From contig OY979729.1 of assembly GCA_963855995.1 (NCBI GenBank), positions 7,210,115-7,274,114 on the forward strand: DNA of 64,000 nt, read 5' to 3'. The position numbers were made by a program, and so were the translations under genes. Below are positions 1-64,000 of the stretch, piece after piece. The first letter of the stretch is position 1, and each line of letters begins with the position of its first letter. Under the pieces are notes generated by a model. That model searched no databases and was not told the DNA's origin. It saw only the letters and a program-made list of their open reading frames with translations. The stretch comes from Muricea muricata. Taxonomy: Eukaryota > Cnidaria > Anthozoa > Malacalcyonacea > Plexauridae.

Positions 1-1724
1 AAAGGTTATCGAAGTCTAGACACACGTTTGTAGGGATTGGGGGGGGGAGAAGGGGGGGGGGTTGTTATGAAATTTGCCCCGGGAGCAATTTTTCGGGAGG
101 GGGATAAAGTTCCTGTGACACCAGTCTAAAGGGCCTTCCCTGCAAACGTCTTTTATAAACAGTGAAATATCTTGTATACTTTGAACTGTATTACTCACGA
201 AACTGGGGAAAATATTCGACAAACTGAAACTAAGTTTTCTTTTGCGATCTTAGAATATCATTCTGGGTTGTTGTGACAGAGGTCTGTTATTTTTACACGG
301 CATGCAGCCGTGTAAGAAAGCCGTGAAAGACAGTTCATGTATTTTATAATTTGTGAAAGGAATTGTGGGAGAGTTCTTGAATTGTGGAGATAGGTGCGTG
401 AGTGCGCTTCTAGGTTAATAATGGTCTTGTATATTCAAGAATAGCAAGATTACCCTGGCGTTATTCTGGGTATTGAAGAATCAGAAGGAAGCCTGATAAT
501 AATTTTGAGACTAGATTTGAGACTTCTTGTTAGACATGTTGTAAGGCTGCTCCATATTTTTAAAACACTCCTTATATTTTTGGTCTCATATTTTGTATAC
601 ACTTTTTATGTTTGCACAAGGACACTCTTCAAGATAAAACATGCGTTTATGTTTGCTTTCTGTGTGATTTCACCAATGTGGGTGTTCCGCTTAACGCTGT
701 TATTAACATGTGGTTTCATCAGTCATAAGTGATGGTCGTTTAGAAGTTGTACCTCTAAAACATATCCTTTGTGTTTTTAGCATTGAATTTCATCTCGTTT
801 GTAAGAGTCCAGTTGTTCCTCACATCTAGTACCACTTGCATGTTTCTCATAAAGTTACATAAGATCAGTTCATCTTACGTCCAATGGTCAGCGTACTTGT
901 ACGTATGTTTATATTGATATCCAAATGTTTCGGAAAGTAATCTTCAAGGTGGCGATAAAACGGAGCCGTCACATGCATTGTATTTTAAATTCTTATTTCT
1001 TTCTAATAGCAGTCTTTCTTAGGAGCAACTCACTAAGTCGAATGCTGAGTCAAAAATCGATAAAACGAATACACATTCTTCCATCACATGTCTTCTTTAA
1101 ACCAGCGCTTTGAGTGGCTAAACCATGATGCAGCGCTTTGAGTGCGTAGTTTGTTAAATTACCATGAGCAAATGCGTGTTGATTACCTTTAATCTTGAGG
1201 TACTCTTTGTTTTATTTAAAGCGAGTAATCTCTAAAACTTTAGCCCAATTGCTGAATTTTGGGCAAAGTCATTATCCATATCTTAATTGGGCTGATGATG
1301 GGCACTGGGGTGACTCACGCATAATGGTGAGTCTTTTCTGGGGTTTTGGTGTTTGAGTATCCTCATCTCCTACGATAGTAAAACTTTGCTTCAGGCGGTC
1401 GGTTGAATCTGCTGTAGCATCTGCTAACGTTTGTGAACTGCAATCGCTAGCGGCAGCAATTTCATATATAATTTGTACCATTTAGTCCGTGCTCCTTTCG
1501 CGTAAATAATGTGTCTTCAATTAATTATGCTTTTGAAATAGATAAAGTGACTTTTCCACATACTACTACTGAGCTCGTTCTTTGCTTTGTCTCCAGATGT
1601 ATATCCTTTAAGTTTTCCTTTCTTTAATGTCAAGCTTTTTATTCGCGATGTCACTCACGGCTTGTGAGATTGATGGGTGTACATGGGCATACGTTTAGGC
1701 AGCAGTTCATCAAGAATACGCACG
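1..1724. other. Gene-poor stretch, no supported gene
   Basis: I see no convincing coding region here. Open frames are short, hydrophobic or low in complexity. A fragment around 1,250-1,330 (containing GAATTTTGGGC and GGGCACTG) resembles the dispersed repeat at 35,190-35,270. G-runs occur near 41-60. Confidence 0.6.
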
Positions 1725-1849
1725 ATGATAATTTAACAATTTATATGGCGCTTTCTGTATGACAAGATGATCGAAAGCGCCTTACAGTATGATATATAAT
1801 ATAATTACAGCTATATAAAATACCACCTATATGACAGTTATCTCAATAG

Positions 1850-3940
1850 TTCAAAGATCAAAAGCTAGTCTAAAATAATGAGACTTTAAAAGCCTTTTAA
1901 AACAGTTAACACTGTTCGTGCTGCGAATCTCCACTGGAAGAGCGTTCCACAGTTTTGGTGCAGATGCCATAAATGTCTTTCCCCAAGAGTTGTACATGTC
2001 TTACACGGTAGAGGCTTCAATACGAGCTCATTGTTCGATCCATATAAGAGCATATCTTCCCATGGTAGATAATTTAATCGTAATTAACTCCGTAATATAA
2101 AAAGCGGCTAATCCATGAATACCTTTGAATTTTTACAGTAGGATCTTAAAATTTACCCGAAATTCAACAGGTAACCAATGTAACTTTAATAAAAGTGGCG
2201 TAATGTGACAAAACTTATTTTCTATAAAAAGCAACCTGGCGGCAACGTTTTGCACTCTTCGGAGTTTATCTAGCTGGTATGCAGGCACTCCGTATAATAA
2301 GCTGTTGCAGTAATCTACCTTGCTTGTAATAAATGAGTGAATCAAAGCCTGTGCAGCATCGGGGGGGGGGGGGGGGGGGGGCAAGTACTTATGCGTCTAA
2401 TACTACGAAGATGATAGAAAGCCACACCACAGATCTTGGTAATATGAGTCGCCGTGGTAAGTTTTTCATCAAACCAGGTGCCCAAAGTCCTCCCCAACGT
2501 AGTAGGTTTAATATCACAGGCACCAACTCTAATGTGATCGATCTTAACTTTACTTAATTGTGGTCTAGTCCCAATTATAATAATTTCAGTTTTGCCATTG
2601 TTCAACGTAAGTTTATCAGAACACATCCAGTTTTTTACATCTTTAATAAAACATTCCATTGCAATAATTGCTGCATCTTGATTAGCTAAACTCTTAGGAC
2701 TGAGTGACAGATACAATTGTGAATCGTCTGGATAGCAATGCACGTTAGGAAGATCGCGATTCATGCTATCAAATAACCTACTTGCATAGACGTTAAACAA
2801 TAACGGTCAAGACAAGATCCTGGCAGAACACCACAATTCTATTGAAACTCATTCGAGACTGTTCCATTAATATAGAAACATTGCGTCCTTCCAGCTAAGT
2901 AAGACTTAAACCCAGATAACACAGTACCATCAATCCCAAAATTAGATTGTAAACGTGAGAGCAAAATATCATGGCTCACAGTATCAAACGCAGCACTGAG
3001 ATCCGATAATACAAGAAGTGTCTCATGCTGCCTATTCTTGCTGTCTATTCATAAGAGTATAATTATGGACTTTGATTAGAGATGCTTCTGTACTATGTTG
3101 TTTCCGATAAGCCGATTGAAGTGGTGGGTACAGAGCATTAACAGCCATATGAGTTTGCAACTTAGAAATTAATTTAGAAATGAATGATAGATTGCCAACG
3201 GGTTGAGTGTGATAAATTTCAAACCAGATTTTTTGAACATTGGACGGAGCAAGGCGTTTTTCCATTGCCCAGCGAAGAATCCAGACTGAAGAGACAAGTT
3301 AATCATCAAAATGATGACGGGTAGTAGCTCGTCATGCACACTGCATAATTATCGAGGTCGGCATCGGATCTAATAAGCACGACTTTTTTGCTGATCGAGT
3401 AGTAATATTTTTAACATCATTAATGGATAATTATTTAAAATCAGAGAAGAGGACTATTGTTCAAATTAGCATGAATATTGTGAACTTTCTGAGCAAAATA
3501 CTTGCCAATATCATCTGGTTACAACTTCGGATTTTTCAGCAAAGTTTTTAGTCCCTTTAAAGAGCCTGGTCAACACTATTTTCTTGAATAAAGTCTCGAT
3601 AATACGCACCACCAGCCTTATTAATTAAGAAAGTAGTATAATTTTTCCTCTGTTTAAAAGCAGCCAAATCGCTTTCACTTTTAGATTTTCTCCATTTGCG
3701 CTCCGCTATTCTTCGTACTCCGATTGCAGATATAATTTCACAATTGAACGAAGGAATACGCGGTCTGTTAGTAACTCTTTTGGTCTGCAGAGGTTCATGC
3801 CGATTTATGAGCAAAGATAGTGTTACATTGTAACAACCGACAAGTTCATTCAAATCAGTTGTTTTATCAGTGCAAAGTGCTGACATGAGTTTTCTGTACG
3901 TTTTTAAACGCACAGACGCTTGTGGTTTAACTGAGTTCAA
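1850..3940 (-). pseudogene. Reverse transcriptase and C-terminal region, CR1/L2-like
   Basis: Minus-strand fragments run from the pre-RT linker (3,557-3,940) through LQSAYRKQHSTEASL (3,032-3,265), which is the usual fingers-region block, to CYPDDSQLYLSL (within 2,342-2,800). The last is the catalytic YADD box with A changed to P. It is followed by CSDKLTLNNGKTE, the FITSKVDYCNSLLYG thumb segment (2,133-2,384) and an APKLWNALP-type end. At least four frame breaks are present. The proline run at the start of the thumb frame comes from the G homopolymer and is not real coding sequence. Confidence 0.88.
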
Positions 3941-3949
3941 AGAACAATG

Positions 3950-4545
3950 AACGACAGCATGATCAGAAAAGAATGATCCAATGGATGTAATATAATAGAG
4001 TCAAACTGGCGCGTAATCACCAGGTCGAGAGTGTGACATCCACATGTTGCATAAGACTCATAGACGCTAACATGTCGAGAAATTCAACTGCATACACATG
4101 CATCATTAGAATCGTCAACATGAATATTGAAATCAGCAATAATCATTAACAGCTGTGCAGACATTATAGTTGTTTCCAGGTACGCAGCAATGAAAGTCCT
4201 AACCGTGGCTGGATTTTTGGTCTAATACGGCGGACGGTAGATAATCACCAATTTCACAGAGAATGACTCAAATTTGGCACTCAGCTCATGAATCTCAAAA
4301 GAGGACTCTTCTACATACTTATATTCAAGACAGTAATATTGCCTCTATGCAAAAGAGCAATGCAACCACCTTTACGCTTTGTTGGGGGATGATTAATGAG
4401 TTCATACCCATTAGAAATTATCGCTAAACTTGCTGCAGTGTCATCAACAGTTAACCAGGTTTCAGTCAACGCATTTAAATCCGCGTTCGGATCGCGCACA
4501 TCCTCATAAAACTAGCAGATTTTGACTTGATTGAACAAACATTCA
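3950..4545 (-). pseudogene. AP-type endonuclease domain of the CR1/L2-like element
   Basis: Minus-strand pieces read LNALTETWL and a GGCIALLHRG segment (4,311-4,499). Further down come ADFNIHVDD (about 4,120-4,150), the GDFN-type catalytic block of exonuclease/endonuclease/phosphatase enzymes, then LDLVITRQFDS and LDHSFL (about 3,975-4,040). Stops and frame changes separate the pieces, so no active enzyme is made. The order and spacing match the endonuclease that nicks the target in target-primed reverse transcription. Confidence 0.8.
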
Positions 4546-4791
4546 TTAAAGACAAAGTAAGTAGAAGTTAGTTGCTATCAAACTTCGATTTTGAACAGAA
4601 ATCGGGATAAGATTTTTAATCGTGCGTGACGGAGTCAGTTCTTTACAAACGGCTCGCCGAGCAGTTACTAAAACAGGAATCTCGTGTGTTGACATATGCA
4701 ATGGTCCAGGATTAAGTTCAATATCTCTAGCTCCAATCAGTACTCGAAGGCCTGCACTGATGTTGCTGTAATAGACCAGAGGCCGTTGCAC
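4546..4791 (-). pseudogene. N-terminal segment of pol with 2A-like peptide
   Basis: The minus-strand frame contains DIELNPGP at 4,702-4,725, which fits the D-(V/I)-E-x-N-P-G-P signature of 2A ribosome-skipping peptides. Such peptides are known at the N-terminus of some non-LTR retrotransposon ORFs, including CR1/L2-type elements. The upstream residues (GLRVLIGAR) have the hydrophobic and basic character usual before the motif. No ATG precedes it in frame before a stop, so the 5' end is decayed or truncated. The following sequence leads into the endonuclease region. Confidence 0.75.
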
Positions 4792-4805
4792 TCTTTTCTC
4801 CTTAA

Positions 4806-5186
4806 ACTAATATCTCAGCCTTGACTTGTAGCATAATTGTTGTGAATACAATATGCAAATTTCTTGTATGTAAATTACATCTCGTACACTACAATCACCT
4901 TCTTCAATAAATTTACTTTCCAAAAAGAGCCACAAGCAAAATCAGCAACAACATGGCCAATGCACAGCACACAACAGCAAAACCCAATCTATTTTTTCCA
5001 GCATGGCTAACAAAGCCGACAATCGACATTGAAATGTCCTGCATTCTATGTTGAATCACACTAGATTCAACTTTAAAGACATTGTCTTTTTCCAAAGAAC
5101 ACTCACTAGGTGTTGTACATTCAGAATTAACTGTTCCAAAACATATCAACGTAATAAAATGATGAGAAATACTGAACTAACTCTTA
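4806..5186. other. Short intergenic stretch with one membrane-type frame
   Basis: Apart from the minus-strand frame at 4,913-5,149, nothing recognisable is seen here. Confidence 0.5.
4913..5149 (-). CDS. Hypothetical small protein with C-terminal membrane segment
   Basis: The 78-aa frame ends in a ~20-residue hydrophobic stretch (LGFAVVCCALAMLLLILLVA) followed by LFGK and a stop, the layout of a tail-anchored protein or the last exon of a type I membrane protein. The N-terminal half is Cys- and Ser-rich. I recognise no family. No AATAAA lies just downstream on this strand. It could be a chance frame in AT-rich DNA; the membrane segment is the only feature in its favour. Confidence 0.25.
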   Translation of the reverse strand: MICFGTVNSECTTPSECSLEKDNVFKVESSVIQHRMQDISMSIVGFVSHAGKNRLGFAVVCCALAMLLLILLVALFGK

Positions 5187-5290
5187 TTTGAGACATGTAT
5201 AGCGTTTAATAACTGTTCCTGGGATTAGGTAGCAGTTCAATGCCCTCTTCGCGACGGGAGAGTTAAGTAGATTTTGCGTGTCGTTATAGA
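5187..5290 (+). repeat. 5' fragment of dispersed repeat R
   Basis: GAGACATGTATAGCG at 5,187 recurs with divergence at 34,550 and 35,547. The text just before the retrotransposon junction matches the sequence before GACGTTGGGTCAG at 35,605. The repeat resumes at 8,301 after the nested retrotransposons, so the two parts were once continuous. Confidence 0.75.
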
Positions 5291-6165
5291 CCAATTTCTA
5301 TTCTTTCGATTGTAGCTGAACTTTTCGAGACATTTGTCTGTACGCAACTGAATTCTTTTTTAACTGAAAACAATGTTCTGAGCTCCTCTCAGTCTGGTTT
5401 CCGAAAAGGTCATTCTACCGCGTCAGCTCTTTTAGCTGATACGGATTCGTGGTTACTGAACATGGATGCCGGGATGAAACGGTGTCCTTTTCCTGGATTA
5501 ATGTAAAGCGTTCGATACAGTTGACCACGAAATCCTTCTGAGAAAATTATCCATTTATGGAGTACAAAATAAGGCCTTAGATTGGTTTAAGTCCTATTTG
5601 GCTAATAGAATGCAATACTGCAGGGTAAATAGTGCAACATCGTCCACTCGAAAAATAAGTTGTGGGGTGCCCCAGGGATCAAATCTTGGTCCCCTCTTAT
5701 TTTTGATATATGTAAACGACTTCCCAAACTGTTTGGATAATTCGTGCTCAGCAATGTATGCAGATGATACAAATCTTACGTCGCATTCCGACGACATAAA
5801 TAAATTGGAAGAATTACTGCATGAATTTCGAAATGTGCAATATTCATCAGTGGCTTCATTCAAATAAGTTGACATTAAACGTTGAAAAAACTGAATACAT
5901 GATTATTGGATCGCGCCAAAGATTGGCTAAAGTTTCAAAATAAATTAATGTTTCAATTGACGGGAAAACAGTGAAACAAGTCTATTCCAAAAACACCTTA
6001 GGTGTAATAATTGATGATAAATTATGCTGGAACGAGCAAATCGACGACGTCAGTAAAAAAGTGTCAAAAGGAATTGGTATGCTAAGACGTGCCAAGCCAT
6101 TTGTTTCTACTGAAACTCTTATATATATTTATCAAACTCTAGTACAACCGAATTTTGATTATTTT
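5286..6165 (+). pseudogene. Reverse transcriptase, 5' part of split element
   Basis: Plus-strand pieces read RPISIL-type and SSSQSGFRKGHSTASALL (about 5,285-5,440), then SCGVPQGSNLGPLLFLIYVND (from about 5,655) and MYADDTNL (about 5,756). The last is the catalytic YADD box, here intact. LGVIIDDKLCWNEQI (near 6,000) is the usual block after the palm. The frame breaks around 5,480, 5,867 and 5,943. The thumb continues at 7,661 across the nested insertion. Confidence 0.88.
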
Positions 6166-7661
6166 TTTTTTATATAAACATATTTAATAAAGCATTTGCC
6201 CCAAAAGCAAAAAATAATGCTTATCTTGGGGGCTTATGCGCGATATAAATAAATTACAAAAAAAAACACTCACACTAAAAATTACTAAATATACAAATAC
6301 ACACAGTGAATTAAAAGCAAACATCACACAAAAGGATCTTAAACATGAATAACGACAGCATATAGAATTACAAAAATACAGGAGAGAAACGACATGAAGA
6401 AATTATGTATCTCTGAACCTCATGAAAGAAATCAAAATTACTTGAATAGCTCAGGTTATCAAAACCATTAAGAATATAAAATAACTTCATTTGATCATTA
6501 CTCTCACTCCAATAACGACCACACATCCGCTCAGCAGAGGCAAACAAAGACGCGCGTTGAGCAGCAAAACGGGGACAATATAAGAAATAATGTTCAACGG
6601 TTTCATTCTCAATACCACAGTGACAAATAGGAGTTGAATAACAGTTAATCTTAAACAAATACTCATTCAAAGCATGTGATCCCAATCTAAGGCGAGCATG
6701 CAAAATGCTTGCCCAACGATTTAAGGATACATTGAACCTTTTTTTACCAATCAAAGGGCAAAAAATTTATTTAATTCCTTTTTTAAATGCACTTAACGAG
6801 GCGGAAGTCCTTAATTCTGTTTCTAAAGAATTCCATAATTTCACTGTTGAAGGAAAAAATGACTGTTTAAATTTTTCAGTACGACACGAAAAAAGAGTTA
6901 AATTTTCCCCAGATCGTAATGAACGACACGTTCTTTTGTCCACAGTATCTGGAAGTAATTCAACAAGATATGCAGGTGATATACACCTAAAAATTTTAAA
7001 CATATAAAATAACTTGTGCATTTTCCGCCTGGTGCTAAGACTCTCCCAAGCAAGCTCGTTCATCAAGGCTCTAGCACTAGTTCCTTTTATAGCACCTGTT
7101 ACAACACGAGCACACTCGTACTGGATACTTTCTAGCAAACTAGCTTCACCCTCAGTACAATTATCCCAAATAACATCACCATATTCCATTAAATGTCTTA
7201 TTAGGGACTTATACAGACAGACTAAGGTTGATCTGTTTAATTTATACTTTAATAGCTTCAAGATATTTAGTCTTTTTGAGACCTTTTCAAAAATATACTG
7301 TATGTGACATCGCCACGACATATTACTTTGGAGAATTAAACCAAGTTGAATATGTTTATCAACTTCTTCAATACATGTACTATTCAAATATAAAGGAGGG
7401 TGAAGAGGTTTGACTCGTTTAAGAGAAAAAACTAAACTACGACACTTTGATGGATTCATAGTAACAAGCCATTTGTTAGACCAATGAGAGATTCTATTCA
7501 AATCATCATTCAAATTTGCTGCCGATACATCAGCATTCTCAACAACCTCAAAAAGCATAGTATCATCAGCATAAATAAATGGATTAGAAATTAATCCATT
7601 GGTCAAATCATTTATATATATCAAAAACAAAAGTGGACCAAGTACAGATCCTTGCGGAACA
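6166..7661 (-). mobile_element. 5'-truncated non-LTR retrotransposon nested in another
   Basis: The minus-strand element begins inside the GVPQGS box of its own reverse transcriptase at 7,661 and ends in an A-tail seen as T-run at 6,166-6,175. Its insertion separates DY from VWGN in the thumb of the plus-strand host element. Severe 5' truncation with a 3' A-tail is the normal product of target-primed reverse transcription. Confidence 0.88.
6368..7660 (-). pseudogene. Reverse transcriptase palm to C-terminal zinc region, one internal stop
   Basis: The frame carries LLFLIYINDL and FIYADDTMLF (catalytic box, near 7,565), then thumb and connector segments including WLVTMNPSKC and LIRHLMEYGDVIWDN. 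A TAA near 6,767 interrupts it, but the same frame continues to 6,368 with RLGSHALNEYLFKI and CHCGIENETVEHYFLYC. That is the Cys/His motif usual at the C-terminus of jockey/CR1-like pol proteins. With only one stop over about 430 codons, this is one of the youngest retrotransposon copies in the window. Confidence 0.87.
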
Positions 7662-8035
7662 CCATGGTTTGGGGTAACTGTGGTGAAGCCTTAAAGGAAA
7701 AGCTACAGAAACGTCATAACCGTGCAGCTAGAGTAATTACAGGTGACACATATGAAATTCGCTCCTTTGATATTTTAAAGAAACTAAATTGGGAAACTCT
7801 CGAAGAAAGAAGAAAGGAGCATAAGTTAGCATATGTGTCCAAAGCTCTAACTGGCCAATGTCCTGAAAAAATTTCAAGTATGTTTAAAATTTCAAGGTCT
7901 GATCGATATAATTTGAGAAGCAACAATAAGATGCTGATGTTGTCGAAACCTAAAACAAATTCAATGAAAAGGACTTTTGGATATACTGCTGCTAAAGTTT
8001 GGAATCACAATAAAAACAGTAATAATTTTGATTGA
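7661..8035 (+). pseudogene. Pol C-terminus, 3' part of split element
   Basis: The frame reads VWGNCGEALKEKLQKRHNRA and ARVITGDTYEIRS, then LKKLNWETLEERRKEHKL and a final FGYTAAKVWN block. These are the conserved C-terminal segments of jockey/CR1-type reverse transcriptases. They join logically to the segment ending near 6,165. The last ~100 codons are uninterrupted. Confidence 0.85.
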
Positions 8036-8180
8036 TTTCGGACGATATTTTTTATATAATAATGTAAATATTTTAAGTTTAGTGAGGTTTTTAGTATCAC
8101 GGCCTAATGAAAAGCAACCTTTTTAATTTGTTAATTTATAGTATTTTTATGGTTGATTAGTTACCGTGTCAAAAGATGTT

Positions 8181-8204
8181 TTAATAATAATAATAATAAT
8201 AATA

Positions 8205-8235
<31 letters not shown>

Positions 8236-8237
8236 TG

Positions 8238-8286
<49 letters not shown>

Positions 8287-8294
8287 TAATAATA
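8181..8294. repeat. (TAA)n microsatellite
   Basis: About 114 bp of TAA/AAT units with rare G substitutions. It is the 3' tail of the preceding retrotransposon, expanded. Poly-Ile, poly-Leu and poly-Asn frames through it are artefacts. Confidence 0.95.
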
Positions 8295-9348
8295 AAAAAA
8301 GACATTGGGTTAGTATTCTGGCGAAGTTGGGTACTAAAGATGTTGTTGGCACGAGGTGGTAGGAATAAGGATGGTTGTTCCATGGGATAATAGTCTGAGA
8401 GCTGGAGTGGAGAGATGTGATGTTATGTATTTGGCGGCTGAAAATGATGTTTGTGTTGTGATCTGTGTTTATATGCACACCAGGAAGCTGAAAATATACC
8501 ACGGCGATACATTCAGCTTAAGTGAGGACTTCGCGTCACATTGACGCTTTGAAGCTCCTTATGCAAGAAATTGCACGAGAACCTCTTCTGTTCAGAATGA
8601 AACTCTGGAGTTAATTGCATTAGACGCACTGTCAGTGATAACGTTTTTTTCACCAACTGTCTTTTATGCGATGTGTAGTGCTGTGTGTCATTACGCATTC
8701 CCATGTTTAAATTTGAGTCGGTAGTCTGTTCTTGAACAATGACCACGGACTCTTGAATGATAATTTTATCAATGGATGCCGAGCAATCATGCTGGTTGTT
8801 CTGCAAGGTTTACCCAATTTGCACTCCGTATACGTGTTGCGATTTTACCTTTTTTAACCTGCTTTTGGCTGTGCTTGTTGAGGGGAGGGGTGTTACCGCG
8901 ACGCGGGCGGATGCATCCTCCTCCCCCGTAACCTTCATTCAACGGTCGTAAAGTTTCTATGTCCAGCAAGGGTCACTAAAACTCCACCGAAAAAGCGATG
9001 TCCAAGTGAGGTTTTGTTTTCGAAATTTCTCAGGGGAAAATGAACCTGGACCCTCTTTGATGGCTCGCGCCTTTCGTGCTTGCCACCCCCTTTGCTCTCC
9101 TCTTCGCAGTCCTTGTTTATACACCCAACACGCGAATACACTCCGGTTGCTGCGTGCCTGCACGATAGATATTTGTCTCACGTCAAACCTCTAAATAAAA
9201 AAAATCAACAAAAAAACATGGGTCATGGCTTGTCATGGCGTGCACGAGATGAAAATGTGGCTGATGTGGCTGAGTAAACTTGTTCAGAACAGAAACCGGA
9301 TGGAGGTGACGCAGCATTGTTTTCATCGACCCCGTTGGATTTCGATCA

Positions 9349-9380
9349 CCCCCCCCCCCACACACACACACACACACATG
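9349..9380. repeat. C-run followed by (CA)n microsatellite
   Basis: A run of about ten C is followed by ~10 CA units. The R2 copy has the same structure, with longer C and CA runs at 26,452-26,500. Confidence 0.95.
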
Positions 9381-9922
9381 CACATACACGAACTCTTGCT
9401 GAACTCGAATATTAAAACGACGAAATAAATTTTATATTAAAACACTTCTTGAAGTAAAATTTCATATAATACACAAAATACAACAAGTGCGTTAGCTGAG
9501 CGAAGAGATGGGTAGTCTAGCTGGAAAATTTATGAGCAATGCGCTGTTTGGGGATGGATATAGATATACGGCAAGCATATCTGAATCTAGAGTTTTAGAT
9601 TATTGAAACTAAGGAATACATTGCCCTGCTAATGTTGTGAATAACATCAGAGAATTGTGTTGTGTAAGTGTTTTTTTTTCTTGTACAATGTCGTAGTTGA
9701 CGTAATGTTGTTCTTGATAGACATTTACCGACTGAACGCGGTATTTTAATTTTTTTCTGTTTTACCCTTCAATCCCTCACAAAAATTATGAGACCACCAA
9801 TTTAAAATTGTATTTGTGCCTCCCCTCCCTACTACAAAGCGCGGTATTTTAATTTTTTTTCTGTTTCACCCTGCAATCCCTCACAAAAATTATGAGACCA
9901 CCAATATAAATGTGTATTTGTG

Positions 9923-10026
9923 CCTCCCCTCCCCCCTACAAAGCAATGTTGCTTGTGATGAGCAGGAACTTTTGTTGTACAGTTGCTCGTCTAACACCCA
10001 ACATTGCTTGTAGGGGGGAGGGGGAA
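9923..10026. repeat. C/G-tipped hairpin repeat, copy 1
   Basis: CCCCCCTACAAAGCAATGTT on the left pairs with AACATTGCTTGTAGGGGGG on the right, around a ~50-bp interior. Similar copies are at 27,517-27,620 and 30,437-30,547. Confidence 0.85.
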
Positions 10027-10623
10027 CAACAACATCAACTAATGTCACAAACCTGCTAATTCAATAGATTTATAAGCAAGTCTCAATATATTTTGTGAAG
10101 GATTGTCTTGCGATTGAAAGAGCACTTGTATTGTAAAACATGGTAGATTCTTTATAGAATCGTAATGTTGATAGTCTTTCGAAGTTGGTGTATCATTATT
10201 ATATGTTAGAGAGGCTATATATAAAATGACTTAAAAAAGAAGAAAGCTGAATGCATTCAAGCTTGGTATAAGACATGCATCATATTGTATTATGTGTATA
10301 CCTAGAATAATCTAGTAAGAAATGCATAAAATGCATGCAATATGGACAGTAAAGAGGTGGAAGGGCGTGGTTGGAGATTTATTGTATTGGCTTAAAAGAG
10401 GAGATTTCAACTTCTAGAGGAAATATGTTGCTGAACCTATGCACTATATATATATACCTTTCCGTACTTGGTATTGGTAATGTGATAGACACATGACAAG
10501 AAATAATACGCTATTCACAATGTCACATACACGTTCACCATACAAAATTACATATTATATTCTTAAAACTCACAGGATAAAAAGTTCACAGAAATTTTTA
10601 AACGATATAGATAATTAAAGAAA

Positions 10624-10938
10624 ATGAACCCAGCAAAAAAACGTGAACGGGTTCCATATGTTGTTTGCCTTCATTGGCGCTACCTCCATCAAGATAGAAA
10701 AAAGACCTGGAAAGAAATTGCTAGCATGAAAGATTATAAAAAGTACTCCGAGGCTACCATTTGCAGGCATATGAAGGGAAAAATCGACGACTCTGTAGTA
10801 GACAATAGGAAGTACAACAAAGGAAGACCTGAAAAGCTAACAGAACGGGACAAACGCAATATAATACGACAAGTAGAGACTGTAAATCTACAACAATTGT
10901 ATAATAGCACATCAACAAAGTATTGTTGCCCAACTTAA
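10624..10938 (+). pseudogene. Tc1/mariner-type transposase, N-terminal DNA-binding fragment
   Basis: The frame carries a helix-turn-helix (roughly residues 24-50; KTWKEIASM, then YSEATICRHMKG), a basic GRPEKLTERDKRN segment (about 66-78), and a second HTH start (IIRQVET). That order is the bipartite paired-like DNA-binding domain of Tc1-type transposases. Homology stops near residue 85 and the frame ends in unrelated residues. The catalytic DDE domain is absent. The fragment lies between R1 and the foldback element and is missing after R2. Confidence 0.7.
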
Positions 10939-11004
10939 CTTATAGCAGAACACGCTTCGTTCTTTACTTCACGAGCATTTTTGGGCACGTAGCTTTCGGC
11001 TCCA

Positions 11005-11013
11005 AAGTTTTTA
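11005..11013. repeat. Left 9-bp target-site duplication
   Basis: AAGTTTTTA directly precedes the first base of the foldback element and is repeated exactly at 24,389-24,397. Confidence 0.85.
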
Positions 11014-11160
11014 ACTTCTGTGAAACTACCACAGGATTCACCACAGGATTCGTTCTTTCTAAAATTAACCAATGCGAAGTTACCACAGGACTCAGCGTCA
11101 TTCGTTCATCCCCAAATTAGACGAACGCGAGCTTAGCACAGGATTCAGATCCGGTCACAG
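11014..11160. repeat. Subterminal repeats, left end
   Basis: CACAGGATTC or a one-base variant occurs four times, each spaced by 12-60 bp, just inside the terminus. Clustered subterminal motifs are typical transposase binding sites. The mirrored set lies at 24,240-24,388. Confidence 0.7.
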
Positions 11161-11214
11161 CGTGATTAATTATGACGAACTGAACCATGAGTAAACCAGG
11201 CAATGTTTTTTGAA

Positions 11215-14200
11215 ATTAAGGGGCGCGGGAACATCCTATTTACTCGAATAACATATCAAACGAAAGCCCATTCTTCGTACTTCACAAATATATCATTTTT
11301 AACGTGGCACAAATTAGTGGCTTCACTATACGGGACGGCAAACGAGATGAACGCTCCCTGCACCAGAAACTGCATATTAATATTTTTTGCGCAATCAAAA
11401 ATATACGCGATTTTTGTCAAGACAAACGGCTTGTATCTGCTTGAATAACATATCGATCGAAAGCCCATATTGCATAGATTACAAGGATGTATTTTTTAGC
11501 CTGGCACAAATTCGTGTCTTCATTCTACGGGCCGAGAAACGAGAGGGAACGCACGCTTGATACTTGTAGCTGCATAATAATTATTTTTGCTCAATCGGAA
11601 ATACAAGTGATTTTTGTCAAGAGAAACCGTTCTTATTTGCTTGAATAACATATCTATCGAAAGCCCATATCGCATAGATTACAAGAATATATTTTTTAGC
11701 CTGGCACAAATTCGTGTCTTCATTCTACGGGCCGACAAACGAGAGGGAACGCACGCTTGAGACTTGTAGCTGCATAATAATTATTTTTGCTCAATCGGAA
11801 AAACAAGTGATTTTTGACCAGAGAAACGGTTCTTATTTGCTTGAATAACATATCTATCGAAAGCCCATATCGCATAGATTACAAGAATATATTTTTTAGC
11901 CTGGCACAAATTCGTGTCTTCATTCTACGGGCCGACAAACGAGAGGGAACGCACGCTTGAGACTTGTAGCTGCATAATAATTATTTTTGCTCAATCGGAA
12001 AAACAAGTGATTTTTGACAAGAGAAACGGTTCTTATTTGCTTGAATAATATATCTATCGAAAGCCCATAATGCATAGATTACAAATACGTAATTTCTAGC
12101 CTGGCACAAATTCGCCGTTTTAATCTACGGGCAGCCAAAGGAGACGGAAGGCATGTTTGACATGTTAATTATTTTCCAGCAATGCTAAATACACGCGATT
12201 TTTGCCAAGAGAAACGGCGCGTATGTCCTTGAGTAACATATCGATAGAAAGCCCGTGGCCTGTATATTACAAAGATGTAATTTTTAGCCTGGCACAAATT
12301 CGTGCCTACATTCTACGAGACGCGAAACCACAAACAATACACGCATAACAATGTTCGATACTATTGTACGCACTTCCAAAATCAGCGATTTTCGTCCTCA
12401 GAAACGGCTTCTTTCCGCTTGAATGAGCTATCAGCAGAAAGCTAATATACATAGTAGATTACGATTATGCGACATTTAAACTGGCACAAATTCATCGATA
12501 CATTTTACAGCACGGGGAACGCAATAAAACGCCCTCCGCCGATTCGGAATTCCATAACATGCCTTCCGTCCCTCGAAAACTGGCCCGGATTTTAGTCCGA
12601 AAAACGTCTCCAATCCACTTGAAAACATATCAGTAGACACCCTATGCTCCGTAGATTAGAAATATGTTAAATTTAAGCTGGCACAAATTCGTCGCTCCAC
12701 TCTATAGACGAGAAAACGATTTTGTGAAGCTACCACAGGATTCGAACGCTCGAAGACGCATACTAATTAACTCTGACAACGTAAACAACAAACGATGATG
12801 TCATTGAGGAATACGACATGAAAATGTAGTATTCTATAATAATTGACGCGCACGCGAAAACGTGCGATTTTTGAAAGAGAATCATCCCGAATATAGTCGA
12901 ATAGCATATCATTAAAAAGCCCACAGCCTATAGATTACAAATATGTAATTTCTAGCCTGGCACAAATTCGCTGTTTTAATCTACGGAAGGTGAAACAAGT
13001 AGAATGCTAGCTCGACACGTCAAACTGCATATTAATATTTTTTGCGCAATCAAAAATATACGCGATTTTTGTCAAGACAAACGGCTTGTATCTGCTTGAA
13101 TAACATATCGATCGAAAGCCCATATTGCATAGATTACAAGGATGTATTTTTTAGCCTGGCACAAATTCGTGTCTTCATTCTACGGGCCGACAAACGAGAG
13201 GGAACGCACGCTTGATACTTGTAGCTGCATAATAATTATTTTTGCTCAATCGGAAATACAAGTGATTTTTGTCAAGAGAAACGGTTCTTATTTGCTTGAA
13301 TAACATATCTATCGAAAGCCCATATCGCATAGATTACAAGAATATATTTTTTAGCCTGGCACAAATTCGTGTCTTCATTCTACGGGCCGACAAACGAGAG
13401 GGAACGCACGCTTGAGACTTGTAGCTGCATAATAATTATTTTTGCTCAATCGGAAAAACAAGTGATTTTTGACAAGAGAAACGGTTCTTATTTGCTTGAA
13501 TAACATATCTATCGAAAGCCCATAATGCATAGATTACAAATACGTAATTTCTAGCCTGGCACAAATTCGCCGTTTTAATCTACGGGCAGCCAAAGGAGAC
13601 GGAAGGCATGTTTGACATGTTAATTATTTTCCAGCAATGCTAAATACACGCGATTTTTGCCAAGAGAAACGGTGCGTATATCCTTGAGTAACATATCGAT
13701 AGAAAGCCCGTGGCCTGTATATTACAAAGATGTAATTTTTAGCCTGGCACAAATTCGTGCCTACATTCTACGAGACGCGAAACCACAAACAATACACGCA
13801 TAACAATGTTCGATACTATTGTACGCACTTCCAAAATCAGCGATTTTCGTCCTCAGAAACGGCTTCTTTCCGCTTGAATGAGCTATCAGCAGAAAGCTAA
13901 TACATAGTAGATTACGATTATGCGACATTTAAACTGGCACAAATTCATCGATACATTTTACAGCACGGGGAACGCAATAAAACGCCCTCCGCCGATTCGG
14001 AATTCCATAACATGCCTTCCGTCCCTCGAAAACTGGCCCGGATTTTAGTCCGAAAAACGTCTCCAATCCACTTGAAAACATATCAGTAGACACCCTATGC
14101 TCCGTAGATTAGAAATATGTTAAATTTAAGCTGGCACAAATTCGTCGCTCCACTCTATAGACGAGAAAACGATTTTGTGAAGCTACCACAGGATTCGAAC

Positions 14201-15160
14201 GCTCGAAGACGCATACTAATTAACTCTGACTACGTAAACAACAAACGATGATGTCATTGAGGATACGACATGAAAATGTAGTATTCTATAATAATTGACG
14301 CGCACGCGAAAACGTGTGATTTTTGAAAGAGAATCATCCCGAATATAGTCGAATAGCATATCATTAAAAAGCCCACAGCCTATAGACTACAAATATGTAA
14401 TTTCTAGCCTGGCACAAATTCGCTGTTTTAATCTATGGAAGGTGAAACAAGTAGAACGCTAGCTCGACAGGTCAAACTGCATATTAATATTTTTTGCGCA
14501 ATCAAAAATATACGCGATTTTTGTCAAGACAAACGGCTTGTATCTGCTTGAATAACATATCGATCGAAAGCCCATATTGCATAGATTACAAGGATATATT
14601 TTTTAGCCTGGCACAAATTCGTGTCTTCATTCTACGGGCCGACAAACGAGAGGGAACGCACGCTTGAGACTTGTAGCTGCATAATAATTATTTTTGCTCA
14701 ATCGGAAAAACAAGTGATTTTTGACAAGAGAAACGGTTCTTATTTGCTTGAATAATATATCTATCGAAAGCCCATAATGCATAGATTACAAATACGTAAT
14801 TTCTAGCCTGGCACAAATTCGCCGTTTTAATCTACGGGCAGCCAAAGAAGACAGAAGGCATGTTTGACATGTTAATTATTTTCCAGCAATGCTAAATACA
14901 CGCGATTTTTGCCAAGAGAAACGGCGCGTATGTCCTTGAGTAACATATCGATAGAAAGCCCGTGGCCTGTATATTACAAAGATGTAATTTTTAGCCTGGC
15001 ACAAATTCGTGCCTACATTCTACGAGGCGCGAAACTATAGACATGTATTGGTTGACCGGATTTTGTCTCCTCGAAAACATACAGTATCAATCAAATGCTC
15101 ATAGTCAATGTATTACAAATATAAAATAGTTATACCGGTACAAATTGGTGGTTTCGATCT
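11215..15160. repeat. ~200-bp satellite array with higher-order repeats, left arm
   Basis: About 19 diverged units of ~190-200 bp, each centred on CTGGCACAAATTCG preceded by GATTACAAA-type text and followed by CTACGGG-type text. Near-identical blocks recur at about 11,370, 13,024 and 14,478, spacings of ~1.65 and ~1.45 kb, so several unit types form a higher-order repeat. No coding function is seen. Confidence 0.92.
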
Positions 15161-15417
15161 ACGGGATGTAAAATCAAAGTGCGATTTAATCTTACTTGGG
15201 CAGGCGTAAATGAAAGTAATAAATAGAAGGAATTTTTAAATTTCAGGTGGAAATATGGGTGACGTCATGTTCTAACTAAATTTGAACGCTGTTGTCTGAT
15301 TGGCGTCTTTTGAGACTGACCGTTGACTTCAACGGTTTGAATTTTTCGTGAGCGAAAAATATCGTATATATCTTAAATATTTGTTGTTTTTTTTGTGGAA
15401 GATTCCTATTTTTCATA

Positions 15418-15702
15418 ATGAAACGAACTGTTGGTAGACGTTTGAAATTGGCTTTCAACGTTGATGACATATTGGCTGCTATGACAAGAATATGTGGCGA
15501 TCCAAAGGAGACGTGGAGAGCAGTAAATGGATTTTGGGGAAAACTTGCCACGGAACTTGGTTTAAAGAATAAGATTCTGGTGAGGAAAAATTTAAATACG
15601 CGATGGAATGAAGACAGGAGAGGCCTTAGAAGCGAGTATGCGAAAATGTTAAAGGGAGAAGACAGTAGTCTATCCCGTCCGTATGGGATGGGAAGTAATT
15701 AG
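15418..15702 (+). CDS. 94-aa basic protein of the foldback element, left copy
   Basis: The frame starts at an ATG after an A/T-rich leader with TATATA at 15,365. It encodes a Lys/Arg-rich protein with three tryptophans (W33, W40, W63) and an amphipathic pattern (NVDDILAAMTRICGD, then TWRAVNGFWGKLATELGLK). The spacing of tryptophans and basic helices would suit a small DNA-binding fold, but I recognise no family. The right-arm copy at 20,678-20,962 differs by one residue (N64 to I), so the frame has stayed open in both arms. It might also be one exon of a longer gene. Confidence 0.5.
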   Translation: MKRTVGRRLKLAFNVDDILAAMTRICGDPKETWRAVNGFWGKLATELGLKNKILVRKNLNTRWNEDRRGLRSEYAKMLKGEDSSLSRPYGMGSN

Positions 15703-15717
15703 TATGCAAGCCTGTAT

Positions 15718-16062
15718 CACAGATTACTATTGTACCAGATGTCTATCTTCGCCAAATATCTGTTACAAGTTTTTGACTGCTTACGCGAGCTGACGAAAGA
15801 TTTCCGCCATGTTCTTAGTAAGCGCAATCCACGCCATACAACGTAAGCAACAGTCTAACCGAGTCTAAAACCTATGCATGTCTGACAAAGGCCTGGCCTG
15901 GACGCGAGTCTGACGCAAGTGTCCGCCATGTTCTTAGTAAGCGCAACATACGTGATATTGCGAAAAATGACGAGTGCAATTCGTGATCAGAGTGAAAATC
16001 GAGAACACAAATTTACCTTGCGAAAACACGAAGATAGACATCTGGTACAATAGTAATCTGTG
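15718..16062. mobile_element. 345-bp MITE inserted only in the left arm
   Basis: The ends are ~34-bp inverted repeats (CACAGATTACTATTGTACCA inward on the left). CCTGTAT flanks it on both sides, or GCCTGTAT if one terminal base is counted as target. The right arm shows the empty site with one CCTGTAT at the mirrored position. A 7-8-bp duplication would fit a hAT-like element. TCCGCCATGTTCTTAGTAAG occurs twice inside. No coding capacity. Confidence 0.9.
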
Positions 16063-16087
16063 CCTGTATGTAGAGAAATGACGTCAT

Positions 16088-16215
16088 TGCAAGGATGTGC
16101 GCACGCTAGGATGTGCGCACTATCCCGATACACGCGAGGGTGTGTGCACTGACTATCCCGATGCACGCGAGGATGTGCGCATTATTCGATCCACACGAGG
16201 ATGTGCGCACGGCGG
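16088..16215. repeat. Short tandem GGATGTGCGCAC repeats
   Basis: GATGTGCGCA-type motifs occur about five times with ~30-bp spacing, alternating with ATCCCGATGCACGCGAGG-type text. The mirrored set is at 20,521-20,640, where a 4-bp indel (GACT) is the only clear difference. Confidence 0.8.
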
Positions 16216-16481
16216 TATTCGGAAAAAACACGTTTTTAGAAAGATGTATTGACAAAATGAAATTTTTACGTTACCTTAAGTATAAGTATACATATATAGG
16301 TTTAGATACTGTTTGTTTTAGATATTAGATACTGTTTGTCCTGCTGGTTTTATGATGTTCACACATCAGTCCCAAGACACCCACAGTATGTAACTTGTCC
16401 GCATTCCAGGACGACGTCAAAGCACTGATCGGACTAGCATTATACATTCTGCGTGCACTGTTGTGTGTCAACAATTAGTTA

Positions 16482-16801
16482 TCATAAGCTGTTCGTTGTC
16501 GCTCTTTTTTCCAAACATAAAAAACATAGTTGATTGTCCGGGAATAATGTCCAGCAATAGCCACAACGTACTGTCCCGTCGACCACGGACGATGCTGCCC
16601 AATGTCTAAAACACTCACAGTGAGCACCTTGGTGACAACACGGTGTATTCATAGCGAGTACCTCTTCGGCCTAGACATAGCTTCAAAACAGAAATGGCAT
16701 TGCTTTTCTTCTATACCGTTTTCCGATAGTATACCAAATAGATGGATTATGGCTGTTGGCAAAATAACGCCTGGTGAAGGTAAAGCTCCAACTGTTCCCA
16801 T
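16482..16801 (-). CDS. RING-H2-like small gene in two overlapping frames, left copy
   Basis: Two minus-strand frames overlap at an ATGA: the first (16,801-16,649, 50 aa) ends with a CHFC pair; the second (16,652-16,482, 56 aa) supplies CCHQGAHCEC and then CGYC. Together the residues follow the RING-H2 order: C-x2-C, C-x-H, H-x2-C with a following Trp, C-x2-C. A further CFLC pair lies downstream. RING proteins usually act as ubiquitin ligases. Production of the whole domain would need a frameshift, splicing or reinitiation; as written neither frame holds a complete RING. The right arm has the same break. Confidence 0.5.
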
Positions 16802-17015
16802 TTTCGGATGTTGATGTCTTCAAGCGTATTATAAGTAAAGACTGGACAGGTGGTTCATGTGTGCTGCGAAGTATGAAAAGGGAGATAAAGGGGGTATGAC
16901 GAATACGAAATCGTACTGATTTTGGAGAAAAATATTAGAGCGTTTTTTGGTTTGCATAAATTAACACACGGATTAACGTTTGGAATAATTTATTTTTGTA
17001 AGTATTACAGACAGT

Positions 17016-17125
17016 AGAGCTATATTTTGTTAGTCTCGTACAAGTTTATGCGATGAGCAGATGAGCATCTGCTCATAACTGCTCATGAGCACATGCTCAT
17101 ACGCTCATAAGGCCCTATGTGGCCC
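17016..17125. repeat. Palindrome-rich spacer A, left arm
   Basis: TATATTTTGTTAGTCTCGTA leads into GATGAGCAGATGAGC and a 39-bp stretch (17,070-17,108) dense in GAGCA/TGCTC half-sites, including GCTCATGAGC. The same 39 bp recurs in spacers B and C and, mirrored, three times in the right arm. Confidence 0.85.
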
Positions 17126-17272
17126 GATGGCCGAGCACATATGAAACATACCATATTAAAATCTGATTGGTTTTTAGTTATCCTGCTAATATTATAAAAT
17201 GATAATTTTGAGTCGGTAAGAGCATACCGCTTGCAACGTTCACAGAGATAAGACTTTTAGATTGCCAATTTA

Positions 17273-17488
17273 ATGGAGGAGAACTTATCGCGGTTACATG
17301 ACCTGAACTTATCGCGGTTACATGACCTGAACAAGCGTGTGGCAGAGGCAAGAAAAAGAGTTGATTATTTGAAGAAAAAGAGAAATGCTTTATACCTTCG
17401 CAAAAGGACGGTTGACGTACAAACCTGGATGTTAAACAATTTTGTAGACGATGCATGCCGTGGCCTCAAAGAAATAATTAAGACTTAG
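17273..17488 (+). CDS. 71-aa coiled-coil protein of the foldback element, left copy
   Basis: The ATG follows a leader with TTATAAAAT at 17,193. Residues 5-20 contain an 8-residue duplication (LSRLHDLN twice) from a 24-bp tandem repeat. Residues ~21-50 form a strongly charged helix (KRVAEARKRVDYLKKKRNAL) that should make a coiled coil, and the C-terminus ends DACRGLKEIIKT. AATAAA at 17,597 lies 109 bp past the stop, giving a complete small transcription unit. I know no homologue. The right copy differs by Asp to Glu at one site. Confidence 0.55.
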   Translation: MEENLSRLHDLNLSRLHDLNKRVAEARKRVDYLKKKRNALYLRKRTVDVQTWMLNNFVDDACRGLKEIIKT

Positions 17489-17596
17489 AAACAACCAGGG
17501 AACGCTGTGCTTATATTTGTTATGTAGGATAGATCAAATAGAAATTCATCATCTAATGAAAAGCTGTAGTACAGTTTCTAATGAAAAGCTGTAGTA

Positions 17597-17602
17597 AATA
17601 AA
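17597..17602 (+). terminator. Poly(A) signal of the 71-aa gene, left arm
   Basis: AATAAA 109 bp downstream of the stop codon; mirrored in the right arm. Confidence 0.5.
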
Positions 17603-17820
17603 GGATACAAACCTGTTGAGTTTGTAGACGTTGTTTTATTTGCTTGTCCTTAATACATTCACCCCACACCGGTCTCACACTGACCCAACATAGACCTTTT
17701 GTCGGCCCCACACCACCCTCTAATCAACCTCGTATAAGCAGATGGTCATCTGCATATACCAATAGTTGGGATCTACACAATGGTTATAGCTGTCAATACC
17801 TAACAGTTAGGGCCTTATCA

Positions 17821-17893
17821 GCTTTTGAGCACCTGCTCATAACTGCTCATGAGCACATGCTCATACGCTCATAGGTCCCGATGTGGCTAGCCA
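17821..17893. repeat. Palindrome-rich spacer B, left arm
   Basis: Contains the shared 39-bp stretch after GAGCACCT, and is followed by CCCGATGTGGC, related to the text after spacer A. It lacks the TATATTTTGTTAG part. Confidence 0.8.
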
Positions 17894-17899
17894 AGTTAG

Positions 17900-17994
17900 T
17901 ATAGCTATATTTTGTTAGTCTTGTACAAGTTTATGCGATGAGCAGATGAGCGGGTGCTCATAACTGCTCATGAGCACATGCTCATACGCTCATA
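17900..17994. repeat. Palindrome-rich spacer C, left arm, at the centre boundary
   Basis: Carries both the TATATTTTGTTAG lead and the 39-bp stretch. Arm symmetry ends exactly at its last base (17,994). Confidence 0.85.
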
Positions 17995-18048
17995 AAAATA
18001 CAGTGTTGCTCAGTGACAATGCATTTCTACACAGTCAGTTCTAGCGGA

Positions 18049-18632
18049 ATGAGCTGTAAATTTTGCGGGAAAGCATTTAATCGTGATTTCAATCTCCGTC
18101 GACACGAAAACGAGCATTGTCCGCTGAAAAGCGAGGAGAGAGAAATGTCAGAAACAGAAATTCAGAGCTCAGAAGATGATGCTTCGAGCGTTGCAACTGA
18201 CGGGTCTCAGAGTTCGATAACAGGAGACTCGGAAACTGAGGAGGAAGAAGTGGATCCTTGGATGCCCATGGTAGAAGAAGCGATGCAAAAGCATAAGGCG
18301 GCTTTTCAGGAGATAAAGATGAATTTGACTCAAAGTGGTCTGGATGAGGAAACCGCTGAGGAAACAGCTTACTCTAATATTCTGCCTGAGCTCCAAAAGG
18401 AATTGGAAAGTATCTATTTGCAGCGTCTCCAATGAATACAACAACTAAAGAAAGATCCAGTGCATAAGAAAATAATGGAAACAAAGGATGCGCTCGTGAA
18501 CGATGATCATTTTGATCAAGAAGAGGCTATGGAGCAGCTGTCAATAAGAGAAAATTTCTAATTAAAAGACATTTAAAAGACTACAGTTTTACTAGTTTTA
18601 CTGAGGACAGTGATGATGAAGAAGATTATTAA
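18049..18632 (+). pseudogene. C2H2 zinc-finger protein with acidic tail, centre of the element
   Basis: From the ATG at 18,049 (another ATG in frame is at 18,019) the protein opens with one C2H2 finger, C-x2-C-x12-H-x3-H (CKFCGKAF, then RRHENEH). A Ser/Glu/Asp-rich segment follows (about residues 25-70), then helical sequence beginning VDPWMPMVEEAMQKH. A TGA at 18,433-18,435 interrupts the frame, which goes on in phase through KDPVHKKIMETKDAL to 18,561. A shift near 18,552 opens another frame to 18,632 ending in an acidic DSDDEEDY tail. Similar single-finger proteins are, as I recall, common in cnidarian genomes without known function. AATAAA follows at 18,661. Confidence 0.65.
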
Positions 18633-18660
18633 CTACATTAATATTTGTCATATTGTTCTC

Positions 18661-18666
18661 AATAAA
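18661..18666 (+). terminator. Poly(A) signal of the C2H2 gene
   Basis: AATAAA, 28 bp after the distal stop of the C2H2 gene. Confidence 0.55.
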
Positions 18667-18741
18667 ATTATATATACATATCCGAGTTTGATATTATTTT
18701 AATATGTGGGAGGGTTATAACTGTCGGGCCACATAGGGACG

Positions 18742-18836
18742 TATGAGCGTATGAGCATGTGCTCATGAGCAGTTATGAGCACCCGCTCATCTGCTCATTG
18801 CATAAACTTGTACAAGACTAACAAAATATAGCTATA
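18742..18836. repeat. Palindrome-rich spacer C, right arm
   Basis: Inverted copy of 17,900-17,994, bounding the C2H2 centre on its other side. Confidence 0.85.
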
Positions 18837-18842
18837 CTAACT

Positions 18843-18915
18843 TGGCTAGCCACATCGGGACCTATGAGCGTATGAGCATGTGCTCATGAGCAGTTATGAG
18901 CAGGTGCTCAAAAGC
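18843..18915. repeat. Palindrome-rich spacer B, right arm
   Basis: Inverted copy of 17,821-17,893. Confidence 0.8.
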
Positions 18916-19247
18916 TGATAAGGCCCTAACTGTTAGGTATTGACAGCTATAACCATTGTGTAGATCCCAACTATTGGTATATGCAGATGACCATCTGCTT
19001 ATACGAGGTTGATTAGAGGGTGGTGTGGGGCCGACAAAAGGTCTATGTTGGGTCAGTGTGAGACCGGTGTGGGGTGAATGTATTAAGGACAAGCAAATAA
19101 AACAACGTCTACAAACTCAACAGGTTTGTATCCTTTATTTACTACAGCTTTTCATTAGAAACTGTACTACAGCTTTTCATTAGATGATGAATTTCTATTT
19201 GATCTATCCTACATAACAAATATAAGCACAGCGTTCCCTGGTTGTTT

Positions 19248-19463
19248 CTAAGTCTTAATTATTTCTTTGAGGCCACGGCATGCATCGTCTACAAAATTGT
19301 TTAACATCCAGGTTTGTACGTCAACCGTCCTTTTGCGAAGGTATAAAGCATTTCTCTTTTTCTTCAAATATTCAACTCTTTTTCTTGCCTCTGCCACACG
19401 CTTGTTCAGGTCATGTAACCGCGATAAGTTCAGGTCATGTAACCGCGATAAGTTCTCCTCCAT
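19248..19463 (-). CDS. 71-aa coiled-coil protein of the foldback element, right copy
   Basis: Mirror of 17,273-17,488 with one conservative Asp-to-Glu change in the charged helix; the 24-bp internal duplication and the downstream AATAAA (mirrored, 19,134-19,139) are kept. Confidence 0.55.
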   Translation of the reverse strand: MEENLSRLHDLNLSRLHDLNKRVAEARKRVEYLKKKRNALYLRKRTVDVQTWMLNNFVDDACRGLKEIIKT

Positions 19464-19610
19464 TAAATTGGCAATCTAAAAGTCTTATCTCTGTGAACGT
19501 TGCAAGCGGTATGCTCTTACCGACTCAAAATTATCATTTTATAATATTAGCAGGATAACTAAAAACCAATCAGATTTTAATATGGTATGTTTCATATGTG
19601 CTCGGCCATC

Positions 19611-19720
19611 GGGCCACATAGGGCCTTATGAGCGTATGAGCATGTGCTCATGAGCAGTTATGAGCAGATGCTCATCTGCTCATCGCATAAACTTGTACGA
19701 GACTAACAAAATATAGCTCT
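19611..19720. repeat. Palindrome-rich spacer A, right arm
   Basis: Inverted copy of 17,016-17,125, lying in the divergent interval between the 71-aa and RING-like genes. Confidence 0.85.
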
Positions 19721-19934
19721 ACTGTCTGTAATACTTACAAAAATAAATTATTCCAAACGTTAATCCGTGTGTTAATTTATGCAAACCAAAAAACGCTCTA
19801 ATATTTTTCTCCAAAATCAGTACGATTTCGAATTCGTCATACCCCCTTTATCTCCCTTTTCATACTTCGCAGCACACATGAACCACCTGTCCAGTCTTTA
19901 CTTATAATACGCTTGAAGACATCAACATCCGAAA

Positions 19935-20254
19935 ATGGGAGCAGTTGGAGCTTTACCTTCACCAGGCGTTATTTTGCCAACAGCCATAATCCATCTATTT
20001 GGTATACTATCGGAAAACGGTATAGAAGAAAAGCAATGCCATTTCTGTTTTGAAGCTATGTCTAGGCCGAAGAGGTACTCGCTATGAATACACCGTGTTG
20101 TCACCAAGGTGCTCACTGTGAGTGTTTTAGACATTGGGCAGCATCGTCCGTGGTCGACGGGACAGTACGTTGTGGCTATTGCTGGACATTATTCCCGGAC
20201 AATCAACTATGTTTTTTATGTTTGGAAAAAAGAGCGACAACGAACAGCTTATGA
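19935..20254 (+). CDS. RING-H2-like small gene in two overlapping frames, right copy
   Basis: Mirror of the left-arm gene. The first frame is 19,935-20,087 and the second 20,084-20,254, overlapping as ATGA. The zinc-ligand order is the same, and the only noticed difference is a Thr/Ala change near the N-terminus. The gene is divergent from the 71-aa gene, with one palindrome-rich spacer (19,611-19,720) between them. Both second-frame lengths are under 60 codons, so the gene is easy to miss. RING assignment is my inference from ligand spacing. Confidence 0.5.
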
Positions 20255-20677
20255 TAACTAATTGTTGACACACAACAGTGCACGCAGAATGTATAATGCT
20301 AGTCCGATCAGTGCTTTGACGTCGTCCTGGAATGCGGACAAGTTACATACTGTGGGTGTCTTGGGACTGATGTGTGAACATCATAAAACCAGCAGGACAA
20401 ACAGTATCTAATATCTAAAACAAACAGTATCTAAACCTATATATGTATACTTATACTTAAGGTAACGTAAAAATTTCATTTTGTCAATACATCTTTCTAA
20501 AAACGTGTTTTTTCCGAATACCGCCGTGCGCACATCCTCGTGTGGATCGAATAATGCGCACATCCTCGCGTGCATCGGGATAGTGCACACACCCTCGCGT
20601 GTATCGGGATAGTGCGCACATCCTAGCGTGCGCACATCCTTGCAATGACGTCATTTCTCTACATACAGGCTTGCATA

Positions 20678-20962
20678 CTAATTACTTCCCATCCCATACG
20701 GACGGGATAGACTACTGTCTTCTCCCTTTAACATTTTCGCATACTCGCTTCTAAGGCCTCTCCTGTCTTCAATCCATCGCGTATTTAAATTTTTCCTCAC
20801 CAGAATCTTATTCTTTAAACCAAGTTCCGTGGCAAGTTTTCCCCAAAATCCATTTACTGCTCTCCACGTCTCCTTTGGATCGCCACATATTCTTGTCATA
20901 GCAGCCAATATGTCATCAACGTTGAAAGCCAATTTCAAACGTCTACCAACAGTTCGTTTCAT
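20678..20962 (-). CDS. 94-aa basic protein of the foldback element, right copy
   Basis: Mirror copy of 15,418-15,702, with Ile instead of Asn at residue 64. No MITE interrupts its 3' flank, so it shows the original arrangement. Function unknown. Confidence 0.5.
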   Translation of the reverse strand: MKRTVGRRLKLAFNVDDILAAMTRICGDPKETWRAVNGFWGKLATELGLKNKILVRKNLNTRWIEDRRGLRSEYAKMLKGEDSSLSRPYGMGSN

Positions 20963-21221
20963 TATGAAAAATAGGAATCTTCCACAAAAAAAACAACAAA
21001 TATTTAAGATATATACGATATTTTTCGCTCACGAAAAATTCAAACCGTTGAAGTCAACGGTCAGTCTCAAAAGACGCCAATCAGACAACAGCGTTCAAAT
21101 TTAGTTAGAACATGACGTCACCCATATTTCCACCTGAAATTTAAAAATTCCTTCTATTTATTACTTTCATTTACGCCTGCCCAAGTAAGATTAAATCGCA
21201 CTTTGATTTTACATCCCGTAG

Positions 21222-24185
21222 ATCGAAACCACCAATTTGTACCGGTATAACTATTTTATATTTGTAATACATTGACTATGAGCATTTGATTGATACTGTA
21301 TGTTTTCGAGGAGACAAAATCCGGTCAACCAATACATGTCTATAGTTTCGCGCCTCGTAGAATGTAGGCACGAATTTGTGCCAGGCTAAAAAATATATCC
21401 TTGTAATCTGTGCAATATGGGCCTTCGATCGATATGTTATTCAAGCAGATACAAGCCGCTTCTCTTGACAAAAATCGCGTATATTCTTGCTTGCGTAAAA
21501 ATAAGTAACATGCAGCTTGAATAGTCGAGCTTTTGTTCTGCGCGTTTCACCTTCCGTAGATTAAAACGGCGAATTTGTGCCAGGCTAGAAATTACATATT
21601 TGTAATCTATAGGCTGTGGGCTTTTTAATGATATGCTATTCGACTATATTCGGAATGATTCTCTTTCAAAAATCGCACGTTTTCGCGTGCGCGTCAATTA
21701 TTATAGAATACTACATTTTCACGTCGTATTCCTCAATGACATCATCGTTTGTTGTTTACGTTGTCAGAGTTAATTAGTATGCGTCTTCGAGCGTTCGAAT
21801 CCTGTGGTAGCTTCACAAAATCGTTTTCTCGTCTATAGAGTGGAGCGACAAATTTGTGCCAGCTTGAATTTAACATATTTCTAATCTACGGAGCATGGGG
21901 TGTCTACTGATATGTTTTCAAGTGGATTGGAGACGTTTTTCGGACTAAAATCCGGGCCAGTTTTCGAGGGACGGAAGGCATGTTATGGAATTCCGAATCG
22001 GCGGCGGGCGTTTTATTGCGTTCCCCGTGCTGTAAATTGTATCGATGAATTTGTGCCAGTTTAAATGTCGCATAATCGTAATCTACTATGTATTAGCTTT
22101 CTGCTGATAGCTCATTCAAGCGGAAAGAAGCCGTTTCTGAGGACGAAAATCGCTGATTTTGGAAGTGCGTACAATAGTATCGAACATTGTTATGCGTGTA
22201 TTGTTTGTGGTTTCGCGTCTCGTAGAATGTAGGCACGAATTTGTGCCAGGCTAAAAATTACATCTTTGTAATATACAGGCCACGGGCTTTCTATCGATAT
22301 GTTATTCAAGGAGATACGAACCGTTTCTCTTGGCAAAAATCGCGTATATTTAGCATTGCTGGAAAATAATTAACATGTCAAACATGCCTTCCGTCTCCTT
22401 TGGCTGCCCGTAGATTAAAACGGCGAATTTGTGCCAGGCTAGAAATTACGTATTTTTAATCTATGCATTATGGGCTTTCGATAGATATATTATTCAAGCA
22501 AATAAGAACCGTTCCTCTTGTCAAAAATCACTTGTTTTTCCGATTGAGCAAAAATAGTTATTATGCAGCTACAAGTCTCAAGCGTGCGTTCCCTCTCGTT
22601 TGTCGGCCCGTAGAATGAAGACACGAATTTGTGCCAGGCTAAAAAATATATCCTTGTAATCTATGCAATATGGGCTTTCGATCGATATGTTATTCAAGCA
22701 GATACAAGCCGTTTGTCTTGACAAAAATCGCGTATATTTTTGATTGCGCAAAAAATATTAATATGCAGTTTGACGTGTCGAGCTAGCATTCTACTTGTTT
22801 CACCTTCCGTAGATTAAAACAGCGAATTTGTGCCAGGCTAGAAATTACATATTTGTAATCTATAGGCTGTGGGCTTTTTAATGATATGCTATTCGACTAT
22901 ATTCGGGATGATTCTCTTTCAAAAATCGCACGTTTTCGCGTGCGCGTCAATTATTATAGATACTACATTTTCATGTCGTATTCCTCAATGACATCATCGT
23001 TTGTTGTTTACGTTGTCAGAGTTAATTAGTATGCGTCTTCGAGCGTTCGAATCCTGTGGTAGCTTCACAAAATCGTTTTCTCGTCTATAGAGTGGAGCGA
23101 CGAATTTGTGCCAGCTTGAATTTAACATATTTCTAATCTACGGAGCATGGGGTGTCTACTGATATGTTTTCAAGTGGATTGGAGACGTTTTTCGGACTAA
23201 AATCCGGGCCAGTTTTCGAGGGACGGAAGGCATGTTATGGAATTCCGAATCGGCGGCGGGCGTTTTATTGCGTTCCCCGTGCTGTAAAATGTATCGATGA
23301 ATTTGTGCCAGTTTAAATATCGCATAATCGTAATCTACTATGTATTAGCTTTCTGTTGATAGCTTATTCAAGCGGAAAGAAGCCGTTTCTCGGGACGAAA
23401 ATTGCTGATGTTCGAAGTGCGTACAATAGTATCGAACATTGTTATGCGTGTATTGTTTGCGGTTTCGCGTCTCGTAGAATGTAGGCACGAATTTGTGCCA
23501 GGCTAAAAATTACATCTTTGTAATATACAGGCCACGGGCTTTCTATCGATATGTTATTCAAGGAGATACGAACCGTTTCTCTTGGCAAAAATCGCGTATA
23601 TTTAGCATTGCTGGAAAATAATTAACATGTCAAACATGCCCTCCGTCTCCTTTGGCTGCCCGTAGATTAAAACAGCGAGTTTGTGCCAGGCCAGAAATTA
23701 CGTATTTGTAATCTATGCATTATGGGCTTTCGATAGATATGTTATTCAAGCAAATAAGAACCGTTTCTCTTGTCAAAAATCACTTGTTTTTCCGATTGAG
23801 CAAAAATAATTATTATGCAGCTACAAGTCTCAAGCGTGCGTTCCCTCTCGTTTGTCGGCCCGTAGAATGAAGACACGAATTTGTGCCAGGCTAAAAAATA
23901 CATCCTTGTAATCTATGTAATATGGGCTTTCAATCGATATGTTATTCAAGCAAATGAGAACCGTTTCTCTCGACAAAAACCGGTCGTTTTCCGATTGCGT
24001 GAAATAATATTGCAATATAAATTAATATTCAGTTTCTGGTGCAGGGAGCGTTCATCTCGTTTGCCGTCCCGTATAGTGAAGCCACTAATTTATGCCACGT
24101 TAAAAACGATATATTTGTGAAGTACGAAGAATGGGCTTTCGTTTGATATGTTATTCGAGTAAATAGGATGTTCCCGCGCCCCTTA
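21222..24185. repeat. ~200-bp satellite array with higher-order repeats, right arm
   Basis: About 14-15 units in the opposite orientation to the left array, with the same unit types (core CGAATTTGTGCCAG) and the same ~1.25-1.45-kb higher-order period. Unit number and order differ from the left arm. Confidence 0.92.
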
Positions 24186-24239
24186 ATTTCAAAAAACATT
24201 GCCTGGTTTACTCATGGTTCAGTTCGTCATAATTAATCA

Positions 24240-24388
24240 CGCTGTGACCGGATCTGAATCCTGTGCTAAGCTCGCGTTCGTCTAATTTGGGGATGAACGA
24301 ATGACGCTGAGTCCTGTGGTAACTTCGCATTGGTTAATTTTAGAAAGAACGAATCCTGTGGTGAATCCTGTGGTAGTTTCACAGAAGT
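24240..24388. repeat. Subterminal repeats, right end
   Basis: Mirror of 11,014-11,160: GAATCCTGTG-type motifs repeated four times up to the terminus. Confidence 0.7.
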
Positions 24389-24397
24389 AAGTTTTTA
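24389..24397. repeat. Right 9-bp target-site duplication
   Basis: AAGTTTTTA directly follows the last base of the foldback element, matching 11,005-11,013. Confidence 0.85.
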
Positions 24398-25252
24398 GCT
24401 ATACTCCGATGGCGTCGTCTTGTGAATACACGTTCGTCAAAAGCTCTTGTGAATTTTACCCTTCATTTGGGTGTTAATACTTTCCAAAGGCTTCATATTG
24501 CCTCTGAGCAATTCCGATCTAACCATATCGTATTTGCAAGACATATTTTGCAAGACACAAAATATACTTCGAGTTCGAATCGAATGAACCTTTGCAGTCA
24601 AGGTTGAGATCATTGAATATTAATTAGCTTGCCAATGCCAAACTTGCAGCATCATGACTGAGATACCCCACGCAAAGTCAGTCAGAAAAAATGAGCCAAT
24701 GAGAGTGGAAAGTTTTTTCAAATCATCCAATTAAAAAGCTTGTAGAGAGCTTCGAATTGCGCAAGCTAAGTCAGACCCCCGCAAAGGTCAGTCAAAATAG
24801 TTAATATGGCCTCTCGACCAATCAAATGACTAGAAACCGCCACCCGAGTCGGCAAGATTTTGGTGAAATACCGCTGTCTGTGACTTGAGAGTAACGATTT
24901 AAACGCGTGCTGCCGGAATATATTTAACTGGACTACAATAAGTTGGAGCTCGTATAAAATTGTGAAAATGCCGCTTGATTCACAGAATATTAATTATCTA
25001 TGAATCTTACACGTAAGTCGCATGACTGACTTGACTACCCTGGATCCGCCCCTGAGCTGAAATGCAGAAAATGATACTAATGGACAGTGAAACGTTATTG
25101 AGGAAAGTGCTTTCCGGAATTGTCCAAAGTGACACAGAAGAGAACTAGCAACAGGGATAGCGTTCATTTTATGAATCATGTTGTTGCTCTTGTAACTAGC
25201 AAATATTGGTAGTTATTTATTATGGCAACATTTTGTAGCTTCTTTAATCACA
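24398..25252. other. Right flank of the foldback element, no supported gene
   Basis: No coding similarity is seen. A frame at 24,422-24,607 lacks features of a real protein. GACTGA/CAGTCAG-type short repeats occur near 24,660-24,800. A (TAA)n tail begins at 25,253. Confidence 0.55.
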
Positions 25253-25281
25253 TAATAATAATAATAATAATAATAAAAAAA
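25253..25281. repeat. (TAA)n at the left edge of R2
   Basis: A short TAA tract directly before R2, at the same place as the retrotransposon tail before R1. Confidence 0.9.
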
Positions 25282-26463
25282 GACGTTGGGTTAGTATTCT
25301 GGCGAAGTTGGGCACTAAAGATGTTGTTGGCACGAGGTGGTAGGAATAAGGATGGTCGTTCCATGAGATAATAGCCTGAGAGCTGGAGTGGAGAGATGTG
25401 ATGTTATGTATTTTGCGGCTGAAAATGATGTTTGTGTTGTGATCTGTGTTTATATCCACACCAGGAAGCTGAAAATATACCACGGCGATACATTCAGCTT
25501 AAGTGAGGACTTCGCGTCACATTGACGCTTTGAAGCTCCTTATGCAAGAAATTGCACGAGAACCTCTTCTGTTCAGAATGAAACTCTGGAGTTAATTGTA
25601 TTAGATGCACTGTCAGTGATAATGTTTTTTTCACCAACTGTCTTTTCACAGGCATTTTGAGGCAATACGCTGTCGTTGCGACACGACTGAGCGTTAGCTA
25701 CTTAAGGTCGAGGTGATTAAATTTTAGATGTTGGATTGATCTTGAACAGTGGCCAAAGGTGCCGCAGCATGTTTGTGACGTACATGATGTGTAGTGCTGT
25801 GTGTCATTACGCATTCCCATGTTTAAATTTGAGTCGGTAGTCTGTTCTTGAACAATGACCACCGAGTCTTGAATGATGATTTCATCAATGGATGCCGAGC
25901 AATCATGCTGGTTGTTCTGCAAGGTTTACCCAATGTGCACTTCGTATACGTGTTGCGATTTTACCTTTTTTAAGCTGCTTTTGGCTGTGCTTGTTGAGCG
26001 GAGGGGTGTTACCGCGACGCGAGTGGGTGCATCCTCCTCCCCCACAACCTCTTTCTCATTCAACGGTCGTAAAGTTTCTATGTCCAGCAAGGATCACTAA
26101 AACTCCACCGAAAAAGCGATGTCCAAGTGAGGTTTTTGTTTTCGAAATTTCTTAGGGGAAAATAAATCTGGACCCTCTTTGATGGCTCGCGCCTTTCGTG
26201 CTCGCCACCCCCTTTGCTCTCCTCTTCGCAGTCCTTGTTTATACCCCCAACACGCGAATACACCCCGGCTGCTGCGCGCCTGCACGATAGATATTTGTCT
26301 CACATCAAACCTCTAAATAAAAAAAATCAACAAAAAAACATCATTGCGTGCACGAGATGAAAATGTGGCTGAGTAAACGAGGTCTGTTCAGAACAGAAAC
26401 CGGATGGAGGTGACGCAGCATTGTTGTCATCGACCCCGTTGGATTTCGATCACCCCCCCCCCC

Positions 26464-26502
<39 letters not shown>

Positions 26503-26832
26503 AACATGCTAAACTCGAATATTAAAACGACGAAATAAATTTTATATTAAAACACTTCTTGAAGTAAAATTTCATGTAATACACTAAATACAACAAGTGC
26601 GTTAGCTGAGCGAAGAGATCGGTAGTCTAGCTGGAAAATCTATAAGCAATGCGCTGTTTGGGGATGGATATAGATATACGGCAAGCATTTCTGAATCTAG
26701 AGTTTTAGATTATTGAAACTAAGGAATACATTGCCCTGCTAATGTTGTGAATAACATCAAAGAATTGTGTTGTATAAGTGTTTTTTTTCTTATACGATGT
26801 CGTAGTTGACGTAATGTTCTTGATAGATGTCA

Positions 26833-27423
26833 TAGCTGTACGTTGAAATTAGATGTAAATCAATTTTGTTTAAATCAACAGGTGCTGAAAATCTAGTGTT
26901 TTATTATTTCGCAATTAGGAAGTATTAATCAAATAAATGAAAGGCTTTCGTGAGTCAATGAAAACAACTCAGGGGATTAAACTGACATATATATTGATTC
27001 AAATGTCCTCTGTGAACCGTATCAAAGCAAGATTAGTACAAGAATAATGTCAAAAACTAAATTGCACCGAGCTGACAAGTTGGTCACGAGATACTCTTGT
27101 AGATACTTGTGGTAAGATGTCTGTAAACATAGAGCCGTTTTAAGAGATGCCTTGATAGCCATCACCCCCCCCCCCCCGCGTTCAATATACAAGGAATGCG
27201 ACCGAAGTATATATAAGCATATTTTATGCGCTGACAAATTTTTTCAAGACTTTGAGAACAAGGAACGGGGGAAGATTGGAGGCAATTTGCCCCACTCCAG
27301 TTAGCTGTTCTTTGTTGCCACAGTGTGGTAAAATGTTATTGTAATCAGTGGCGGGCAGAGCCACTTCTTCAGTGGAGGCGTTAACATGTAGACTCCACAT
27401 GATTTTATCGACCATTTTCAATA
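26833..27423. other. ~590-bp insertion in R2 relative to R1
   Basis: R1 reads straight from CTTGATAGA to CATTTACCGACTG (near 9,720). R2 has ~590 bp between these words. No inverted ends or coding features are obvious, and it could equally be a deletion in R1. Confidence 0.65.
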
Positions 27424-27516
27424 CATTTACCGACTGAACGCGGTATTTTAATTTTTTTTTTGTTTTACAATCCCTCACAAAAATTATGAGACCACCAATA
27501 TAAAAGTGTATTTGTG

Positions 27517-27620
27517 CCTCCCCTCCCCCCTACAGAGCAATGTTGCTTGTGATGAGCAGGAACTTTTGTTGTACAGTTGCTCGTCTAACACCCAACATTG
27601 CTTGTAGGGGGGAGGAGGAA
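27517..27620. repeat. C/G-tipped hairpin repeat, copy 2
   Basis: Same inverted-repeat structure as 9,923-10,026, inside R2. Confidence 0.85.
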
Positions 27621-28261
27621 CAATAACATCAACTAATGTCACAAACCTGCTAATTCAATAGATTTATATGCAAGTCTCAATATATTTTGTGAAGGATTGT
27701 CTTGCGATTGAAAGAGCACTTGTATTGTAAAACATGGTAGATTCTTTATAGAAATTGCACATAGTGATGCAGAAGCTACCCTCCGAAATGTTGATAGTCT
27801 TTCGAAGTTGGTTTATCATTATTATATGTTATGCTGGGTGGGGTTTTTAGGGCGTGGCCAGAGAGGTTATATATAAAATGACTTAAAAAAGAAGAAAGCT
27901 GAATGATTCAAGCTTGGTATAAGACATGTATCATATTGTATTATGTGTATACCTAGAATAATCTAGTAAGAAATGCATAAAATACATGCAATATGGACAG
28001 TAAAGAGGTGGAAGGGCGTGGTTGGAGATTTATTGTATTAGCTTAATAGAGGAGATTTCAACTTCTAGAGGAAATATGTTGCTGAACCTATGCACTGTAT
28101 ATATACCTTTCCGTACCTGGTATTGGTAATGTGATAGACACATGACAAGAAATAATGCGCTATTCACAATGTCACAAACACGTTCACCATACAAAATTAC
28201 ATATTATATTCTTAAAACTCACAGGATAAAAAGTAAATAAACTATTATATTTTTTTTATTA

Positions 28262-28370
28262 ATGGTAACTCGTGGTAACTCGTTCTAGTGTATAGTAAAT
28301 TATATTAATCTCAGAGGTAACTCGTCAGCAACTCGTTGGTAACTCGTCAGTAACTCGTTAGTAATTCCTA
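28262..28370. repeat. GTAACTCGT ten-base repeats next to the Rep gene
   Basis: GGTAACTCGT or near variants (GCAACTCGT, GTAACTCGT) occur six times, in two clusters with 10-11-bp spacing. They start 28 bp beyond R2 and about 90 bp from the 3' end of the Rep-like gene. Evenly spaced direct repeats near a Rep gene can be Rep-binding iterons. No stem-loop with a nicking nonamer was recognised. Confidence 0.6.
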
Positions 28371-28460
28371 TTAAGAATAAGTGTTGCTTTTATATTGTCA
28401 CAAACAGCTATTTATGATCGCAAATATACAGTATAATAACGTTTTCATATGATGTTCATT

Positions 28461-29800
28461 TCATTTCTCTCCCATTACTACTAGATTAGCAAAACAACTG
28501 CCACATGGCTCTAACTTCTTCTGATCTTTCTCTTCGAATACATGTTTGAATCGGATCATTCTCCAACGACTGTTCATCATCTCTGTCTCGCGCTTGTCCT
28601 CCACATTGTAAGGCCTCTTAAACACAATGGGTGCTTTTGATGTGGCAAAAATCGGGACATCGGAAGATATCACAACATCAGTAGCGAAATAATTTTTGGG
28701 GGGCTGGTAGCTTGACCGTTTCCCCTTCGAGAAGAAGAAAGAGATCATTCCATGTTATGACCTCTCTGCGGAAGCGAAAGTCTTGCAGGAGAATCACTTT
28801 TGCCTTGTCGGCGCCAACCCGTACGTATTTGTCATTTGCAGGGTTATCAAACAATCTGTCGTCAAAGATGCACTTCAAGGGTTTCAACATAAACGTTTTG
28901 GCGCAGTTGGTTTGGTCGTTGGTCATTATATTTCTGAACTTACCCCGACCTTGAGCAAGAAGCTCAAATATATATGAGGCAAAACCAGCTACTTCCATTC
29001 CATTAAGCGACAATACTTCTATGGCACACTCAAGCCAACTACCGTTGCACCCATCAACACAGGCTTCTGCCGCTGCATTTCTGACTTTTTGAATTCTTGT
29101 GATTTCGTCTCGCTGTATTTCAGATGACGCGTTTTTAAGCATCCACGATTTTACGATAAGCTCTTGAATGGATTTCTGCGTTCTGGAAAACAAAAAGTTG
29201 GCTAAATCGAATTCGCCCTCCTGCTTTCTGTCATCAGCTTTAGCAAATAACTGTTCCACGGTAGTGACGTTTTTAGTAACGATAAAATCAGATACTTCAA
29301 GGTTGCTCAGACGTCGTATTTTTGACTCGGTGCTGACATTTGTTGCAGATTTTCTTTTTCTACCGGCTTCTCGAAGAGCTGCAGTTGAAGCTTTGGTGCG
29401 TGGAGATCCTACGTGGGAAAGGTCAGGGTGGTTATCGCTGTGGACAACATCCCCATCTGCTTTGCAGACATAACGGTACGCATAAGTATGGTCCAAGATC
29501 ATGGTCCGAGAAGTTAACCACTATGCCGTACTTCTTTGTGATAGCATTCTTAACGTGTAGCCACTTTTTAACACCCGTCAGCTTCAAGCAACAGTGATAA
29601 TGGAAGCCAGTTTCCTCATGGGCCTCTTTACAACAGGCCCAATGTGATACCTTTACTTTGCTATTCCCTGAATTGAATTCGTTTTTCAGCACATTACCAA
29701 AACTTTCCCTCGTTGGGAATATTTGTCCATCTGCTTGAGAATAAGTTACAAGATATTGACGCCTTCCTTTACTCGGGTTTTGCGACTCTCTTCCAGACAT
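28461..29800 (-). pseudogene. HUH endonuclease/SF3 helicase Rep-like protein, broken
   Basis: Three minus-strand frames in order: 29,800-29,432, 29,502-28,678 and 28,748-28,461. The first carries YLVTYS (motif I-like) and HYHCCLKL (the HUH metal-binding pair). The second opens with YRYVCKAD (the single catalytic Tyr, YxxK). It later has a P-loop-like QTNCAKTF in which the second glycine is Ala and the first is lost, then VILLQDF (Walker B-like). The third has VPIFATSKAPI, like SF3 motif C. Shifts lie near 29,500 and at a C6A5 run near 28,695. Such Reps occur in CRESS-DNA viruses, parvoviruses and related integrated elements; this copy looks inactive. The start ATG is at 29,800. Confidence 0.8.
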
Positions 29801-30388
29801 TCTTGAACATTTACTTCGCCTCAGTAGAAATATTTTTTAAAACGCGCGCCAATGCTAGCGTGGGAAATACTTCATGTAAGCATGGAAAACCTTTATCAAA
29901 AGAATAAATTTGCATAAATTAGAAATAACAACAAACATATCGCAAGCTTTGCGAAAACAGTTATATCTTTGTTGATAATGTGAGAATTCTTCGCGTTCAT
30001 CTTGCCATGACAAAGTCGAGTATTCTAAGTGGTAAGTGCGTCGTTTTCACTGTGTAAAGGTCGTTGTTGATTTTATTATTTCAGTGTTTTGGTTCAAGTA
30101 TTTCCATTGAAATCACAAATAATCATATTTAAATTTTGCGTCCATGACACACTTGTAATTTTCCATATGATTTAAAAGTCTCTGTACGGGAATCATAAAC
30201 ATTATAAAACGTGTGACAGAGGCCACGCCCTCTTCAGAGACCCACCCCATAGTCCATACTGCCACACAGAACCAAAATTACATATTGTCACTCTATGTGT
30301 ACATTAATAAGGTAGAATGATAATAACAATGCTATGAAATCAACAAAACAGTGCATAAACCCTTCACAAATTTTTCTAAATTTCAGAC
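29801..30388. other. 5' flank of the Rep relic, no supported gene
   Basis: No gene seen. I searched for a Rep-type origin nonamer by eye and did not find one. Confidence 0.5.
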
Positions 30389-30436
30389 AATCCCTCACAA
30401 AAATTATGAGACCACCAATATAAAAGTGTATTTGTG

Positions 30437-30547
30437 CCTCCCCTCCCCCCCCCCCCCCTACAAAGCAATGTTGCTTGTGATGAGCAGGAACTTTTGTTGT
30501 ACAGTTGCCCGTCTAACACCCAACATTGCTTGTAGGGGGGAGGGGGA
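30437..30547. repeat. C/G-tipped hairpin repeat, copy 3
   Basis: Third copy of the hairpin, with flanking text shared with R (30,390-30,620: CCCTCACAAAAATTATGAGA). It lies outside R1 and R2, so this part of R also moves or duplicates alone. Confidence 0.85.
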
Positions 30548-30716
30548 ACAATAACATCAACTAATGTCAATAGATTTATATGCAAGTCTCAATATATTTT
30601 GTGAAGGATTGTGGTTTTACTCACAAATCTCCCAAAACTGCGTCGCACCCCCCCCCCCCCCCCGCATTCGTTCCTGATTGCATTTACAAAATATTGTAGT
30701 TATGCTTTAAGATGTT

Positions 30717-33160
30717 TTAAAACTTGATTGAAGGACATTGGCAAAAAAATTTTATTGTTTCATGTGAGATAGCATAAAAAAGTAAGCCTATTGGCTGTTC
30801 ACTGTAATAGACTATCTCTTTCAGTTCCGAGGTTATTTGCAAAAATGTACAAAATATAAACTGCTGATTCAGCAAAAGTTGTGACGTCACTAGTTGGGTA
30901 AGTAGGTTTAATAATTTCATAAACGAGCATAGCTCAGTTAGTATAAACTCAAATTAACTAAAATTTTGCGCACAGATGCTACATTGCAAGACACATCCAA
31001 AAACATTTCTAACGTCGTCACTAAGGTAACACTTATCCTCAGGCCCCGCACAGTTTTTGTAGGTAGCCGCGCAAGCTCGGCTAACCACTATGTTATGGCT
31101 GTAAAGTGTCCGGTTGTTTATATGTCCCCAGCTTCGGCCAATCGTCGGCATAGCGATCAGGTGTCGATCACTTCAAAAGCCCATATTTCATTTTCGGCTT
31201 ATTGTATTAAAGTGAAAATACCACCATTCAATTCGGCGTGATAACATCTATCTAATGAGCGACAAATTATAGGCCCAAAATGTATTTTAAGTTATTTTTG
31301 AGTTATTCAAATTTTAACTCAGGCTAGCTCTCGTCTGTACACTTCCGGTGGTTTACAATTAAACGGGATGAGTTGGTTGGCTTAGAACTTTGCTTGGTTT
31401 TAAGATATAGAAATAGCACCATTAGATTCGGCATGAAAAACTCTACCCACAGCCGAAATTTGAAGACCCTGCGAAAAAACCGGCGACTTTTATGAGGGAA
31501 AACGGGAATATCGGAAAGTTATATTTGCGCACAGGTGAAAAATGCCGCAAAATACTCTAAAGGGCTGTTTTTTAGCGACTTCAACCTCTTGTAACTCGAG
31601 AACAGGTTCAAAACCCGTATTTCCCGCTTAAATGTCTTATATTTAGTTTTTGCCAAACTTTCTATAGATATAAGTGGTTTTCGCTCATAATGCAACTGAA
31701 ATTTCGTTTTTTCAAAGGAATAGTAATTGAATATAACATTAGTAAGAAAACTCGATTTTGTTGCGTCTACGAAAAAACCTGTTATGGCCCCATAGCAAAA
31801 ATGCTTGTCTTAAATATGCTCTACAATCATGGCAAGTTGTGTGCTTGTATCATAAAATGCACAATTGCTTTATCATTTTACACCAATCGGCTGGACTATT
31901 TGTTTCATTTCTCTTTATTCTCTATCTCTTCTAAAAAATGGTGTACATGTGTAAATCATGCTTTTAAAATTGATACTAGCTACGATGATGTAGAGCCGTT
32001 CTCTACATAGTATACTTCATATGATCTCATTGTTGTATCATTAAATCTACTTGTGTAACTGTTCTTTTACTGTGTCGAACGTATATCTTTACTAGCGGAC
32101 CTTTTTTCGGCAGAGTGCATTGTGGCCTCGCTTAACTGCAAAAACTTTAGGTCTTTATACCTTATGTGAACATTTTTGTACCGAATTGACTAGCATGCAC
32201 CTATTTCTAAAAAGCCCTTTTGCATACATCAAACAAAGCATTGCAATAGCCTTGGTTTGAGCATAACCTGCAAGACTGCGATAACGCCTGTTTAACATGG
32301 TCACAATGCTTATAGGGATGTGTAATTCGGAGTGTCTTTGCTTACTTCGCTGAGGCTACCCACATGTACGCTACGCCTACCTATTTTTATAAAATAGCTG
32401 TATACTGGAACTGGTTATAATAACATTTAATTTATTTTTGAGTCGGATTTCTTTGATGTACCGCGGGTGGTATATAGGTTATTTACCTTGAATAAATAAT
32501 TAATCAAAGTTGTGGTAAAATCTCGACGAATCTCGACTTAAATTGTTTAAGGTCAAAAGACTGTTAGAAAACCTCTTCAAAAATAAATTAAGTTAGTTAA
32601 ATACCTCGAAAGTCGGGATGTATGACATATATAGCGCTCGGACGCTGCGCGTCCTCGGGGCTGTATATGACATACATCCCTCCTTCTCGGTATTTAACTC
32701 TAACAAAGTCACAAGTGTATCTGCTATACATATGCATGCTTAAAGTTCAATGGGAAGATCAATGTTCGAAAAAATGCCCACGTGGATAAATATAACAAGT
32801 TATAGAAATTTCGTATCAGGGGCCTGGGGACGACAGTGTTACTTTGGCAACAAAATTAGAAATGTTTTTTGATGCGTCTTGTCTTGTAGTATCTGTGTGT
32901 GCAAAATTTTATTGATTTTTAATTGAATAATAACTGAGCTATACTCGTTTATGTATTTATTAAACCTACTTTACCCCACTAGTGATGTCACAACATTTGC
33001 TGAATCAGAAGTTTAAATTTTTTAAATTTTTGCAAAAACTTCAGAACTAAAAGAGATAGTATGTTACAGTAAACGGCTAATCGGCTTACTTTTTCATGCT
33101 CTTTCACATGAGACAGTAAAAAATTTTATTGCCAATGTTCTTTGACTTCATAGCTCTATA
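30717..33160. mobile_element. 2.4-kb element with ~230-bp inverted repeats
   Basis: The left end (30,717-30,950) and the right end (32,920-33,160) are inverted copies with roughly 75-80% identity by eye: ACATTGGCA/TGCCAATGT-type tips, then TAAGCC..ATTGGCTGTT and TTTGCAAAAA blocks. The interior has no convincing transposase. A second hairpin element is nested at 32,427-32,700. Likely an old non-autonomous DNA transposon. Confidence 0.7.
32427..32700. mobile_element. Hairpin MITE with GC-rich loop, plus-orientation copy
   Basis: Starts TTAATTTATTTTTGAGTCGG and ends in a long hairpin whose arms (GGGATGTATGACATATA / TATGACATACATCCC) enclose CTCGGACGCTGCGCGTCC. An inverted-orientation copy is at 53,771-54,052, and a related one lies in 45,095-46,072. 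Confidence 0.8.
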
Positions 33161-34284
33161 TGGGACCATGACGTTTGTTATAATTTATCAGAAAGACCGA
33201 TACTAAAGTAAATGTTACATGTTAACACAAACCGAAAGAAAAATTGTTGCAATTACTGTGAAGATATAACGCCTGTTACATACAGTGATGTGTTTTTACC
33301 ATTTGCTGAGTGTACTGTATTTTTGCCAAGTGCAAAACTAAAATATCTATTATAACAATTACAAGGCAGGCCTAGCTAATATCGATTGTAAATCACAATA
33401 TATTTTTTTGCAATTGGCATGTCATCTCAACAGACTGTGATGAAAATATTACAATGCAAGCAACAGCCTTTTTATGAGATAGCTTTTATTTTCATGTATG
33501 ATGTACTATTTAAAATTTAACTAAGGCATAAGCACTCTTACGCGTGTTTCAGATACAATAACAACACTGCGCTTGTACATTAGTGTAGTTGGTCCGGATG
33601 AATGGGCTTTGACATTACCCCTGCTTTTAATAATTGCAACATTAAAACAGGAGGGGGTGGTCCGACAAGATCTTAGCAGTTTTAGTAAAAAATCTTCACA
33701 CATGATGGTCACACTGCATTAATGTTGAACCTTCCGTTCTGGGATGATACTGAGAGTGACGTTGACTGTCATCAGTTGCGTTTATTGCTTGATGATGTTC
33801 AATGGGTACTTTTCGTGCAACTCCGATAAATTTGTCTTAACTTTGGGGCAAATAGTAGGCATTGATGATTGGGGAGACTGATTTGTGGCAGAGTTTGAAC
33901 GTCATTGTGTAACGCTGGGAAATTTGTGAAGAATATGCTCGTACATTGCTTTTTCATCTTCAACTATCGCCCAAGTCGGAAAATATAGGCGTCAATAACT
34001 ATTCTAAAATAGCATTTCCACACAATTTCTCTTTTCAAATTTCCTGTCGGGTTGATATATTTTTCAATCATATCAACATGGAAAATGTTTTATAATCTGT
34101 AATCCATTCTACAGTACTGTAAGGCTCGTGAATTCTATGTTGTTTTAACAAGATCTCTATCGTTATCATCTTCCTTAAAATGTCTTATCATCAGGCGTGC
34201 AGTTAGTATTTTGTTATTCTTCTAGGTACTATTAATAGTAAATAGGTATTCACCTACGACAGTACCACCAGACGTGGAGCGATC
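33161..34284. other. Intergenic stretch with an SRCR gene fragment
   Basis: Besides the SRCR fragment at 33,726-33,783 no gene is seen. Confidence 0.5.
33726..33783 (+). pseudogene. SRCR domain fragment
   Basis: Plus strand reads FWDDTESDVDCHQLRL, matching FWDDTESGVACRQLGF of the intact SRCR gene at 37,809-38,207, at both protein and nucleotide level (TCTGGGATGA.ACTGAGAGTG). Similarity ends after ~60 bp. It marks a second, destroyed copy of the SRCR gene, 4.2 kb upstream. Confidence 0.8.
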
Positions 34285-35225
34285 ACGGTAATATGTATTC
34301 AAATGTGTTGCTTATTTCTAACACTGAATCAGGAATGTTGGGGTTTACCCTGGACTCCGAGGTGTTGATCAAGAAAAAGTTACTATTCATGAAAGCGTAC
34401 AGTTATTTTCTTTGTTAGATGACATGCGTCAGTTCGTAGTGTATATTTAAAACTGCGTAAACTACTTACACTTTATTGTTTTTCTATACCGAATAAGAAC
34501 TATTTTACAGGTACATGTGCTGTTTTTTATTAAGCCTATTGGAGACATGTATAACGGTTAATGACTCTTACTGGGAAAGGGTAGCAGTTCAATGTTATGT
34601 TTGGTGTGCGCGAGATAAGTATTGTCAATGATGACGTTTTTTACCAACTGTATTTTCACAGTGATTTTTGAGGAAACACACTGTCGTCCCAACACGTCTG
34701 AGCGTTAGCTACTCAAGGGCGAGGTGATTAGATTTTAGACGCTAGATTGATGTTGAACCCTATGCCTGCGGTATATTTGTCACATATTCGATGTGTAGTG
34801 CTAAGTGATTCATTACGCATTTGCAATGTTTAAATATGAGGCGGTGGTTTGTTCTTGAACATGGCCAGGGGCTCTTCAAGAGTGCTAATTTCATTAACGG
34901 ATGCTGGGTAATCACGTTGTGGGTTATCTAAATTTTAGTCCTCAGACTGTTCTTCACCAGCGGACACAATATCTCATCGGAAATACCATCGTTGGCTGGG
35001 CTATTGTTCTCCGAATTATTTTCGAACATTTTGTAAAAATGTTTTACTTTATCAATGTTTTACCCAATTTTCACTCCAAAATTTGTTTCGCGATTTCAAC
35101 TGATTTAACCTGCTTTTGGCTGTGCTTGTTGCGGGGATCGAGGGGTGTTACTGGGAGTCGGAGATGCATACTCCATCCCATTGAGGTAAAACTGAATTTT
35201 GGGCGAAGTCATCCATGTCATTAGG
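34285..35225 (+). repeat. Duplicated unit including part of repeat R, copy 1
   Basis: Blocks shared with 35,265 onward include TAATATGTATT.AAATGTGTTG, TTATTAAGCCT..ATTGGAGACATGTATA and GAGCGTTAGCTACT.AAGG. The last block also occurs in R2, so these are diverged partial copies of R with extra upstream sequence. Confidence 0.75.
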
Positions 35226-35264
35226 TTGATGTGGGCACTGTCGTGACCAAGTCAATGTGTATTA

Positions 35265-36960
35265 GGGTAATATGTATTTAAATGTGTTGCTTATTTCTAC
35301 CTGCAGCGGGAATGTTAGAGTTTTAGCTTGAACTTAGTGATTATTTACGATAAACAAAATCTTGTTGACTACTGCATCTCAAGAGAGTTAAGTTATTTTT
35401 GTTTGTTATATATGACATTCGTTGGTTGGCAGTATAGATATAGAAGATACGTAGACAGGTGATGATTTACTTTATTATTTATCTTCATCGAATTAGAACT
35501 AATTCACAGCTGTGCTGTTCTTTTATTAAGCCTGGATCTTATTGGAGACATGTATAGTGGTTAATATATCTTACCTAGGTAAGTAGAGTTTGCATGTCGC
35601 AATGACAGACGTTGGGTCAGTTGGTTGCTGGAACGAACATTAGAGTTGGTAGGAATAACTGAGGAAGGATAGTCAGTCCTCGGATGAGAGCTGTACAGAG
35701 AATAGAGATATGATGTTGTGATAGTGAAAATTATGTTTGTGTCGTACTTTCTGTCTATAAACACACCAGGCAAGCTGGAAATATACCACGCCGATACATC
35801 GAGATTGAGAGAGGACGTTGCGTGACATTGGGGCGTTAAAGCTTCTTTTGCAAGAAATTGTACGAGAACCTCTTCTTTTCAGCATGAAATTTTGAGGTTA
35901 ATTGTTCGGGTGCTGATTGCATACTTATAAGCAATATCATGAAATGAGGAGTATTATTCATTAAACCACCCGCTCGACGAGGGTCATTTATTAAATTTTC
36001 GTAAATGATCCGAGTCAAGTTGTCGGTTTAATTACTAACACTCCTAGTTCCTTGATATTACTTTGTAATATTATTTTTGTGTGAATTTCACCCAAATCAG
36101 TGTTGAGACGCTGTCAATGTCGGCGGAGCGCTACAAGGCGCTCTGTACCGAAGAGAATGTTGTGGCTTGTCGGAAAGATGCAATACCAAAACATACCAGA
36201 AAGCACACATCTTGGGACGGTAAATGTCTATATTAGCAAGTAATGATAAAAATTAAATGTTTGTGTGTTTTTCAGTGCATAGTTTTGTGATACTTTTGCT
36301 CAAAGTTTCCAGGTGATGTGGTAATACTAATACGACCCGTAGTGACGTCAACTGAGGTCGTATTAGTTCTAATACAACCTGTACATTTGAGTAGTCGAGT
36401 GAATTAGTTATATTAATACAGCACAATATTAATACAGTACAGAGCAATAGAAATTCACGCAAACATGATATTATTAAGAATATTACGGGGCTTAGTGCTA
36501 AGCAATGTATTAGATGCACTGTCAGTGATAACGTTTTTTGCACCACTGTCTTTTCACAGTCATTTTGAGGCAATACACTGTCGTCCTGACATGTCTGAGC
36601 GTTAGCTACTTAAGGGCGAGGAGATGAGATTTCTGATGCTGGATTGATCTTGAACAGCGGCTACCGATGCCGCGGTATGTTTGTCACGTATGTATGATGT
36701 GTAGTGCTAAGTGTTTCAATACGCATTGCAATGTTTAAATTTGAGGTTGCAATTTGTTCTTGAACAATGCATGATGGTCATAGACTTTTCAAAAGTGCTA
36801 AATCCATCAATGGGTGCCCGGCAATCATGCGGGTTGTTTTAGTTTTAATCGTGTATCTGGTTATTACCAGTGGGCATAATGTCATTGGAAGTATGGCTTG
36901 AACATTTTGAAAAAAATGTTTTACATGATCAATTTATATCAGGTTTATCTAAATGTTACT
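35265..36960 (+). repeat. Duplicated unit including part of repeat R, copy 2
   Basis: Second unit in tandem with 34,285-35,225, retaining more of R (ACACACCAGGCAAGCTGGAA near 35,760 corresponds to 8,477 in R1). No coding region is seen. Confidence 0.75.
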
Positions 36961-37808
36961 CCTGTATATAAGACCCCCCCCCCCCGATATTGAACTTTTA
37001 AATTTTTCATTTTTTCTGTTTGTTCTACATTATAAGTACTAAAACAATCTATTTTATAAAAAACTTCGTACATTGAGACGCTTCCCGAAATAGAGAGCGA
37101 TTTCAGATTTGTCTACTTTTTTTTATACATCATAAATACTAAAAGTTGTTCTTCCATATGTAAGTCATCATGTTAAAATGTGTCGTGAGACTGAGTGGCT
37201 GTACATCTTGATTAATAATTAAACCACTACAGTGTGTATAAAAATTAGTGTACGTAGATCAAAATTAAGTATATTTAAAACACGGGGAGGAGTGTTTTAT
37301 ATTGCACAAAATACGATAATGGTTCATGTACAATTATAATGTCTCACCATAATTACATAGCGTTATATCAGGTATAAAACCAGTGCTGCGGTTGTGATTT
37401 CCTTTGTGTTTTTATTATGAACTATTAATGATGTTTTAATACAATACGTAGGTTGTTGATTACTAATTAAATTTCAAATTATCTACGTTTTTTCTAAATT
37501 GCGTGTATCGATATTGCTATACGCCTATACACAAAGATAGCATGTATTCTATAGTCTATACGTATAACATTCAAATTCAGTAAGATATAAACTCCCTTAT
37601 ATACGTCTCTTTGAAATAGTATAGCAGTACTATCGTCATTGCAATAGCGGTGGACCATCCTGATTAGGACGAATAGTGAAAAACTTAGCGTACCAGTCAT
37701 GCAGTTATCTCATTTTAAATTTGTCTTGAGACTGGTTTGTCTTGAGTTTGGTCTTGAGAGAGGCACTCTTTCACTATAGTAAAATTATATAATACATATT
37801 TCCAAAGA
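36961..37808. other. Upstream region of the SRCR gene
   Basis: AT-rich with a C-run at 36,975-36,986. GTCTTGAG is repeated four times at 37,720-37,760, close to the start codon. No gene seen. Confidence 0.5.
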
Positions 37809-38207
37809 ATGCTGAAAATAAATATATTCGCAAGCTGCTGTTACATTTACATTCTTTTTATTGTGGCTATTTCAGAAGCGAAGATCAGGTTGGTAAATTC
37901 TACAACATCAGAAAACAACACTGGAAGAATCGAAGTGTATCATCCTGGATTTGGCTGGGGTACTGTCTGTGGTGTTTTCTGGGATGACACTGAGAGTGGC
38001 GTTGCTTGTCGCCAGTTGGGTTTCACTGGAGCGAACGCGACACGAAAGAATGCTTACTTTGGACGAGGAAGTGGTCCGGTATTGCTTGTCATGAGGTACA
38101 ATGGTGGATGCACTGGGAAAGAATCTTACATATGGGATTGCAGTCACTATGGATGGAATGATATAGACTGTAGCCATTCTGTTGTTGTGGGTGTTGAATG
38201 TTACTGA
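37809..38207 (+). CDS. Secreted single-domain SRCR protein
   Basis: The 132-aa frame starts with a hydrophobic signal peptide (residues ~1-24), followed by one complete scavenger-receptor cysteine-rich domain (25-132). Six cysteines (54, 67, 101, 111, 121, 131) in the usual positions give a group A-like pattern; VACRQLGF, FGRGSGPV and C-x9-C-x9-C blocks are present. SRCR domains bind protein or microbial ligands outside the cell. The gene is open without introns, but TGGCTATTTCAG at about 37,866-37,877 could be a splice acceptor, in which case the signal peptide part would be intron. A fragment of a sister copy is at 33,726. Confidence 0.85.
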   Translation: MLKINIFASCCYIYILFIVAISEAKIRLVNSTTSENNTGRIEVYHPGFGWGTVCGVFWDDTESGVACRQLGFTGANATRKNAYFGRGSGPVLLVMRYNGGCTGKESYIWDCSHYGWNDIDCSHSVVVGVECY

Positions 38208-38398
38208 TGCCTCATCTATACAACGAACGATTATTTCATTGGATAAAAAAGATACCAGATTGGAAATTTCGATGATTTTTTCGGTGTTTATGTGAGTTTT
38301 AATGATGAGTGGCCCACTCAATTCAGTTGAAATATTTCGATGCATAAAAATTACAAGTAATAAGTTTCTTGCAGATTTGCTTTATGATGATGTGCAAT

Positions 38399-38782
38399 AG
38401 ACAATTTCCATGATAGGCTAAATTTTGATCTGGACAATATGAGTAAAATCTTTCATCACAGCTCAAAACAACATCTTAAAATTAGTAAAATTGAAAAGTT
38501 TGGTGGTGAAATACTGAAAATATACCCCTTGTAATTTTGCGAATTTTGCATTATATATATATTGCAGCACTCACTTGAAACTTGCCATATTCGTCTCAAA
38601 TGTGTTAGTCTTTTCCTTGTGTAATACAAATGCATACAAAATTCACAAACTTCGCAGGGCTGTAATTTACGTATTTTACAACATTTCGGCAATTTTAGTA
38701 ATTTTACGGTGCTCTATTTGGCTGTGATGAAAGATTATGTTCATATTGTCTGGATGGAAATTTAGTCTGTCCTGGAAAATGT
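38399..38782. mobile_element. ~380-bp MITE just downstream of the SRCR gene
   Basis: Inverted ends of ~60 bp: GACAATATGAGTAAAATCTT plus TCATCACAGC on the left against GCTGTGATGAAAGATTATG and CATATTGTC on the right. The interior is AT-rich without coding sequence. Confidence 0.8.
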
Positions 38783-41260
38783 TTATTGTTTGGCTTGTGG
38801 CCTACATTGATTTCACTTACAGTATTTTCCTTGGGCAAGTTACTTGCGATTTTAACACACGTGTGCATGCGTGAACAAAAAAGTTTTAAAACTTAGAAAT
38901 AAATCCATGATTATTTTAGGAATCCTTTCCTACCAATTTCGTTAGATTCACTGTAAGTTTGATTTTTCATCTTTAAAATGTAATTTATCTGTAGATTTCT
39001 GTTTCAAACTGTGGTCATGTTTAATTGGACTGAACAAGTTTATTTTCGAAAATAAACTCTTTTTCCCTTAGAACAACTAAATTACATATAACAAGCTAGA
39101 TCCGGACAAACTGAACATGAACAGTAATTAGTGGATAGAGACAGATATAACTTTTTCTGTTTGAAAAATGGACCAATCAAAAAAACAAGAAACATCACAC
39201 GTGATGTTACGTTTCCTACCCAGTTATGTTCTATCATTCTTGAGTCACAATTACTGCGAGGGCTATCTCTTCATATATGTAACTCACATAAGCACCACCT
39301 AGTCGGACTTTAGATACGCATATATAGCGTTACACAATGCATGAATGATTAATAGTTTAGTAAACTTGAGTACCCATTCAACTTAGAAAACGTAAGAAAC
39401 AGTTTTTGGCCATCACGTTTGTCAACAGGATGTGTTTTATTGTCTTGGTCGTATTGGAATCGAGAAGTTTAAACGAGTATGGTAGAATATCTAAGAAATA
39501 CGATTTGACGTCATGTTTTACACGTGATAGAATGACTTGCATCACAATTTTCTGTCATATTCTATGCATTTCACGGTTAAAATATTGAATTCGTATCTTG
39601 TCAACACATCCTTTGACTATGGCGATAAAATATTTTCATCGATACCATTATGTATTTCTGGACCGTGAATTGTTCTGAATGCGTGGGAGGTTAAGATGAT
39701 GGTCAGTTTACACCAATACTCAAAAAAAAGATGCATGATTTTTTCTAAAATTAAAACCCACATTAATGCTTTTCACTATAGTCTGGCTGCCATATGGACG
39801 CATCTGCAAAATATTATACCTCTGAATACAAAATCAAATTCAGTTAAAAAATAACATCATCACTTAAATGGTCAAGTATGCTATTGTATTACTCTTGCTC
39901 AATGTTTATTAAAACGTGATGGACGGCTATCTTTGACGAGATGTTTACATTATCCCAGCTTGTCAGAATGAGTTCAAATGTTAGGCTGTCATGTTTTGCT
40001 TAAAATAATCACTAGAAACTTGAATCAACGTACGTTCAAAACTCTTTAAAGACTGGAAATTTTACAGAAAACCCCCCATAAATTTTTGTGCTGCCTTAAC
40101 AACTTCAGGGTTATAATTATCAGTAATATCTATGACTACGAAAATAATGTAGTTTTGATGATGAACCATGCTTTCTTTTAATACATTCCGCTTGTCATTT
40201 TAGTCCGACTGACAGAGCTTGATCATGGAAACGTTTTCTGAAGATCTTTCCTAAATAGTACCCCTATAATTTTTTCTGGCCCTGCAAACGGCAGGGAAGT
40301 ATTTTAATACATAAATGACCCCATTTAAGGCACCAATTTTCAATAGTAAATTCTCAGGCGTCTACTACCTCGTTTACGGCTGTTACATTAACGCAGTCTT
40401 AATCGATAAAGGTGAACCAACGAGCTTAACCTTTCCACCAAAAGAACAAACGGTCTTTGTATTCGCATCACAGAAAGTCGTCTGAAATTAAAAATAGTTT
40501 TAATGCCGCTAATTAGATGACGTCATGTCATTTACAATCATTAGCAACATTAGTGGACTTGTAGTGACTGCAAAATCACATTAGATACTTGTAGTGATTA
40601 ACAGTTCTGAAGTTTGTAGTAACTTGCAAACTTATGTTTCTCACCATTCAAAATTGCATGAGGAATTTTGTAGTACATGATTTGCAGGATAATATTTTGT
40701 AGTGGGTTGCTATGGTATTTAATATTCGCAATAAGTGGCTGATTTTAAGTTGACTAATACTTCACTTACATGACGCTTATAGGGAAGTACATAATGTTTG
40801 TAGCGACTGGTAGAATGTTTGTAGAGGGTCCTAACGGGGTAAAATGGGATCTGGGAATTGCCTTTTTCAGGCTGTTAGAATGAGATTCCATCCACTGGGA
40901 GATGGATTTATTTGCAAAAAAAAACAATACAAGCAGGGTTATGTGATTAAGATTTGAGTAAAACAGCCACTAGGACTATGGGACTTTGTCAAAATTTGGG
41001 TTGGGAAATGGTAAAAGGACCCCCCCCCCTTCAGGACCCTGTTTGTAGTGACTCGTAAGTGAAGTCTTGCTGATGATTGAGAGTGCTTGAGAGGGAGGTG
41101 TTCTGGAAAGATGCGATGTAACTCACTTGCACAAGTCTAAATTTAAAGTTGTTTGGGTTAGAAAATAAATAAACAATCATATATTACACTGTGTTGTGTG
41201 ATTATTGTGTCAATTTACAAGCATGAGCAAGAAAAATCATTACTGGAGTTCACATTAAAG
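38783..41260. other. 2.5-kb stretch without supported genes
   Basis: AT-rich. Short frames at 39,131-39,588 lack family features. TTGTAGTGACT-type words recur between 40,550 and 41,055. A C-run lies at 41,021-41,030. Confidence 0.55.
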
Positions 41261-41452
41261 CCTAGTTTTTCATTTAGTCGTGAATATATTAAAGTAACCG
41301 ATGTGATAGAGTATGTACGACGATCTATACTTAATATGACTATAATTTGAATACAGCCCATAAAAGAAAACTAAGATAGATCCAGACTATATCACATCGT
41401 CGAGAATGACTTTGCTACAACAGTTACGACCAAATGGAAACTAGGCTCAAGA
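41261..41452. mobile_element. ~190-bp MITE
   Basis: Inverted ends AGCCTAGTTTTTCATTTAGTCGT and its partner ending GGAAACTAGGCT, with a second inner pair GATGTGATA / TATCACATCG. Non-coding. Confidence 0.75.
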
Positions 41453-41689
41453 GATCTTGTCCCAAGATTTCGTAATTCACAACCTTTCCTCTTTTCCTTG
41501 TCAATCTGTGAAAACACGAGTGAAATTAAACGTCCCCGGCCAAATATTTATTCTAATTTTTAATATCCCGCCTTTTACGTTATCCTAAATAGAATTTATA
41601 TATAGTACCCCACAACAACAAAACCAACTTTCAATCAGTAACTCTCACTAAAAAAATACACAAACACATCGAAAACTCAGACTGCAAAT

Positions 41690-41695
41690 TTTATT
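41690..41695 (-). terminator. Poly(A) signal for the minus-strand membrane-protein exon
   Basis: AATAAA on the minus strand, 105 nt past the stop codon at 41,801-41,803. Confidence 0.55.
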
Positions 41696-41800
41696 CGCAC
41701 TAAACCTCTCTCTTTTAAATTCTAGTCAACTTCTAAAAACCATAAGTTACCTAATACATAACGTCACAATATTGCAACAACTGTCGACTACCTACAATTT

Positions 41801-42076
41801 TTAAAGCTTACAAAGACAGAATAGAGTGGGAATAAAAACGCCTAAAGCAATAAGAACGGGCAGAAGTAAACTACTTTCATCTGAAGCGTAAGGATCTGTA
41901 GCTTTAGGACCAGATGTCTTTCTGACCCGTTCCGGTTTATCTTCGGATTTGCTTTCTTCTTCATCTGGCTGGTCGTTCTCATTTTCATGAGCGCCTGGTA
42001 GAGGAGGTAATTTGGGAACGTCTAGAAGAAACGTAATGGTATGCTTGGGTATAAAAGTCGTGTACTTGGACCCCAT
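41801..42076 (-). CDS. Small protein or terminal exon with C-terminal membrane segment
   Basis: The 91-aa frame has a short N-terminal part (IPKHTITFLLDV), an acidic/basic hydrophilic linker (ENENDQPDEEESKSEDKPER, about residues 31-50), and ends with a ~20-residue hydrophobic helix (LLLPVLIALGVFIPTLFCL) before CKL. TCCCTCTCCTAG lies just upstream on the minus strand and looks like a splice acceptor, so this may be the last exon of a longer membrane protein. An AATAAA follows. I recognise no family. The layout fits a tail-anchored or type I protein. Confidence 0.45.
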   Translation of the reverse strand: MGSKYTTFIPKHTITFLLDVPKLPPLPGAHENENDQPDEEESKSEDKPERVRKTSGPKATDPYASDESSLLLPVLIALGVFIPTLFCLCKL

Positions 42077-42229
42077 CTTGTTTTCTAGGAGAGGGAACGT
42101 CTCGAGAAAGAAGGGATGTCATTTACTGGAGGGAACTGGTTTTGTTGGTTTGCTACTGTGAGTAGTGTGCGTGTTCACAGTCGGAGAAATGTTTTTCTAT
42201 TGCACTTGTATTGACTTTTGTTGCTATAC

Positions 42230-42450
42230 CTTGAAATCGGCATCTACTAAAACCCGAAAAGTCGAAACGAAACCACTGAACGACCAAAACAATGCAATAA
42301 AATACTGTAACTTGTTGAGGCTTATGTACTACACGGTTGTGGATAAACCTCTTTCTTTCAAAAAACTATAAAAATCCTGTCCAAGTATATACTATCAAGG
42401 TACATACTATAATAGCAGTTTTTTAGAAAGAACGAGGCAAACACATATAA
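42230..42450. repeat. Half copy of the 47.2-kb foldback repeat
   Basis: AACGAAACCACTGAACGACC..AATGCAATAAAA and GAACGAGGCAAACACAT match the repeat at 47,165-47,510. The frame at 42,165-42,371 is a by-product of this repeat. Confidence 0.65.
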
Positions 42451-42473
42451 ATATACATCACTTATTTTCAGTG

Positions 42474-42612
42474 GCGAAGCCAGCCCGACATTTGGTCATG
42501 CAAATGCAAATTTTTCTGTATTTATAGACCATATTAGGAATCAATTTCTCAAGAAATGAACAATGATGATTTAAATTTGCATTTGCCTGACCAGATGTCG
42601 GGCTGGCGTCGC
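42474..42612. mobile_element. ~139-bp MITE
   Basis: Inverted ends of ~40 bp: CGAAGCCAGCCCGACAT against ATGTCGGGCTGGCGTCG, and ATGCAAATTT against AAATTTGCAT inside. Non-coding. Confidence 0.85.
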
Positions 42613-42735
42613 TTCTGCATATTTTATTGCATCCTTTCGGTTTTTATTACCTGCCCTAGAAATCACCTTCAAACTTTGCTCATAGTTAATGGAGTAGATG
42701 GTTTGGAAACTTATTAGAATAACAATATTAAACAA

Positions 42736-42870
42736 TTATTGAATGAGGTCGAGCAGGATATGAGGAATTATTAAGGCAGAGGTTTGTGTTAGTGCCGAAG
42801 GCTTCGGCAGATAACACATACCTCTGCCTTTATAATTCCTCATATCCTGCGAGAACCGAATTCAATAATT
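42736..42870. mobile_element. Long hairpin element with GC-rich loop
   Basis: Arms of ~50 bp (GCAGGATATGAGGAATTA / TAATTCCTCATATCCTGC, then AAGGCAGAGGT / ACCTCTGCCTT) close on GTGCCGAAGGCTTCGGCAG. TTATTGAAT and ATTCAATAAT mark the outer ends. Confidence 0.85.
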
Positions 42871-42904
42871 TTTTATTATTTTTTGAAAATATTTTAAACT
42901 CAGT

Positions 42905-44640
42905 TTAAATAATAATAATAATTTTATTGAAAACTCGATAAGATATGTACATATTTTTAAAAAGGTATCTTTAGTTAGTCCATACTATTAAAATTGTCTG
43001 ATTCATTGTCAACTTTATCATTTTGTCATTTATGTTAAAAATATTTAAAAAAAAACACACACACACATCCTTAGAAATTCTTAGAATCAAAGGATAGCAT
43101 CTAAAGTATTCTTGCCACTTCTGTCTCTATCTCAATGTCAATTTCCTTCATATTACATTTTTTATTTTTCAGTCGTCTTGTGCCTCTAAGGCATAAAAGA
43201 GCAGATCTAATTATGGAGAACGAAATTTTCGCTCTTATCCATGCTATTGTCTTTGAATACTTTTCTCCTTGTTTCATGGCAATCAATTCTGCTAGTCGAC
43301 TGTGGTACTTTTTACATTCTTCTCCCATTCCACCAGTGGTTGTAAAAACTAGCGGAGTAAATGTTCCTTGTTCTATATCTGTTACACGTTGATTGTACAT
43401 TCGTTTCTTCTCATTTTCGTGCATACGGTAAATTTGCTTTGGGGTTAACTCTTGGTACGATTCCGCATTTGGGTGACATACCCGGATATCAAAGAATGCA
43501 GATCTTTGTCTTTCCCAAAAGCCTCGTGCATGGACATCTAGTCTGGCTTCTTGTGATGTATTTGAGCCAGAGTTTAAAATTTCACCCCTTACGTCCTGCA
43601 GTGCTGGCTCGATCTCAACATCGTTGCAGACAACATTCAAGAGGTCTGCCTCCAGATCGCGTAATTCATTGTGGCGTTGAATAATAAAACCACCTTGCTT
43701 ACATATCATCGCATGGTCAATGTTAAAAAAATCTCCACAAGCACATCTTGTTGGGTTATCTTTGATAGGCCAATTATATCTCAGCTTTAAAGCATCTCTA
43801 AATTCCCGTTTATTTAAAGTGAAGTCCATTTCAGACATTGGGATGACTGTCAACCAAGAGGAGGCTCCTTTCTCTGATGCAAGTTCTATCATTCGCTTCA
43901 TCTTTGGTGATGCATTTTCAACGACAGATTCTACTCTCTCACTTAAAACACCGCTCTTTTCTTTCCGTACATCTTGCTTTAAAACTTGTATTTCTGAATC
44001 ATCAGGAATTTCATGCATTTGTAATTCAATCCGTTTTACCAATGGCGCTGTTATCTTTCTCGACGCTTGATACTCCAACTGTGCTTCGTTGCATGGATTT
44101 GCTACTCCAATACCACCTTTTCTAACTGGTAGGGCTAGAATTTCTCTTTCGATTGGGGAACAATTGTGTTCGAGTAGAGCTGGCAGAAAAACATTTGCAA
44201 TTGCATCTTCTAATGGTTTCAATAGATCTTGGATATCAGGTAGTGTTCGATAATAATACGTCCATCGATGTTTCAGCCCAAAGGTATAGACTGCATAACT
44301 TGCTTGAGGCTGTGTCGTTGCAAATTCAGCTAGCTTAAATATCTCGCTTACCCATCCATCCACTTTTTCATTGACATATTCCGACAAGTAAGATCTTGAT
44401 CCAACTACTGCTCCAAGGTGTTTCTTCCCCTCCTTTGTGATATTTATATCTGTATCCTTAAACTTTTCCCTTACAATTTCTTCTTTCTCCGGTTTTGTTA
44501 TCAACCAACACTTGTCATCTTTAGGGCTATAACCATAGTCAGGACCATCTGCTCTCGATGTATCCCACCAACTCAGTTTAAACGCTTGCTTTGTAAGTAA
44601 AAAGACACCAAAAGCCGCATAAATTATAGCGTGACGTCAT
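42905..44640 (-). mobile_element. 5'-truncated R2-type non-LTR retrotransposon
   Basis: Contains the long pol fragment below. On the minus strand its 3' end is AATAAAATTATTATTATTATT-like (42,908-42,930), a signal plus short ATT tail. The 5' end lies inside the thumb region near 44,630. Confidence 0.75.
43101..44631 (-). CDS. R2-type pol C-terminus: RT thumb, zinc knuckle and nuclease
   Basis: The frame is open from about 44,631; the first ATG is at 44,504 (467 aa from there). N-terminal text includes SWWD and GPDYGY before the ATG, then [15 protein letters not shown] and [14 protein letters not shown], a region found after the RT palm in these proteins. A C-x1-C-x7-H-x4-C knuckle lies at residues 254-268 ([15 protein letters not shown]). 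RLD (321-323) and FFDIRV (337-342) match the restriction-like nuclease of R2-type elements. The RT catalytic box is missing through 5' truncation. About 500 codons without a stop suggest recent insertion. Clade is not certain. Confidence 0.8.
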
Positions 44641-44828
44641 ATCTTGTTTCAATATACGACAAATGACTCATCATGTCGTATATTTGTTTTCAACCCTAAA
44701 TTTGGGCAACTACCAAGCGGATATGACGATTTCACCTTTAGCTTTTAACCAATCAAAACTCCTAAAATATTTCAATAAATAATAAAACTTATTATCTATG
44801 TTGGTCAGCGTTTATGCAAAAATATGGT

Positions 44829-44990
44829 TCTTCATCGTCACGTGTGTATTGTGTTTTTGCCAAATCCACCAATACCAACTCTTAGATTACCCTGTTGTTC
44901 AAGTCGCGGATGGCTAACTTTCCTAAAACGTTGTTATTTTTTAAGTAGGTAAAAATACAATACGCACGTGATGAAGAAGGAACTTATTTC
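44829..44990. mobile_element. ~160-bp MITE
   Basis: Inverted ends GTTCTTCATCGTCACGTGTG..TATTGTGTTTTTGCC and GGTAAAAATACAATACGCAC..GTGATGAAGAAGGAAC. Non-coding. Confidence 0.8.
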
Positions 44991-45094
44991 TGTGAAAACA
45001 AAAACAAAAACGACTTATATTGTAGTTTTAAATGAGTTTCCAAATCATCTAGCTCTATTAACTACGCTTTGCTCTTCACCCAGAATTTATATCA

Positions 45095-46072
45095 TATAAA
45101 TTCCCGAGGACGCGCGGCATCTGAGGAATAAATCTGACTTTCGAGGCATTTACAGTCGATTTCAGCTAACTTTTCACGGGGCTGCAATACTCCGAACTTC
45201 GTTGTGAAGTTCGCAAGTTCGCCGCGATGTTCAAAAGTTTATTTCAGAATTCGCAAGTCTGTTTGTAAACTAAGCATTCGATTGGCATATGGTGCGGAAA
45301 AGACGAAGTCGGAGTACGGAGTCATGTTTTAAAGCGATATTTTATCAGACTCCGTCTTTTCCACTTTATGGGGCATAAAGTGGAAAAGACGGAGTCTCGT
45401 TCTAAAATAGTCACCAAATCACAGAAATCGCTTCTTAAAAAAAGTAACAGAATAGAAATTCGCTCCTTTCTCCGTTCAGACATTAATAAACTTGATTGTA
45501 AACGATTTCCACACGTTTATTATCCGATTTTATCAGACTCCGTCTTTTCCACTTTATGCCCATAAAGTGGAGAAGACGGAGTCTCATAATAAACGTGCAG
45601 AAACCGTTTAAAACCAAGTCTATCAATGTCTAAACGGAGAAAGGAGTGCATTTCTATTCTGTTACTTTCGTTAAGAAGCGATTGCCGTGATTTTGTGATT
45701 ATTTTAGAGCGGAAAAGACGGAGTCTGATAAAATATCGCTTTAAAACATGACTCCGTACTCCGACTTCATACTCCGACTCCGTCTTTTCCACCATGCCCA
45801 TTCCATTGACTTCTTTGAGTTCAGAGGCCAAGCACAACCTTTGATTACAAACCGGCTTCCGAATTCTGAAGTGAAATTTTCAACTTTACAACGAACTTAC
45901 GAAAACAAAGTTACCTGAAATCGACGATAACTAGCAACAACGATAACAAACAATTTAAGTCGAGATTCTTTGAGATTTTTCAACCAATTTGATCTAATAT
46001 TTATTCAAGGTTTTATCTGAGATTAAATCCGCGGTATATCAAAGAAAACCGACCCAAAAATAAATTAAGTAT
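45095..46072. mobile_element. Composite of the hairpin MITE family carrying a large palindrome
   Basis: The right end (45,945-46,072: AATTTAAGTCGAGATTC to ACCGACCCAAAAATAAATTA) matches the family at 32.4 and 53.8 kb. CCGAGGACGCGCGGC and CTGACTTTCGAGG near 45,100-45,150 match its other end. The ~800 bp between is palindromic and absent from the other copies. Confidence 0.65.
45295..45793. repeat. ~500-bp palindrome with nested hairpins
   Basis: The two halves are inverted copies around 45,560/45,561 (CCACTTTATGCC / CATAAAGTGG). GACTCCGTCTTTTCC and its complement occur at each end, in the centre, and in a third hairpin at 45,350-45,396 that only the left half has. Minor frames across it are not genes. 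Confidence 0.88.
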
Positions 46073-47164
46073 GGTAACCCCCTGATAACTCCAGCCTCCC
46101 GGTGAAACAAAAAAAGTTTGCCAAAGGTAATATATTAATGTGACACACCTTCTAAACTGCCTTTCATAACAACAATAGCATTAATTTTTGGGTTATCATA
46201 ACGCTAGAAAACAAAAAAATATAACATTTTTGCAACACAAAGATTAAACTGAACGAGAAATGAGCATTTAACTGTATGCTGACCTAAATTAAAACATCTG
46301 AGATAAAGAACAATTATGTACTATTTAATATACGCGTACGAGTGCTTTATCAGATGAATTATTTGATTTAGCAGGAATTGCGAATATATTAAATGGCTTG
46401 AAAACGATCTCTTCTATACCCATCTTGTCAATTTGCTTGTGAAAGAATTTTTAATATATAGATGCTAACAGTATAAGCCGAGAAAATCGAGGCAAAAATT
46501 TTGTGAAAATACACACGTGCTTTATCACATATAAAGACTCCTTCACGTCCATGATTTTCTTTGTGTTTTGCTCATGCATTATTAATGTTTTTTTACATTA
46601 CCTCAACAAATTCCACATGCAAGTTTCCAGGAAAGCGAATTAGTTCCATACCGACCAAAATCTGTCCTTTATTCACTGTAAATGGTATATCTTATCATGC
46701 GCGACACCTTTACCCACTTTGTCGTAAATATCCAACTGCTGCACTACTATAACACTGTTTACATTCACATCAAACACCTAAATGGAAAAAATGAGATATT
46801 ATTTTTATTGCATATTTCACACAAAGTATTGTTTGATGTGGTTAGTTTTCCCGTTTATTACGTACTTATTTTTAGGCAAGTAAAATCACTGATCCAAATC
46901 TTTATTTGAAAAAAATGCTTTGATCAGTTTTTGTACCCAGCCTGTGATGGCGGCAGAGGCTCAGGGTGCCAAATGCATCTTGGGTATACAATCACAGCCA
47001 ATGATTGTACAGTTTGGCTGAAGTGCTTTAAATTAGCTTATATATAGGCTGTTCCAAAAAAAATTAAAACATTAAATATATAATTATTTATTCCATTTGA
47101 AATAGTAAAGATGCTGGCCATGCTGGATGGTATGCTGTAGTTAACACGCTAGATTCGCAGCATA
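46073..47164. other. 1.1-kb stretch without supported genes
   Basis: AT-rich with no recognised feature. Confidence 0.5.
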
Positions 47165-47510
47165 TAACCTAGAATGTAAAAACGAAACCAATGAAATGAA
47201 ATGACCAAAAAGGAACAACTAAAACGATGCAATAAAACAACTTGTTATTGATATATTATTTATGTGTTTGCCTCATTCTTGTAAAAAACCCTACCAAAAT
47301 ATAACCCCCCCCCCCCCCCCATCAAAGCATATACTATCAAAGTATAATATATGCTTTGATAGGGGTGTTTTGCAAGAACGAGGCAAATATATACAAACAT
47401 AACACGTGACATGTTATTGCACCTTCATTAGTTTTGTTTCAGTCATCTTGTTTTAGTCATTTCCTTTTAGTCGTTTCATTTCGAGGTTTCGGGTTTTATT
47501 AGATGCCTTG
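47165..47510. mobile_element. Foldback repeat with C-run
   Basis: The left side (AACGAAACCAATGAAATGAA, then GTGTTTGCCTCATTCTTG) is mirrored on the right (CAAGAACGAGGCAAATAT, then CATTTCGAGGTTTCGGG). The centre holds a 17-base C-run and a TATACTATCAAAG..CTTTGATA pair. A half copy is at 42,230-42,450. Confidence 0.75.
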
Positions 47511-48440
47511 ATTCACACATATAAACTCCCAGTACCTAATTATCAGTCATATACGTGCAACAAGGGGTGTTTGAGAAATATCATTTTCTCAACACACTAA
47601 TAAATTTCTTCCCATTCTTTGTCAATTTCTTGCTGTTCACCCTCCGCCATTTTGTGTTTACATAATATTCAAAAGTCGTCAAATTTCCTGCCGGGCGACT
47701 CAAAGTCGAATCTCCCCGGGGATTTAGGCAAATACCATGCCTCAGGGAAAAAATACTATTAGAACATCTCGATTGGAAGAGCTAAATATGAGCAATACCT
47801 TTAATTTTGGCCCTTGGAAACAGACCTCACTAGATTTGAGCACCAAAACATAATCACCGACCTCTTTGATTGGAATAGAATATCGTAAGCAAAATTTGAA
47901 AAAATGATACCGTTCAAGACTGAATCACAGTTATTACTAACCTAAAATGTCATCCATGTACAACCGCCCACCCCCGTGTATAACCCAGTAAACCCATCCC
48001 CGTGTATAACCCAGTAAACCCATCCACGTGTATTAGAAAAAATGCTGGCGAACTTGTATAAGCCCAAGGCTTATAGTAGGGGGGGGGGGGGTGTTTTTCG
48101 TGGCCGCTGTCCGCAATTCCATGTCCGTACATCCGCGTTTTCCACCAGCGTCAAGCGTGTAAACACAGAGTATACTCTGTGGCAAGTCTGTGGTGTAACT
48201 GTGGTAAAAACTGTAAAAGTATACATTTTGCTCGATTTAGTGATTGTGCTGCGATTGTTACAGGAGCTTGTCAGGGGATAGGTGAAGGAATACTGTATGT
48301 TTTACGTCGAAAGAACGAGAAGGTATGTTCAAATTAGTATTATGTATTAAATGGAACTGATCTTTATTCTGTAATAATTTAATTGTTGGCTGTATTAACT
48401 ATCTGATAGTTAATCTTGTTATTTTTCATGACTTCCTGCA
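47511..48440. other. Stretch without supported genes
   Basis: GTGTATAACCCAGTAAACCC is repeated at 47,973-48,020 and a G-run lies at 48,078-48,090. No gene seen. Confidence 0.5.
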
Positions 48441-48985
48441 TGGTCCTAACCAACAGAGGGGCAGCAAATTCAACAGTCAATTGTATGAATGTCACAAGAA
48501 GCAGAAGTCGAATTTTAGCGAATGCCACAAAGTAAAAGAAGTTTCCAATGGACCTGGAAATGACCTCCTAATCCCAACATCTAACCAGTCCAGATTCCTG
48601 AGCCAGATCCAACACCTGACTAAGTGTATGTATTTGGTGACTCAGTGACTAAGCACATTTACTCATTGAAGATATTCATAGCTGCTGGATTGAAGTCAAA
48701 TTCTTTATCATATCCTGGAGCTTAAGATCAGTCAAAGAAATGATAAGCTGAACTAAGAATTGCCAACTGGAAAGAAGAAAGCAGATAATGTCACAGTCTC
48801 TGGAGTAATAATAAGGTATGACAACAAGGTGTTGCATGAATAAAGAGTGAAACAATTCATGATTTATTCAAATTACTTATATAAATAATGACAATACAGA
48901 TAGCCTCAATAGATCCCTTCTTCACTTGAACAAACATGGTGTTAGGATGCTTGGAGTCACTTTTTGTAGTCCGATAAGGTAACAA
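48441..48985 (+). pseudogene. ORF1 relic, possibly SGNH-esterase type
   Basis: Frame-shifted pieces read MNVTRSRSRILANATK, FGDSVTKHIYSLKIF, NVTVSGVIIRYDNKV and SLLHLNKHGVRMLG. A GDS box near the start and an H-L-N block near the end are the N- and C-terminal motifs of SGNH hydrolases, and some CR1-type ORF1 proteins carry such a domain. The assignment rests on these two short motifs only. Confidence 0.4.
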
Positions 48986-49189
48986 TAGGAATGTATATAA
49001 TACCAATATTCATGTAAGTTTTTGGAAAACAAAGACACATTGATCATCCAAGTCATTCTATAGGGTGGACGAACCTCTCACACACCCAGTACATGCAACA
49101 GAAATATAAACAATTTAGTTGGCAAAAACACAAGTAGTAATTTTTCAGAAATTATCAAGTCCTTTCCCAAAGAGAGGGGGTTTAAAATG

Positions 49190-49500
49190 GCATCAATAAA
49201 TGTAGTGAGCTAACCAAAAAACTTTGATGAAATTAATATTTCAATGTCTAATAAAATGCTTGATTTGTTTGCCCTAAATGAAACTAGGCTTGATTCCACT
49301 GGTGCAGATAGTATGATAAGTATTGATGGCTATGATCTAATTAGAAAACTTTAAGATAGAGCAAGAACAGGTGGTGGTGTCTGTATTCATCTAAGAGACA
49401 GCCATAAACTATATATACCATTAGAGAGGATATCGTTTGCCTGATCTTGAAGCTATTTGTATAGAAATTAACAAACCACATATCCAACCTTTTTCATTGT
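49190..49500 (+). pseudogene. AP-type endonuclease relic
   Basis: MLDLFALNETRLDSTGADS and IDGYDLIRK followed by TGGGVCIHLRDS are the N-terminal blocks of CR1/jockey endonucleases; NET corresponds to the catalytic Glu box. Stops interrupt the frame after LERIS. Confidence 0.75.
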
Positions 49501-49629
49501 TATTTCTGTTGACAGACCATAGCTTTAATTTGAACTTTACCAATTATCACAATTAATAAATGAGGCCACTCAAATAACAATGATCTCTTCAACTTTAATT
49601 CACCATGTTATTACAAATAAACCAGAAAA

Positions 49630-50420
49630 CATATCTAAATCCAGTGTAATCCATATCTAAATTATTCCAGTCGTCAAAATGTTGAAAATATCTCTGAAAT
49701 AAGGAATGTGAAGAATTTTTGCGAAAATGCATTTTGCAATGATTTGTCTCATCAACTATGGGATAATGTTTATTTCTTTGGAGAAAATCCTAATGACATG
49801 TTTGGTATGTTCAAGGAGCCATTCCATGAAGTCCGGGATAAGCATGCTCCACTACAAAAGAAAAAACACACAAATCTAAAAAATCTCCATGGGTAATGAA
49901 TAACATAAAAACCATAATTTATACCAGAGAAAGCAATAATTACTAAACAAGAAAATGATAATGGGTGAACTACAAAACAATAAGAAATCAAACAAACATG
50001 CAGTCAAAAGAAGCAAAACCCGACTACTACTCAAATAAAATCACCAACACAAGGCACAATCCTAAAAATGCATGGAAAGCCAATAACTACTCACTCGGAA
50101 AAGAGAGTAAACAATGAATTGCTTGAGTACAAAACTTGAAGAACTCCTAACGAGATTACTGAAGGGTTTAACTACTTTTCTGAAATTGGACCAAATTTCG
50201 CTAAGGATTAGTTCCAATTCAAACTTCAAACAATACCTAAAGAGCAGCAATTCTGAGTTCACTGCATGTCATCCAATTAGCGTTTATAATGTCTATCGCT
50301 TACTATGTGAATTACCAAGCTCAAAGGTATCAGCCTTGACCAAATCTCAAGCAAAATTATCAAGATTACAGCACCAATATTTTCAAATCCACTTACTTAC
50401 ATATTCAGCTAGTCCATGAC
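49630..50420 (+). pseudogene. Linker between endonuclease and reverse transcriptase
   Basis: NPNDMFGMFKEPFHEVRDKH (within 49,708-49,896) followed by APLQKKK is the usual WxxLxxxxxxVxDKHAP-type block. KAWKANNY- and SKLEELL-type pieces lead toward the RT start. Several frame breaks. Confidence 0.65.
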
Positions 50421-51579
50421 TCAAGGCATCGAGTTGGAGTGGTACAAATTTGTAAAGCAAACATTAAAGCAAGAAACAAAGCAAGTTTCGAATGCTGCAG
50501 CTTTTTAAACAAAGTCCATGATTGCATGGCTACTAAACAAAGTCGATCATGTGCTGAGTCAAAAACCTGCTTGTGAATCCGTCGTCGATAGTAGAAACTT
50601 GATAGTGTTGTCCTACACTCTTTCAATTCAAGTGTCAATTCGGAAAAATGTCCTTCGGCAAAGAGTCTTTTGGCAAAATGTCCAGGCAATGCTTTGAACA
50701 CTATGCTACTAGTTATCAACATCATTGATTCGTGGATAAACAAAGTTATGCGTGTATCACTTTATCACTAAGTGCTCCCTGGAAGTGAACTTCGCTAGCC
50801 ATTAAATTTGATACACATAGAAGATATAACATCTTCCTCAAGCTTTAGTTAACGTTGTCACGGTAGAGGTCAAAGACAATGCGACACCAAAAAGGAAGGG
50901 AAAGGTAACATTAACCTCTAGGACCGACATTAACTGATTTGTGTTAAAGTTATCGACTGAACCAGGTGGATAGAGATTAAGATTGTCTATTAAGAGTGAT
51001 AGAGAAGAGAGATTAAGGTGTGTATTATGTGTATTAATTTTGCTCTGCACTTGGATAAATAGCAACCTAAAACGACAAGTGTGATTGGTCTTATAAAACA
51101 AAAGTCATCATTGTTTATGATCCGTCCTTTAGAAAAACAGTTTCTATAGTTTATTGTCTTTCATTGTTAAAACCAACCACTATATAAGCTTGTTAGTACA
51201 GGTTGGTTGTGAACCCTGCACCCGGATCCAAACTAGAAAGGGAAAGACTGGGCATCTAAATGTTAATTTAATGTTTAGGTTCCGGCAAGGAAGAACGTTC
51301 GCTCCCAGTATCTTTCACGTGTTATCGGAGCGTCAAAATCACCCAGCAGATAATTCGAAGTCATACCGAAGACGCCGGGACCATCCGAACCACAGGAGCC
51401 GATTCCCGAACCTATGGACTCACTAACTGTACTAATTTTGATCTCGATACCGATCTGAAATTGGATGAAGGAGAGATATGGAAAAGAAGAACAAGAAATG
51501 GAAATGAAGTCTAAAGTTACTGCGACTAAAGGTTCGAAGAAATGAAAGGGTTGGAATTTTTGTATAATATAACTGAAAT
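50421..51579. other. Stretch without supported genes
   Basis: Open frames on both strands (for example 50,405-50,743 minus and 51,154-51,426 plus) lack recognisable domains. May be intronic if the host gene at 52-55 kb extends upstream. Confidence 0.45.
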
Positions 51580-52085
51580 CTCTCACGTTCAAGAACATGT
51601 ACTACCTCTGTATGATCTAACCATGTTTAACTCAGCAGTGAGCTCCGGACCATATTAGATCACCTTACGGTAGCTCACGTTCAAGAACATGTACTACCTC
51701 TGTGTGATTTAACCATGCTTAACTTAGCGGTGAGTTCTGTACAACTTAAGATTACTTTAAGATAGCTCACGTTCAAGAACATGTACTACCTCTATATGAT
51801 CTAACCATGCTTAACTTAACAGTGAGTTCTGTACAACTTAAGATTGCTTTAAGACAGCTCACATTCAAGAACATGTACTACCTCTATATGATCTAACCAT
51901 GCTTAACTTAACAGTGAGTTCTGTACAACTTAAGATTGCTTTAAGACAGCTCACATTCAAGAACATGTACTACCTCTGTATGATCTAACCCTCTATATGA
52001 TCTAACCATGCTTAATTTAACAGTGAGTTCTGTACAACTTAAGATTACTTTAAGATAGCTCACATTCAAGAACATGTACTACCTG
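51580..52085. repeat. 92-bp tandem repeat, about 5.5 units
   Basis: CTCACGTTCAAGAACATGTA starts units at about 51,582, 51,673, 51,765, 51,857, 51,949 and 52,059. The fifth unit has a ~17-bp internal duplication (TATGATCTAACC). It ends 45 bp before a candidate exon. Confidence 0.93.
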
Positions 52086-52130
52086 TAAATATTCCAAACA
52101 TTGGTATCTCACAGACGTTTTTCTTTTTAG

Positions 52131-52274
52131 CAACAGATTTAAATCCGGAATCATCGCCAGATAATCTGTTCGATGTTCTATCATTGTGTAATGAAGAAAA
52201 TCATTCATGGCGGGCAATGCGTGCCCATACTGTTACTCTAAGACGACCTCTCTTTGCTTGCTGCATGTTATGAG
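52131..52274 (+). pseudogene. Candidate exon 1 of the spatacsin-like gene
   Basis: Preceded by the strong acceptor GACGTTTTTCTTTTTAG. Reads DLNPESSPDNLFDVLSLCNE and on through SWRAMRAHTVTLRRPLF, then a TGA just before GAG/GTAATG. An earlier donor would avoid the stop. Confidence 0.45.
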
Positions 52275-52894
52275 GTAATGATGAAATGTAGTATTCAACC
52301 ATACCATTACATAACTGCCTTTGTACTTTCTCGCTCCGATGATGATGTCTAAATTTATTTGTTTATTTATTTATTTTTACTTTCCTGTCAATTTGATAAT
52401 CCTCGAAGTACAAGAAACATGAACTAAGTGAACTGTAACCTTCACAAAAACTGCACCGATATGAGCCTCCCTCTTTTCTTTCTTCTCAAGAAATTAAGGA
52501 TTGCGTGTAGCTCTGCTTGATCTAAACTTCTATTATACAGTTATGACAGAACTGCCAAAGCTATCCGTTATTTATCCATTATGAACAGTTTACAACTGAT
52601 AAAACTATCCAGGAAAATAAAGTTTCGTCCTGTAGTAAACCTGGGTCAACGAGAGATAATCCTTACTGGACCTCTAGCAGGAACAGCTTAGAATTGATAG
52701 CTCTATCCACTACCCAGCATAAACAATTTACTTCAGGCAAACACGTTCACAGTTTGACCAAAGCTTTCTATTTATTTTATCCAGAATGTTCAACGTGTTC
52801 CGCATTGTACCTTGAGAAATGATTCTTCATGTCTTGGGTTTTATACCCAGGATAAATTGTGAACATAGAGATTACTTCATGGTTGGTGAGTGCG

Positions 52895-52998
52895 TACGAT
52901 TTTTATTCACGTGTTGTGAAGGATCGTTAAACGAACGAGTGAGCGCAGCGAACGAGTGAGTTTAGCGATCCTTCACAACGAGTGAATAATAAAAAGGA
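52895..52998. repeat. Hairpin element with GC-rich loop
   Basis: TTATTCACGTGTTGTGAAGG plus ATCGTTAAACG pairs with its mirror ending CCTTCACAACGAGTGAATAA, closing on GAACGAGTGAGCGCAGCGAA. Confidence 0.85.
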
Positions 52999-53432
52999 AA
53001 TTTTACAGTTTACCGTACCGTAGTCAGTACTCTAGGAATTACGAAATACATACGCCATCAAAACATATTATAAAAGAACGAGAAACTGATCACGTCATCG
53101 CACACTGACGTTGTTTGGGTACGGTAAAGTGTAAAGTACCCAGATACGGATATATCTTACTGACAAAAACAAATACTCAAGCAAAATATTAAAATGGAAT
53201 TTCTTACCATTTATTGCTTTGTTTTCTTGCTGAAAATGAAACCATGAGGTTTATTTCAAGTTAATGAGGCCACGAATGTCGTCGTTATGATTTTAGGTGG
53301 TTGTTTTATCAGTGAAATTGTCTTAAATCTCTCTTTTCCGTGAGTTAAAAAATACTTGTAAAATCAGACTCCATGTTTACACTAGCCTGCGAGCAGGTGT
53401 TGCACGTTCGGGTCAGCCAATCAGAACACTGA

Positions 53433-53521
53433 ACGATAAATTTTCACTGGTGAAAAAACATCGTTCGTCCAATCAAAGGCCGTGAACGATGATTTTTCAC
53501 CGAGTGAAATTTTATCGTTCT
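53433..53521. repeat. Inverted repeat pair around ~20 bp
   Basis: GAACGATAAATTTTCACTGG and the AAAAAACATCGTTC that follows pair with GAACGATGATTTTTCACC and AGTGAAATTTTATCGTTC. Related in style to the hairpin at 52,895 and possibly the other end of the same insertion. Confidence 0.8.
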
Positions 53522-53770
53522 TGATGCCGATTGGCTAATGCTAATTTGGAACGATTATTACGCACAGCCATATCGATGAATAAATCTCTATACTCATATA
53601 ATAAAATATTTATACCAGTAATGTTTTGTGTTGGTCTTTTTTCACATGACAGTATGTTGCTTCCTTTTATGCGCGTTTTTGCGAAGCATTTTCAATACAT
53701 ATGGATTTTGAAGCAGCTAACACACAACTTTCTGACTTTGTCGTGCAACATAAATCAGTATGTATGTTAG

Positions 53771-54052
53771 AGTTAAATACTGAGAAGGAGGGATGTATTT
53801 CATATGCAGCCCCCGAGGACGCGCAGCGTCCGAGGGCTGTATATGACGTACATCCGGACTTTATTTGCTTTTGGAGCTTCTAACTTGATTTATTTTTGGA
53901 GAGGTTTCTAACAGAGTCTTTGGACTTTAAACAATTTAAGTCGGGATTCGTCGAGATTTTTTCACAACTTTCATCTAATTATTTATTCAAGGTAAATAAC
54001 CTATATACCACCCGAGGTACATCAAAGAAAACCGACTCAAAAATAAATTAAG
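53771..54052. mobile_element. Hairpin MITE with GC-rich loop, inverted-orientation copy
   Basis: Reverse-orientation copy of 32,427-32,700, from GAGTTAAATACTGAGAAGG through the CCGAGGACGCGCAGCGTCCG loop to CAAAAATAAATTAAG. It lies in an intron of the spatacsin-like gene. Confidence 0.8.
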
Positions 54053-54331
54053 TGTATATATCATTTATAGCTCTATCTATTCTAGCTTCCTAGCTCTATA
54101 GGTTTGTGTATTCATTGTTTGTACACGAGTCGTTCTCTCTAGAAGTGGCAGTATTACTATAGGACAAACTTAAATTAAACTTCATTTATTTTTGAGTTCA
54201 TTTATTGAGTTGGGGAGATAACAGTAAGGGTCATCTGATACAGTGATATTACAGGAGGAAACCTAAACTAAATTAACTTTATTTATACTGGATAATTCGA
54301 TCAGTTCCTTGAATTTTCCTTTTGCCCGCAG

Positions 54332-54509
54332 GTTTCTGTAAATGACAGCTTGAAACGACAGATAATGAAAAGAGATGTATCTTGGTGTCAGAGACTGTCC
54401 ATTGGTGTTGTTCAGAACATGTTAAGCTCATGTCAAACCATGTACATGCAAGTTCATCTATGGAAGTTATTATGTGACAGTAAATTTGGATTTAGATTTA
54501 CCATCATGG
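54332..54509 (+). CDS. Candidate exon 2 of the spatacsin-like gene
   Basis: Acceptor TTTTCCTTTTGCCCGCAG, donor G/GTGAGTAA. Open in one frame for all 59 codons (SLKRQIMKRDVSWCQRLS, then LWKLLCDSKFGFRFTIM), and ends in phase 1. Confidence 0.55.
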
Positions 54510-54598
54510 GTGAGTAACTGTTGATATTACCATTATTGGAAACTGTGGAGTTTTGTATTTGTGTACCGGTGGTCCATTCATTCCAGAGGTCCAGTAAG

Positions 54599-54835
54599 GA
54601 TCATTGGTAAGGATGATACTGAACTACAGCTTTTCTGTGGTTCCTGATTTCAAAAAGCTTTACAAGATCTCTCAAGTTCTTGAAGAGGGTTCAGTATTTG
54701 CCCAGTGTTTAAATCTCATTTCAGACAAGACGGAAATATCGAGGATAATGGATGAGTTAATACAACACGAGCACTTCACGCACGCTAAGGAGTGTGCCGA
54801 TCTTGTGAGGATATCTAAGGATACTTTACTTGGAG
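54599..54835 (+). CDS. Candidate exon 3 of the spatacsin-like gene
   Basis: With an acceptor ending AGTAAG the phase fits exon 2. The frame reads VVPDFKKLYKISQVLEEG, then VFAQCLNLISDKTEISRIM and HAKECADLVRIS, up to a donor G/GTATAA. An alternative acceptor at 54,586 would hit a stop. Confidence 0.5.
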
Positions 54836-54928
54836 GTATAAAACAAACGTGTACAAAATGTTCACGTGAATCTCCAAACTACTCCACGCTATCTCTCATC
54901 ATGTGCATTGTTTTGTTTTGTTTTGAAG

Positions 54929-55060
54929 ATTATTCATAAGAAAGAGACAATTCAAGCTTCGCGACTGTGGGAGAGTGAACGGGAGCGCATTGCATTGTGG
55001 GGAAATTGTGATCGATATTTCTAGGAACAGGAGTGTATTAATGCTAGTCAATTCTTTGAG
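54929..55060 (+). pseudogene. Candidate exon 4 of the spatacsin-like gene, with a stop
   Basis: Acceptor TTTTGTTTTGTTTTGAAG, donor GAG/GTGATT. Reads IIHKKETIQASRLWESERER, then IALWGNCDRYF, a TAG at 55,022-55,024, and EQECINASQFFE. Its phase does not match exon 3. Confidence 0.5.
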
Positions 55061-55540
55061 GTGATTGCTTGCACCGTCAAAAATTATCAGTTGTAACAGG
55101 TTGTTGAAAACAGGATGCAATAATGTTGTTGGGGCAACATTGTTCCTGGCTGTTGCTGTCATTTATGTCTAATTTAGAACTGAAATTCTGGCTCGAAAGG
55201 ATTGTTTGTCTGTTTCCCAATTTATGCTTACGGATTCGAGGTTTACATTTTTTCAGGACGAAGCCGCTGGTAATTCTGTGTTGGATCGTGAAAAGCGACC
55301 TTGTTATGTCTTGAATTGAAGTGGTTCTCGGGAAAACGTTTGAGTGGGAAAGCAGTGATCAAGTCTTCTGATGAGCTGGCTGAGTGGAGAGTCAGATGTG
55401 GTTATGCATAATTAATGACAGTTTACATTCATCTGAGGAGGTACTGTATATAGCTGTATCAAAGCCTTCCTCACAATTTGGTCATGCAAGTATTTCCGTC
55501 TTTATAGCAAACGTTTAATTTGTAAAGAAAGGAACTTGTT
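55061..55540. other. Downstream of candidate exon 4, possible further exon
   Basis: A plus-strand piece near 55,180-55,320 (CLSVSQFMLTDSRFTFFQDE) looks protein-like but I could not place it or define borders. Confidence 0.3.
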
Positions 55541-55780
55541 ACAAAGTTTTTTCAATAAGATACAGTCATTACAGAACAATATTGTTACAGCCTTGTGTTG
55601 TCAACTTTGTGACAATCTTGTTACAAGTCTGTATCAAAGTTATCAGGACAACCTTGTTATAAGTAAGGTGTTCCCGTCAAGCTTGTTAGAAGTTGTCAAC
55701 ATGTTGTTCTAAATTTGTTCACAACTTAGGGCAAGCTATGCGAGCAGAACTTGTTGACGGATTGTGGACAGACTTGATTC
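55540..55780. repeat. Interspersed TTGTTACAAG-type words
   Basis: TTGTTACA, CTTGTTA, ACAACCTTGTTATAAG and similar words recur every ~20-25 bp, in both orientations. A second cluster is at 56,380-56,600 (AACTTGTAACAGACTTG). The spacing is irregular, so this is a degenerate minisatellite at most. Confidence 0.6.
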
Positions 55781-55825
55781 GTGTGAATCTGACACTGCAG
55801 AGAACAACGAAAAATTATTTGTCTT

Positions 55826-55875
55826 GAGCGGGATTTGAACTCGCATCTCTATCAATTGAGCTCTCGAGCCAACTG
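55826..55875 (-). other. Truncated tRNA-like sequence lacking the anticodon arm
   Basis: Minus strand reads GGCTCGAGAGCTCAATTGAT then AGAGATGCGAGTTCAAATCC; the D-arm sequence runs almost directly into the T arm, so ~20 bases covering the anticodon arm are missing. Confidence 0.7.
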
Positions 55876-55907
55876 GGATTGGTAACGAGTCTTATCAAAT
55901 CGCACTT

Positions 55908-55982
55908 GGCTTGATAGCTCAATTCATTTGGTAGAGCGGCAGACTAAAAGCCGAAGATGCGGGTTCAAATCCCGCTCGAGAC
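55908..55982 (+). other. tRNA-like sequence, degenerate anticodon arm
   Basis: The D arm (GCTC/GAGC) and T arm (GCGGG/CCCGC around TTCAAAT) pair perfectly and the acceptor pairs at six of seven positions. The anticodon arm does not form a normal 5-bp stem with a 7-base loop. Probably a tRNA-derived SINE head, not a working tRNA. Confidence 0.7.
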
Positions 55983-56020
55983 AACGGTTTTTTCGTTGTT
56001 TCCTGCAGTGTCAGATTAAT

Positions 56021-57060
56021 ATAAATCTAGTTTTTTATACCTCTGACGATGATTTTCAAATAGTGGACAGACACTGACTTCCTGCTAGTTGTGAGATTTT
56101 CACGCGTGTAACTGATCCTTCCATCGTAACTGTGCTCTAACATATGTAGCTGCATGCGAAAAGTGTACTTGGAGAGTTTCCGCTTGAGTCAGAGTATGCA
56201 ATCCAGCCAAGCTGAAACCAGTGTTCATTTGAAGGCATGTCATCTTGGACTGTGATCAGTGATAATTTAGCAACCATGGAAAATCTGGGGCTTTAATTTC
56301 TTGTCGTCGGGAAAGATATGTTGTTTTCGGGTTATCGTCGCCTATAAGATTTGTCAGGTAAGTCTTTTGCTTCAGGCTTGTTACGACTTGCAATTTGAGG
56401 GGCAGCAAGCCCGTGGATAACAAGTTTTAGCAGTCAACTTATCAAGTTGCAACAAGTCGGGTGACAACTTGTAACAGACTTGATGTTAACAAGCTGTCGC
56501 TAGCCACGCGAACGCATCCTGATATCGGCTTGTTGAGAGCAATTCTGTTGCAGGAAGTCGACAGTCGTGTTGCAACTTGCACGCTTTTGTCTGTTTACAA
56601 GTTTGTCGCGAACACATATTGATAGTATCTTTAAATTCTGCGTGTTTTTATACGTTAATTCTAGGTTTCGATAAAGTGGTGATAAAGACTCGGGTTTCGA
56701 TAAAGACTCGGATCCAGTAGAGTTGTTATGTAAATTGTTTGAATCCGCATTTGACAAGCCGCATTAACTGGTAGCTCAGTACATCAAGGCGTTCAATTTG
56801 GATTCCACAATGGTAAGGTTGCTGATATTGATAGTTGTGGTGGTGGTATTGTTGGAGATGATGAGTGGTAGCGACGGTTCTGGGTAGTATTGACGAAGGA
56901 TGTATGGTGATTGTGATGGTTACGATGGTGGTAGGGATTCTGGTCATTGTAATGGGGATTTTAGTGGAGGTGATGGTGGTGTTTATTGATTTTGGTAGTG
57001 ATGGTCGTGTTGCAACTTGCACGACTGCAACACGACGTTGCAACACGAATGTAGTCTAAC
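56021..57060. other. Stretch without supported genes, with GT-rich simple repeats
   Basis: Degenerate GGTGGT/GATGGT tracts at 56,820-57,005. Frames on both strands through it are low-complexity. Confidence 0.6.
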
Positions 57061-58165
57061 CTCCAACCTGTCATCTCTGGTGTCCCTCAGGGATCAGTAC
57101 TTGGCCCCCTGCTTTTCATTTTATATCTAGGACCCATTGAAGATGTTATTAAATCCCATGGTTTTGACTGTATGCTGTATGCAGACGTGTTCCATATCTG
57201 GTATAAACATCGGCGACCATCTAGTACCGATTAGAAAGGATGTGTGCAATCTTGGAGCAATGTTTGATAAACATCTAACATTAGCATTTTTACGCAAGTG
57301 AACATAAGAAATCCGACGTTGTGATTGGTCCAATATGACGTGACATTCCTTTATATTCACCTACAGGTGAATATAGCAGTAAAAACAAGTTTACAAAATA
57401 TGCTATATAGGCGACTATAGCTGTCGTTTTGTATAAATTACGGACAAATAAATAAACAAATTTAAAATAACTTGTATAAAAATACTAAAACAATTATTCG
57501 CCTCAGGCTCGGTGATTATCGGGGAATATTCACCTCGACTTCGTCTCGGTGAATATCCCCCGACAATCACCTCGCCTTCGGCGAGTAATTGTTAAATGTC
57601 CAGCCATATAAACAAAATCTGTCGGTCTGCATCTCTTGCTCTGAAAAACAGCAGAGTGAGAAAATACCTTAATCAGCAGAGCGCAGAGCGGTTGGTCCAT
57701 GCGTTTATCACGTCAAGGCTAGACTACTGCAGTAGCTTACTATATGGACTACCGGCAAAGGAAATTAACAAGTTGCAACGCCTGCAGAACTCAGCAGCCA
57801 GACTTGTGACAAGATCTAAAATTAGAGAGCACATTGCTCCCATTCTGTTTAAACTACACTGGCTCCCTGTAAAACAGAGGATAACTTTTAAACTTTTGCT
57901 GATAACCTTCAAAATTATCCACAATTATGCCTCAAAGTATCTAACCGAGTTGTTAGAATCCTATAGTCCTCGGCGTACTCTACGATCTGGATCTCAAAAC
58001 CAGCTAGTGGTACCAAGATCTTCCACAACTACATATGGAGACAGAACATTTTCCATTGCCGCACCAAAATTATGGAACAGTCTGTGACTTTCAAAGATAT
58101 AGAATCTTTACATATTTTAAAATCAATAGTTAAGACATACCTTTTCCAGGATGCTTACTTTTAAA
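57061..58165 (+). mobile_element. CR1/L2-like retrotransposon 3' part, split by a hairpin MITE
   Basis: Plus-strand RT pieces before and after a ~315-bp insertion (57,281-57,594). No tail is evident after 58,165. Confidence 0.85.
57061..58165 (+). pseudogene. Reverse transcriptase palm and C-terminus
   Basis: SGVPQGSVLGPLLFI (57,076-57,120) is followed by MLYADVFHIW, the catalytic box with the second Asp changed to Val. RDVCNLGAMFDKHLT runs into the MITE. After it come MSSHINKICRSASLALKNSR, FITSRLDYCSSLLYGLP, LHWLPVKQRITFKLL and APKLWNSL (57,596-58,087). A frame change then gives the last ~25 residues. The part after the MITE is uninterrupted for 163 codons. Confidence 0.88.
57281..57594. 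mobile_element. ~315-bp hairpin MITE inside the reverse transcriptase
   Basis: Splits HLT from MSSHI of the RT. It contains a small palindrome (TATTCACCTACAGGTGAATA, 57,353-57,372) and a larger hairpin at 57,505-57,594 (GGTGATTATCGGGG..CCCCGACAATCACC) with loop CTCGACTTCGTCTCGG and a CTCGCCTTCGGCGAG tip. Confidence 0.85.
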
Positions 58166-59109
58166 TCTTATCTATATAATTTACTGTAATATATAGGTTT
58201 TTTTAGCACAAATTGATAATATTCTTAACGCATTGAGGCTTTGCAAAATGCGTACTAAGAACTGTAATTATTATGGTGATGATCAAGATAGTCATGGTAG
58301 TGATGGTAGTTATGATGGTACACTGAATGGTAGTAGGGTTTGTGATGGATACTATGTAATATTTCAAATCCGGGTAAGTTCTTCCTCCGCTTTCTAAATA
58401 CGGACGAAGTACGAGGCAAAGCCCAGTTTTTTAAACCGCTTATCTGTATTTAGAAATCAAAGAACGAACACTTACAAGGATTTGAAATGACTTCTCAAAA
58501 GACTGGATATTTTCTGAGAAAACCAATATTAAAGTTTGCAAAATACGGCTGTAGTCTTCCTCTGATTTTTAAAAACAAATTAAATATGTATTTCTTTTGA
58601 GTTTTGTTCATGTAGTACGTTTGAGTTTAGTGCCGTTTATAACTAAATTACATTTTAAGATCACTCACATGCCTAGTTACTATTATATTATATTAGCTTG
58701 CGGCAGCGTAACAAAAGTAACTACGCATTTAGAAGTAGAGAAATGAGTGAATAACTCGTATTTATCATTCGTTACTTTTGTTCCAATGTACTCTTGCGCA
58801 ATCCAGAACAATTGTATCCAACCATGTCAATAATCCGAAGATGGGAATTGGGTTGCAACGGTGTAAACCAACGTTAGAAGATTGTGTCTATTCTATAGGT
58901 TGCATTTTGAAACGAAAATAGATTTCTTTGTAACAACTAGTGCCAGTACTTATCCGAGTTTTCAGATCCGATCTGGCGGGCTATTTCTAACCTTAGTATA
59001 ACACGTTGATCGTAGAGAATGTGTTTACGGAATTCTGGATATAAAGAAAGCTTAAAAAAGCAAAGAAAAAACACTTTCCAAGGGGGCTAGCCAGCAATTA
59101 GGGGGCTAC
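58166..59109. other. Stretch without supported genes
   Basis: ATGGTAGTGATGG-type simple repeat at 58,272-58,345; otherwise nothing recognised. Confidence 0.55.
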
Positions 59110-59405
59110 CCTACCACAATACATTGATAAAACTGATAATCTCACATGTGAGATTATTTATGATAATTTCACATGTGAAAATTATCGCTTTTCAAACAAT
59201 CACCAATCGTAGCTTCTGGACATTTTATATTGGTGAAAAACCTGTAGTTTATATAATAAACAGGAAAATAGATGGGTACTTGGAAATACCAGATTTATTT
59301 CTCGTGTTGAACATGATATTTCTCACTCGTTCGTTGTGCTCACTCGTGAGATATCATGTTCAACACTCGAAATAAATCTGGTATTTCCGCGCACCCATGT
59401 ATTAT
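59110..59405. mobile_element. Hairpin MITE with three palindromes
   Basis: Two short perfect palindromes (ATAATCTCACATGTGAGATTAT near 59,137; a TTTCACATGTGAAA core near 59,167) precede a ~130-bp palindrome. Its arms are GAAATACCAGATTTATTTC and mirror, and ATGTTGAACATGATAT-type text inside, closing on TCACTCGTTCGTTGTGCTCA. Confidence 0.82.
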
Positions 59406-59799
59406 TCTCTATATATTTAAATGACCAAATGTATTGACACAAATTACCGCCCAATTACGTACATTAAAACGTTAATAACTGACAAAAATATAACTATAGT
59501 AAAGCCAAAAACTATCCAAAGACTTCTCCATCCTTACTTCGTTTGCACAAGTATTGTTGCTGGAAAGCATCTGGAGGTAACTGGGAGTATTATAATGACG
59601 TCAGTGCAATGGTTTAAAAGTCAATGCTCACTCGAAACTCGTGTTCGCTCTGGGTACCCCGGTTTCTTCCCACAGAGAAAGTTAACAGGATGGGTTAGGT
59701 AATACGGACCTATAGTAATTAGCATAATTATGTTGTACTGGTGATCCTACACTTCATCTGTACCACAAACATTAATTTTCTACCAATTAAAGTTGGGTT

Positions 59800-60310
59800 G
59801 GATTTTTATTATAAAGAAGTTTTTCTCTCGGTAATCTATGGCTTAGTAGTGTGGGGATCAACTAATGACAATCTTTAAAGGATGCATGTGAGAGCAGCTA
59901 AATTTATATTTGGCTTACACTGGAATACTCCAACTGAAGAAGTGCGAATGAAATACAACTGGAAAACCTTGAAAAACACATACCTAAAGTTATTAGTAAT
60001 GGTAGTACACAAATGTTATCATGGTAAGGCTCCAGTCCCTGTTCAAGAATTATTTGCTAAACGATCAAGCACATACACGCTTAGAAAAGAAAACTGTTTA
60101 TCCGTGCCAAGACGTGAAACGGAAATTATGAAGAAATCCATAACTTACAAAGGATCAGTGCTGTGGAACAATCTTAGTAATGAATCCAGGAAATTAGAAT
60201 CCTTGGACATCTTTAAAAATACTGTTGCTAAACAAGAATGTTTAAGTGCTACATTGTTTGGCTAATTCTTAATATCTAGAAACACTCTTAAGTTCTTAAA
60301 ACTGAAGTAT
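59800..60310 (+). pseudogene. Non-LTR retrotransposon pol C-terminus
   Basis: Reads YGLVVWGSTNDNL, a stop, then MHVRAAKFIFGLHWNTPTEE, LKLLVMVVHKCYHGKAPVP and VLWNNLSNESRKLESLDIFK to a stop at 60,263. This is the C-terminal region of jockey/CR1-like pol. The 3' part has short ATT repeats (60,400-60,416), perhaps its tail. Confidence 0.78.
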
Positions 60311-60725
<415 letters not shown>

Positions 60726-60900
60726 ATGAATAACGTAAGAATACCAAATAGTTCATAGGAAGCTACTTCAAGCTAGTGACGGCGCTAGGGAGTGACAAAG
60801 AGGGCACTTGTCCGGTATGTACTTCATCTTATGGGACTGGAATGAATCCGTGTGACCAGTGCTAATATATACAGTAGTGATATCTGTTTAGTAGTACTGC

Positions 60901-63900
60901 CTAGTTTGTATTGGTGTTGGCGTTTGAAGTGTTGTTAGCGTTTGTACTGTTGTTGGCGTTTGTAGTGTTGTTGGCGTTTGTAGTGTTGTTGGCGTTTGTA
61001 GTGTTGTTGGCGTTTGTAGTGTTCTTGGCGTTTGTAGTGTTGTTGGCGTTTTTAGTGTTGTTGGCGTTTGTAGTGTTGTTGGCGTTTGTAGTGTTGTTGG
61101 CGTTTGTAGTGTTCTTGGCGTTTGTAGTGTTGTTGGCGTTTGTAGTGTTGTTGGCGTTTGTAGTGTTGTTGGCGTTTGTAGTGTTGTTGGCGTTTGTAGT
61201 GTTGTTGGCGTTTGTAGTGTTGTTGGCGTTTGTAGTGTTGTTGGCGTTTGTAGTGTCCATGGCGTTTGTAGTGTTGTTGGCGTTTGTAGTGTTGTTGGCG
61301 TTTGTACTGTTGTTGGCGTTTGTAGTGTTCTTGGCGTTTGTAGTGTTCTTGGCGTTTGTAGTGTTGTTGGCGTTTGTACTGTTGTTGGCGTTTGTAGTGT
61401 TCTTGGCGTTTGTAGTGTTCTTGGCGTTTGTAGTGTTGTTGGCGTTTGTAGTGTTCTTGGCGTTTGTAGTGTTCTTGGCGTTTGTAGTGTTCTTGGCGTT
61501 TGTAGTGTTCTTGGCGTTTGTAGTGTTCTTGGCGTTTGTAGTGTTCTTGGCGTTTGTAGTGTTGTTGGCGTTTGTACTGTTGTTGGCGTTTGTAGTGTTC
61601 TTGGCGTTTGTAGTGTTCTTGGCGTTTGTAGTGTTGTTGGCGTTTGTAGTGTTCTTGGCGTTTGTAGTGTTGTTGGCGTTTTTAGTGTTGTTGGCGTTTG
61701 TAGTGTTGTTGGCGTTTGTAGTGTTGTTGGCGTTTGTAGTGTTCTTGGCGTTTGTAGTGTTGTTGGCGTTTGTAGTGTTGTTGGCGTTTGTAGTGTTGTT
61801 GGCGTTTGTAGTGTTGTTGGCGTTTGTAGTGTTGTTGGCGTTTGTAGTGTTGTTGGCGTTTGTAGTGTTGTTGGCGTTTGTAGTGTCCATGGCGTTTGTA
61901 GTGTTGTTGGCGTTTGTAGTGTTGTTGGCGTTTGTAGTGTTGTTGGCGTTTGTAGTGTTCTTGGCGTTTGTAGTGTTGTTGGCGTTTGTAGTGTTCTTGG
62001 CGTTTGTAGTGTTCTTGGCGTTTGTAGTGTTCTTGGCGTTTGTAGTGTTCTTGGCGTTTGTAGTGTTCTTGGCGTTTGTAGTGTTCTTGGCGTTTAGAGT
62101 GTTCTTGGCGTTTGTAGTGTTGTTGGCGTTTGTACTGTTGTTGGCGTTTGTAGTGTTCTTGGCGTTTGTAGTGTTCTTGGCGTTTGTAGTGTTCTTGGCG
62201 TTTGTAGTGTTCTTGGCGTTTGTAGTGTTGTTGGCGTTTGTAGTGTTGTTGGCGTTTGTAGCGTTCTTGGCGTTTGTAGTGTTGTTGGCGTTTGTAGTGT
62301 TGTTGGCGTTTGTACTGTTGTTGGCGTTTGTAGCGTTCTTGGCGTTTGTAGCGTTCTTGGCGTTTGTACTGTTGTTGGCGTTTGTAGTGTTGTTGGCGTT
62401 TGTACTGTTGTTGGCGTTTGTAGCGTTCTTGGCGTTTGTAGTGTTGTTGGCGTTTGTAGTGTTCTTGGCGTTTGTAGTGTTCTTGGCGTTTGTAGTGTTC
62501 TTGGCGTTTGTAGTGTTGTTGGCGTTTGTAGTGTTGTTGGCGTTTGTAGTGTTGTTGGCGTTTGTAGTGTTCTTGGCGTTTGTAGTGTTCTTGGCGTTTG
62601 TAGTGTTCTTGGCGTTTGTAGTGTTGTTGGCGTTTGTAGTGTTGTTGGCGTTTGTAGTGTTCTTGGCGTTTGTAGTGTTCTTGGCGTTTGTAGTGTTCTT
62701 GGCGTTTGTAGTGTTCTTGGCGTTTGTAGTGTTCTTGGCGTTTGTAGTGTTCTTGGCGTTTGTAGTGTTGTTGGCGTTTGTAGTGTTGTTGGCGTTTGTA
62801 GTGTTGTTGGCGTTTGTAGTGTTCTTGGCGTTTGTAGTGTTCTTGGCGTTTGTAGTGTTCTTGGCGTTTGTAGTGTTGTTGGCGTTTGTAGTGTTCTTGG
62901 CGTTTGTAGTGTTGTTGGCGTTTGTAGTGTTGTTGGCGTTTGTAGTGTTCTTGGCGTTTGTAGTGTTCTTGGCGTTTGTAGTGTTGTTGGCGTTTGTAGT
63001 GTTCTTGGCGTTTGTAGTGTTCTTGGCGTTTGTAGTGTTCTTGGCGTTTGTAGTGTTCTTGGCGTTTGTAGTGTTCTTGGCGTTTGTAGTGTTCTTGGCG
63101 TTTGTAGTGTTCTTGGCGTTTGTACTGTTGTTGGCGTTTGTACTGTTGTTGGCGTTTGTAGTGTTCTTGGCGTTTGTAGTGTTCTTGGCGTTTGTAGTGT
63201 TCTTGGCGTTTGTAGTGTTCTTGGCGTTTGTAGTGTTGTTGGCGTTTGTAGTGTTGTTGGCGTTTGTAGCGTTCTTGGCGTTTGTAGTGTTGTTGGCGTT
63301 TGTAGTGTTGTTGGCGTTTGTACTGTTGTTGGCGTTTGTAGCGTTCTTGGCGTTTGTAGCGTTCTTGGCGTTTGTACTGTTGTTGGCGTTTGTAGTGTTG
63401 TTGGCGTTTGTACTGTTGTTGGCGTTTGTAGCGTTCTTGGCGTTTGTAGTGTTGTTGGCGTTTGTAGTGTTCTTGGCGTTTGTAGTGTTCTTGGCGTTTG
63501 TAGTGTTCTTGGCGTTTGTAGTGTTGTTGGCGTTTGTAGTGTTGTTGGCGTTTGTAGTGTTCTTGGCGTTTGTAGTGTTCTTGGCGTTTGTAGTGTTCTT
63601 GGCGTTTGTAGTGTTCTTGGCGTTTGTAGTGTTGTTGGCGTTTGTAGTGTTGTTGGCGTTTGTAGTGTTGTTGGCGTTTGTAGTGTTCTTGGCGTTTGTA
63701 GTGTTCTTGGCGTTTGTAGTGTTCTTGGCGTTTGTAGTGTTCTTGGCGTTTGTAGTGTTCTTGGCGTTTGTAGTGTTCTTGGCGTTTGTAGTGTTGTTGG
63801 CGTTTGTAGTGTTGTTGGCGTTTGTAGTGTTGTTGGCGTTTGTAGTGTTCTTGGCGTTTGTAGTGTTCTTGGCGTTTGTAGTGTTCTTGGCGTTTGTAGT

Positions 63901-64000
63901 GTTGTTGGCGTTTGTAGTGTTGTTGGCGTTGGTAGTGTTGTTGGCGTTTGTAGTGTTGTTGGCGTTTGTAGTGTTGTTGGCGTTTGTAGTGTTCTTGGCG
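60901..64000 (-). CDS. Asn/Thr-rich open frame across the minisatellite, 5' end outside the window
   Basis: Because 18 is a multiple of three the minus-strand frame stays open for about 1,033 codons, repeating N-A-(N/K)-N-T-T and ending NTNTN before a stop at 60,901-60,903. Every N-N-T and N-T-T is a potential N-glycosylation sequon, as in some mucin-like or adhesive proteins. Against a real gene: the unit variants all change amino acids and none are synonymous, no signal peptide or unique domain is in view, and two plus-strand frames are also open. The true start would be beyond 64,000. Confidence 0.25.
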   Translation of the reverse strand, partial: AKNTTNANNTTNANNTTNANNTTNANNTTNANNTTNAKNTTNAKNTTNAKNTTNANNTTNANNTTNANNTTNAKNTTNAKNTTNAKNTTNAKNTTNAKNTTNAKNTTNANNTTNANNTTNANNTTNAKNTTNAKNTTNAKNTTNAKNTTNANNTTNANNTTNAKNTTNAKNTTNAKNTTNANNTTNAKNATNANNSTNANNTTNANNSTNAKNATNAKNATNANNSTNANNTTNANNTTNAKNATNANNTTNANNTTNAKNTTNAKNTTNAKNTTNAKNTTNANNSTNANNSTNAKNTTNAKNTTNAKNTTNAKNTTNAKNTTNAKNTTNAKNTTNANNTTNAKNTTNAKNTTNANNTTNANNTTNAKNTTNANNTTNAKNTTNAKNTTNAKNTTNANNTTNANNTTNANNTTNAKNTTNAKNTTNAKNTTNAKNTTNAKNTTNAKNTTNANNTTNANNTTNAKNTTNAKNTTNAKNTTNANNTTNANNTTNANNTTNAKNTTNAKNTTNAKNTTNANNTTNAKNATNANNSTNANNTTNANNSTNAKNATNAKNATNANNSTNANNTTNANNTTNAKNATNANNTTNANNTTNAKNTTNAKNTTNAKNTTNAKNTTNANNSTNANNTTNAKNTLNAKNTTNAKNTTNAKNTTNAKNTTNAKNTTNAKNTTNANNTTNAKNTTNANNTTNANNTTNANNTTNAMDTTNANNTTNANNTTNANNTTNANNTTNANNTTNANNTTNANNTTNAKNTTNANNTTNANNTTNANNTKNANNTTNAKNTTNANNTTNAKNTTNAKNTTNANNSTNANNTTNAKNTTNAKNTTNAKNTTNAKNTTNAKNTTNAKNTTNANNTTNAKNTTNAKNTTNANNSTNANNTTNAKNTTNAKNTTNANNSTNANNTTNANNTTNAMDTTNANNTTNANNTTNANNTTNANNTTNANNTTNANNTTNANNTTNAKNTTNANNTTNANNTTNANNTKNANNTTNAKNTTNANNTTNANNTTNANNTTNANNSTNANNTSNANTNTN
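60904..64000. repeat. 18-bp minisatellite, >170 units, runs off the window
   Basis: Unit GTTGTTGGCGTTTGTAGT with frequent GTTCTT, TACT and GCG variants and no indels over 3.1 kb. A rare CCAT variant recurs 630 bp apart (61,257 and 61,887), and a GCGTTC-containing block recurs 1,008 bp apart (62,261 and 63,269), that is 35 and 56 whole units. These show larger block duplications. Confidence 0.98.

Follow-up and report, generated by a model that had tools for sequence, protein, structure and literature searches.

The element at positions 11014-24388 of the window (the whole stretch of 64,000 nucleotides that was analysed, C14:7210115-7274114 in the source assembly) belongs to a mobile family of palindromic elements present in at least 16 paired copies. 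The best explanation, to which we give a probability of roughly 0.78, is a family of non-autonomous foldback DNA transposons that depends on a transposase acting in trans, has captured a core from an element with Polinton-like ends, and has had its two arms copied onto each other.

The element proper is 13,375 bp long, with ACTTCTGTGAAACTACCACAGGATTC inverted at its two ends, and carries the inverted termini ACTTCTGTGAAAC at both ends, flanked on each side by AAGTTTTTA (11005-11013 and 24389-24397). The 13.4-kb foldback element with an exact 9-bp target duplication proposed in the first-pass annotation is hence real; the span given there (11005..24397) is right, but includes the duplications. 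The left terminus (11014-11236, plus strand) and the right terminus (24166-24388, minus strand) agree in inverted orientation over the 47 bp printed and also over the full 223 bp. The arms continue with the satellites that had been noted on both sides (11237-15035, plus strand, and 21220-24165, minus strand), built from units of ~200 bp that are organised into higher-order repeats (left arm ~1.45 kb, right arm ~1.25 kb), and no exact match to this satellite was found among the viral contigs scanned. The innermost arms (16152-17994 and 18742-20584, 1,843 nt each) surround a unique centre of 747 bp (17995-18741), with the sum of left and right positions being 36,736 as originally described; they are 100% identical (rounded) over these 1,843 nt, and mismatches amount to 0.21% over 1,933 nt. 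The longer outer arm matches are ~92-99% complementary, and many are offset through unequal satellite copy numbers. Long inverted arms with internal tandem repeats make up most of the element, which places it in the foldback structural class. Only the left arm contains a nested inverted-repeat element of ~344 bp with GCCTGTAT on both sides (15710-16069 including these duplications), which is absent from the other family copies aligned; as it is also missing in the right arm, its empty site is visible inside the same foldback element.

Each arm contains an ORF A (15418-15702, plus strand, 94 aa, and 20678-20962, minus strand) and a gene B (17273-17488, plus strand, 71 aa, and 19248-19463, minus strand), and the centre contains gene C (18022-18435, plus strand); homologues were sought for all three, using A and B from each arm. 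The first-pass annotation listed at least three small genes per arm and one in the 747-bp centre: A and B have homologues, but a third arm gene is without support, and C has homologues, but is shortened here by a premature stop followed by a frame change. A small ORF antisense to B (17178-17465, minus strand) had no Pfam match.

With regard to the neighbouring sequence, a dispersed repeat flanks the element in direct copies (8266-10585 and 25245-28234, ~90-97% identical in pieces), with more pieces at 30387-30612, 34623-34914, 35725-35905 and 36506-36769. Two overlapping ORFs at 28678-29836 (minus strand) gave one sub-threshold match to PF23343, a replication-associated protein family (E 0.0018), and are possibly a remnant of a rolling-circle-type Rep gene, while an 18-bp minisatellite of ~172 units occupies 60904-64000 and reaches the end of the window.

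The source assembly (453 Mb, 74 contigs) contains the 13-bp terminus 46 times, compared to 19 times for a reversed control, and a search with the 223-bp left terminus gave 43 matches (40 of the 43 candidates were scored), 32 of which form 16 inverted pairs while 11 are lone or partial. The paired copies range from 5,997 to 40,027 bp. The first-pass annotation had held that a genuine element should have other copies with the same termini and 9-bp duplications, and besides the window element there are indeed 15 further paired copies, of which 14 show the duplication exactly. This gives 15 of 16 pairs with an exact direct repeat of 9 bp; its sequence is different each time, and the 14 repeats that were tabulated suggest no clear consensus. 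The chance of one exact 9-mer repeat is p ~6e-6 at this base composition. These exact but differing duplications confirm that the 16 pairs are a mobile family, and not an assembly palindrome. The only pair without a duplication (C3_27.75, C3:27752127-27776824, read as L023 and L025) lies between outer flanks that match one another in inverted orientation (99% over 300 bp); this locus looks like a rearrangement, an inverted duplication or a mirrored assembly. A tandem 4.2-kb array on C14, which has the 13-mer, was rejected as a family member, since its similarity to the terminus ends there.

The copies differ considerably in their interior. Twelve have A in both arms with a C match in between, whereas the arms of C4_5.13 and C11_5.33 are without A or core and yet are bordered by exact 9-bp duplications, and C2_51.8 has an alternative centre of 5 kb in which only a zinc knuckle exceeded the Pfam cut-off and no transposase was recognised. 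The two copies of 27.9 and 40 kb were considered as carriers of a transposase, and both were rejected. The surplus ~16 kb of the 27.9-kb copy (C1_9.67) is a Polinton nested in its right arm (C1:9683371-9699504, read as L010 and L011), which has matches to an integrase and a chromodomain as well as a long PolB-like ORF, and whose AGTAGAATACCC termini lie between 6-bp repeats TACATA; its polymerase and capsid ORFs were named by eye. The 40-kb copy (C8_12.83) owes its two outer ends of ~10 kb, both of which were read, to enlarged satellite arms with a mutually inverted match of ~98%, while its middle was placed by the A, B and C matches only; for C4_8.08 (38.7 kb) and C11_1.81, reading covered the ends only. 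The larger relative with a transposase envisaged in the first-pass annotation, or any other autonomous partner, was not recognised in the copies read, including the 27.9-kb copy and the ends of the 40-kb copy, where ORFs were inspected by eye and the centre of C2_51.8 was additionally searched with Pfam. The same is true for a lone terminus at C2:38.63 Mb (96% identical), which had no transposase recognisable by eye in 3.7 kb.

ORF A has eight homologues in the protein collection and 24 matches in the genome, two per copy in 12 copies, all of which (24/24) are without a stop. Several of the homologues end shortly past the conserved part, at a place where, judged from the protein letters, a splice donor would fit. 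In the foldback copies, A reads into the captured core, which contains its final codons and its stop, so that A resembles the beginning of a longer gene, cut off when the core was captured. In our reading, A is the sequence native to the family, and B and C travel as passengers. There are two distant relatives of A in the genome, with identities given as 32-33% and as 24-29%. The relative at C1:67.26 Mb shares the G, E, WR, GFWG, G, N, R and W positions with A, and lies on the same strand upstream of a PHD-like ORF, which has the cysteine pattern by eye and is interrupted by a stop, and of a transposase-like ORF of 606 aa (C1:67260852-67262669), whose DATG and CDYS motifs, also found by eye, we take to be reminiscent of DDE transposases. 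These two ORFs, which form one locus with the A-like domain (L053:1015-4173), had no Pfam match at E<=1, and neither inverted ends nor similarity to the element were found within 6 kb on each side of the locus; around the other relative (L052), the 6 kb read contained no ORF resembling a transposase. That an A-like domain precedes a PHD-like and a transposase-like ORF at this single locus points weakly to a transposase of the Rehavkus/MULE type acting in trans, and the 9-bp duplications agree with this type, as they do with other groups. A relationship of A to POU domains was rejected, as the PDB profile match (E 0.35) was judged to be due to chance, and the predicted structure of A, with a mean pLDDT of 56, was set aside as a basis for a fold search.

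Genes B and C have 61 homologues at E<=0.1 and 360 homologues at E<=0.01, respectively. C contains a C2H2 zinc finger, and has no relative in the viral contigs and the bacterial and archaeal genomes scanned. The premature stop in C is identical in the seven foldback copies read, and a TGA is found in 12/12 foldback copies. Most relatives aligned have a longer B than the window, and in many other genome matches the open frame of B is 106-110 aa. Among the matches listed (150 of 329 candidates scored for B, without C1_9.67 and one arm of C11_1.81, and 150 of 770 for C), foldback B has a stop in 17/21 and none in four, which are both arms of C1_25.55 and both arms of C9_7.32, while many of the listed B and C matches outside the foldback copies have no stop. 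The description of the element as having protein-coding giant arms is therefore correct for A, which is uninterrupted in both arms, but not for B and C, which are mostly damaged passengers.

From sequence comparison, the inner ~4.6 kb of the element (the captured core, 15690-20690), which has B in each arm and C between them, is foreign to the foldback family, since the same sequence exists alone as palindromic elements with different termini (AGTAGTATTACC) and 6-bp duplications. The matches listed include 38 or more inverted B pairs no more than 3 kb apart, ten of which are foldback copies, and a C match is often located between the paired B matches. The stand-alone status was read directly for three elements (L032, L033 and L034), all of which (3/3) have a 6-bp duplication, and is inferred for most other B and C matches. 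L033 on C7 (~4.6 kb, repeats TGCCTC) and L034 on C1 (4.58 kb, repeats AAGATG) both have the AGTAGTATTACC termini, and the C of L034 has the stop of the foldback copies, whereas L032 and L033 are without that stop. L032 (C1:32100347-32109821) is a 9.5-kb palindrome with Polinton-like ends and repeats AACGGG, with arms of 4,705 nt that have 11 differences, and a centre of 65 nt. It has four ORFs of interest per arm, one being 31.5% identical to an ORF of the Polinton nested in C1_9.67, and an L032 ORF has a 29-aa match (E 5e-4) to the capsid-like ORF of that Polinton. No ORF for a polymerase or integrase was seen by eye in L032 (ORFs of >=80 aa) or L033 (>=100 aa), and a scan of the four L032 ORFs gave no Pfam match of polymerase or integrase type. 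In the foldback copies, the core starts at GGGAAGTAATTAGTATGCAAGCC on both sides, with the outer ~28 bp of the AGTAGTATTACC-type termini missing. The foldback family probably took up the inside of such a palindromic element, one resembling L034, and the core junction may then have been copied onto the other arm.

It is conceivable, although we regard it as more doubtful than likely, that palindromy is itself a unit that is maintained and exchanged between two unrelated classes of transposons in this genome, and that B and C come from undescribed palindromic satellites of Polintons. If true, foldback elements with 9-bp duplications and Polinton satellites with 6-bp duplications, both giant gene-bearing palindromes, would swap hairpin cores, and each arm could be renewed from its partner, with a mutation in a single arm being copied to both.

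For copying between arms, eight complete copies were compared out of the 12 that have A and core, with the C3 element and the core-free copies entering the multi-copy alignments only where matching. In the core, arms differ by 0.10% within vs 0.41% between elements, for 13/16 arms the strictly nearest one is the partner in the same element, and 15 private changes are shared by both arms of one element vs 14 in one arm only. For the A region the differences are 0.23% within and 0.80% between elements, with 10/16 arms nearest to their own partner and private changes in both arms (10) or in one arm (11), and the A regions of the two arms of C1_25.55 differ by 1.21%. At the termini, compared without the right arm of C1_9.67, of which only the first stretch was given, the values are 1.67% within and 1.76% between elements, only 2/14 arms are nearest to their own partner, and two private changes are in both arms vs 21 in one (15 of these 21 from one arm of C1_14.05). 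As the closest match of an inner arm is usually its partner, which does not hold for termini, the alignments support a homogenisation near the centre of the palindrome, either at transposition or afterwards, while the private changes present in both arms could also go back to distinct parents in which the two arms were alike beforehand.

In the explanation which we prefer, a transposase acting in trans, for which the Mutator/Rehavkus type is the most likely candidate, would recognise the ACTTCTGTGAAAC termini and perhaps also sites in the arm satellites, and a staggered cut at insertion would generate the 9-bp duplications, of which mobility and duplication are directly observed. ORF A may be the N-terminal part of a transposase-related gene of which the rest was lost, its present stop codon being supplied by the captured core, as seen from its position. 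The family would once have taken over the interior of a palindromic element with Polinton ends that carried B and C, and arm-to-arm copying, mostly near the centre, might proceed by gene conversion or hairpin repair, while changes in satellite copy number would make the arms longer or shorter. A simpler history, in which a palindromic element of the 6-bp type jumped whole into the foldback centre, would fit the identical core junction in the copies compared, and the foldback centre is a possible target, but it is unlikely given that neither junction has the outer ends of the 6-bp-type termini, and that the core is flanked by inverted rather than direct 6-bp repeats.

The first-pass annotation also raised the alternative of an integrated linear genome, that is a self-replicating, virus-like or Polinton-like genome with gene-bearing long terminal repeats. 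This idea points to the captured core, which is shared with gene-bearing palindromes with Polinton-like termini and 6-bp duplications, and the L032 similarities to a Polinton ORF and to its capsid-like ORF point the same way. For the outer element it is very improbable, as this has other termini, 9-bp duplications and satellite arms, no polymerase, integrase or replication gene was recognised in it, B and C are mostly broken in the foldback copies while many matches elsewhere are stop-free, and the two copies without A and core have retained exact duplications. Palindromes are prone to assembly and library errors, and the mirrored flanks of C3_27.75 may be an example, but a falsely mirrored contig is next to inconceivable for sixteen places with different flanks, 15 of which have exact duplications, and it does not agree with the unequal satellite copy numbers of the two arms or the arm-specific nested element in the window.

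Polintons (Mavericks) have 6-bp duplications, polymerase B and a retroviral-type integrase. The outer element differs from these in having a 9-bp instead of a 6-bp duplication, while the termini of the stand-alone core elements, AGTAGTATTACC and AGTAGA.TACCCC, resemble the AGTAGAATACCC of the nested Polinton. Unlike Polintons, these stand-alone elements are palindromes of 4.6-9.5 kb with B and C, and with no recognised polymerase or integrase.

The element works like a Foldback element, and the published accounts cited here describe several systems of related design. The FB-like Tetris of Drosophila virilis has arms of up to 1,735 bp with tandem units of ~220 bp, 8-10 bp duplications and a variable middle, and is described there as lacking a transposase of its own and, in complete copies, conserved ORFs (PMC4079207). 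The window family has in common with FB and Tetris the long inverted arms of tandem repeats, the duplications of ~9 bp, the variable middle and no own transposase recognised, but unlike Tetris as described it has arms of several kb or more, in which a small ORF is uninterrupted, and a foreign palindrome that it has captured. The Tm1 Mutator/Foldback elements of root-knot nematodes have composite inverted repeats with internal tandem repeats, variable interiors and duplications of 8-10 (mostly 9) bp in 45/53 complete copies, with a tandem unit of ~14 bp, asymmetric 7-bp ends and one copy of 1,080 bp, and some copies encode a putative transposase (PMC3169594). Tm1 and Tetris share the design of the window family but are smaller in scale, and the window family differs from Tm1 in the ~200-bp units of its satellite. 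Galileo, a member of the P superfamily (PMC3573991), has foldback-like long and internally repetitive inverted repeats and chimeric copies, and secondary structure and breaks have been proposed as drivers of its rearrangements, but with 7-bp duplications, arms of up to 1.2 kb and a canonical copy of ~5.4 kb (PMC2775673) it differs from the window family with its 9-bp duplications and arms of several kb. Rehavkus, an outgroup or branch of the MULEs, has 9-bp duplications, a PHD finger in its transposase, a minisatellite before the 3' inverted repeat, inverted repeats of 26-400 bp and one ORF, and is listed in that account only from arthropods and annelids (PMC6446971). The window family fits this description in its 9-bp duplications, and the A-like domain at the locus with putative PHD-like and transposase-like ORFs may point the same way.

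In the literature searched, mainly the non-subscription part, we came across neither gene-bearing arms of several kb in a foldback element nor the capture of a Polinton-type palindrome by one. The family extends the size of foldback elements to 40 kb between exact 9-bp repeats, and their content to an uninterrupted ORF in the arms and a palindrome captured from another transposon class. Its 15 insertions with exact duplications, each with two arms, form a natural experiment on the survival, expansion and homogenisation of long palindromes, and may inform how transposons of different classes trade parts.
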